From: Bacteroidota bacterium
GTDB lineage: Bacteria; Bacteroidota; Bacteroidia; AKYH767-A; 2013-40CM-41-45
Direction of reading: 5' to 3'
Length of the DNA: 38,492 nt
Assembly (NCBI GenBank): GCA_026391945.1
Contig: JAPLDA010000015.1
Span: 1-38,492 of the forward strand
The position numbers were made by a program, and so were the translations under genes. Shown here piece after piece: positions 1-38,492 of the stretch; position 1 is the stretch's first letter; every line of letters begins with the position of its first letter. The notes below the pieces were generated by a model that saw nothing but the letters and a program-made list of their open reading frames with translations, was not told the origin of the DNA and did not search any database.

Positions 1-358
1 CCCCCGGATAAAAAGCATCTTCCAGGTGATCCACCTTCGTGTATTCGTTGTTTACGATCACGGTGATGATGTCAAAACGCGATTCGAGGTCGATGTCAAA
101 CTCTTTGATATAAGCATCAGCAGCTTTGATCACCATCTTTTGTTTTTTCATCGGAACCATGAACTCCGGATCGCTGAGATACGATGACTGCCTGGTTTTG
201 ACTTCCACGAAAACCATCCTGTTGTCTTTTTCTGCGACGATATCCACTTCCGCTTTGCCGAAAAAATAATTTTGCTTGAGAATCGAATAGCCTTTTTTCC
301 TGAGGTGTTCAGCGGCCAGTTTCTCTCCCAGTTTGCCGAGTTCGTTGTGTTCGCTCAT
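1..358 (-). CDS. YraN/UPF0102 family endonuclease-like protein (partial at window edge)
   Basis: The reverse strand reads from an ATG at 358 without a stop to the window edge, giving 119 residues, close to the usual full length of about 120. The fold core is visible: an opening like SEHNELGKLGEKLAAEHL, then GKAEVDIVAEKD, then VFVEVKTR, and a late RFDIITV strand. These match the conserved E-x-D-I-V and E-V-K blocks of the UPF0102 family, which has a restriction-endonuclease-like (Holliday-junction resolvase-like) fold. The cellular role of the family is not settled. Its ATG overlaps the TGA of the upstream LD-carboxypeptidase by 4 nt (ATGA), so the two are probably translationally coupled. The C-terminus lies outside the window. 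Confidence 0.88.
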   Translation of the reverse strand, partial: MSEHNELGKLGEKLAAEHLRKKGYSILKQNYFFGKAEVDIVAEKDNRMVFVEVKTRQSSYLSDPEFMVPMKKQKMVIKAADAYIKEFDIDLESRFDIITVIVNNEYTKVDHLEDAFYPG

Positions 359-1269
359 GATGCAAAAGTAAGTTCCATTTTATCCGTCACATTCAGCGTC
401 GCTTCTCTTCCGAATAGCAATGGAAAATTATTCTGAATATGTCCGGCAGGAAAACCATAGACGACCGGGAAGTTATATTCCGCCACGGTGCCGTGAATGA
501 TCTCTTCCGCCGTTTTGCCAAAAGGTATTTCATTGTCTTTCATCTCCGACATGCTGCCGACAACCAGCCCCGCCAGGTTCTGAAGTTTGCCACTGCGCTT
601 CAGGTTCATCATCATCCGGTCGATGTGATACAGGTATTCATCCAGGTCTTCGAGGAATAAAATTTTTCCTGTCGTGTCGATGTCGGAAGAGGAGCCGGCG
701 AGTGAATACAGTAAAGAAAGATTTCCTCCAACCAACACGCCACTTGCTTTTCCTTTCCTGTTCAGCTTTTCGAGCGATGCCTGTTGTCTGGAAGACGAAT
801 AACTCAACCGCTCGCCGAACAGCGTGTTCTTCAACACAGTCAGCGAAGCATCGTTCAGCTTTGGAATGTTCAGGCTCATCGGCGCATGCAGTGTTTCCAC
901 GTCGCAGTTCCGGTGAACATGAGAATGTACAACGGTGATGTCGCTGAAACCGATCAGCCATTTCAGGTTTTTGATGAACCGTTTGAAGTCCACCAGGTCA
1001 ATGATTCTGACCGTTCCATAACCGCCGCGGGCAAATAAAATCGCCGAGATATTTTTGTTGTTCAATGCCCGCTGGAAATCAGCAGCCCGCTCTTCATCAC
1101 TTCCCGAAAACTGGTTGTCATGCTTAAACAGGTTTTTCCCGAATTGCACATACAGTCCCCATGACTTCAGCTTATCGACACAGGGTTTTACTTCAGCTTT
1201 TACAACCTTCCTCGCTGTTGAAATAATCGCTACGGTATCTCCCGGTTTTAAATATGGCGGACGAATCAT
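355..1269 (-). CDS. LD-carboxypeptidase, peptidase family S66
   Basis: A cytoplasmic serine peptidase of the S66 family (LdcA-like), which removes the terminal D-alanine from murein tetrapeptides during peptidoglycan recycling. It has 304 residues, the usual family length. The opening PPYLKPGDTVAIISTA is the typical S66 N-terminus. The nucleophile serine sits in GFSDIT (S109). The charge-relay residues fit E207 in FLEDLDEYLYHIDRM and H277 in FPAGHIQNN, so the triad appears intact. RGGYG (81-85) is also a family block. The start is the first ATG and gives the expected N-terminus. It lies divergent to metG with about 107 bp between them, and is coupled to yraN by a 4-nt overlap. No signal peptide is seen. 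Confidence 0.9.
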   Translation of the reverse strand: MIRPPYLKPGDTVAIISTARKVVKAEVKPCVDKLKSWGLYVQFGKNLFKHDNQFSGSDEERAADFQRALNNKNISAILFARGGYGTVRIIDLVDFKRFIKNLKWLIGFSDITVVHSHVHRNCDVETLHAPMSLNIPKLNDASLTVLKNTLFGERLSYSSSRQQASLEKLNRKGKASGVLVGGNLSLLYSLAGSSSDIDTTGKILFLEDLDEYLYHIDRMMMNLKRSGKLQNLAGLVVGSMSEMKDNEIPFGKTAEEIIHGTVAEYNFPVVYGFPAGHIQNNFPLLFGREATLNVTDKMELTFAS

Positions 1270-1275
1270 CTTTGC

Positions 1276-1283
1276 TATCTTTG
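1276..1283 (+). promoter_or_regulatory. Candidate Bacteroidota -7 box (TATCTTTG) for metG
   Basis: TATCTTTG matches the Bacteroidota housekeeping -7 consensus TAnnTTTG exactly and sits about 94 bp upstream of the metG ATG, in the divergent gap with the LD-carboxypeptidase gene. No clear TTG is seen at the -33 distance, so the call rests on the -7 element alone. Confidence 0.35.
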
Positions 1284-1376
1284 GCGCACTAAAATAGTTT
1301 AAAGTTCGATGTGTACGGTTGAAAGGTAAATTTCTTTCTTCTCAACCCAACATCCATTTTAATCGCACCATTTTTT

Positions 1377-3467
1377 ATGAAACGATATACGATCACAGCC
1401 GCCTTGCCTTATACCAATGGTCCCGTTCACATCGGGCACATGGCCGGCGTGTATGTGCCTGCCGATATTTTTGCGCGTTACCTGCGCTGCAAAGGAGAAG
1501 ATGTGATTTTTATCTGCGGATCCGATGAGCACGGCGTTCCGATTACACTTCGTGCGAGGAAGGAAGGAATCACGCCGCAACAGTTGGTTGATAAGTACCA
1601 TACCATCATCAAAAACAGTTTCGCCGAATTCGGAATTTCCTTCGACATCTACCACCGCACCAGCGATCCTGTTCATCACCAGACAGCTTCTGATTTTTTC
1701 AAAACGCTGTACGACAAAAATATTTTTACGGAAGAAGAAAGCGAACAGTATTTTGATGAGGAAGCGCAACTCTTTCTCGCCGACCGTTACATCACCGGAA
1801 CCTGTCCGAATTGCGGCAACGACAATGCGTATGGCGATCAGTGTGAAAAATGCGGGAAGAGTTTATCGCCGAAGGAACTGATCAACCCTCATTCCCAACT
1901 CAGCGGCAAAGCTCCGGTGCTGAAGAAAACCAAACACTGGTATCTTCCTCTCGATAAAATGCAGAAGGATTGGCTGGAAGCATGGATTAAAAGTCATGAC
2001 GGCGACTGGAAGAACAACGTATCCGGTCAGTGCAAATCGTGGCTCGACCAGGGTTTGCAGCCGCGTGCAGTTACGCGCGACCTCGACTGGGGAGTTCCTG
2101 TTCCGTTATCCGGTGCAAAGGGAAAAGTATTGTATGTGTGGTTTGATGCGCCGATCGGATATATCTCGGCGACGAAAGCGTTGTTTGAGAGCCAGGAATC
2201 AGGAGCCAGGAATCAGGACAAAACAACTCTCAAATCCGGTAACTGGGAACTTTACTGGAAAGACAAAGACACGAAGCTCATTCACTTCATCGGCAAGGAC
2301 AACATTGTTTTTCACTGCATCATTTTCCCGGCGATGCTGAAAGCACATGGTGATTTTATCCTGCCTGAAAATATTCCTGCCAACGAATTCCTGAATCTCG
2401 AAGGAGAAAAAATTTCCACGTCGCGCAACTGGGCTGTGTGGCTGAATGAATACCTCGAAGATTTTCCCGGCAAACAGGATGTGTTGCGTTATGTGTTGTG
2501 TGCAACGGCTCCCGAAACGAAGGACAACGATTTTACATGGAAAGATTTCCAGGCGAGAAACAACAGCGAACTCGTTGCCATCCTCGGAAATTTCGTGAAC
2601 CGCACGCTGGTTCTCACGAAAAAATATTTCGACGGAAAAGTTCCGCAGTATGCCGATCTCACGGATGATGACAAGGCCTGTATCAAAGCCATGAAGGAGA
2701 CTCCGGCATTGATCAGCAACAGCCTTGAGAAATACCGTTTCCGGGAAGCGCTGAGTGAACTCATGAATCTCGCAAGACTGGGAAATAAATACCTCGCCGA
2801 TAACGAACCGTGGAAAAAATTTGAAAGCGATCCGAAACGAACCGGAACGATCTTATACATATCGCTTGAAATAACTGCCTACCTCGCTGTTCTCATGGAA
2901 CCCTTTCTTCCGCATACTTCTGAAAAGCTGATGAACATGCTTCTCATCGAAAAGAAGAAATGGGATGAGGTATTGGGTAAACAGGTTTTATCAGTCGGAC
3001 ATCAACTCGGCGAGGCCTCTCTTCTCTTTGAAAAAATCGAAGACGATGCGATTGAAAAACAAGTGGAGAAACTGCGGAAGACGAAGGAGTCGGCAGTCCA
3101 ATCCGCAATCACGAATCCGCCATCCGCCATTGCTTTCAAATCACCAACGACCTTCGATGACTTCAACAAAATGGACATCCGCATCGGAACGATCCTCACT
3201 GCCGAACGCGTTCCGAAAACAGAAAAACTTTTGAAGCTTACCATTGATACAGGAATTGATCAGCGAACCGTTGTTTCGGGAATAGCACAGTATTATGATC
3301 CGGAAAAAATAATCGGTCAGCAGGTGAGCATCTTAGTAAATCTTGAGCCGAGAAAAATAAAAGGCATCGAGTCGATGGGCATGATCCTGATGGCTGAGAA
3401 TTCAAATGGCGAACTTTCGTTTGTGGCTCCTGTAAAAAATACCGACAACGGAAGTGCAGTAAAATAA
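1377..3467 (+). CDS. metG: Methionyl-tRNA synthetase with C-terminal tRNA-binding domain
   Basis: Class I aminoacyl-tRNA synthetase that charges tRNA-Met in the cytoplasm. It has 696 residues. The HIGH motif is at 18-21 (PVHIGHMAG), and a zinc knuckle CPNC...CEKC begins near residue 142. The KMSKS loop is KISTS near 345-349, as usual in Bacteroidota MetRS. From about residue 594 there is an appended Arc1p/Trbp111-type tRNA-binding OB domain ([16 protein letters not shown]). Two stretches look like recent insertions. One is near residue 272 and comes from a 14-bp tandem repeat. The other is the linker near 576-586, made of repeated AATCCGC-like units. The AraC gene starts within 3 nt of the stop, so the two may share a transcript. 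The first ATG gives the canonical N-terminus. Confidence 0.97.
2189..2218 (+). repeat. Intragenic 14-bp tandem repeat inside metG
   Basis: The unit GAGCCAGGAATCAG occurs twice in direct tandem, followed by GA. It encodes [10 protein letters not shown] in a surface position between the catalytic core and the KMSKS region, where other Bacteroidota MetRS proteins, as I recall them, have no such residues. The reading frame stays open. Confidence 0.75.
3100..3132 (+). repeat. Short degenerate repeat in the metG linker
   Basis: AATCCGC, AATC, AATCCGC, CATCCGC and CATTG follow one another here. The stretch encodes part of the linker between the anticodon-binding domain and the C-terminal tRNA-binding domain ([11 protein letters not shown]). 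It looks like a low-complexity repeat expanded in a tolerant linker. Confidence 0.5.
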
Positions 3468-3470
3468 TTG

Positions 3471-4088
3471 ATGATGCCGGATTCCCCGCAAGCTATGGAC
3501 GCGCTTTCACAAAACATCACCATCTCCATCAAACACATGGTGAGCAGCCGTTGCATGAAAGTGATCAGGGAGGAGTTGGAGAAGACTCAGAAAATTTTCG
3601 TACACAAAATTTCTCTTGGCTCGGCGGACATTTCTTTTGACCCCGTTGCCGTTACGTTGGATGACATCTCCCGGATCCTATCTGCAAACGGATTTGAGCT
3701 GATCCACGACAAGGAAACGATGCTCGTTGAGCAGATAAAAATTGCCGTCCTCGAAATGATTTTTTACGGCAACAACCTCAACACCATCATCCGCAACTCC
3801 GATTACCTGGGCGATAAGCTCGGAATGCCATATGTGCAGGTGAGCAAAATTTTTTCTGAACGAACCGGTTCGACGCTGGAGAAGTACATCATCCTTGTAA
3901 AAATTGAACGGGTGAAAGAACTCATCAGCTACGGCGAAATGACGCTGAGCGAAATTGCATACATGATGGGTTACAGCAGTGTGCAATACCTCAGCAACCA
4001 GTTCCGGCAGGTGTCCGGTTTTTCCGTTTCCGAATTCAAGAGTCTCCCTGAAAAGCCGCGCCGGCCGCTCGATTCGCTGCTTGCATAA
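3471..4088 (+). CDS. AraC-family regulator with HMA-like N-terminal domain
   Basis: A one-component transcription factor of a Bacteroidota-specific AraC group of about 200 residues. Residues 16-75 have the beta-alpha-beta-beta-alpha-beta pattern of a heavy-metal-associated (HMA) domain. Residues about 105-195 are two helix-turn-helix units (EKYIILVKIERVKEL, LSEIAYMMGYSSVQYLSNQF), the second with the typical AraC signature. In relatives the first loop often carries a C-x-x-C pair. Here it reads MVSSRC, leaving a single Cys (C28), so metal binding by two thiols is doubtful. I chose the ATG at 3471; TTG at 3468 and ATG at 3474 are alternatives. It follows metG directly and precedes the PqqD-type operon, whose upstream region holds direct repeats suited to an AraC-type activator. 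Confidence 0.85.
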   Translation: MMPDSPQAMDALSQNITISIKHMVSSRCMKVIREELEKTQKIFVHKISLGSADISFDPVAVTLDDISRILSANGFELIHDKETMLVEQIKIAVLEMIFYGNNLNTIIRNSDYLGDKLGMPYVQVSKIFSERTGSTLEKYIILVKIERVKELISYGEMTLSEIAYMMGYSSVQYLSNQFRQVSGFSVSEFKSLPEKPRRPLDSLLA

Positions 4089-4120
4089 AATTCTATAACT
4101 TTTTTTCAGAATCTTATAAC
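4089..4120 (+). promoter_or_regulatory. Tandem AraC-type half-sites 21 bp apart upstream of the pqqD-like operon
   Basis: AATTCTATAAC (4089-4099) and AATCTTATAAC (4110-4120) agree at 9 of 11 positions and start exactly 21 bp apart, two helical turns, the spacing of classical AraC direct-repeat half-sites. The proximal copy is centred about 40 bp upstream of the start site implied by the -7 box at 4142. The arrangement suggests activation by the neighbouring AraC protein. That is an inference from geometry. Confidence 0.5.
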
Positions 4121-4141
4121 AAGGTGGAGTTAAACCTTCTC

Positions 4142-4149
4142 TATCCTTG
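4142..4149 (+). promoter_or_regulatory. Candidate -7 box (TATCCTTG) of the pqqD-like operon
   Basis: TATCCTTG differs from the TAnnTTTG consensus at one position and lies 30 bp before the ATG at 4180, which would leave a leader of about 25 nt. The tandem half-sites upstream occupy the place of the -33 region. Confidence 0.4.
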
Positions 4150-4179
4150 TGGCATCTATTCACCAAATCATTTTTCAAC

Positions 4180-4440
4180 ATGAAAATAAGAAAAAACATT
4201 GCCGTGAGTGATTCCGGTTTCATCTTTAATCCTTCTACGGGAGATTCTTTTTCTACCAACCCAATCGGTTTGGAAATTATCCAGATGCTGAAGGAAGAGA
4301 AGAGCAAAGAAGAAATGCGGAAGACGATTCTCCAGAAGTACCAGGTGGATGAAGCAACCTTTGAAAAGGATTTTTATGACTTCGTAAGCATGCTTCACCA
4401 GACACAAATCATATCCCAGGATGAAGAAAAGAAAAATTAA
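4180..4440 (+). CDS. PqqD-like protein (RiPP recognition element fold)
   Basis: An 86-residue PqqD-superfamily protein. PqqD domains are winged-helix peptide-binding modules that hold the leader part of a substrate for modifying enzymes. The family features are the opening IRKNIAVSDSGFIFNPSTGDSF (two beta-strands), then NPIGLEIIQMLKEEKS, then a helix-turn-helix-like part with YQVDEATFEKDFYDFVSML. I chose the ATG at 4180 because it begins the conserved region; the frame is open upstream, but the extra residues look like leader sequence. Its end overlaps the ATP-grasp gene by 20 nt, so they are translated as a pair. No free precursor peptide is visible nearby. The likely partner is the N-terminal tail of the decarboxylase at 5563. 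Function beyond the fold is inference. Confidence 0.82.
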   Translation: MKIRKNIAVSDSGFIFNPSTGDSFSTNPIGLEIIQMLKEEKSKEEMRKTILQKYQVDEATFEKDFYDFVSMLHQTQIISQDEEKKN

Positions 4441-5470
4441 TATCGCTGTAACCGGCCTGAACAACATCGACAGTCCGGGTCCCGGAATTCCTGTGATCCG
4501 TGCGTTGCGCGACAGCAAAAAATTTGATGTGCGCATCATCGGGCTTTCGTACGAAACGCTGGAGCCGGGTTTGTACATGCACGATCTCGTGGATAAGTCG
4601 TACCAGGTTCCTTTTCCATCAGCAGGAACAGAAGCCTTGCTGGAACGGCTCCGCTACATTCATTCGGTGGAAAAAATAGATGTGATCATTCCGAATTTTG
4701 ATGCGGAGTTGCAAAACTTCATCAAACTGGAGGAAACGCTGAAGAAGGAAATGGGAATCAGCATGTTTCTGCCTACGCACGACCAGTTTGAAGAACGCCA
4801 CAAAGCCAACCTGATGGAATTCGGGAAACAGCATGGCATCCAGGTTCCGTTTGGTAAAATGATTTTCAGCACGGCGGAGATTCCGTCTCTCACCAAAGAC
4901 TTCACCTATCCTGTTGTGGTGAAAGGAAAATACTACGATGCTTCCGTGGCTTACAACCCGGAACAGGTCGCCACGTATTTTAATAAACTCAGTGCGAAGT
5001 GGGGATTGCCCATCATCATCCAACAATATGTGTTCGGATCGGAAGTAAATGTGACCGCCATCGGAGATGGAAAAGGAAATGCCATCGGAGCCGTTCCCAT
5101 GAGGAAACAATACATCACCGATAAAGGAAAAGCATGGGCCGGTATTTCTCTCGATGATGAAAAGCTGGTTTCAATCGCCAACAAACTGCTGGCTTCTTCC
5201 AAATGGCGCGGAGGCATGGAACTGGAATTCATCAAATCGGCCGCCGGAGAATATTTTCTTCTTGAAATCAATCCGCGGTTTCCGGCATGGGTGTATCTCG
5301 CTGTCGGCTGCGGACAAAATCATCCTGAAGCATTGGTGCTGATGGCGCTTGGCGAAAAAGTAAAACCCTTCAAAGAGTATGAGAAAGGAAAATTATTCGT
5401 CCGCTACTCTTACGATCTGATCGTGGATCTGAAAGAATTCGAAACGATCTCAACCCTTGGAGAGCTTTGA
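4421..5470 (+). CDS. ATP-grasp domain carboxylate-amine ligase-like protein
   Basis: A 349-residue ATP-grasp enzyme; such enzymes couple ATP hydrolysis to amide or ester bond formation through an acyl phosphate. The N-terminal third (INIAVTGLNN, then RIIGLSYE, then DVIIPNFDAEL) is a Rossmann-like pre-ATP-grasp domain. The central part has PVVVKGKYYDA (ATP-binding lysine) and an IIIQQYVFGSEVNV strand. The C-terminal metal-binding block is MELEF plus EINPRFP at about 282-288, with E and N as expected magnesium ligands. The overall pattern is closest to CarB/PurK-like ligases. The substrates are unknown. It overlaps the PqqD-like gene by 20 nt and precedes the decarboxylase gene after 92 bp. Confidence 0.85.
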   Translation: MKKRKINIAVTGLNNIDSPGPGIPVIRALRDSKKFDVRIIGLSYETLEPGLYMHDLVDKSYQVPFPSAGTEALLERLRYIHSVEKIDVIIPNFDAELQNFIKLEETLKKEMGISMFLPTHDQFEERHKANLMEFGKQHGIQVPFGKMIFSTAEIPSLTKDFTYPVVVKGKYYDASVAYNPEQVATYFNKLSAKWGLPIIIQQYVFGSEVNVTAIGDGKGNAIGAVPMRKQYITDKGKAWAGISLDDEKLVSIANKLLASSKWRGGMELEFIKSAAGEYFLLEINPRFPAWVYLAVGCGQNHPEALVLMALGEKVKPFKEYEKGKLFVRYSYDLIVDLKEFETISTLGEL

Positions 5471-5511
5471 TTCATTGAGCGCTTTTAACAATTCAAAAAT
5501 CAATGAATCAA
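5467..5511. promoter_or_regulatory. 12-bp perfect inverted repeat between ATP-grasp and decarboxylase genes
   Basis: TTGATTCATTGA (5467-5478) and TCAATGAATCAA (5500-5511) are exact inverted copies separated by 21 nt. The left arm contains the last two bases of the ATP-grasp stop codon. There is no T-run after the right arm, so it is not a typical intrinsic terminator. It could be an operator, an mRNA processing or stabilising hairpin, or a site separating expression of the ligase and the decarboxylase. Confidence 0.45.
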
Positions 5512-5562
5512 TATTAAACAATCATTAATAATTCAATGGTAATATAAAACACTATTTTCATT

Positions 5563-6921
5563 ATGTCTAAACTCCCTTATGAACGCCCCGTCATCCAACG
5601 ATTGAACACCGGTTCGATGAACAAATTCGGAACCCGTACCGAGTATGCGCCGGTTACTCACATCGAAAATGTATCCGTGAAAAGTCTGATCAGTGAATTC
5701 GGATCTCCTTTGTTTGTCATTTCCGAAAACAAAATCCGGCAACTGTACAGCGATGTGACCCGTGCTTTCAAAACGCGTTACCCGCGTGTTCAGTTTGCAT
5801 GGTCGTACAAAACCAATTACATGAATGCCGTGTGCAATGTTTTTCATCAGCTCGGTTCATGGGCTGAAGTGGTTTCCGGTTTTGAATACAACAAAGCGCT
5901 GAAGAACGGTGTTCCCGGCAGCAAAATTATTTTTAATGGTCCTGATAAAACCGATGATGAACTCACGCTTGCTATCAGGAATGATTCACTCATTCACATT
6001 GATCACCTCGATGAGTTGTACCGCATCATCGAACTGGCAGTTGAATTGAAAAAACGTCCGAAGGTTGCCATCCGTGTCAACATGGATGTAGGCATTTACC
6101 CGATGTGGGATCGTTTTGGTTTCAACTATGAAAACGGACAGGCATGGGATGCCATCAACAAAATAATTCTCACCGATAAAATCGACCTGGTCGGTTTGCA
6201 TGCGCACATCGGAACGTTTATGCTTTCTCCGCAGGCCTATGGCGTAGCGGCTTCCAAGCTTGCCGATCTGGCTTACCATACCAAAATCAAATTTGAAAAG
6301 AACATCGAATACATTGATCTCGGCGGCGGCTTTGCATCCAAAAATACGCTGAAGGGTTCTTACCTGAAAGGAAGTGATTCTTCTCCTTCTTTTGATGATT
6401 ACGCGGAAGCCATCAGCACGGCTTTGCTGAATGCTGAATATACCAAAGAGCACATGCCGCTGCTGATTCTTGAATCAGGAAGAGCATTGATCGATGAAGC
6501 CGGCTTCCTGCTGGGAACGGTGATCGCGAACAAACGGTTGTCGGATGGAAGACGTTCCACCATTCTTGATTTCGGAGTCAATATTCTGTTCACGGCATTC
6601 TGGTACGATCATAAAATTTCCCCGGCGCAGGATTTCAGTCATTACACCGAGGATACCGTTTTGTACGGACCCCTGTGCATGAACATCGATGTCGTTCGTG
6701 AAAATGTTACATTGCCTCCGATGAAAAAAGGTGATCAGGTGGTGGTGCATACGGTGGGCGCTTACAACATGACGCAATGGATGCAGTTCATCTCGCTCCG
6801 CCCGAACATCGTGCTGATCGATACGAATGGAAAAACGCATCTCATCCGGGCGAAAGAAAGTCTCGATACGTTGAACAGCCAGGAGCGGATGCCGGCACAT
6901 CTTTCATCTTTTAAATTGTAA
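5563..6921 (+). CDS. Fold-type III PLP decarboxylase (DAP/ornithine decarboxylase-like) with leader-like N-terminal tail
   Basis: A 452-residue enzyme of the LysA/ODC superfamily (alanine-racemase-like barrel plus beta domain). The PLP lysine is K83 in FAWSYKTNYM. HIGT (215-218), GGG (254-256) and ESGR (304-307, normally EPGR) bind the cofactor. DRFGF (183-187) matches the SRFGF specificity segment, and the catalytic Cys is C372 in GPLCMNID. Diaminopimelate decarboxylases have Glu right after this Cys; here it is Met, so DAP is unlikely to be the substrate. The first 30 or so residues precede the normal enzyme start and contain Y6-x-x-P9-x-I11...G17 followed by MNKFG. This resembles the YxxPxL...G leader motif that PqqD-like RRE proteins bind in lasso-peptide systems. 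A tail that docks to the PqqD-like protein at 4180 is my inference. Confidence 0.82.
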   Translation: MSKLPYERPVIQRLNTGSMNKFGTRTEYAPVTHIENVSVKSLISEFGSPLFVISENKIRQLYSDVTRAFKTRYPRVQFAWSYKTNYMNAVCNVFHQLGSWAEVVSGFEYNKALKNGVPGSKIIFNGPDKTDDELTLAIRNDSLIHIDHLDELYRIIELAVELKKRPKVAIRVNMDVGIYPMWDRFGFNYENGQAWDAINKIILTDKIDLVGLHAHIGTFMLSPQAYGVAASKLADLAYHTKIKFEKNIEYIDLGGGFASKNTLKGSYLKGSDSSPSFDDYAEAISTALLNAEYTKEHMPLLILESGRALIDEAGFLLGTVIANKRLSDGRRSTILDFGVNILFTAFWYDHKISPAQDFSHYTEDTVLYGPLCMNIDVVRENVTLPPMKKGDQVVVHTVGAYNMTQWMQFISLRPNIVLIDTNGKTHLIRAKESLDTLNSQERMPAHLSSFKL

Positions 6922-6949
6922 AATTCAGTACGAAAACCCGAAAGCATTT

Positions 6950-9151
6950 GTGGAGCAATTGAATTATTACAGAAAACTTTTTGCTGAAGGCATCTTAAAA
7001 AGTTATGCCCAGATTTTCTTTTCTGCCAGCAACACGTTTGCTTCCATCATCCTTGTGGCCACGCTGATCAACCCGACTTCAGGAGTCGCCGGGCTGATTT
7101 CACTTTTGTTTACCATGATCTTCGCCGTATGGTTTGGATTCAGTCATGTAAACATCCGCAATGGAATCTATGGATTCAACAGCATCCTCACAGGGTTGCT
7201 CATCGGTTCTTTTTTCCAGTTCAGTTTACCGATGTTCATCCTGTTGTTCATCGCTTCACTGCTGAATTTACTGATCACGATTGGTTTTTCGGGGATTGCA
7301 TCGCGATACCATGTTCCGTTTCTCTCCCTTCCGTTTTTATTTACATGCTGGCTGATCTTACTGGCGGCGGGAAATTATCATGGACTCACCACCAATGATT
7401 TCAATGTGTTTATCTATAGTAAGCTTTACTGGCTGGGCGGACAGTCGCTCGTTGATTTTTATGATCACCTGAAATTTTACCGGCTTCCGCTCTGGATGGA
7501 TACGTATTTCAAATCTCTCGGAGCGATTTTATTTCAATACAATCTCCTCTCAGGATTGCTGATCGCTGCCGGTCTTCTTTATTTTTCTCGCATTGCCTTT
7601 TCACTTTCACTCATCGGTTTCATCAGCGGGTATTTCACCTATCATTATTTGTTCAACAATACAACCGGACTCGATTATTCTTTTTATGGTTTCAATTTTA
7701 TTCTGACATCGATCGGCATCGGCGGGTTTTTCCTGATCCCGAATAAATATTCTTATTCATTGGCGATATTACTGTCGGTATTGTCGGCCCTGGTCATTGG
7801 TTCCGTCAGTAATTTCTTCAATGTATTTCATTTGCCGGTGTATTCATTGCCGTTTTGCATCCTGATTATTCTCACCTTATATACCATGCAATTCAGGTGG
7901 AGGCACGACCGTTTCATCCGTGTCATTTACCAGCTGATCAGTCCGGAAAAAAATCTCTACCGCCATTTGCTTTACCAGCAGCGGTACAGGAATACGGTTT
8001 CATTCGATTTGTTCCTGCCGTTCAACGGAGTGTGGCATGTATCGCAGGGTTATAACGGGAAACAAACACACCGTGAAGACTGGAAGCATGCGCTGGATTT
8101 TGTGATCAGGGATGAAGAAAAAAAAACATACCGGCTTCCCGGAACTTCCGTGGAACATTATTATTGTTACAACCTTCCCGTGGTAGCTCCCGCTGCCGGG
8201 TGGGTGGAGAAAATCGTCGACGGAGTTTTCGACAACGACATTGGCGACGTGGATGTCAACCGCAACTGGGGAAATACGATTGTGATCCGTCACAGCAACT
8301 TTTTATTCAGCCAGGTCAGCCACCTGAAGAAAGGAACTTTTAAAGTGAGAGTGGGAGATTATGTAAACAAAGGTGATGTGCTGGCCATGAATGGAAACTC
8401 CGGCAGGTCACCGGAACCTCACATCCATTTCCAGTTGCAGGCAACATCACAGATCGGTTCCAAAACAATTCCTTTCCCAATAAGTTTTTTCATGAAGCAT
8501 GATGGTGATCGTGTCTTCCTTAAATCGTATGAAGTACCGGCGGAAGGCGATACCATTTCCAATGTCGAAGTGAGTTCTGTTCTGAAAGATGCATTTCACT
8601 TTATTCCCGGTAAAAAATTTGTGTTACAAGTCACCGGTCATAAGAAGGAACCTTATTATACCACGTGGGAAGTTTTCACGGATGCGTACAACAATTCATA
8701 TTTGTATTGCAGCGTTTCGAAAGCGGTGGCATATTTCACCAACAACGGAACGGTGCACCAGTTCACCAGTTTCAGCGGGGAACAGGATTCGGCCTTGTTT
8801 CATTTTTACCTGGCGGCTTACCGGGTGCTGCTCGGGTTTTATGATCGCTTAAGCCTCGATGATGCATTGCCGCTCGATGTCATGCACAATCGTTTTGCAT
8901 TTCTTATCCAGGATTGGATTGCGCCGTTTAAAGTATTTATGAAGGCGGATTACAGGCTCGATTATTCTTCCCGCGACAACGACGTATTCACCAGTAAAAT
9001 GACGTTGAACTCCACGTGTTGCAACCGGTATGGAAAGAAGATGCACAACATCAGCAACTATGAAATGAATTTATCAGCCAATCGCATCGACACCTTAAAG
9101 ATTGACTCAAAAAATAAACACATCGAATTAAAATTTATCCCAGGCAAGTGA
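6950..9151 (+). CDS. Urea-transporter-family membrane protein fused to an M23 (LytM-type) peptidase domain
   Basis: A 733-residue protein with two parts. Residues about 10-325 are a polytopic membrane region with the two-fold pattern of the UT family, such as IYGFNSILTGLLIG in the first half and FYGFNFILTSIGIGG in the second, each after an FSASNTF/LFQYNLLSG-type segment. Residues about 350-530 are an M23 metallopeptidase domain: H380-x-x-D383 (HALDF) and H491-I-H493 (PEPHIHFQL) supply the zinc and catalytic residues, so it appears active. M23 enzymes cut peptidoglycan peptide bridges. A further 200 residues follow with no recognised domain. The only plausible start is GTG at 6950; no ATG exists before the first membrane segment. 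It ends GTGA, overlapping the next gene. The transported molecule is unknown; a product of the upstream enzymes is an inference. Confidence 0.85.
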   Translation: MEQLNYYRKLFAEGILKSYAQIFFSASNTFASIILVATLINPTSGVAGLISLLFTMIFAVWFGFSHVNIRNGIYGFNSILTGLLIGSFFQFSLPMFILLFIASLLNLLITIGFSGIASRYHVPFLSLPFLFTCWLILLAAGNYHGLTTNDFNVFIYSKLYWLGGQSLVDFYDHLKFYRLPLWMDTYFKSLGAILFQYNLLSGLLIAAGLLYFSRIAFSLSLIGFISGYFTYHYLFNNTTGLDYSFYGFNFILTSIGIGGFFLIPNKYSYSLAILLSVLSALVIGSVSNFFNVFHLPVYSLPFCILIILTLYTMQFRWRHDRFIRVIYQLISPEKNLYRHLLYQQRYRNTVSFDLFLPFNGVWHVSQGYNGKQTHREDWKHALDFVIRDEEKKTYRLPGTSVEHYYCYNLPVVAPAAGWVEKIVDGVFDNDIGDVDVNRNWGNTIVIRHSNFLFSQVSHLKKGTFKVRVGDYVNKGDVLAMNGNSGRSPEPHIHFQLQATSQIGSKTIPFPISFFMKHDGDRVFLKSYEVPAEGDTISNVEVSSVLKDAFHFIPGKKFVLQVTGHKKEPYYTTWEVFTDAYNNSYLYCSVSKAVAYFTNNGTVHQFTSFSGEQDSALFHFYLAAYRVLLGFYDRLSLDDALPLDVMHNRFAFLIQDWIAPFKVFMKADYRLDYSSRDNDVFTSKMTLNSTCCNRYGKKMHNISNYEMNLSANRIDTLKIDSKNKHIELKFIPGK

Positions 9152-10389
9152 TACGCTTCTTTTTACATCGGCTGTTCCGTCAGAAACATAGTTTTCTGAA
9201 AGCATGGATGTTTGTTGTGTTGAACATTTTTTGCATGACCGTTTCCCATGCACAGGAGGAGTTGAATTCTTCCGTCGTTGAAAAAAAATCGTTTGAATTA
9301 TTCAGCGCCGGTAAGTGGGATGAACTGGTTTCATTCTCCAAAGAAGCCATCGGCAAGGGCTACGATTATTTTTACCTTCGCTACCGTTACGGGTATGCGT
9401 TGTATTCATTGCAGCGTTACAGGCAGGCAACGATGCAGTTTCAGCATGCTTCCCATTTTAATTCAACGGATTCACTCAACCGTGTGATGTTGTACTATTC
9501 ATACAGCCAGTCGGAACGGTTTACCGATGCAACCTTGATTGAAGCCGTTGCAACCGGGAAACAGGTGAGTAGCCCTTTGGATTTTCTCTATGCGGAGACC
9601 GGTGAAAAAATCAGCGATACTCCCGATTCGATTGGCAACATGTTTTTCTTTCACTTCGGTTTGCAGAGCCGGTTCAGCAGGAGAATCAGTTTGTACGGCG
9701 GTTACTCGTATTCAAGCCAGGATTTTTTCCGCGATACCATTTCACAAAATCAATTGCTTCTGAAAGGAGAAATCAAGCTGGCACGGGGAATAAGCTTTGT
9801 TCCGGTGTTTAGTTTGTTGTCAGTAACCCTTACGACAGCCATCCCAAGACCACCTCCTCCTATGATGCCTCCTGGAGCAAAGCCGCCACCGCCAATTCCT
9901 GTTATCAATACAACCTCCAATTATGTTACTGGAGCAAATGCCCGTGTTTCATTCGGAATATTGGATGTAAAAGCCGGAGGTTATGTGCTTCGCTTCGACG
10001 GTAAAAATAATTTGCAGTTCCCGGTTTCAGTGAATGCATATCCATTTGGAAACGACCGCCTGGTTTGTTTTTCGGAAATGAATATGCTGCACGACAGTTT
10101 GAAAACGAATTCGTTTTTCAAAGAAGGAATCCGGGTTCGTGCGATGAAGGATTTCTGGATCAGCGCCGAGTATATGAAATCAAACCTTGCCAACTTCCTG
10201 GAGTCTGAGGGTTATTCCATTGATAATTCGCAAAACATCCTGAACGGCCGGTTGCAGGTTTCCGGAATTGTTCATGTGAATCACTGGAATCTCTACCTTA
10301 CTTATCAACATGAAAAACGAACGACCTTTCATTTCAATCAATCTTATTCTCTGAATAATTTCTTTCTTGGCCTCAAATTTAGTTTCTGA
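9148..10389 (+). CDS. TPR-containing outer-membrane beta-barrel protein (YaiO-like)
   Basis: A 413-residue exported protein. A signal peptide ends near VSHAQ, about residue 36 from the GTG start; an ATG at 9205 would give a tighter signal peptide. Residues about 40-130 are TPR-like helices (YFYLRYRYGYALYSLQRYRQA). From about 155 the chain alternates short amphipathic strands and ends in FFLGLKFSF, with the terminal Phe typical of outer-membrane barrels. Residues 232-252 hold a proline-rich loop (PRPPPPMMPPG, then KPPPPIPV), probably exposed. TPR plus barrel recalls YaiO-family proteins. The GTG start overlaps the TGA of the transporter/peptidase gene, which indicates translational coupling. 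It may anchor the system at the outer membrane; this is inferred from order only. Confidence 0.75.
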   Translation: MIRFFLHRLFRQKHSFLKAWMFVVLNIFCMTVSHAQEELNSSVVEKKSFELFSAGKWDELVSFSKEAIGKGYDYFYLRYRYGYALYSLQRYRQATMQFQHASHFNSTDSLNRVMLYYSYSQSERFTDATLIEAVATGKQVSSPLDFLYAETGEKISDTPDSIGNMFFFHFGLQSRFSRRISLYGGYSYSSQDFFRDTISQNQLLLKGEIKLARGISFVPVFSLLSVTLTTAIPRPPPPMMPPGAKPPPPIPVINTTSNYVTGANARVSFGILDVKAGGYVLRFDGKNNLQFPVSVNAYPFGNDRLVCFSEMNMLHDSLKTNSFFKEGIRVRAMKDFWISAEYMKSNLANFLESEGYSIDNSQNILNGRLQVSGIVHVNHWNLYLTYQHEKRTTFHFNQSYSLNNFFLGLKFSF

Positions 10390-10406
10390 AAAAATAAATC
10401 CATACT

Positions 10407-11033
10407 ATGAAAAATAAATTTCAAAAAATCTGCCTGGTTGTTTTTTGTGTCAGCACATCAGCCATCTATTCCCAAACATCTGACCTCGTGGTGATGCAGA
10501 AAGCATTTGCTTCCAGTTATACCAGTGAGTACAACAAGGATTACTCAAAAGCGATTGCCGATCTGAAAACCATCTACCACGAAAAATCCTATGAACTTAA
10601 TCTCCGCCTGGGCTGGCTGAATTATGAGAACCAGTTGTATTCAGAAAGCATCAGCTATTATAAAAATGCGATGAAGCTGATGCCGTATTCCATCGAAGCC
10701 AAATTCGGATTCGTTTACCCGGCTGCCGCTCTTGGCAACTGGGATGATGTCCTGAAAACGTATCTTGATATTTTATCCATCGACCCTCAAAATACAACGG
10801 CTCTTTACCGCCTTGGAATTATTTATTATTCCAGGAATGATTATGGCAACGCCGAAAAATATTTTGAAAAATTGGTGAACCTGTACCCGTTTGGGTACGA
10901 TGGCGTCATCAACCTCGCCTATGCAAAAATGAATGTGAACAAAACAGAAGAAGCCCGCTTGCTTTTCAATAAAGCCCTGATGATTTACCCTTCCGATACT
11001 ACGGCAGCAAAAGGGTTGAGGCTGTTGAAGTAA
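10407..11033 (+). CDS. Exported tetratricopeptide repeat protein
   Basis: A 208-residue protein with a clear Sec signal peptide (cleavage near AIYSQ, residue 23) and four to five TPR units, for example LNLRLGWLNYENQLYSESISYYKNAMKL-type and TALYRLGIIYYSRNDYGNAEKYFEKLVNLYP-type pairs of helices. No lipobox is present, so it should be soluble in the periplasm. It lies 17 bp after the barrel protein and is probably the last gene of the operon that starts at 4180. TPRs bind protein partners; candidates are the TPR part of the barrel protein or the M23 domain. No enzymatic motif is visible. Confidence 0.8.
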   Translation: MKNKFQKICLVVFCVSTSAIYSQTSDLVVMQKAFASSYTSEYNKDYSKAIADLKTIYHEKSYELNLRLGWLNYENQLYSESISYYKNAMKLMPYSIEAKFGFVYPAAALGNWDDVLKTYLDILSIDPQNTTALYRLGIIYYSRNDYGNAEKYFEKLVNLYPFGYDGVINLAYAKMNVNKTEEARLLFNKALMIYPSDTTAAKGLRLLK

Positions 11034-11057
11034 AAGAAGGAAGTGCCGGAAATCACG

Positions 11058-11077
11058 CTTTTACTTTTTACTTTTTC
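11058..11077 (+). repeat. Heptameric CTTTTTA low-complexity repeat
   Basis: CTTTTA, CTTTTTA and CTTTTTC follow one another between the TPR gene and the Crp/Fnr gene. It has no hairpin of its own, so it is not called a terminator. Confidence 0.4.
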
Positions 11078-11099
11078 AGAATGACTCCTGTACAATGTG

Positions 11100-11107
11100 T
11101 ATTTTTG
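11100..11107 (+). promoter_or_regulatory. Candidate -7 box (TATTTTTG) of the Crp/Fnr gene
   Basis: TATTTTTG matches TAnnTTTG exactly and ends four bases before the ATG at 11112. If used, transcription would start at or next to the start codon, giving a leaderless message. No -33 TTG is visible at the usual distance. Confidence 0.3.
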
Positions 11108-11111
11108 AAGG

Positions 11112-11735
11112 ATGGAAGCATTGAACAGCATTGAAGAGTTTAAAGCGTCACCTGAAATACGCGGAAAACTTTCAGGATATGGAATTGCAAAATCATTTCA
11201 TGAAGGCGATATCATATTAAATGAAAATGCAAACATCAAAGCCATCCCGATTGTCACCAAAGGCAGCATGAAAGTGATGCGTACCGATGAGGATGGGAGG
11301 GAATTGCTTTTGTATTACATCAAAGCAGGTGAAAGTTGCATCATGTCTTTTCTCGGAGCCATGCACCATGAAACAAGCAAGGTGAAAGCCATCGCAGAAG
11401 AAGACACCGAAATTCTTTTTATTCCCGTTGATAAAGTCGGGTCACTCATCAAAGAATATCCCGAATGGCTCGATTATATTTTTCGCCTCTACCATAAACG
11501 GTTTGAAGAATTGCTGGATGTGGTGAATGCCATCGCTTTTAAAAAAATGGATGAACGGCTTCTTCAGTCCATCAAAAAGAAATCGGAAATATCCGGCAGC
11601 CAGACACTGCAGGTGACACACGAACAACTGGCCAATGAACTGGGGACTGCGCGCGTGGTGGTTTCCCGGCTGCTCAAGCAAATGGAAGATGAGGGCCTGG
11701 TTAAACTGGGCAGAAATAAAATCACCCTTGTGTAA
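11112..11735 (+). CDS. Crp/Fnr-family transcriptional regulator
   Basis: A 207-residue regulator with a cyclic-nucleotide-binding-like beta-roll (residues about 20-110, with GDIILNENANI and KGSMKVMRTDEDGRELLLYYIKAGESC), a long dimer helix, and a C-terminal winged helix (VTHEQLANELGTARVVVSRLLKQMEDEGLV). There is no Fnr-type four-cysteine iron-sulfur cluster. A single Cys lies at the end of the beta-roll block (GESCIMSF), which could be a redox or nitrosation sensor, though that is speculation. It precedes the rhodanese/methyltransferase/thioredoxin genes, and a TGTAAC-type palindrome follows its stop codon, so it probably controls that operon. Confidence 0.9.
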   Translation: MEALNSIEEFKASPEIRGKLSGYGIAKSFHEGDIILNENANIKAIPIVTKGSMKVMRTDEDGRELLLYYIKAGESCIMSFLGAMHHETSKVKAIAEEDTEILFIPVDKVGSLIKEYPEWLDYIFRLYHKRFEELLDVVNAIAFKKMDERLLQSIKKKSEISGSQTLQVTHEQLANELGTARVVVSRLLKQMEDEGLVKLGRNKITLV

Positions 11736-11775
11736 CAAATGTGACTGTAAGGCCCCGGTAAATGATGGAGCTTTG
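11731..11775 (+). promoter_or_regulatory. Crp/Fnr-like site plus promoter for the sulfur/redox operon
   Basis: TGTAAC-AAAT-GTGACT at 11731-11746 is an imperfect palindrome of the TGTAAC-N4-GTTACA type used by several Bacteroidota Crp/Fnr regulators. Its centre is 11738.5. A partial -7 box, GAGCTTTG, lies at 11768-11775. A start site five bases further on would put the palindrome at about -41.5, the class II activator position. The left arm overlaps the regulator's own stop codon. Confidence 0.5.
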
Positions 11776-11806
11776 CAGACAAATTAATCACTAAAAACTA
11801 ATCACT

Positions 11807-12031
11807 ATGAAACAAAACATGGGAGCCTCCGACCGCTTCGTAAGAATTCTCCTGGCAATCATCGTTGCGGCACTTTACCTGACCCACCAGGTTTCAGGAA
11901 CTATTGCCATCGTTCTTTTGATTCTTGCCGGAGTGTTTGTCCTGACAAGCATCTTTAGTTTTTGTCCGTTGTATTTACCATTCGGACTTTCAACAGGGAA
12001 AAAGCAGCAGGAATCCGAAACAGCAAAATAA
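11807..12031 (+). CDS. YgaP-type transmembrane protein (DUF2892-like)
   Basis: A 74-residue membrane protein with two closely spaced hydrophobic segments (LLAIIVAALYLTH and IAIVLLILAGVFVLTSIF). The N-terminal MGASDRFVRI pattern is typical of the DUF2892 family, in which the same module is attached to rhodanese in E. coli YgaP. A CPLYLPFGLST motif follows the second segment. It is the first gene of the operon with two rhodanese proteins, which fits a sulfur-transfer setting. Confidence 0.85.
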   Translation: MKQNMGASDRFVRILLAIIVAALYLTHQVSGTIAIVLLILAGVFVLTSIFSFCPLYLPFGLSTGKKQQESETAK

Positions 12032-12073
12032 ATTGGTCATCATGGTTTAAATCACCAGAATGGATCCATACCA

Positions 12074-12286
12074 ATGAATTTTATCAGCAAAAATAAACTC
12101 ACACTCATCGGGATTGTGATCGGTGCAACCGGCGGCTATCTATATTATCATTTTATAGGCTGCTCCGGCGGAACATGTCCCATCACATCGAAACCACTGA
12201 ACAGCACCTTATACGGAAGTGTCATGGGTGGTTTATTATTCAGTATGTTTCAAAAAGAAAAACAAAATAGAAATCAAGATTCATGA
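12074..12286 (+). CDS. DUF6132-type small membrane protein
   Basis: A 70-residue protein with an N-terminal transmembrane segment (LTLIGIVIGATGGYLYYHFIG), a conserved loop GCSGGTCPITSKP with two cysteines, and a second, weaker segment (LYGSVMGGLLFSMF). This CSGGTCPI pattern is the hallmark of DUF6132 proteins, which commonly accompany rhodanese genes in Bacteroidota. Its stop overlaps the rhodanese start (ATGA at 12283). The two Cys could accept or relay sulfur at the membrane; this is inference. Confidence 0.8.
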   Translation: MNFISKNKLTLIGIVIGATGGYLYYHFIGCSGGTCPITSKPLNSTLYGSVMGGLLFSMFQKEKQNRNQDS

Positions 12287-12543
12287 ACAACAAGAGTAAA
12301 ACAATTGTAGATGTAAGAACACCCGGAGAATTCATGGGTGGAAATGTAGCCGGCTCCATCAACATTCCTTTGCAGGAGATTGCGCAGCGACTGGATGAGC
12401 TGAAACAATTGCCGCAGCCGATCATTTTGTGTTGCGCCAGCGGCAACCGCAGCGGACAGGCAACTGCATTCCTGAGAAACTCAGGTATTGAATGTGAAAA
12501 CGGCGGCAGCTGGCTGGATGTGAATGATACCGTTTGTCAATAA
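12283..12543 (+). CDS. Single-domain rhodanese
   Basis: An 86-residue rhodanese domain (sulfurtransferase). It has the DVRTPGEFMGGNVAGSINIP block and the active-site loop C51-A-S-G-N-R56, with an extra Cys just before it (CCASGNRSG). The six-residue loop is that of persulfide-forming rhodaneses. No signal peptide, so cytoplasmic. ATGA overlap with the upstream membrane protein; 9 bp before the methyltransferase gene. Confidence 0.92.
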   Translation: MNNKSKTIVDVRTPGEFMGGNVAGSINIPLQEIAQRLDELKQLPQPIILCCASGNRSGQATAFLRNSGIECENGGSWLDVNDTVCQ

Positions 12544-12552
12544 GATAAAATC

Positions 12553-13404
12553 ATGGAACCGAAGGACGAATTGCAATGCTGTGTCACCACCTGTGGTTTG
12601 CCGTTGAATGCAAATTACTGGGACCAGCAGTATCAAAACAACGAAACGGGCTGGGACATGAACCAGGTTTCACCCCCTGTCAAAAATTATATAGACACCC
12701 TTTCCGGCAAGGCTATAAAGATTCTGATTCCGGGCTGCGGCAATGCGTACGAGGCGGAGTATTTAATGGAAAATGGCTTCACGAATGTCACCTTGATTGA
12801 TATAGCCGGAACACTGGTGAACAGCCTAAGAGAAAAATTTTCCGGGAAGCCGATTCGGATTTTACACCAGGATTTTTTTGAACACAATGAAAAATATGAT
12901 CTGATTCTTGAACAAACATTCTTCTGCGCCATCAATCCTTCACTGAGAGAACGGTATGCTGCCAAATGTTTTCACCTGTTGAATGGAGGAGGAAAAATTG
13001 CCGGATTATTATTCAACATTGAATTTGAAAGGGACGGTCCGCCATTCGGTGGAAAAAGGGAAGATTATCAAATCTTGTTTGAGCCGATGTTTCACCTGGA
13101 ACAATTTGATAAGTGTGAAACGTCCATTCCGAAAAGACAAGGCAACGAACTGTTTGTTGAAATGAAGAAAAAAAATATGTCTGCGGATTGGGTAAAACTT
13201 TACAGGACTACCGGAATCACCTGCAGCGGATGTAAGAGAACGGTTACTCAGAAATTATTGAAAACAGAGGGAGTGAAGTCGGTTTCCATCAACTCTGATT
13301 TTTCCGAACTTCTTGTGGTTAGCAATCAACCAGCTCCTCTTGAAGTTCTGCGGAATGCACTGGCTGATGACACGAATTATCAACTGAACGAAACTTTTAT
13401 TTAA
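12553..13404 (+). CDS. TPMT-family S/halide methyltransferase fused to a heavy-metal-associated (HMA) domain
   Basis: A 283-residue fusion. Residues 20-205 are a thiopurine/thiol/halide S-methyltransferase-type SAM domain: YWDQQY...TGWDMNQVSPP at the start, the SAM motif ILIPGCGNAYEAEYL at 57-71, and ERDGPPFGGKREDY at 159-172. Residues 214-283 are an HMA domain with GITCSGCKRTV (C224 and C227), a metal-binding loop used by copper chaperones and metal ATPases. The first 15 residues hold C9, C10 and C14, an extra possible metal or persulfide site. Family members methylate thiols, selenols or halides. Coupling to an HMA domain suggests methylation of a soft metal(loid) or of persulfide; that is inference. 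It is flanked by rhodanese genes. Confidence 0.85.
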   Translation: MEPKDELQCCVTTCGLPLNANYWDQQYQNNETGWDMNQVSPPVKNYIDTLSGKAIKILIPGCGNAYEAEYLMENGFTNVTLIDIAGTLVNSLREKFSGKPIRILHQDFFEHNEKYDLILEQTFFCAINPSLRERYAAKCFHLLNGGGKIAGLLFNIEFERDGPPFGGKREDYQILFEPMFHLEQFDKCETSIPKRQGNELFVEMKKKNMSADWVKLYRTTGITCSGCKRTVTQKLLKTEGVKSVSINSDFSELLVVSNQPAPLEVLRNALADDTNYQLNETFI

Positions 13405-13413
13405 AACAAAACC

Positions 13414-13728
13414 ATGATACAAGCGATTAAAAATTTATTCGGAATAAAACCGGCGGTCAATTTCAATGAACTGATGGAACAGGGCGCCACCATTATTGAC
13501 GTGCGCTCCAAAGGAGAATACCAGGGCGGTCACATCAAAGGTTCGGTGAACATTCCATTGGATAATTTAAAAAACCATTTGTCGAAATTTAAAAAGGACC
13601 AACCCATCATCACCTGTTGTGCCTCCGGGATGAGAAGCGCTTCTGCTAAAAGTATTTTGAAATCAGGCGGGTTTGAAAATGTGCACAACGGCGGTGGCTG
13701 GATGAGTCTGAGAAATAAAATCCGGTGA
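13414..13728 (+). CDS. Rhodanese-domain protein
   Basis: A 104-residue protein with a short N-terminal helix (IQAIKNLFGIKP) before a rhodanese domain. IIDVRSKGEYQGGHIKGSVNIPLDN and the active loop C69-A-S-G-M-R74 are intact, again with a second Cys just before the active one. It differs from the rhodanese at 12283 by its N-terminal extension. It sits 9 bp after the methyltransferase and 1 bp before a Cys-rich membrane protein. Confidence 0.92.
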   Translation: MIQAIKNLFGIKPAVNFNELMEQGATIIDVRSKGEYQGGHIKGSVNIPLDNLKNHLSKFKKDQPIITCCASGMRSASAKSILKSGGFENVHNGGGWMSLRNKIR

Positions 13729-13729
13729 C

Positions 13730-13996
13730 ATGAGCTATTTCAAGCTGCCGCTTTTCGTCAACTGGAATTCCATGCGTTGGATACAACTCATCTTTGGAGT
13801 CTTTTTTTTCATCCAGGGAATTTATTCGCACGACTGGGTACCCGTTATGGGCGGCGGATGGTTTTGTTACATGGCATTCGGCAATGTGAGTTGTTGCGGA
13901 GCATACGGATGTGACAACAATCAGTTTTCAACTACCAAAAAATCATTGCCGGAAAAGGAACCCGTCACTTCCTTTGAAGAACTGAAGGGGAAATAA
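13730..13996 (+). CDS. Small Cys-rich membrane protein of unknown function
   Basis: An 88-residue protein with one or two membrane segments ([19 protein letters not shown], then a weaker [15 protein letters not shown]) followed by a cysteine motif SCCGAYGC and a charged tail. I do not recognise a named family. It recalls the small membrane partners seen beside rhodaneses in other Bacteroidota. It starts 1 bp after the rhodanese stop, so co-translation is very likely. The CCxxxxC motif suggests handling of metal or sulfane sulfur; no function is proven. Confidence 0.78.
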
Positions 13997-14009
13997 ATTT
14001 CAAAACATC

Positions 14010-14309
14010 ATGTCACAGAAATTTTCAGAGCTAATCCAATCAGGGAAACCGGTGTTGGTTGATTTTTCAGCGGAGTGGTGCGGCCCGTGCAAAATGATGG
14101 CGCCTATACTGGTTGAACTCAAAGAAAAAATAGGGGAGAAGGCAAGCATTGTAAAAGTAGATGTGGATAAAAACCCTGCTGCCGCACAGGCCTATCAAAT
14201 ACAAGGTGTGCCCACGCTCATCTTGTTTATGAACGGTGAAATAAAATGGAGACAATCGGGAGTGGTATCTGCAGCACACCTGGCACAAGTCATCGAACGG
14301 CATACCTGA
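14010..14309 (+). CDS. Thioredoxin
   Basis: A 99-residue cytoplasmic thioredoxin. It has the canonical W23-C-G-P-C27 site and the cis-proline in GVPT. Length and motifs are those of a standard single-domain thioredoxin. It lies 13 bp after the Cys-rich membrane protein and 39 bp before the CoA-disulfide-reductase-like gene. Its likely job in this operon is reducing rhodanese persulfides or the reductase; this is inference from position. Confidence 0.92.
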
Positions 14310-14348
14310 TCAAAAAAATATAAGGTTCAAAATCTATAACTGGTAACT

Positions 14349-16013
14349 ATGAAGTACATCATTGTGGGTGCTGTGGCAGGAGGAGCAAGTACTGCTGCAC
14401 GGCTGAGAAGAATGGATGAACAGGCAGAGATCATCATTTTTGAAAAGGGAGAATATATTTCGTATGCCAATTGCGGGTTGCCTTATTATATTGGGGATGT
14501 CATCAAAGACAGGAACAAACTTTTTGTTCAGACGGCGGCCGCTTTCAACAGGAGGTTTAACATTGATGTGAGGGTAATGACGGAAGTAACAGCGATTGAT
14601 CCGTCACGGAAAATCATTACTGCAAAAGAACAAACGACCGGGAAGATATACGAAGAGGCCTATGACAAACTGGTGTTGTCGCCGGGTGCAGAACCCATTC
14701 GTCCGCCGCTTCCGGGAATTATGAGCGAAGGAATATTCACCTTGAGAAATGTGAATGATACTGACTATATAAAAAATTATATACAACAGAAGAAGGCAAA
14801 AAAAGCCGTGGTGATCGGCGGCGGGTTCATCGGTTTGGAAATGGCGGAAAACCTGCATGACATCGGGCTGGACGTAACCATTGTCGAAATGACCAACCAG
14901 ATCATGGCTCCTGTTGATTTTCCGATTGCCGCAATTGTGCAGGAACACATCCGTTCCAAAGGTGTTCATCTTCATTTGAACACAACGGTTACCGGCTTTG
15001 AGAAAAATGATAAGCAACTGAACGTATTGTTGAAGAATGGCGATGCATTGGATGCCGACATCATCATTCTTTCCATTGGCGTAAGGCCGGATACAAAACT
15101 TGCAACTGCAGCAGGACTGCAGATCGGTGATGCAAAAGGAATCCGGGTGAATGAATATTTACAAACGTCCGATCCTGATATATATGCCGTTGGAGATGCT
15201 ATTGAATTCAGGAATCCAATCACCAATCAATCCATGATCACCTATCTCGCCGGCCCTGCCAACAAACAAGGCCGTATCTGTGCGGATAATATCGTGCTGG
15301 GCAATGTGAAAAAATACAACGGCGCCATCAACACCGCAATCGTGAAGGTGTTTGATATGACGGTGGCTTCTGCCGGCACGGCATCCAAACATTTGCACGC
15401 AGCCAACATTCAGCATGTGGTATCCACGACACACAATGGTTCTCATGCCGGGTATTATCCGGGAGCAAAACAAATGAGCATTCAAATTGCATTTTCACCG
15501 GAAGACGGCCGCTTGCTGAGTGCCCAAATCGCAGGTTATGATGGTGTGGATAAACGCCTCGATGTGATGGCATCCGTGATCAAAAGAAACGGAACCATTT
15601 ATGAGCTCACCGAATTTGAACATGCTTATGCGCCACCGTATTCATCCGCTAAAGACCCGGTAAACATGTCAGGATTTGTCGCCGAGAATATTTTGCATAA
15701 AAGACTGAATATTTTTTACTGGAATGAATTCGATAAAATAAAACCGGGTGATCTTTTAATTGATGTGCGCAGGAAAGATGAATTTGATTCCGGTAAAATA
15801 AATAACGCCATCAACATTCCTATTGATGAGATCAGGGATCGTCTCAGTGAAATTCCCAAAGACAAAAATATTTTCATCTACTGCGAAGCCGGGCTGAGAG
15901 GATATTTAGCGCAACGTATTTTAAAACAAAGCGGGTATCACCAGGTGTTCAACATGTCAGGCGGCTACCGGCTATGGAAATCGTGCATGAATGAAAGTGG
16001 TGTTATCGGTTAA
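14349..16013 (+). CDS. CoA-disulfide reductase/polysulfide reductase-like flavoprotein with C-terminal rhodanese domain
   Basis: A 554-residue FAD- and NAD(P)-dependent disulfide reductase. Residues 1-40 form the FAD site (IIVGAVAGGASTAARLRR). The redox Cys is C42 in SYANCGLPYYIG, the single-cysteine signature of CoA-disulfide reductases, and a second Rossmann motif (VVIGGGFIGLE) lies near 153-163. GDAIEF near 280 closes the FAD domain, and a dimerisation domain follows. Residues about 465-545 are a rhodanese domain with C512 in CEAGLR. The fusion matches CoADR-Rhd/Npsr enzymes, which reduce CoA persulfide, polysulfide or sulfur. It is the last gene of the operon. Confidence 0.92.
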   Translation: MKYIIVGAVAGGASTAARLRRMDEQAEIIIFEKGEYISYANCGLPYYIGDVIKDRNKLFVQTAAAFNRRFNIDVRVMTEVTAIDPSRKIITAKEQTTGKIYEEAYDKLVLSPGAEPIRPPLPGIMSEGIFTLRNVNDTDYIKNYIQQKKAKKAVVIGGGFIGLEMAENLHDIGLDVTIVEMTNQIMAPVDFPIAAIVQEHIRSKGVHLHLNTTVTGFEKNDKQLNVLLKNGDALDADIIILSIGVRPDTKLATAAGLQIGDAKGIRVNEYLQTSDPDIYAVGDAIEFRNPITNQSMITYLAGPANKQGRICADNIVLGNVKKYNGAINTAIVKVFDMTVASAGTASKHLHAANIQHVVSTTHNGSHAGYYPGAKQMSIQIAFSPEDGRLLSAQIAGYDGVDKRLDVMASVIKRNGTIYELTEFEHAYAPPYSSAKDPVNMSGFVAENILHKRLNIFYWNEFDKIKPGDLLIDVRRKDEFDSGKINNAINIPIDEIRDRLSEIPKDKNIFIYCEAGLRGYLAQRILKQSGYHQVFNMSGGYRLWKSCMNESGVIG

Positions 16014-16296
16014 AAGCACTCAGCCTTATTTTTTCGAATTTTTTTGTCAGCATACATGATGCGTCAGCAAATTTGTATGCAATTGCTGTCCGGGTTAATT
16101 ACATTTCCTCTTTCCCTTTTTTCATGTCCCTGATTTGATCAGGAATTCATTTTTCCTTTGGATCACAGTCATTTCAAATTCCAATTCATATGAAAACCTA
16201 AGTTAATTTATGATTATCATCATTTCGTGTTTCAATATTCTCAGGCACATTTAAAGGTTCAATCAGCCAAAGATTTTATTCATAAATTATCGCCTC
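16014..16296. other. Intergenic region with two small hairpins
   Basis: The 283 bp hold no open frame of note. GCATACA (16050-16056) and TGTATGC (16074-16080) are inverted copies. CCTGAT-TTG-ATCAGG near 16128-16142 is a short palindrome. Neither has a T-run typical of an intrinsic terminator. An AT-rich stretch precedes the ATG at 16297 but no clear TAnnTTTG box is seen. Confidence 0.4.
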
Positions 16297-18339
16297 ATGA
16301 AAAACCTGCTCCTCTTGTTTTTTTTCTGTTTTTTATCGGTCGTTGCTTTTTGTCAATGCACCATTACCAATGCCACGAGTTGTGTATGTCCTGATGGTTC
16401 CAGTGATTGTGATCTCTTACCCGACATTACGATCTCATGGTATGCCCTTCAAACGTACAACGGAGGTCCGATAGAATTTCCACAAACCGGAGCCGGTGCT
16501 GATAACGGACATCTCCGTATGACAGGTTCTACTCCAAACATCGGCTATGGTCCGTTTGCTGTCAGAAATATTGATTCAGTCGGTATTTATCATTACGTCT
16601 GCGGTACGGACACCTTTTCGTCTTCATCCGGTACTTTTAATTGTCCGAATGGTGCTATTGCAAAACAAATTCTTTATCAGCGGATTTATCATAAGTCCGG
16701 TAACAACATGACTCACCGCGACCGGATTGCCGGCGCCATGACACCGGGAATGCATGTGGATGACTGGGGAATCATGACGCTGAGAATACAGGATCCTGCT
16801 CAACCTGATCCGAGAAACTGGAGCATTGTCGGTACCGGGCACAAACAATCATTCTGCCTGATGGATTACGGTTCATGCAGCACATACAATGGCCATTGTC
16901 GTGACGACAATACTGTTTTCAACCAGGGAACCATTCTTACCAATACTGATTTTCCAAATTTCGGTCTTGGTAATTCATACGGTTGCAACCCGAATGAGCA
17001 GGGATGTTCTTCTGGCTGGACAGATATTTACAGCGAGAGCCTGAACGGTATGTGGATTGACATTCCACCCAATACATGCAACGGTGACTACTGGATTGTT
17101 TATGAAATCGATCCTCATGATTATTTTCAGGAATCCAATGAAACAAATAATTATACAGCCATTCCATTTACGCTGACTCATCAAAGTGCCCCCGGCAACC
17201 CGGTCATTACAATTTCTGCAGACAGGGAACCTATTCTTTGCGGAAATGATTCGATCACATTGACAGCGACGGCAGGTTTTTTATATTCCTGGTCTAACGG
17301 GGCGAACACACAATCGGTTAAGGTTGCCGCAGGAACATACAGTGTATCCGTATACAATTATTGCGGAATCGCGACTGCCTCTTCCTTCACGGTTACAAGT
17401 CATGCAGCTCCTCCTGATCCTGTTGTTACCGGGGCATCCATTTGCAGCGGAACCACGGCAACAATTACCTCAACCGGAACTAATATTTCGTGGTATACTG
17501 CAAACAATGTTCTGGCAGGAACAGGAAATTCATATACCACACCGATTCTCACTTCAACAGCATTGTTCCATGCACAGGATGTGATTGACTACCCGGGAAC
17601 TATAGCTTTGCATGGAGGGAAATCCGACAGCATCGGGGCAGGGGGGTATTTCACCGGGGTGCAGGGTGAAGTGTTTGATGCGTTGAAACCGCTCACCATT
17701 AAATCTGTAAAGGTATATGCAACCGGTGCCGGCAACCGAACCATACAGGTTCTGAACAAAGCAGGAACTGTAATTCAATCGGGAACATTCAGCATTCCCA
17801 ATGGTTCTTCCCGTGTGAATTTGAATTTTGATGTTCCGCAGGATACAGGATTTCAGTTAGTAGCAACGGGCAATCCAAACCTGTTCAGGAATAATGGCGG
17901 AGTTGTTTATCCTTATACCATCATTGACACACTATCGATTACCCGCTCAACAGCCGGATCTGCATTTTATTATTCATTTTACGATTGGGAAGTTGAAGTA
18001 GGAGGCAGCCGATGTCTGAGCACACCGGTCACCGCGACGGTATCGGTAACCACCTGCGTTGGAATAAGCCCCGTTCTTGACCTTTCCCAAAACTTTCATG
18101 TCTATCCGAATCCATCTTCCGGCACGTTCACGTTTGATATCATCATGCCCGGCAGCGGAGAAGACCTCCATCTCATGGTGTTCGACCTGACGGGAAGAGA
18201 AGTTTATCAAAACAGGTTGAAAAATATTTCAGGAAGCTATTCCACCACAATTGATTTGGGTTTTGTTTCACCAGGAGTCTACCAACTTCGTGTTGAAATT
18301 GCCGGAAGAAAATATTATCGGAAAATTATGATCTGGTGA
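16297..18339 (+). CDS. Secreted lysyl-oxidase-like protein with T9SS type A sorting domain
   Basis: A 680-residue exported protein. The signal peptide ends near VAFCQ (residue 20). Residues about 60-290 resemble a bacterial lysyl oxidase domain: ILYQRIYHKSG, GMHVDDWGIMTLR, GHKQSFCLMDYGSC (K183), then GWTDIYSESLNGMWIDIP (Y245) and NYTAIPF. K183 and Y245 are in the places of the residues that form the LTQ cofactor. The copper motif is normally H-x-H-x-H; here only H153 is kept (TPGMH). Cysteines are plentiful. Residues about 300-390 and 390-590 are Ig-like or carbohydrate-binding-like beta domains. The end (FHVYPNPSSGTFTF...YQLRVEIAGRKYYRKIMIW) is a type A T9SS sorting domain. Substrate crosslinking or amine oxidation is inferred. 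Confidence 0.7.
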   Translation: MKNLLLLFFFCFLSVVAFCQCTITNATSCVCPDGSSDCDLLPDITISWYALQTYNGGPIEFPQTGAGADNGHLRMTGSTPNIGYGPFAVRNIDSVGIYHYVCGTDTFSSSSGTFNCPNGAIAKQILYQRIYHKSGNNMTHRDRIAGAMTPGMHVDDWGIMTLRIQDPAQPDPRNWSIVGTGHKQSFCLMDYGSCSTYNGHCRDDNTVFNQGTILTNTDFPNFGLGNSYGCNPNEQGCSSGWTDIYSESLNGMWIDIPPNTCNGDYWIVYEIDPHDYFQESNETNNYTAIPFTLTHQSAPGNPVITISADREPILCGNDSITLTATAGFLYSWSNGANTQSVKVAAGTYSVSVYNYCGIATASSFTVTSHAAPPDPVVTGASICSGTTATITSTGTNISWYTANNVLAGTGNSYTTPILTSTALFHAQDVIDYPGTIALHGGKSDSIGAGGYFTGVQGEVFDALKPLTIKSVKVYATGAGNRTIQVLNKAGTVIQSGTFSIPNGSSRVNLNFDVPQDTGFQLVATGNPNLFRNNGGVVYPYTIIDTLSITRSTAGSAFYYSFYDWEVEVGGSRCLSTPVTATVSVTTCVGISPVLDLSQNFHVYPNPSSGTFTFDIIMPGSGEDLHLMVFDLTGREVYQNRLKNISGSYSTTIDLGFVSPGVYQLRVEIAGRKYYRKIMIW

Positions 18340-18394
18340 ATTTCTATTCCGGCAGCATTTCATCTTCCGGGTTAGATTGCACCGTGTGATGTGT

Positions 18395-20401
18395 ATGGAG
18401 GCAAAACAAAAACATAACTATAGCAAGTGGCGTGCAATCAGCTTAAGTGCTGTGTATGTTCTGATGGGCATTCACATTGCGCACTGGAAAATAGCTGGCA
18501 GTACGCTTGCCCCGCTTGAGCTCAACGAAGTTCTGTACACCCTTCATCTCGGAATTATCACGGCCGGATTTTTATTCATGGGTGTTACGCTGATTGCCAC
18601 TGTTGTTGCCGGACGATTTTTCTGTTCATGGATGTGTCACATCCTTGCCTTGCAGGATGCAAGTGCATGGCTGCTTAAAAAAATCGGCATTCGTCCTAAG
18701 TTCATCCGGTCAAGAACGCTTTTATGGATCCCCGTGATTGTATTGATTTACCTGTTCGTTCTTCCGCAGGTGGAAAGAATTGTTCAGGGTCAGCCGGCCA
18801 TTCACCTGAGAGTTGCCGGTGATGCATCGGGATGGGCTTCTTTTGTAACCACTGATTTCTGGCGCAACCTGCCGGGCTTCTGGGTCACGACTTTTACATT
18901 TCTTTTCTGCGGATCCTTCATCATCTATTTTCTCGGCTCAAGAAGTTTTTGTCTCTATGGTTGTCCGTATGGAGTGCTGTTCGCCCTGACCGACCGGGTA
19001 GCCCCGGGAAGAATTAAGTTGACCGGGGATTGCAACCAGTGCGGCATTTGTACCGCTTCGTGCCAGTCGCATATCCAGGTTCATAAAGAAGTAAATACAT
19101 TCGGAATGGTAGTGAATCCGGATTGTCTTAAAGATCTCGATTGTGTACAGGTCTGTCCCACTGATGCACTGTCTTATGGCATGAAGAAGCCGGCCGGATT
19201 TAAATCGCTCTCGCCATCAAAGAATAATAAAAAGCATTATGATTTTTCGTTGGCAGAAGATCTTTTAATCGTTTCATGTTTGCTGGTTTTCGTTTTTATT
19301 TTCAGGGGACTGTATGATACGATTCCAATCCTGCTGGCGCTGGGGATGGCTCTCATTTTTTCATGGTTTGCAGTGGTGTTTGCCCGCTTGTTTAATCGCG
19401 AATATGTCAGGCTTGGTCATGTACTTCTGAAGAAATCAAAACATTTGACTGTAGCCGGAAGATGGTTCGCATCCATTTTTATTCTCCTGGTAATTTTTTC
19501 CGCGCATAGTGCGTTTATTGATTATCACGTGTATCAAGGGAATAACCAGTATGGAAAAGTTCTGAAGCAGGAAAATGAAATTCCGTTTTCAACCTCCGCC
19601 GAAACAAAGGATATCTTAGAACAGGCATTGCATCATTTGAGTATTGCTGATCAATGGGGTCTTATAACGCCAGCTACCATCAACCGGAAACTGGCAGCCA
19701 TATACATTTACCGGGATGAAAAAGTGAAGGCGAAAGACCAGCTTGAAAAACTTCTCTCACAGTTGCCCGGAGACCTCGAAGCACGTTTGCGTTTTTCAAA
19801 ACTTCTATTTGTTCTGAATGATGAAAGCAAGTGCATGGAAAATCTTCAGTCCATCATAGCCGCAAAAAATGTGGTGACTGATCATGACAAAAAAATACGA
19901 AGTGATGCATCGCTTATGCTGGGTCACATGGAAGAAAAAAACGGTTATGCTTCCGATGCTGAAAGCCGCTACAGGATTGCGCAGAAAGATAACCCGGAAA
20001 ACCATGAAGCGACACTTGCATTAGGTGTATTGCTTGCACGTTCCGGAAAATTCCGGGAAGCGGAAACATTTCTCCTGGAATCGTCGAAGCAGTATCCGAA
20101 TTTAGCATTGATTGAAAACAACCTCAGTGTGATTTACATCCGGCAACATCGTTACCCGGAGGCCATTGTTCACCTGGATGCGTTGATAAAGATTCAACCC
20201 GCCAATCAGCAGGCGCATTACAACAGGGCCATGATGTTATATGGAATGGGAAATAAAGGAGAAGCCATGGCGGCAATGCAGGCGGCCGCTCAGATGAACC
20301 CCGGAAATGCCAACATCAGCGATGCCTTGAAAATGATGATGGACAATAAGAATACAAGCGCAGCCAAACCGAAAAATCAGAAACCCATAGCGATGCACTG
20401 A
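18395..20401 (+). CDS. NapH/NosR-like membrane ferredoxin with C-terminal TPR domain
   Basis: About 668 residues from the ATG at 18395; ATG at 18389 and TTG at 18377 are upstream options. The N-terminal half has four membrane segments with the cysteine motifs RFFCSWMCH and RSFCLYGCPYG of the NapH/NosR/CcoG group. A polyferredoxin follows: CNQCGICTASC and CLKDLDCVQVCPTDAL, enough for two [4Fe-4S] clusters. Two more membrane segments come next, then about 260 residues of TPR units (for example NHEATLALGVLLARSGKFREAE). Such proteins pass electrons between quinol and periplasmic acceptors; CcoG reduces copper for oxidase assembly. The TPR tail is unusual. Context: copper-type oxidase-like protein upstream, CxxCH lipoprotein 41 bp downstream. 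Confidence 0.82.
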   Translation: MEAKQKHNYSKWRAISLSAVYVLMGIHIAHWKIAGSTLAPLELNEVLYTLHLGIITAGFLFMGVTLIATVVAGRFFCSWMCHILALQDASAWLLKKIGIRPKFIRSRTLLWIPVIVLIYLFVLPQVERIVQGQPAIHLRVAGDASGWASFVTTDFWRNLPGFWVTTFTFLFCGSFIIYFLGSRSFCLYGCPYGVLFALTDRVAPGRIKLTGDCNQCGICTASCQSHIQVHKEVNTFGMVVNPDCLKDLDCVQVCPTDALSYGMKKPAGFKSLSPSKNNKKHYDFSLAEDLLIVSCLLVFVFIFRGLYDTIPILLALGMALIFSWFAVVFARLFNREYVRLGHVLLKKSKHLTVAGRWFASIFILLVIFSAHSAFIDYHVYQGNNQYGKVLKQENEIPFSTSAETKDILEQALHHLSIADQWGLITPATINRKLAAIYIYRDEKVKAKDQLEKLLSQLPGDLEARLRFSKLLFVLNDESKCMENLQSIIAAKNVVTDHDKKIRSDASLMLGHMEEKNGYASDAESRYRIAQKDNPENHEATLALGVLLARSGKFREAETFLLESSKQYPNLALIENNLSVIYIRQHRYPEAIVHLDALIKIQPANQQAHYNRAMMLYGMGNKGEAMAAMQAAAQMNPGNANISDALKMMMDNKNTSAAKPKNQKPIAMH

Positions 20402-20442
20402 GGAAATCATGATCCGGGTGCAAAAATTATTTTGATTGTATA

Positions 20443-20859
20443 ATGAAAAAATTATTCTTCTGTTTCGTAATCAGTCTTGCCGGAATTATTTTTCTGCAAG
20501 GTTGTGAAAAAGATAAAGGCCCCGTGGTTTTGAAACCGCCGCCGGCACCGGGGGATACGCTGATTCATTTTGAAAATGATATCCAGCCTGTCTTTGACGC
20601 TCATTGTATTGTGTGCCATAGTCAAAATCACATCTACCTTGATCTTCGGGAGGGATATGCTTGGTATGACCTGATGTATCATAATCCTCATGGTTTGCAT
20701 GCTCCGTATGTGGACACCATCAGCCCCGAAAACAGCATTCTCATCCAGCACCTTCGTGGTGTTGAACTCGGAATCATGCCTCCCAATGCCCTTCCGCTTC
20801 CGGCCACTACCATTGATACCATTGCCAAATGGATGTTGCAGGGTGCGCGTAATAATTAA
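20443..20859 (+). CDS. Lipoprotein with a single CxxCH haem-binding motif (cytochrome-c-like)
   Basis: A 138-residue lipoprotein. The signal peptide has a lipobox (IFLQGC, Cys at about 21). CIVCH near residues 55-59 is a c-type haem motif inside the sequence VFDAHCIVCHSQNHIYLDL, as in planctomycete-type cytochrome c domains. A later Met (GIMPPN) is a plausible sixth ligand. The protein is shorter than full cytochromes of that family. It follows the membrane ferredoxin gene by 41 bp, which suggests that the two exchange electrons across the envelope; this is inferred from order. Confidence 0.8.
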   Translation: MKKLFFCFVISLAGIIFLQGCEKDKGPVVLKPPPAPGDTLIHFENDIQPVFDAHCIVCHSQNHIYLDLREGYAWYDLMYHNPHGLHAPYVDTISPENSILIQHLRGVELGIMPPNALPLPATTIDTIAKWMLQGARNN

Positions 20860-21019
20860 ACCTAATTCTTTGCCGAAGTTTTTTCATCGTCGGTTGTTTG
20901 AATTTCTGCGTCGTCAAAAAAATATTTTCATCATCACATTAAAAAATAATACAGGATAAATTCCGTGAAGGCAACAGATGCGTTTAACCGGATTATCATT
21001 TTAATTTAAGACAAACCCA

Positions 21020-22975
21020 ATGAAGTATTTTACATTGTATCTTTTCACCTTCCTGATTGTTTCAGGGGAATTGACGGCACAGGGAGTGTGGATTCACCGA
21101 AGCAGTTTTATGGGCCCGGCAAGATCGGATGCTGCCGGATTTTCAATTGGGACCAATGGCTACGTTGGTCTTGGCAGGTGTTCAGGTACAGAGTACAATG
21201 ATTTCTGGGAATACAATCCGTTGACCAATACATGGACTCAAAAAGCCGATTATCCCGGACTTCCAAGAGCCGGTGCAACAGGGTTTAGCATCGATAGCCT
21301 CGGATATATAGTTGGAGGATCCACCGGTGCAGGAAATGTTTTTGGGGATCTCTATCAATATGACCCTTCCGTGAATTCATGGGTTCAAAAAAACGGGTTG
21401 AGTAATGATTCGATTACCTGTGCAGCAGCCATGATCATCAACAGTAAAGCATACATCGCTTCAGGATCCAATGATACAGGAGTTGTTGCCAATTCTAAAA
21501 CCTATGAATATGATCCGCTCTTAGATACCTGGACACAAAAAGCAAATTTCCCCGGCGTTCTCACAACCCGTGGTGTCGCTTTTGAAACAACGGACAAAGG
21601 TTATTTATCAGGTGGTGATTCCGGCAGCACTGACTTTTGGGAATACGATGTTGTGTCAGACAGCTGGACGGCGAAGCCCGCTTTTCCAAATGCCGGAAAT
21701 GAGACGGTACAATTTGGTTTTATGGCGAACGGGAAAGGGTATATAGAAAGCCGTGATCAGAATACATCGTCCCCAAAATTTTGGGAATACAATTTCCAGG
21801 ATTCATCATGGAGCAGCGGTCCGGATTTTCCGGATACTGCAAATTTTTCCAGGTCTTCTTTTGCCATTGGAACCAACGGCTATGTAGGGCTGTTTAATAA
21901 TTGTGATCCGCAGTTCCTGGAATTCAATGCAGCTGCTTATTTCGAGATGGATACTATTATTCCCGATACGGTTTGTGAAGGCAACGTTGTTAATGTTATC
22001 TATCATACAAACCTTCCTTATGATTCTTCTGGGCTGAGCCTGGTGATGAGCCCGTCCGCTTCTTTTTCTTCCGCAACAACGAGTCAGTCCATCTCTTATG
22101 TCAACGGTGAATTCACAACGCGAATCCCTCACCTTGGCATAACAACGCCGACGGCTTATTTTTGTAAAATAGTAATGAATGGAAACACATTCTCTTCGAT
22201 CTATCATGATGTTATAGTCATTTATCCCACTCCTCCGTCTCCTAATATCGACAGCAACAGTCCTGTGTGTGAAGGAGAGGATTTATATATTTATAGCAAT
22301 CCGAGTGGTATCCTAAACAACTGGACAGGACCGAATGGCTGGTCAGCCAGTCAGGCCTCACCGGTAATTTACAATACCACGTTCACCAATAATGGTATTT
22401 ATTCCTTTTATTATGTCGACACAAATGGTTGCCAGAGTGCCGTTACATTCACTCATTTTTTTGTTAACCATAATCCCCAGGCAAATGCGGGCGTTGATAT
22501 TATTTCTGATACAGCTGTAACTGTAAATGGAAATGTTTCAGGTGGCACAGGGCCTTATGATTACCTATGGAGCCCGTGTCTGTATTTGAGCAATTGCTAC
22601 ATTCCCAACCCGTTTTTTTCAAGTTCTGTTCCGGTGAATGTTGTTTATTATTTATCCGTTACCGATGCAAATGGATGTCACTCGGTAGATTCGATGCAGG
22701 TTACTTTTAATGTAAGTACAGGTGAATTTGTTCATGTTTCCGGATCTGTCGGAATATATCCGAATCCTTCAAAAGGTTCATTCCATGTAAAAAATATTTT
22801 CTTAAAGGAGAACGCATGGTTGCAATTGATCAATTCATTCGGAGAAATTGTTTATGCAGAAATGTTGCCGGATAAAAATGATTATATCGTTTATCCAAAT
22901 TTACCGGCAGGTGTTTACGTACTTCAATTGATTGCTGACAATAGAAAATACTTGCAAAAAATAATTATTCAATAA
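21020..22975 (+). CDS. Secreted Kelch-repeat protein with T9SS type A sorting domain
   Basis: A 651-residue exported protein. Signal peptide ends near GELTAQ (about residue 21). Residues about 25-310 are five to six Kelch units of the form GYVGLG...FWEYNPLTNTWTQKADYPG, which build a beta-propeller. About 310-570 are Ig-like domains (EGEDLYIYSNPSG and NPQANAGVDIISDTAVTVNG). The C-terminal 70 residues (VGIYPNPSKGSFHV...GVYVLQLIADNRKYLQKIIIQ) are a type A T9SS sorting domain. It should be displayed on or released from the cell surface. No catalytic motif. Separate from the cytochrome gene by 160 bp. Confidence 0.88.
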   Translation: MKYFTLYLFTFLIVSGELTAQGVWIHRSSFMGPARSDAAGFSIGTNGYVGLGRCSGTEYNDFWEYNPLTNTWTQKADYPGLPRAGATGFSIDSLGYIVGGSTGAGNVFGDLYQYDPSVNSWVQKNGLSNDSITCAAAMIINSKAYIASGSNDTGVVANSKTYEYDPLLDTWTQKANFPGVLTTRGVAFETTDKGYLSGGDSGSTDFWEYDVVSDSWTAKPAFPNAGNETVQFGFMANGKGYIESRDQNTSSPKFWEYNFQDSSWSSGPDFPDTANFSRSSFAIGTNGYVGLFNNCDPQFLEFNAAAYFEMDTIIPDTVCEGNVVNVIYHTNLPYDSSGLSLVMSPSASFSSATTSQSISYVNGEFTTRIPHLGITTPTAYFCKIVMNGNTFSSIYHDVIVIYPTPPSPNIDSNSPVCEGEDLYIYSNPSGILNNWTGPNGWSASQASPVIYNTTFTNNGIYSFYYVDTNGCQSAVTFTHFFVNHNPQANAGVDIISDTAVTVNGNVSGGTGPYDYLWSPCLYLSNCYIPNPFFSSSVPVNVVYYLSVTDANGCHSVDSMQVTFNVSTGEFVHVSGSVGIYPNPSKGSFHVKNIFLKENAWLQLINSFGEIVYAEMLPDKNDYIVYPNLPAGVYVLQLIADNRKYLQKIIIQ

Positions 22976-23073
22976 GGTGCATGTAATCACACTAAGCCGG
23001 TTTGGTTTCTGGAATGAGAATAAAAATACTTCTTGCTTCATCTGCAGATTGACGCTTCTTGTTTTTTATTTGC

Positions 23074-23081
23074 TACCTTAG
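23074..23081 (+). promoter_or_regulatory. Candidate -7 box (TACCTTAG) of the SDR gene
   Basis: TACCTTAG differs from TAnnTTTG at one base and lies 23 bp before the ATG at 23104. A TTG at 23049-23051 lies 22 bp upstream, slightly more than the usual -33 distance. Confidence 0.3.
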
Positions 23082-23103
23082 TTTATTCTTAAAGACTACG
23101 TAT

Positions 23104-24552
23104 ATGCGCATTTTACTCACAGGAGCCAATGGTTACATCGGTATGCGCCTGCTTCCCGTATTGGTAGAAGCCGGGTACGATGTTACCTGCGTGGTGAGGG
23201 ACAATCCGCGCTTTCAGCCGTCACCGGATCTTTTAAAAAAAATTACCATCCTTGAATTTGATTTTCTGCAACCGGAAAAAGCGGAAGAAATTTTTGCGGG
23301 GAAGCAATATGATGTAGCCTATTACCTCATTCATTCGCTCAAAGATGATTTTCATTCCCTCCAGGAAAATGAAAAATGTTCCGTTCAGTGTTTTCTGAAA
23401 GTGGCGGGCATTTCACAGGTAAAGCAGGTGATCTATTTGGGAGGCATCAGTAACCAAAGCAATTTATCACCGCATCTCCAGGCACGTAAGATTGTGAGTG
23501 ATGAAATAAAAAAATCCGGAATCGCATACACCATTTTTGAAGCGGGAATCATCGTGGGTTCAGGAAGCGCATCGTTTGAAATTATCCGCGACCTCGTTGA
23601 AAAACTGCCGGTCATGATCGCTCCCAACTGGCTGAATACACGCTGCCAGCCCATTGCCATTCGCAACGTGATCAATTACCTGCGATCGTGCCTGCTGGAT
23701 GAAAAAACTTTTTTCAAAACATTTGAAATCGGTGGACCGGATGTTCTCTCCTATAAAGAGATGCTGCTGGGCTTCGCAGCCGTACGCGGATACAAACGCA
23801 GGATTTTTATTTTCCCGGTACCGCTTCCAAGGCTTTCCGCTCACTGGTTGTACTTAATAACGTCCACCAATTTTACTATTGCGCGGCAACTCGTGGTGAG
23901 CATGAAGAATGATGTGGTGTGTAAAGAAAATTCCGTGCGTGATATTCTTCCGCAGGAATTGATTCCTTATCATGAAGCGATTCGTCTTGCTTTCCAGGCC
24001 ATCTCGCAAAACATGGTGGTGTCGAGCTGGAAAGATGCTGCAGTCAACAGTTTCCAGCGGCTGGATATCAACCAGCACATCCAGGTGCCTCGGTATGGCT
24101 GCTTTAAGGATCGCAAATGGATAGAAATTCCGGAAGACAAAGTGGAGGAAGTAGCGGATCGTTTTTTTGGCATCGGTGGCAGTCATGGCTGGTACTATGC
24201 TGACCTGTTATGGCGTGTGCGTGGATTGGTGGACAAAGCAGTGGGAGGTGTGGGGCTTCTTAGAGGTCGGCGCAGTGATGTTGACCTGCAGCCCGGCGAT
24301 GCAGTAGATTTCTGGAGGGTGTTGCTCGCGGACCGAAAAAATCACCGGTTGCTTTTGTTTGCTGAAATGAAATTGCCGGGAGAAGCATGGCTTGAATTTT
24401 CCATCGTGAAAAATAACCATCGCTGTGTACTGAAACAGACGGCCACGTTCCGGCCGAGAGGAATTGCCGGAAGAAATTACTGGTACAGCATGCTTCCGTT
24501 TCACTTTTTTATTTTCAGAAATATGCTGAAACGGATTGCCGGGAAAAAGTGA
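23104..24552 (+). CDS. NAD(P)-binding SDR-family oxidoreductase with DUF2867 domain
   Basis: About 482 residues. The N-terminal half is an atypical short-chain dehydrogenase (MRILLTGANGYIGMRLLPVL gives the TGxxGxxG motif). The catalytic tyrosine is not obvious, which is common in this YbjT-like group. The C-terminal part (about 310-480, with SHGWYYADLLWRVRGLVDK and GDAVDFWRVL) is a DUF2867 domain. The frame is open upstream of 23104, but the extra residues are hydrophobic and precede the conserved start, so I placed the start at this ATG. Two-domain proteins of this kind occur widely in bacteria; the substrate is unknown. It is monocistronic by layout. Confidence 0.87.
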   Translation: MRILLTGANGYIGMRLLPVLVEAGYDVTCVVRDNPRFQPSPDLLKKITILEFDFLQPEKAEEIFAGKQYDVAYYLIHSLKDDFHSLQENEKCSVQCFLKVAGISQVKQVIYLGGISNQSNLSPHLQARKIVSDEIKKSGIAYTIFEAGIIVGSGSASFEIIRDLVEKLPVMIAPNWLNTRCQPIAIRNVINYLRSCLLDEKTFFKTFEIGGPDVLSYKEMLLGFAAVRGYKRRIFIFPVPLPRLSAHWLYLITSTNFTIARQLVVSMKNDVVCKENSVRDILPQELIPYHEAIRLAFQAISQNMVVSSWKDAAVNSFQRLDINQHIQVPRYGCFKDRKWIEIPEDKVEEVADRFFGIGGSHGWYYADLLWRVRGLVDKAVGGVGLLRGRRSDVDLQPGDAVDFWRVLLADRKNHRLLLFAEMKLPGEAWLEFSIVKNNHRCVLKQTATFRPRGIAGRNYWYSMLPFHFFIFRNMLKRIAGKK

Positions 24553-24905
24553 AAGGTGGTTTATCCGGGTGATTTTTTCTGTTTTAACTTCAGGGCTTCA
24601 CCCTTTTTATCACAGGGTATTGTTGATTTGAATGATAGCTCCACCCGACCGCGAACTCCGCAATCAGCCACCATTCGCCATTTTTCGCATGCTGTTTACC
24701 CAATAAAAAAATAATTTATTTTTTTAGAACGGAATTTTGATTTAATTAGTCGTCGGGTTTGCCTTTTATAAGATGACGCCATAGAGGTAAACCCATCGGA
24801 GAACGAATTCTCCACTCCCGGTGTTATCGGAATTACTACAGTGATGGAGAGCCAATAAAAAAATATATTGTACGGAAACTTCCATGTTACTTAATCATAA
24901 ATAAA
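24553..24905. other. 353-bp intergenic region containing a candidate structured leader
   Basis: No gene is seen. Near 24597-24620 there is a weak hairpin ACCCT...AGGGT without a T-run. An A/T-rich block follows at 24700-24725. The last 160 bp are dominated by nested complementary segments, listed separately as a candidate structured RNA. No exact TAnnTTTG box stands out. Confidence 0.5.
24749..24847 (+). ncRNA. Candidate structured 5' leader (pseudoknot plus hairpins) upstream of the propeller gene
   Basis: GTCGTC (24749-24754) pairs with GATGAC (24772-24777). The loop segment GGGTTTGCC (24755-24763) pairs with GGTAAACCC (24786-24794) outside the first stem, with one G-U pair in each. Together they make an H-type pseudoknot with 8-nt loops. 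Next comes the hairpin GGAGAA-CGAA-TTCTCC (24798-24813), enclosed by CCATC (24793-24797) and GATGG (24843-24847). The leader starts about 157 nt before the start codon. I cannot match it to a known riboswitch class. The pairing was found by eye only. Confidence 0.4.
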
Positions 24906-26957
24906 ATGAAAAAAACATTCCTCATCCTCTTCTTCATGAACAGCATTCTGCTGGATGCTTCGGCACAAAACTGGCGCGTCTGGGCCACTTATTTCGGTGG
25001 CAGCGATGCAGACCTGGCGTACAACACTACGGTGGATGCTTCGGGAAATGTGTACCTGACCGGGCAAACGTACAGCGCCAGTGGCATTGCAACTCCGGGC
25101 GCCCATCAAAACACGTATGGCGGCGGTGGCGGCGATGCCTTCCTGATTAAATATAATTCCAGCGGCGTCAGGCTTTGGGCTACGTACTATGGCGGACCCG
25201 GTTCCGATTATGGCCTCTCTGTGAAAACAGATGCAGCCGGAAATGTTTACATGGCAGGATACACTTCAAGTACCAGTGGCATTGCTACGGCAGGTACGTA
25301 TCAAACTTCCTTAAGTGGAGCCGTTGATGCATTTGTTGTAAAATTTAATTCCGCCGGTGTCCGGCAGTGGGCTACTTATTACGGTGATACGGCTTACGAC
25401 CAGGGATCTGCTGTTGCAGCTGATGCTTCAGGCAATGTATACCTCACAGGATTTACGGAGAGCCCAAATGGTTTTGCTACGGCAGGAGCACAGCAAATGA
25501 CTTTCGGCGGAGAAGACGATGCTTTTCTTGTCAAGTTCAATAACACCGGTAACCGTTTGTGGGGAACGTTTTATGGAGGAGGCAGTAAGGATTACGGCAA
25601 CGATGTGGCGATTGATTCCTCCGGAAATGTAATCATCTGCGGATATTGCGGAAGCACCGACAGCATTGCTTCGGCGGGAGGATTTCAAAATTCATTTGGC
25701 GGAGACGTCGATGCTTTTGTCGCAAAATTTAATCCGGCAGGAAGCCGTCTTTGGGCTACTTACTACGGCGGTACCCAGGTTGACTTTGGTATTGGTGTCG
25801 CCACCGGACCCGGCGGTGTCATTTATCTCACCGGGCAAACATCCGATACGGTAGCCATTGCATCCGGCGGTTTTCAAAATACGTTTGGTGGTGCGAGGGA
25901 TGCCTATCTCGTCAAGTTTGATGCGGCCGGAAACCGCATGTGGGCTACTTATTATGGTGGAGCAGGCAACGAAGAAGGAATCGATGTTGCTGTGGATGCA
26001 GCCGGTTTTGTTTTCCTTGGAGGAGATACCTATAGTTCCAATGCCGGGAATTGCGTAGCGACACCGGGCGGATTTCAAACCAACATCGGCGGAACGGAAA
26101 ATAATTTTTTGGTGGCATTTACACCGGCCGGGGTTCGGCTGAGTGCTACCTACTATGGTTCAACACATGAAGAAGAGGCACACGTTGCCGTGAGTTCTTA
26201 CGGTGAAGCCTACTTGGCTGGATTTACGTATAGTCCCACCGGCATTTCATATTTAGGATTTCAAAATACGTATGGCGGTGGAACGTATGATGCATACCTT
26301 GTAAAATTTACAACGCCCGTTCCCGATACCGGTATCAATGTTCCCAATAATTTATTGCCGCCCAATCCCACTTCAACGGGACCTATTATATATATCGGCG
26401 TTTCTATATTTGACGGAGGCAACATCCACCTAACGGATGCAGTATTGAAAAACTTCTCACCCGGAACACCGCTGCCATCTTCCGGATCATCAACGATTGT
26501 ATTGAGTTGCGACTTTACCGGAACGTATAGCGACGGAGGAACTTCTGTTCCCGTTGCCTGCCAGGCCAATGTCAGGATGAAGGTTGATTTTTCATCCTCT
26601 TCCGGCCCGACAAAAGTGTACGATACAGAAATGCTCCAGCTCGATTTATACGGCGGCACGTTGCCGTCGGGAGTCACACTCCGGGAAAGTCCAACGCTTG
26701 TATCGCATGGCCAGACTGTCATCACCGATATCGGCAGCGGACAATTCCGCATGTCGAGTTTCTTTGATGTGTTTACTGAATTGAGTACCGACAATGGTAA
26801 TTCCTGGCAGCCGGCTTCCGGACCTCCTTCACGCATAGCAATAAGACAGAGTTCTACGGCGTCAATTCCTGCTCTGTCAGAATGGGGCCTCATCCTGTTC
26901 GGAATCCTTGTTCTCGGCTTTGGGATGTTTTATATCAAGATGAAAGTGTCCTCTTGA
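24906..26957 (+). CDS. Secreted SBBP beta-propeller protein with IPTL-CTERM-like tail
   Basis: A 683-residue exported protein, signal peptide ending near LDASAQ (residue 21). Residues about 22-475 hold seven repeats of about 65 residues, each opening with a WATYYGG-type strand and containing DASGNVYLTGQT and DAFLVKFN-type strands, as in SBBP (beta-propeller) proteins; seven fits one closed propeller. About 480-650 is a beta-rich region without a recognised name. The last 30 residues (PALSEWGLILFGILVLGFGMFY followed by KMKVSS) give the motif, membrane segment and basic end of an IPTL-CTERM sorting signal. This sorting type differs from the T9SS signals on the two other secreted proteins here. 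Confidence 0.85.
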   Translation: MKKTFLILFFMNSILLDASAQNWRVWATYFGGSDADLAYNTTVDASGNVYLTGQTYSASGIATPGAHQNTYGGGGGDAFLIKYNSSGVRLWATYYGGPGSDYGLSVKTDAAGNVYMAGYTSSTSGIATAGTYQTSLSGAVDAFVVKFNSAGVRQWATYYGDTAYDQGSAVAADASGNVYLTGFTESPNGFATAGAQQMTFGGEDDAFLVKFNNTGNRLWGTFYGGGSKDYGNDVAIDSSGNVIICGYCGSTDSIASAGGFQNSFGGDVDAFVAKFNPAGSRLWATYYGGTQVDFGIGVATGPGGVIYLTGQTSDTVAIASGGFQNTFGGARDAYLVKFDAAGNRMWATYYGGAGNEEGIDVAVDAAGFVFLGGDTYSSNAGNCVATPGGFQTNIGGTENNFLVAFTPAGVRLSATYYGSTHEEEAHVAVSSYGEAYLAGFTYSPTGISYLGFQNTYGGGTYDAYLVKFTTPVPDTGINVPNNLLPPNPTSTGPIIYIGVSIFDGGNIHLTDAVLKNFSPGTPLPSSGSSTIVLSCDFTGTYSDGGTSVPVACQANVRMKVDFSSSSGPTKVYDTEMLQLDLYGGTLPSGVTLRESPTLVSHGQTVITDIGSGQFRMSSFFDVFTELSTDNGNSWQPASGPPSRIAIRQSSTASIPALSEWGLILFGILVLGFGMFYIKMKVSS

Positions 26958-26975
26958 ATAAAATGAAGATTGTAG

Positions 26976-27164
26976 CGTTCTGATTTTTTTGTTTTCGGAA
27001 ATGTTAGGACAAGGGACTATAAGAAAAGTAGGAAAACATTGGTAGACTCAAGCATTCCAATACCTAACTTTTTTATCGGGGATTTTCTGAAAATTGCTGA
27101 ATTCGTTGAAGACCATAAATTGGAGATTCCGGAATTAAATTCAGATGTTATTCAAATGGAATGA
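26976..27164 (+). pseudogene. Possible gene remnant (C-terminal fragment, no start codon)
   Basis: A 62-residue open frame follows a TAG and ends at a TGA at 27162. It has no ATG or GTG. The part from 27039 reads like protein (LVDSSIPIPNFFIGDFLK, then IAEFVEDHKLEIPELNS). I do not recognise the family. It overlaps the end of the fic gene by 13 bp on the opposite strand. It may be the tail of a gene lost when this island formed, or chance. Confidence 0.28.
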
Positions 27165-28264
27165 AGTTCTGCCAATTTATAGTTTGTACTCCGGCCACCG
27201 CTGTCTTCCCTCTCCAAAATCTTTTGCGTTATTAAATCCTGTATATCGCGTAGTGCTGTATCCTGGGAACATTTGCAAATCTTTGCCCACTTGGATGAGG
27301 TAAGTGTTCCATCGAATCCATCCAGCAATTTGTTGACCATCAGTTTTTGCCGGTCATTGAGTTTTTTAGTATTCAGTTTATGCCAAAACTTTGCTTTGTT
27401 GATGACATACGCAGACCCTTCTTCCGAAGCAATGATGGCACGATCAAGGCAACCCAGAAACCACAGTAACCATTGGGTAATATCCAATGCCCCTTGTTGG
27501 GTCTTCTCAAGAATGTCGTAATACTGTTTCCGTTCAATTCGTATTTGTGCAGACATGCTGTAGAACCGTTTTGAGATTCCATCCGCGCGGGTTAACTGCA
27601 TATCCGCGATTGTTCTGGCAATCCGGCCGTTCCCGTCATCAAACGGATGCACGGTGACGAACCACAAATGAGCTACTGCCGCTTTGATGATTGGATGCAA
27701 ATCCTTTTCGTCATTGAACCACTTGAGAAACGCTTTCATTTCCTTTGACAATGATTTCGAATCTGGTGCCTCGAAGTGAACTTTCTCTTTACCCAATGCG
27801 CCCGAAACAACTTGCATAGGATCATCAGGCTTGTTATCTCTCCACTTGCCAACAACAATTCTATGCATACCACTTCGACCTGAGGGGAATAATGCGGCAT
27901 GCCAGCCAAACAACCGTTCCTGTGTTAAAGGTTCATTGAATTTCTGTGTGGCATTGAGCATAACTTCAACCACACCGTCTACATTCCGGTCGGCAGGTAC
28001 AAGCCCTGAGATGTCCATTCCCAGTTTTCTGGCGATGGAAGAACGAACCTGGTCGGGGTTGAGAATCTGCCCTTCGATTTCATTCGACTTCAGAATTTCA
28101 AGCGTCATTGACAATAGTGATGCTTCAGCCTGCAATGAAAAACCCAGGCTTTCCATCCGGCCAATTAAACGTCCTTGACGATGGCTGACAGTCGTTAATA
28201 ATTTAATCAGACGATCCTCGTCCCAAGTGAATTGGGGCCAGTTTTTTCTCTGGTAGATATACAT
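27152..28264 (-). CDS. Fic-family AMPylator (class II) with DUF4172 N-terminus and C-terminal winged helix
   Basis: A protein of 370 residues from the ATG at 28264. It begins MYIYQRKNWPQFTWDEDRL, the DUF4172 N-terminus. An inhibitory helix motif S60-x-x-x-E64-G65 (SNEIEG) marks class II Fic, in which the Glu blocks ATP in cis. The catalytic motif HPFDDGNGR is at 206-214 and is intact. Residues about 303-365 look like a winged helix-turn-helix (KWAKICKCSQDTALRDIQDL). The TTG at 28285 would extend the frame but lies inside the -7 box, so I rejected it. Fic enzymes transfer AMP to hydroxyl groups of target proteins. The gene has its own promoter filled with CCGCAT/ATGCGG sites and may autoregulate through its wHTH. 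Its target is unknown. Confidence 0.9.
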   Translation of the reverse strand: MYIYQRKNWPQFTWDEDRLIKLLTTVSHRQGRLIGRMESLGFSLQAEASLLSMTLEILKSNEIEGQILNPDQVRSSIARKLGMDISGLVPADRNVDGVVEVMLNATQKFNEPLTQERLFGWHAALFPSGRSGMHRIVVGKWRDNKPDDPMQVVSGALGKEKVHFEAPDSKSLSKEMKAFLKWFNDEKDLHPIIKAAVAHLWFVTVHPFDDGNGRIARTIADMQLTRADGISKRFYSMSAQIRIERKQYYDILEKTQQGALDITQWLLWFLGCLDRAIIASEEGSAYVINKAKFWHKLNTKKLNDRQKLMVNKLLDGFDGTLTSSKWAKICKCSQDTALRDIQDLITQKILEREDSGGRSTNYKLAELHSI

Positions 28265-28361
28265 TCTCCGCATTTTATGCGGCAAATATAAGGCTTATTC
28301 TCCGCATTTGTCAAGATAAATTACGCAAAAAATGCGGTGAATAGGGGGATTATCTCCGCAT
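28263..28361. promoter_or_regulatory. Array of CCGCAT/ATGCGG operator-like repeats upstream of fic
   Basis: Five related 11-mers occur in 99 bp: ATTCTCCGCAT (28263-28273), ATGCGGCAAAT (28277-28287, inverted), ATTCTCCGCAT (28297-28307), ATGCGGTGAAT (28332-28342, inverted) and TATCTCCGCAT (28351-28361). The first two form the palindrome CCGCAT-TTT-ATGCGG. The third lies between the -33 and -7 elements, the classical place for repression. The binding protein is unknown; the Fic winged helix is a candidate. Confidence 0.65.
28283..28314 (-). promoter_or_regulatory. fic promoter (-33 TTGACA, -7 TATATTTG)
   Basis: Read on the minus strand, TTGACA lies at 28314-28309 and TATATTTG at 28290-28283, with 21 bp between the TTG and the -7 box. 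TATATTTG matches TAnnTTTG exactly. Transcription would begin near 28277, a dozen bases before the ATG at 28264. Confidence 0.6.
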
Positions 28362-28550
28362 CATCGTGTTCCGACGTGAGAACCTAAAAGGAGGCACTAT
28401 GAGTAGCCACTAACATTTTTAAGACTCTTGTTGATTTTGGATTTAAAATCTGGTAAATATTTTGCCAGAAGGCAATCGCCCAATTGACAAGGGGTTTGGA
28501 GGAAAAGAAAAACAGACTTAACAAGATTTCTCCCGAAAAGTCCGCTTGGG
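28362..28550. other. Gene-free stretch between the fic operators and tRNA-Arg
   Basis: No supported gene. On the minus strand a frame is open from the tRNA edge to a TAG near 28386 (about 50 codons) without homology I can name. On the plus strand AAAAGGAGG at 28386-28394 precedes a four-codon ATG-to-TAA frame at 28399. A strong ribosome-binding site is unusual for this organism, so this may be imported debris. Confidence 0.3.
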
Positions 28551-28622
28551 TAGTCTCGGGCAGAATCGAACTGCCATCAAAAGTTTAGGAAACTTCTATT
28601 CTATCCGTTGAACTACGAGACC
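28551..28622 (-). tRNA. tRNA-Arg (anticodon CCU)
   Basis: A complete cloverleaf on the minus strand, 72 nt without CCA. The acceptor is GGTCTCG with CGAGACT (one G-U at the end) and discriminator A. The D-arm is GTTC...GAAT. The anticodon stem GAAGT/ACTTT holds the loop TTCCTAA, so the anticodon is CCU (reads AGG, Arg). A 4-nt variable loop follows. The T-arm is GGCAG-TTCGATT-CTGCC. The 3' CCA is not encoded. Placed between fic and an aminopeptidase gene, it may mark the edge of an integrated island. Confidence 0.93.
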
Positions 28623-28724
28623 AGGTTAATGCCTGCAAAATTATTTTTTATTCACAGAAGAAAAAATAATAGTTGATCTTCTTCCCAAAGTTTCCGGTTA
28701 CAGGGATTTCCAGTAAGTTTGGGC

Positions 28725-30586
28725 ATGTTTAAACGCCGGCTGTATTCACTTGTTTTCCTCCTTCTCGCAGGAACCAGCGCTTGCCGGCAGAATAAAGCAC
28801 CCGAAACTTCAAAAGAAAACAATATGCAAACCATGGATCCGCATTCTTTCTCAAGGCCTTCAGAAGCAGTCATTAAACATCTTGACCTTGACATCACCGT
28901 CAACTTTGATAAAAAAATTATTTCCGGAACGGCATCGTGCGAAATTGAAACCAATGGTCATACCAGCCAGATCGTGTTCGATACGCACGGTTTAACGATT
29001 GAAAAGATTACTATTGATAATGTCGAACCCGCTACTTTTAAGCTCGGTGACGAAGTGAAATTTTTAGGACGGCCTTTAATCGTAAACTGCAAACCGGGAA
29101 CAAAAAAAATCACCATCCGCTATTCCACGAGTCCGGATGCCGCCGCTTTGCAATGGCTGACGAAGGAACAAACAGCCGGGAAAAATGCTCCGTTCTTTTT
29201 TACACAGTCGCAAGCGATACTTGCACGCACGTGGGTTCCCATCCAGGACAGCCCCGGAATACGATTCACCTATTCTGCAACCGTTCATGTTCCCAAAGGG
29301 CTGATGGCCGTGATGAGTGCCGGAAATCCACAGGAAAAAAATGCCGATGGAATTTATCACTTCGACATGCCGCAACCGATTCCAGCTTACCTGTTAGCAC
29401 TGGCTGTGGGAGATTTTATTTTCAGGCCCATCGGGAAACGAACCGGCGTGTATGCCGAACCTGCAACCATCGAAAAGTCGGTGTATGAAAAATGGTGGAC
29501 ACGGCGGAAAAATTATACGGACCTTATGAATGGGGACGATACGATCTCATCGTTCTTCCACCGAGTTTCCCTTTCGGCGGAATGGAAAATCCCCGACTTA
29601 CCTTTTGTACACCAACTATTCTCGCCGGCGACCGCTCACTCGTCAGCCTCGTTGCGCATGAACTCGCTCATTCATGGAGCGGAAACCTGGTAACGAATGC
29701 AACATGGAATGACTTCTGGATGAATGAAGGGTTTACCGTTTATTTTGAAAACAGGATCATGGAAGCATTGTATGGAAAATCGTTTGCCGATATGCAGGCC
29801 TTACTCGGACTGGAAGATCTCAAAGAAACCATTGCTGAGTTAGGAGATACCAGCGAGGATACTCATCTGAAATTAAACCTGGCCAATCGTGATCCGGATG
29901 ATGGCATGACGGATGTTGCCTATGAGAAGGGACATTTTCTTTTGCTCCTGATGGAAAATACCTTCGGGAGGGAAAAGTTTGATGCATTTCTCAAAAATTA
30001 TTTTCAGCGGCATAAATTCCAGACGATCACCACCGAGCAGTTTATCAAAGAATACAACGAAGAACTAATTCAGGGCGACAGCGCAGCAGCAAAAAAAATT
30101 GACATCAACCGCTGGGTTTACGGACCGGGCATTCCAGCCAATTGTCCTGTGATTGTTTCGGAACGTTTCAATGCGGTGAATGCAACGGTGGAAGAATGGA
30201 AAAAAGATGTGCCTGCGAAAAATCTTGACACAAAAAATTATACGAGCAACGAATGGCAACGCTTCATCCGTTCATTGCCGGAAGAAGTTTCAAAAGATAA
30301 AATGAAAGAACTCGACGATGCATTTCATTTTACTGCATCCGGAAACTCCGAAATCCTCGGAGTCTGGTTCGAGCATGTGATTAAAAGTGAGTATGAGCCT
30401 GGTTATGCAGCACTCGAAAGTTTTTTGGTGAATGTCGGCAGAAGAAAATTCTGCAAGCCGCTGTATACATTCCTTTCAAAAACCCCGGATGGAATTGAAC
30501 TCGCCAAAAATATTTATTCAAAAGCCCGCCCGAATTATCATAGTGTTACGCGAAGCACGATTGATGAAATCTTAGAATGGAAATGA
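28725..30586 (+). pseudogene. M1-family aminopeptidase lipoprotein, interrupted by a one-base frameshift
   Basis: Two frames together cover one LTA4-hydrolase-like M1 aminopeptidase of about 620 residues. The first (ATG 28725) has a lipoprotein signal peptide (LLLAGTSAC) and the N-terminal beta domain, ending in EKSVYEK. The second resumes as MVDTAEKLYGPYEWGRYDL, then GGMENP (substrate-binding), HELAHSW with NEGFTVYFE (zinc ligands and catalytic Glu) and a C-terminal helical domain. The break is in the run of five A at 29488-29492. One more A would restore a continuous frame (EKMVDTAEKLYGPY), so a sequencing or assembly error is likely; a true inactivating mutation is the alternative. All catalytic residues are intact downstream of the break. 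Confidence 0.85.
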
Positions 30587-30608
30587 CAGGCAATGATTTA
30601 CCGGCCAT

Positions 30609-30640
30609 AAAAAAATCCTGTGCATGCACAGGATTTTTTT
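30609..30640. terminator. Bidirectional intrinsic terminator (perfect 16-bp palindrome)
   Basis: A7 followed by TCCTGTGCA, then TGCACAGGA followed by T7, is a perfect inverted repeat without mismatch. It gives a stable hairpin with a T-run in both directions and lies between the convergent aminopeptidase and EF-G-like genes. Confidence 0.9.
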
Positions 30641-30663
30641 TGATGCTAAGAGTATTGAAAAGA

Positions 30664-32790
30664 TCAATGATCTTCCATCTTCTTATATTCTTCCGCCAGC
30701 TTTTTCTGAATTTCACCGGGAACGGGCGCGTATTCAGCGAACTTGCCGGTATAATTTCCGCGTCCCTGGGTGATGGAACGAAGTGAGGTGGAATATTTAT
30801 CCAATTCAGCAAGCGGAGTACGGGCTTTAATCACCTGGTAATTTCCTTTGGAATCCATCCCGAGAATAATGGAACGTCTCGACTGAAGATCAGTAACCAC
30901 ATCACCCATCAGTTCTTCCGGAACGAAAATTTCAATTTCATAAATCGGTTCAAGAATTTTCGGATCCGCCATCTGGAAAGCTTCTTTGAATGCCATCATG
31001 CCGGCGATCTTGAAAGAGATGTCATTGCTATCCACCGGGTGCATTTTACCATCGTACACAATCACGCGGACATCGCGCACAAACGATCCGGTAATCGGGC
31101 CTTCATGCATTTTTTCCATCACACCTTTCTGAATGGAAGGGATGAACCGCTGATCAATCACGCCGCCTACAATACAATTGTAAAAGACCAGTCTTCCGCC
31201 CCACGTCAATTCGATAATTTCCTTATCACGAATACTGACGCCGGTTGGTTCAGGCATGCCTTCATAATACGGTTCAATTTTCATGTACGCTTCTCCGAAC
31301 TGTCCTGCGCCGCCACTTTGCTTCTTGTGTTTGTAATTTGCCTGGGAAGATTTTTGAATGGTCTCCCGGTAAGGGATGCGCGGTTTGATGTACTCCACTT
31401 CGAGGTGATAAATATGATTCAATCTCCATTTGGTAATGGCGAGATGCAGTTCACCCTGGGCCGACAAAATAATTTGCTTCAGTTCGCGTGCATATTCAAT
31501 ATGGATGGTTGGATCTTCCTGGTGTATTTCAGCAAGTACAGATCCCAGCTTTTCATCATCCGTTTTGTTTTTCGCGATGATGGCAGTGCGAATACGCGCT
31601 TCCGGAAAATGAATCGGGTCGAACTCGATTTCTTTTCCCGGCATACACAACGACTGGTTGGTCTGAGTGTCTTTGAGTTTCAATGTTGCGCCAATGTCGC
31701 CGGCAGTGAACTTTTCCACCGGGTTCCTGTTTTTGCCATCCATGATGAACAACTGGTTGAGCCGTTCTGTCGCGCGTGTTACAGGATTATATAAATCCAT
31801 TCCTGCTTTCACTTCTCCGCTCATCACTTTGAAAAACGAAAGTTTCCCCAGATGCGGTTCAATGAGTGTTTTGAAGACAAAGATGGCGGTAGGTCCTTTC
31901 GGATCACAAGCCAGTTCAGTCTCGTTGATTAATTTTTCTTTGAACTGATCGGTTGCGCTTGGGGCAACGTTGTCAATGAATCCCATGATCCTTCCGCTAC
32001 CCATATCTTTTTTTGCAGACAGGCAGAAGACCGGGTACACATCGTGATGCAGCATTCCAAGTTTTAGGCCTTCACGCAATTCGTCTTCATTCAAAGAACC
32101 TTTCTCAAAAAATTTCTCCATCAGTTTTTCATCATTCTCTGCAGCCTTCTCCACCAGCTCATTGTGCAGTTGTGTTGCTTTATCCTGTTCATCGGCAGGG
32201 ATGGCAAGCTTTTGCGGCTTTCCTCCCTGTGCCGGGAATTTGTACATCGTCATCTTCAGCAAATCGATGATGCTGTCGAAACCATCTCCTGTTTTTACAG
32301 GATACTGCATCAGGGTGATGGCTTTGCCGAAACGTTTCTTCGCCTGCTCAATGGTCGTTTCAAAATCGGCTTTGCTGTGATCGAGGTGATTCACGGCAAA
32401 GATGATTGGCTTCTGAAATTTCTCCACATAGTTCCAGATGAGTTCGGTTCCGACTTCCACGCCATGCTCTGCATTCAACAGCATCACTGCGGTATCGGCC
32501 ACGCGAAGCGATGAAATCACTTCGCCGATGAAATCATCCAGTCCCGGTGTGTCGATGATGTTGATTTTATAATCTCTCCATTCCGTATGCATCGTGGTGG
32601 CATACACGGAACTTCCGCGTTCATGTTCTATTTCGTGGTAATCAGAGATCGTATTTTTTTCTTCTGTCGTTCCGCGCCTGTTGGTGAGTCCGGCTTCAAA
32701 CAACATGGCTTCAGCCAGCGTTGTCTTGCCGGATTTCGAGGCGCCAACGAGCACTACGTTTTTGATGTGTTTATCGTCATATACTTTCAT
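30664..32790 (-). CDS. Elongation factor G-like translational GTPase (EF-G paralogue)
   Basis: A 708-residue member of the EF-G family. It has G1 GASKSGKTT (16-24), a switch region with IEHERGSSVYA, G3 DTPGLDDF, and G4 NHLD where NKxD is usual. Domains II (GPTAIFVFKTLIEPHLGKLSFFKVMSG), III, IV (SGGAGQFGEAYMKIEP) and V (FVPEELMGDVVTDLQSRRSIILGMDSKGN) all follow. The deviating G4 and switch sequences set it apart from canonical FusA and place it with the EF-G2-like paralogues common in Bacteroidota. Its exact role (translocation, recycling or ribosome rescue) is unknown. The ATG at 32790 gives the conserved start. Confidence 0.88.
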   Translation of the reverse strand: MKVYDDKHIKNVVLVGASKSGKTTLAEAMLFEAGLTNRRGTTEEKNTISDYHEIEHERGSSVYATTMHTEWRDYKINIIDTPGLDDFIGEVISSLRVADTAVMLLNAEHGVEVGTELIWNYVEKFQKPIIFAVNHLDHSKADFETTIEQAKKRFGKAITLMQYPVKTGDGFDSIIDLLKMTMYKFPAQGGKPQKLAIPADEQDKATQLHNELVEKAAENDEKLMEKFFEKGSLNEDELREGLKLGMLHHDVYPVFCLSAKKDMGSGRIMGFIDNVAPSATDQFKEKLINETELACDPKGPTAIFVFKTLIEPHLGKLSFFKVMSGEVKAGMDLYNPVTRATERLNQLFIMDGKNRNPVEKFTAGDIGATLKLKDTQTNQSLCMPGKEIEFDPIHFPEARIRTAIIAKNKTDDEKLGSVLAEIHQEDPTIHIEYARELKQIILSAQGELHLAITKWRLNHIYHLEVEYIKPRIPYRETIQKSSQANYKHKKQSGGAGQFGEAYMKIEPYYEGMPEPTGVSIRDKEIIELTWGGRLVFYNCIVGGVIDQRFIPSIQKGVMEKMHEGPITGSFVRDVRVIVYDGKMHPVDSNDISFKIAGMMAFKEAFQMADPKILEPIYEIEIFVPEELMGDVVTDLQSRRSIILGMDSKGNYQVIKARTPLAELDKYSTSLRSITQGRGNYTGKFAEYAPVPGEIQKKLAEEYKKMEDH

Positions 32791-32811
32791 AGCAGTGTGG
32801 TTTTATTTGTT

Positions 32812-32819
32812 ACAAGATA
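32812..32819 (-). promoter_or_regulatory. Possible -7 box (TATCTTGT) of the EF-G-like gene
   Basis: TATCTTGT on the minus strand resembles TAnnTTTG with two changes at its end and lies 21 bp upstream of the start codon. Confidence 0.22.
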
Positions 32820-33036
32820 AATTAACGTACAAGATCGGATGATGAACAAACAGGGGTAATGATATTTGTCAGTTTCTACCATCATCGTAAAAATAGCGAA
32901 GTTTCCGGTATCCTCAAAATGACTGTGAATCCGCTATGCAACAAGCTTTTATGGCTTTTTCGGGTGACAAGAGGAAGTCGGAAACATCTTATCCGACTAT
33001 TGATAAATTTGTCACACCTTTGCAGAAAAATTTTCG

Positions 33037-33216
33037 GTGAAGAAGAAAAAGAAACAGCAGACGGCATTCGGTGTCGCAAAAAAACTTCAGCGAAAGCTTG
33101 CCATACAACAGGGTTTCTACGACGGAAGGTTCAAAGAAAAAGTAGTGAAGGATAAAAAGAAGGAGGAGTCGAGGAAAATGGCAAGAAAAAAAATCAGACT
33201 GGATAAAGAAGATTAA
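33037..33216 (+). CDS. Small lysine-rich protein
   Basis: A 59-residue frame with a GTG start at 33037 and TAA at 33214. The product is very basic (opening KKKKKQQTAFGVAKKLQRKL, later a DKKKEESRKMARKK run) with one compact segment AIQQGFYDGRFKE. No family is recognised. A CACCTTTG sequence 15 bp upstream resembles a -7 box. The charge and the absence of a membrane segment suggest nucleic-acid or ribosome binding, but that is only a guess. Overlapping frames on both strands look less protein-like. Confidence 0.5.
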   Translation: MKKKKKQQTAFGVAKKLQRKLAIQQGFYDGRFKEKVVKDKKKEESRKMARKKIRLDKED

Positions 33217-33285
33217 CGGAAGAAATGAATTCCGGAATTTGTTTCAACGGGATTTCACCTCAATCATACAATTGCATCACAGGAA

Positions 33286-33492
33286 ATGAGCAACCGCAGA
33301 AGACTTATCATCATCATCTCGTCAGTACTGATGGGAACTTTTTTCGCATTTCTCCTCATCAAAAGCAGGATGGGAACGTTGAAACCAAACGACTGGGTGC
33401 AACTGGCTTTTAATTTTCTTTTTGCCGTTGCCATTGTCGTAGGCGTCGGATTTATTCTGAAGGTGATGCGGGATAAAAATCCGAAGCCATAA
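33286..33492 (+). CDS. Small two-span membrane protein
   Basis: A 68-residue protein with a basic N-terminus (SNRRR), a hydrophobic segment (LIIIISSVLMGTFFAFLLI), a short polar loop and a second segment (LAFNFLFAVAIVVGVGFIL) with a basic tail. Two-span topology with both ends inside fits the positive-inside rule. Function unknown. It converges on tyrS with a 5-bp gap and follows the lysine-rich frame by 69 bp. Confidence 0.75.
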   Translation: MSNRRRLIIIISSVLMGTFFAFLLIKSRMGTLKPNDWVQLAFNFLFAVAIVVGVGFILKVMRDKNPKP

Positions 33493-33497
33493 AACCA

Positions 33498-34775
33498 TTA
33501 TCCAACAATAACCAGGTAATAGTTTTTCTTGCCTTTCTGAACCAGGATGTATTTTTCTTTTAGAAGGTGTACGGAAGAAACCAACAGGTTGACGTCGTCC
33601 ACTTTGGTTTTGTTGATCAGTACGCCTCCTCCCTGGATCATTTTTCTTGCTTCTCCGCGCGATGGAAATATTTGTGTCTTGTCAGAGAAAAACTCAATGG
33701 CATTGATTCCGGAAGCAAGCTCCTGTTTGTTTATTTCCACATGAGGCACGCCTTCAAATATCGAAAGCAAATCATCTTCTGATAAATTATTGAGCGCTTC
33801 CGACGTCCCTTTTCCAAATAAAATTTCTGACGCTTCCACGGCGGCAAGAAAATCTTTCTCCGAATGAACGCGGATCGTCACGTCCTGTGCAAGCGATTTT
33901 TGCAGGACGCGCAAATGCGGCGCACCGGCATGTTGTTTTTCGATGGTTTCGATTTCTTCTTTGGTCATCAACGTGAAAATCCTGATGTACCGCGCAGCAT
34001 CTTCATCGGAAGTGTTGAGCCAGAACTGGTAGAATTTGTACGGGGAAGTTTTTTCAGGATCAAGCCACACATTGCCCTCTTCCGTCTTGCCGAATTTTCC
34101 TCCATCACTCTTCGTAATCAGTTTGGCGGTGAGTGCAAAGGACCCCCCACCGGTTTTTCTCCTGATCAGTTCGGTGCCGGTTACAATATTTCCCCACTGA
34201 TCGGAGCCGCCCATCTGGAGTTTGCAGTTTTTATTTTGATGAAGCCAGAAAAAATCATAACCCTGTACCAACTGGTAAGAAAATTCAGTGAATGAAATTC
34301 CGGTTTCCAGCCGCTTCTGAACGGAATCTTTCGCCATCATGTAACTCACGGTGATGTGTTTTCCAACTTCGCGCAGGAAAGTGAGAAACTCCATTCCTTT
34401 GAACCAGTCGATGTTATTCACAATCTCCGCTGCATTTTTTCCGCAGTTGAAATCAAGAAATTTTTCGAGTTGCTTTCTTACGCAGGCTTCGTTGTGGCGA
34501 AGAATTTCTTCCGACAAAATAGTTCTCTCTTCTGATTTTCCGGATGGGTCGCCTACCATTCCTGTTGCACCGCCGACCAAAGCAACCGGTTTATGCCCGG
34601 CGCGTTGCAGATGCAGCAGCAGCATGATTTGCACCAGGCTTCCGATATGAAGGGAATCGGCTGTCGGATCAAACCCGATATATCCTGCAGTCATTTCCCG
34701 TTTCAATTGTTCATCAGTACCGGGCATGATGTCATGCAACATTCCCCTCCACCTGAGTTCTTCAACAAAATCCAT
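33498..34775 (-). CDS. tyrS: Tyrosyl-tRNA synthetase
   Basis: A class I synthetase that charges tRNA-Tyr. It has 425 residues from the ATG at 34775 ([19 protein letters not shown], the normal TyrS start). The HIGH-like motif is HIGS in [15 protein letters not shown], and the KMSKS-like loop is KFGKTE. Domain end [19 protein letters not shown] is an S4 RNA-binding domain. An upstream TTG at 34796 is in frame but lies inside the predicted -7 box, so it was not used. Confidence 0.96.
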
Positions 34776-34793
34776 TTCCGAGTGTATTTTTGC

Positions 34794-34801
34794 CAAAGAT
34801 A
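34794..34801 (-). promoter_or_regulatory. -7 box (TATCTTTG) of tyrS
   Basis: TATCTTTG on the minus strand matches TAnnTTTG exactly, 18 bp upstream of the ATG at 34775, leaving a short leader. No clear -33 element is seen. Confidence 0.5.
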
Positions 34802-34901
34802 GTCGAATGAATAAAATCAGGATGCATGGTGCAGGCGAAAATTATTCTGGCAGAATCCGACACATTTATTCATCTTCGCAACGGTTTTATCCGCTCGCAA
34901 A

Positions 34902-35912
34902 ATGATACTGGTAACAGGCAGCACAGGTTTGGTTGGCTCGCGTCTCTTATTTGACCTTGCCCAAAAGGGAAACAGGGTGAGAGCCATGAAAAGAAGTTCG
35001 GGTAGCATGCAGTTGGTGGATCGTGTTTTTCGCGGGAATGAAAATCTTCTTCAGCAAATTGACTGGTTCGAGGGTGATGTAACCGATCTCTTTGCTGTTG
35101 AAGAGGCGATGGAAGGCGTGAGCGAGGTGTATCACTGTGCAGGCCTGATCTCTTTTCTTCCTTCTGATTTCAGGAACCTGGTGAAGGTGAACGTGGACGG
35201 GACAGCCAATATGGTCAACATCGCATTGGATTACGGCGTCCAACATTTTTGCTACGTCAGTTCCACGGCTGCTTTAGGACGGTCGGAGGAAAATGCCGTA
35301 CTCACTGAAAAAACTTTATGGAAAACATCGAAACACAATTCCGGTTATGCCATCAGTAAATACGGTGCTGAACGGGAAGTGTGGAGAAGCGTGGAAGAAG
35401 GATTGAATGCGTTTATTGTGAATCCATCCATCATCATCGGCCCGGGCGATCTTCAATCAGGCAGTACGGCGTTGTTTGGCGAGGTGTGGAAAGGACTGAA
35501 ATTTTATCCAACCGGGTCATCGGGTTTTGTGGATGTGAGGGACGTAACAAAAGCCATGATCCTGCTGATGGAGAAAAAAATTCATTCAGAACGGTACATC
35601 ATCAATTCGGAAAATGTTTCTTACCGGGGAATCATCAATGGAATTGCTGATTCATTCGGACGGTCAAGGCCTTCTATCCGTGTCGGAAAAATGTTGACGG
35701 AAATCGGCTGGAGATCGGAAGCTTTCCGGAAAATGTTCCGCACCACAAAACCGATGATCACCAGGGAAACAGCCCGTAACGGACAGCGCAACTGGATTTA
35801 TTCGAACGAAAAAATTAAAAAAGAACTGGGAATGGATTTTATTCCCTTAAACGATGCCATCGAAAATACCTGCAGGATTTTTATGGAAGAATTCAGCAAT
35901 GTCAGAAAGTAA
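34902..35912 (+). CDS. NAD-dependent epimerase/dehydratase-family protein (extended SDR)
   Basis: A 336-residue extended short-chain dehydrogenase. The Rossmann motif is TGSTGLVGSRL (6-16) and the catalytic pair fits YAISK, preceded by the SSTAALG serine block. NPSIIIGPGD and GFVDVRDV are also family blocks. This set is closest to dihydroflavonol-4-reductase or 3-beta-HSD-like proteins, so the exact substrate is unclear. A CATCTTCG -7-like box lies at 34871. It is convergent with DUF4296 9 bp downstream. Confidence 0.88.
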   Translation: MILVTGSTGLVGSRLLFDLAQKGNRVRAMKRSSGSMQLVDRVFRGNENLLQQIDWFEGDVTDLFAVEEAMEGVSEVYHCAGLISFLPSDFRNLVKVNVDGTANMVNIALDYGVQHFCYVSSTAALGRSEENAVLTEKTLWKTSKHNSGYAISKYGAEREVWRSVEEGLNAFIVNPSIIIGPGDLQSGSTALFGEVWKGLKFYPTGSSGFVDVRDVTKAMILLMEKKIHSERYIINSENVSYRGIINGIADSFGRSRPSIRVGKMLTEIGWRSEAFRKMFRTTKPMITRETARNGQRNWIYSNEKIKKELGMDFIPLNDAIENTCRIFMEEFSNVRK

Positions 35913-35921
35913 AAACTGTTA

Positions 35922-36287
35922 TTATTTTCTTTCTTCTTCACTTTGTTTCCTGCTGAGTTCATTGATCACTTCCTGGTAAATTTCATCGATCAGTTCCGGG
36001 TGTCTTGAATAAAAGGCGAGGCTGCTGTCGTATTTTTCTTTGGTGATGCCGTGAATCTTAAAAATATAGCCGGAGTATTCCTTCATTCCGTAACGTGCGG
36101 AATCATTCAGCTGGTTCACACCGGTGGCGGCCTGTGCAAGGTGTATGTCGACCAATACAGGAACCAGCTCTGTTTTTGAAAGAATGTTTTTTGGAATATC
36201 CGCCGGTTTCTTAGAACAGGAAATACTGAGGAGCAGCACGGCATGGAGACAGCCAATGAGAAAAATATTTTCGGAATTCAATTTCAT
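35922..36287 (-). CDS. DUF4296 lipoprotein
   Basis: A 121-residue lipoprotein when started at the ATG at 36287: MKLNSENIFLIGCLHAVLLL then SISCSKKP, with a lipobox Cys. The mature part (LVPVLVDIHLAQAATGV, GITKEKYDSSLAFYSRHPELIDEIYQEVINEL) is the DUF4296 signature of Bacteroidota. Upstream in-frame ATGs would fuse a non-signal sequence onto the lipobox and overlap pyrC, so they were rejected. It lies 7 bp after pyrC, and the two probably form an operon. Confidence 0.85.
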   Translation of the reverse strand: MKLNSENIFLIGCLHAVLLLSISCSKKPADIPKNILSKTELVPVLVDIHLAQAATGVNQLNDSARYGMKEYSGYIFKIHGITKEKYDSSLAFYSRHPELIDEIYQEVINELSRKQSEEERK

Positions 36288-36294
36288 GATTTTT

Positions 36295-37635
36295 TTATAC
36301 GACCGGTTCAAAGAGAACCCGTTTACCTTTTTCAGATTCATCGAACTCCCCGGTAAAATACACCAGGTGGCCATTGACAAAAGTATGGGTTACGGAAGAT
36401 TTAAAAACATTTTCCTCGAACGGGCTCCATCCGCATTTGGATAAAATGTTTCTCGTTTTCACTTTCCAGGATCTCGATAAGTCAACCACTGCAAGGTCGG
36501 CCCAATACCCTTCGCGGATAAATCCTCTTTCTTTCACACGGAAACATTCGGCAACAGCATGGCTCATTTTTTCAGCGATTCTTTCCAGGGAGATTTTCCC
36601 GGCATGATAAAATTCCAGCATCGCTACCAATGAATGTTGTATCAACGGGCCGCCGGAAGGAGCATTAAAATAATCCCGGTGTTTTTCATCCAGCGTATGT
36701 GGAGCATGATCCGTTGCTATGACGTCGACCCGGTTGTCGAGGATGGCTTTGAGCAATTCTGCCTTATCGTGTTTTGTTTTGATGGCAGGATTCCATTTGA
36801 TGAGTGTATCCAGCCGGGCGTAATCGCTTTCATCAAACCAAAGGTGATGAATGCAAACTTCTGCGGTGATTCTTTTCTCTCTCAGCGGAATGGAATTGGA
36901 AAACAAATCAAGTTCCTTTGCTGTGCTGATGTGAAGAAGGTGGAGGCGGGTACCATGTTTCTTCGCCAGTGAAACAGCCAGCGAAGAGGATTGGTAACAG
37001 GCTTCTTCACTGCGGATCAACGGGTGAAATTTCATCGGAACATTTTCTCCGTACTCCGCACGGTAGGCCGCCATGTTACGGCGAATGGTTTCCTCATCTT
37101 CACAATGAGTGGCAATGAGCATCGGTGATTGCGAAAATATTTTTTCAAGCACAAGGCTGTCATCCACCAGCATGTTCCCAGTGGAGGCTCCCATGAATAT
37201 TTTCACACCGCACACCCGTTCACTGTCTGTTTTCAATACGTCTTCGAGATTGTCATTGGAAGCGCCCATGTAAAAAGAAAAGTTTGCCAGCGACTTCTTA
37301 TCCGCGATCGCGTATTTTTCTTCCAGCAATTCCTGTGTGAGTGTATTCGGAATGGTATTCGGCATTTCCATAAATGTAGTCACCCCACCGGCAACAGCGG
37401 CTTTGGGTTCCGTATACAGATCTCCTTTATGCGTCAGCCCCGGTTCACGGAAATGAACCTGGTCGTCGATCACTCCGGGGAAAATGTGTTTTCCTTTTGC
37501 TTCAAAAATGGTGGCCGTAGAAGAAGAAATATCCCGGTCGATTTTCTGAATTCTTCCTTCCTGTACGAGGATATCGGCTTCAACGATTTTTCCTTCATTA
37601 ACAATGCGGCCGTTTTTGATCAGGTAGGATTTCAA
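36295..37635 (-). CDS. Dihydroorotase
   Basis: Amidohydrolase that closes carbamoyl-aspartate to dihydroorotate in pyrimidine synthesis. It has 446 residues. PGVIDDQVHFREPGLTHKGD is the N-terminal metal block, with Gln in the place of the first His of the usual H-x-H. MPNT, GVKIFMGASTGN (metal-bridging Lys region), ATHCEDE, LHLLHISTAKE and ATDHAPH follow in order. The Gln variant occurs in many Bacteroidota dihydroorotases in my recollection, so it is probably still functional, but a dihydropyrimidinase-type activity cannot be excluded. It is followed by the DUF4296 gene. Confidence 0.9.
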   Translation of the reverse strand: MKSYLIKNGRIVNEGKIVEADILVQEGRIQKIDRDISSSTATIFEAKGKHIFPGVIDDQVHFREPGLTHKGDLYTEPKAAVAGGVTTFMEMPNTIPNTLTQELLEEKYAIADKKSLANFSFYMGASNDNLEDVLKTDSERVCGVKIFMGASTGNMLVDDSLVLEKIFSQSPMLIATHCEDEETIRRNMAAYRAEYGENVPMKFHPLIRSEEACYQSSSLAVSLAKKHGTRLHLLHISTAKELDLFSNSIPLREKRITAEVCIHHLWFDESDYARLDTLIKWNPAIKTKHDKAELLKAILDNRVDVIATDHAPHTLDEKHRDYFNAPSGGPLIQHSLVAMLEFYHAGKISLERIAEKMSHAVAECFRVKERGFIREGYWADLAVVDLSRSWKVKTRNILSKCGWSPFEENVFKSSVTHTFVNGHLVYFTGEFDESEKGKRVLFEPVV

Positions 37636-37707
37636 TGAGAATATTTTTTAAACAGGAAAAACGCCGGCGAAGATACCATGCAAAATTCAGTCTGCATTTG
37701 CCGCCCG

Positions 37708-38445
37708 TCACGCAATCTTTTTATATTTTCTGAAAAAACTTTTCCATTTCATTTCGAGTACACCGAGGATCGCTTCCTTAAAAATTCCTTTGCTCATCTT
37801 ACTGGTTCCTTCGGTACGGTCAGTAAATACAATAGGCACTTCCACTATTTTAAAGCCGTGTTTCCAGGCGGTGAATTTCATTTCAATCTGGAATGCATAA
37901 CCAATAAAACGTACCTGGTCGAGATCAATCGTCTCCAGGACTTTTCTTTTGTAACACTTGAATCCTGCTGTGGTATCTTTAATTTTTATCCCGGTTACCA
38001 TCCGCACATATACAGAAGCGTAATAGGACATGATGATCCTGCCGAGCGGCCAGTTCACCACGTTTGCGCCCCTGATGTATCGTGAACCGATGGCTACATC
38101 AGCTCCTTCGTCGGCGCAGGCTTTGTATAACCTGGTGAGGTCTTCGGGGTTATGCGAAAAATCGCAGTCCATTTCGAAGATGAAATCGTAAACGTGGGCG
38201 ATGGCCCATTTGAAACCATGAATGTAAGCGGTTCCAAGGCCTAATTTCCCTTTTCGTTCTTCAATAAAAAGTCTGCCCTGGTATTCCCCGGCAAGGGACT
38301 TTACGATGGCGGCTGTTCCGTCGGGTGAGCCATCATCAATGATGAGAATGTGGAAATCATGAGGAAGCGAAAAAATCTTCCGGATCATTTTTTCAACGTT
38401 TTCTTTTTCGTTGTAAGTGGGTATGATGACAAGGGAACGGTTCAC
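37708..38445 (-). CDS. Polyprenol-phosphate mannosyltransferase-like glycosyltransferase (GT2, DPM1-type)
   Basis: A 245-residue family 2 glycosyltransferase. SLVIIPTYNEKENVEKMI, IIDDGSPDGTA, GKLGLGTAYIHGF, MDCDFSHNPEDL and GSRYIRGA are the DPM1 motifs for nucleotide-sugar and metal binding. No C-terminal membrane segments, as in soluble DPM1-type enzymes, which transfer mannose or another sugar from a nucleotide to polyprenyl phosphate. The start is GTG at 38445; no ATG precedes the conserved core. It lies 72 bp upstream of pyrC on the same strand, so cotranscription is possible. Confidence 0.9.
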   Translation of the reverse strand: MNRSLVIIPTYNEKENVEKMIRKIFSLPHDFHILIIDDGSPDGTAAIVKSLAGEYQGRLFIEERKGKLGLGTAYIHGFKWAIAHVYDFIFEMDCDFSHNPEDLTRLYKACADEGADVAIGSRYIRGANVVNWPLGRIIMSYYASVYVRMVTGIKIKDTTAGFKCYKRKVLETIDLDQVRFIGYAFQIEMKFTAWKHGFKIVEVPIVFTDRTEGTSKMSKGIFKEAILGVLEMKWKSFFRKYKKIA

Positions 38446-38465
38446 GAAAATTCAGATAACTGTGA

Positions 38466-38473
38466 CGAAGATA
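38466..38473 (-). promoter_or_regulatory. Candidate -7 box (TATCTTCG) of the glycosyltransferase gene
   Basis: TATCTTCG on the minus strand differs from TAnnTTTG at one base and lies 20 bp upstream of the GTG at 38445. The same variant form (CATCTTCG) precedes the epimerase gene. Confidence 0.35.
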
Positions 38474-38492
38474 ATGAATAGAATCCGGGAAT

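Follow-up and report, generated by a model that had tools for sequence, protein, structure and literature searches.

A conserved operon in Bacteroidota-group bacteria appears to connect amino-acid ligation and decarboxylation with a urea-channel/M23 peptidase fusion

A six-gene operon within the 38,492-nucleotide stretch of Bacteroidota DNA analysed here (the window) is conserved across many Bacteroidota-group bacteria and, as far as found in the open-access literature, is undescribed. It seems to ligate an amino-acid-derived building block to a partner and decarboxylate it, with the result handed to a dedicated membrane and outer-membrane module. We propose a two-module pathway, composed of a cytosolic ligase-decarboxylase head and a membrane/outer-membrane tail, and give this model an even chance of being correct. 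Since the unit occurs phylum-wide and its head has been replaced in one clade by an analogous but unrelated pair of enzymes, the operon points to a selected small molecule, apparently unnamed so far. It is also a first case from which to learn what urea-channel/M23 fusions do and what role PqqD-like proteins play where no RiPP cluster can be recognised.

Operon layout and conservation

The original prediction described six tightly packed genes on one strand, separated by overlaps and by gaps of 92 bp or less. The ORF coordinates agree, and six co-directional ORFs on the plus strand were confirmed at positions 4180-11033, with a regulatory gene upstream:

3468..4088, plus strand: AraC-family regulator with an HMA-like N-terminal domain (HTH_18, 3.7e-13; weak HMA-type matches)
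4180..4440, plus strand: PqqD-like small winged-helix protein of the RRE fold family, 86 aa (PF05402)
4421..5470, plus strand: ATP-grasp ligase, PRK12767-like, 349 aa (PF15632/PF02655)
5563..6921, plus strand: fold-III (alanine-racemase fold) PLP decarboxylase, 452 aa (PF02784, PF00278)
6950..9151, plus strand: urea-transporter/M23 fusion (UT-M23), 733 aa (PF03253, PF01551)
9148..10389, plus strand: outer-membrane beta-barrel with N-terminal TPR (AlphaFold, Foldseek; signal-peptide-like N terminus)
10407..11033, plus strand: secreted TPR protein, 208 aa (TPR families over cut-off; signal-peptide-like N terminus)

The PqqD-like and ATP-grasp genes overlap by 20 bp and the UT-M23 and barrel genes by 4 bp, with gaps of 92 bp between the ligase and decarboxylase genes, 28 bp between the decarboxylase and UT-M23 genes, and 17 bp between the barrel and TPR genes. 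The barrel gene may start at an internal ATG at 9208. All six gene identities were upheld, five by Pfam scores above the cut-offs and the barrel, for which there was no Pfam match, by an AlphaFold model and Foldseek.

The genes had been proposed to form a single functional unit. A check across genomes supports this, as about 60 loci share the gene order, far beyond chance. The exact set varies in two points: barrel and TPR genes are reversed in four Ignavibacteria loci, and in three genomes, all from one family, the TPR gene has no barrel gene beside it. The TPR protein itself is a conserved companion in most loci. The operon occurs in roughly 9-19% of the sampled genomes. Ligase and UT-M23 fusion are confined to exactly the same 34 of 395 genomes sampled phylum-wide, and in a 395-genome class sample the fusion is present in 73 of the 75 ligase genomes (Fisher p ~1e-64, uncorrected for phylogeny). 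In one genome, the head and the UT-M23 gene lie apart and both are retained. The AraC regulator gene, found immediately upstream of the PqqD gene in about a third of related loci, is linked but optional, and no other conserved flanking gene was found around these loci. An anti-phage defence system was rejected, as none of the six proteins matched a PADLOC model.

The ligase-decarboxylase head

The ligase scores above the cut-offs for ATPgrasp_Ter (PF15632; 36.3 bits, cut-off 29.1) and ATP-grasp_3 (PF02655). Its homologues are 54-80% identical across Bacteroidia and many Ignavibacteria, with a conserved ExNPR metal-site motif.

The decarboxylase matches Orn_Arg_deC_N (PF02784; 103.5 bits, cut-off 23.4), and its C-terminal domain matches PF00278 above the cut-off. 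Catalytic K83, H215 and C372 are invariant where aligned, which places the enzyme in the AR-fold PLP decarboxylase superfamily, and the pocket residues are invariant in 60-63 sequences. The closest solved relative is N-citrylornithine decarboxylase (7kh2, E 4e-60), and Cys372-Met373 aligns with Cys354-Met355 of FigC. The Met of this signature replaces an acidic residue that contacts the side-chain amine in related decarboxylases, as expected if that amine is already acylated. The proposed citryl contacts of FigC, His357 and Arg387, are replaced here by invariant Ile375 and Gln405. Since the Cys-Met signature is kept and the citryl contacts are lost, the enzyme probably acts on a diamino acid acylated on its side chain rather than on a citryl compound; a citrate siderophore was rejected because of the same losses. 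The enzyme also falls below the cut-offs of NF041039 (FslC/FigC; 240.6, cut-off 500) and TIGR01048 (LysA; 220.8, cut-off 297.9). It shares its fold and catalytic residues with LysA (diaminopimelate decarboxylase, DAPDC), but the DAPDC Arg343 position and the acidic residue are replaced. A replacement of housekeeping LysA was rejected, given that LysA-like and SpeA-like genes are located elsewhere in the same genome.

The membrane tail and the exchange of heads

The UT-M23 protein combines a urea-transporter domain (aa 14-312; PF03253, 190.8 bits, cut-off 25), a LytM/M23 ligand region (aa 374-493; PF01551, 51 bits, cut-off 28.7) and a C-terminal beta domain (aa ~510-733). With its AlphaFold model (pLDDT 91.7), Foldseek retrieved the D. 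vulgaris UT 3me1 (TMt 0.85) and LytM domains, confirming folds shared with the urea transporters dvUT and UT-B and with LytM/M23 peptidases, which here, in contrast, are fused in one chain with the M23 domain predicted on the cytosolic side. The zinc ligands and catalytic His (H374, D383, H458, H491 and H493) are invariant in 44 sequences. The UT part does not reach the equivalog TIGR03441 (118.7, cut-off 274.6), and the position aligned with the dvUT pore Glu is mostly Ala.

The M23 part had been predicted to act on the envelope. Positive-inside counts (10.3 K/R in predicted cytosolic loops versus 2.3 on the other side), together with UT homology, suggest instead that the M23 domain lies in the cytosol, which leaves an envelope role unsupported. 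By analogy with its closest stand-alone relatives, which carry signal peptides, the domain may be periplasmic. Separate UT and M23 genes in four loci were not accepted as genuine; they appear to be a single fusion broken by frameshifts or stops and therefore do not locate the domain, the M23 piece lacking a signal peptide in each. Downstream, the barrel model (pLDDT 93) shows a TPR at the N terminus and then a barrel of 14 strands, with Foldseek matches to OmpG and other outer-membrane porins.

One clade carries the channel-peptidase/TPR/barrel tail next to a different ligase-decarboxylase head (head B, as opposed to head A of the window). Eight genomes combine the tail with a PRK06524-type ATP-grasp enzyme (728.9 bits, cut-off 684) and an OKR_DC decarboxylase (PF01276, 1.9e-79) of the fold-I Orn/Lys/Arg type. 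The decarboxylases of the two heads have no detectable similarity, the ligases have only the ATP-grasp motif in common, and the heads never co-occur among 395 genomes (p 0.0009). This swap is the strongest evidence for the pathway reading and reinforces the earlier proposal of ligation and decarboxylation as the core chemistry: it implies that the head would make a small amide-linked amine, to be handled by the membrane tail. The tail tree contains one swap (support 100); that there was only a single such event counts against the two-module model.

In the proposed pathway, the ATP-grasp ligase would acylate the side chain of a free diamino acid, or of a similar compound, through an amide bond in the cytosol, assisted by the PqqD-like protein, which would present the acyl donor or dock the enzymes. 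The fold-III PLP enzyme would then strip the alpha-carboxyl group to give an N-acyl-type amine. This product would be taken up by the UT-M23 inner-membrane protein, whose predicted cytosolic zinc-peptidase domain probably cuts an amide where the urea-type channel opens; the product's passage across the envelope would be completed by the outer-membrane barrel and the TPR protein. Modularity, the head swap, the folds and the conserved catalytic residues are established by comparison, and the topology is predicted. The side-chain amide, the order of steps, the action of M23 on the product and the direction of transport are inferred. For a charged amine, a urea-type channel would be an unusual way out, which counts against the model. 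A bolder version, in which interchangeable heads feed UT-M23 and a cytosolic M23 domain frees the product from a carrier directly into the channel, followed by a dedicated outer-membrane exit, would constitute a new class of transporter-coupled pathway; we put it forward tentatively, as a possibility.

The PqqD-like protein, alternative pathways and known systems

The PqqD-like gene is present in essentially every head-A locus, and its product matches PF05402 (41.2 bits, Pfam cut-off 23.4). The N-terminal half (SDSGFIFNPSTGDSFSTNPIG) is strongly conserved, most of all in the beta-hairpin region, and the C-terminal tail varies in length and sequence. A LysW-type C-terminal carrier was rejected because of this variable C-terminus, which lacks a conserved acidic end, and a BtrI-type acyl carrier protein because the small protein matches PqqD and no ACP family. 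RREs bind leader peptides at the beta-hairpin region, and in bacteriocin exporters with a peptidase the peptidase domain is on the cytosolic side, as predicted for the peptidase fused to the membrane protein here. A RiPP-like or pearlin-like route could therefore be envisaged, in which the PqqD-like protein is a genuine RRE and its ribosomal scaffold peptide is encoded at another site; the ligase would add an amino acid to the scaffold, the decarboxylase would trim it, and M23 would cleave it off as leader peptidase at the membrane before export. We consider this unlikely. The small protein shares Pfam family and length with RiPP recognition elements but stays below the cut-offs of the NCBIfam RiPP PqqD equivalogs (TIGR04353, 24.4 versus 35; NF033530, 28.2 versus 70; TIGR03859, 13.8 versus 46) and lacks conserved enzyme partners of the radical SAM, YcaO or lasso type. 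As originally predicted, no precursor gene was found: the flanking 600 bp (76 loci upstream, 62 downstream) contain no conserved short ORF, so a hidden precursor near the operon was rejected, though one may lie farther away, and gaps inside the operon are mostly too small for one. Moreover, in head B a VOC-like small gene without detectable similarity to PqqD takes its place.

In other genomes, head B adjoins genes for an aminotransferase (III), a CN hydrolase, an AAT-family protein and an aldehyde dehydrogenase. This setting recalls the degradation of a protected amine, and the head may thus serve breakdown rather than biosynthesis. Ligation would then protect a basic amino acid during decarboxylation and M23 would free the amine, with the UT domain, whose fold is retained, venting or importing a urea-like nitrogen compound in catabolism or pH/nitrogen homeostasis. 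Such a role seems quite unlikely, since none of these catabolic genes regularly accompanies head A or occurs next to UT-M23-linked head B, and it hardly accounts for an outer-membrane barrel and a TPR protein dedicated to the pathway.

Least probable is a metallophore, made as in NRPS-independent siderophore (NIS) synthesis by the ATP-grasp enzyme and a FigC-like decarboxylase under metal-sensing AraC-HMA control and moved by the barrel: the nearest decarboxylase does belong to rhizoferrin synthesis (PMC7857480) and the linked AraC regulator has an HMA-like N terminus, but the citryl contacts and the FslC/FigC equivalog score are wanting, and with AraC as the sole conserved flanking gene there is no conserved NIS synthetase. 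Rhizoferrin FigA/FigC (FslA/FslC) likewise ligate an amino-acid side chain before decarboxylation and carry the Cys-Met signature, but FigA is an NIS synthetase rather than an ATP-grasp enzyme.

According to the original prediction, no pathway with exactly this set is known to be described, and no account of this gene set or its parts was found in open-access PMC literature. The head nevertheless resembles a known trio: the butirosin side chain is built by BtrI, BtrJ and BtrK, an acyl carrier protein, an ATP-grasp ligase and a DAPDC-clade PLP decarboxylase acting together. Here too, a small protein accompanies an ATP-grasp enzyme and a DAPDC-clade decarboxylase, but the small protein is PqqD-like and the membrane tail is unrelated. 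BtrK has decarboxylase activity (PMC7857480), and its structures 7ru7 and 2j66 match the decarboxylase of the operon at ~1e-24.

The six-gene operon and its conservation

Comparison among genomes establishes the operon, its conservation, the co-inheritance of its two parts, a head swap, the catalytic residues and the folds. The original prediction of the layout held for all six genes, including positions, overlaps and gaps: head A, comprising a PqqD-like protein, an ATP-grasp ligase and a fold-III PLP decarboxylase, is followed by the tail, comprising UT-M23 (a urea-transporter domain fused to an M23 peptidase domain), a barrel and a TPR protein. Every named domain is supported by Pfam, the barrel excepted. 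The AlphaFold model of the barrel (pLDDT 93) has a TPR at the N-terminus and 14 strands, and Foldseek ranks outer-membrane proteins highest for it, among them OmpG, FadL and autotransporter barrels. In the UT-M23 model (pLDDT 91.7), the first part resembles the Desulfovibrio vulgaris urea transporter (dvUT; TMt 0.85) and the middle part LytM domains (both Foldseek), with a further domain at the C-terminus. Features in and beside the operon include:

3468-4088, forward strand: AraC-type regulator with an HMA-like N-terminus
8477-9148: beta domain at the end of UT-M23 (about 220 aa), fold from the model, assigned to no family

At E ≤ 1e-30, the ligase turns up in 75 of the 395 genomes of the class sample, spread over 46 of 197 genera, and in 34 of the 395 of the phylum sample. 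A GTDB contig scan, a method that picks up close relatives only, returned matches only in Bacteroidota and Ignavibacteria. The gene order is kept across the approximately 60 neighbourhoods read, in unrelated genomic surroundings, and the PqqD-like gene accompanies head A in essentially all loci read. There are departures: the TPR gene precedes a shorter barrel in Ignavibacteria (L049, L051, L105, L107), the barrel is absent from the operon site in three genomes of family f6, and three genomes (L071, L077, L084) have no TPR gene at the expected site; of these, L071 and L084 carry one about 4 kb upstream. All-against-all clustering of 62 loci revealed no widely conserved neighbour beyond the AraC-HMA regulator, which adjoins the operon in 13 of them and in roughly a third of all loci. 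In the window, its HMA-like N-terminus reads VSSRC, having lost one of the two Cys of the usual CxxC. UT-M23 is broken by apparent frameshifts or stops at differing positions in four genomes (L101, L061, L059, L041), reflecting either sequencing error or real decay. We found no description of the gene set or its parts in open-access PMC text, and one is unlikely to exist elsewhere in the literature.

Co-inheritance of head and tail, and replacement of the head

In the phylum sample, the ligase and full-length UT-M23 occur in an identical set of 34 genomes; in the class sample, UT-M23 is found in 73 of the 75 ligase-bearing genomes. The two exceptions may be artefacts, with the tail cut off, since the ligase lies near the contig start in both. 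Genome G026 retains both head (L063) and UT-M23 (L113) at separate loci. Conversely, UT-M23 matches without the ligase occur in 11 class genomes: in G307 the end of a head-A decarboxylase lies at the contig edge, the assemblies of G209 (68%) and G285 (73%) are incomplete, and the remaining eight carry a different head, head B:

L114, L115, L116, L121, L122 (genomes G041, G100, G115, G314, G374) and L140-L142: head B loci

Head B combines a PRK06524-type ATP-grasp protein (728.9 bits against a cut-off of 684), an Orn/Lys/Arg decarboxylase (OKR_DC; 920 residues, PF01276 E 1.9e-79) and a small VOC-like protein, and is divergent from UT-M23, TPR and barrel wherever both share one contig. With relatedness uncorrected, the class-sample probability that head B would appear in 8 or more of the 11 genomes is 6e-7, and that of zero overlap between heads A and B is 0.0009. 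Since head-B tails form one clade (support 100) nested within head-A tails, the simplest reading of the tail tree is a single exchange of head rather than repeated ones. Although a single event, the swap remains strongly suggestive of function, since the incoming head brings the same two kinds of activity with a different decarboxylase fold.

Head B also occurs in genomes without UT-M23, often near a class-III aminotransferase, CN hydrolase, AAT-family protein and aldehyde dehydrogenase:

L126, L129, L130, L132, L134, L137: head B pair without UT-M23, with various subsets of those genes (Pfam for L134; others by reading)

These look like an undescribed cluster for amine degradation via a ligated intermediate, from which the ligase-decarboxylase pair of head B may have been recruited; such degradation-like neighbours keep a catabolic reading alive.

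Predicted chemistry of head A and properties of UT-M23

The nearest relative of the head-A decarboxylase is FigC/FslC, the N-citrylornithine decarboxylase of the rhizoferrin pathway. The residue following the catalytic Cys is acidic where a free side-chain amine is bound and Met in FigC, whose His357 and Arg387 are modelled on the citryl group (PMC7857480). The head-A enzyme matches FigC in the former (Met373 in 60 of 60 aligned sequences), whereas His357 and Arg387 are replaced by the likewise invariant Ile375 and Gln405; Thr344, Phe346, Trp347, Tyr348, Trp406 and Met407 line the pocket in the FigC alignment. To judge from these residues, the substrate side chain is probably neutral and acylated, not citryl, and would not be that of free lysine, ornithine, arginine or DAP. 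PLP chemistry requires a free alpha-amine, so the ligated bond should sit on the side chain; we infer both side-chain acylation and the order of steps in head A. PylC acylates the epsilon-amine of lysine, and the N-terminal PylC-like match of the ligase, weak and below the Pfam cut-off (18.1 versus 27 bits), is a lead only towards such chemistry.

As a C-terminal carrier, the PqqD-like protein is disfavoured: its C-terminus is variable, whereas its N-terminal half is unusually conserved, which argues for a putative docking or binding role. Within 600 bp of the operon, none of the short ORFs is conserved.

The M23 domain is probably active, because all 44 UT-M23 sequences keep its zinc ligands and catalytic histidines unchanged. 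By homology with UT-B, both termini of the UT domain are cytosolic, and family-averaged K/R counts agree, with 10.3 on predicted cytosolic loops (6.1 of them in the linker to M23) versus 2.3 on the opposite side; the M23 domain is therefore placed, with fair confidence, in the cytosol. Its nearest relatives are stand-alone M23 proteins, and the signal peptide on the one that was read (L125) speaks against this placement. The position aligned with a dvUT pore glutamate is mostly Ala, and the pore Gln is retained in 51 of 58 UT-M23 sequences; taking both positions to have pore roles in dvUT, selectivity probably differs from urea. The role of M23 in the pathway and the direction of transport we likewise infer.

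Other features of the window

Beside the operon lies a sulfur-handling cluster, identified by reading except for the Crp gene:

11112-16013: Crp/Fnr regulator, then rhodaneses, thioredoxin and a CoA-disulfide-reductase-like/rhodanese fusion
12553-13404: within this cluster, TPMT-like methyltransferase fused to an HMA-like domain, by reading

Further along, a polyferredoxin (18377-20401), CcoG/FixG-like by reading, carries TPR-like repeats at its C-terminus, and a Fic-family-like protein (27152-28285; by reading) adjoins tRNA-Arg (28547-28623).
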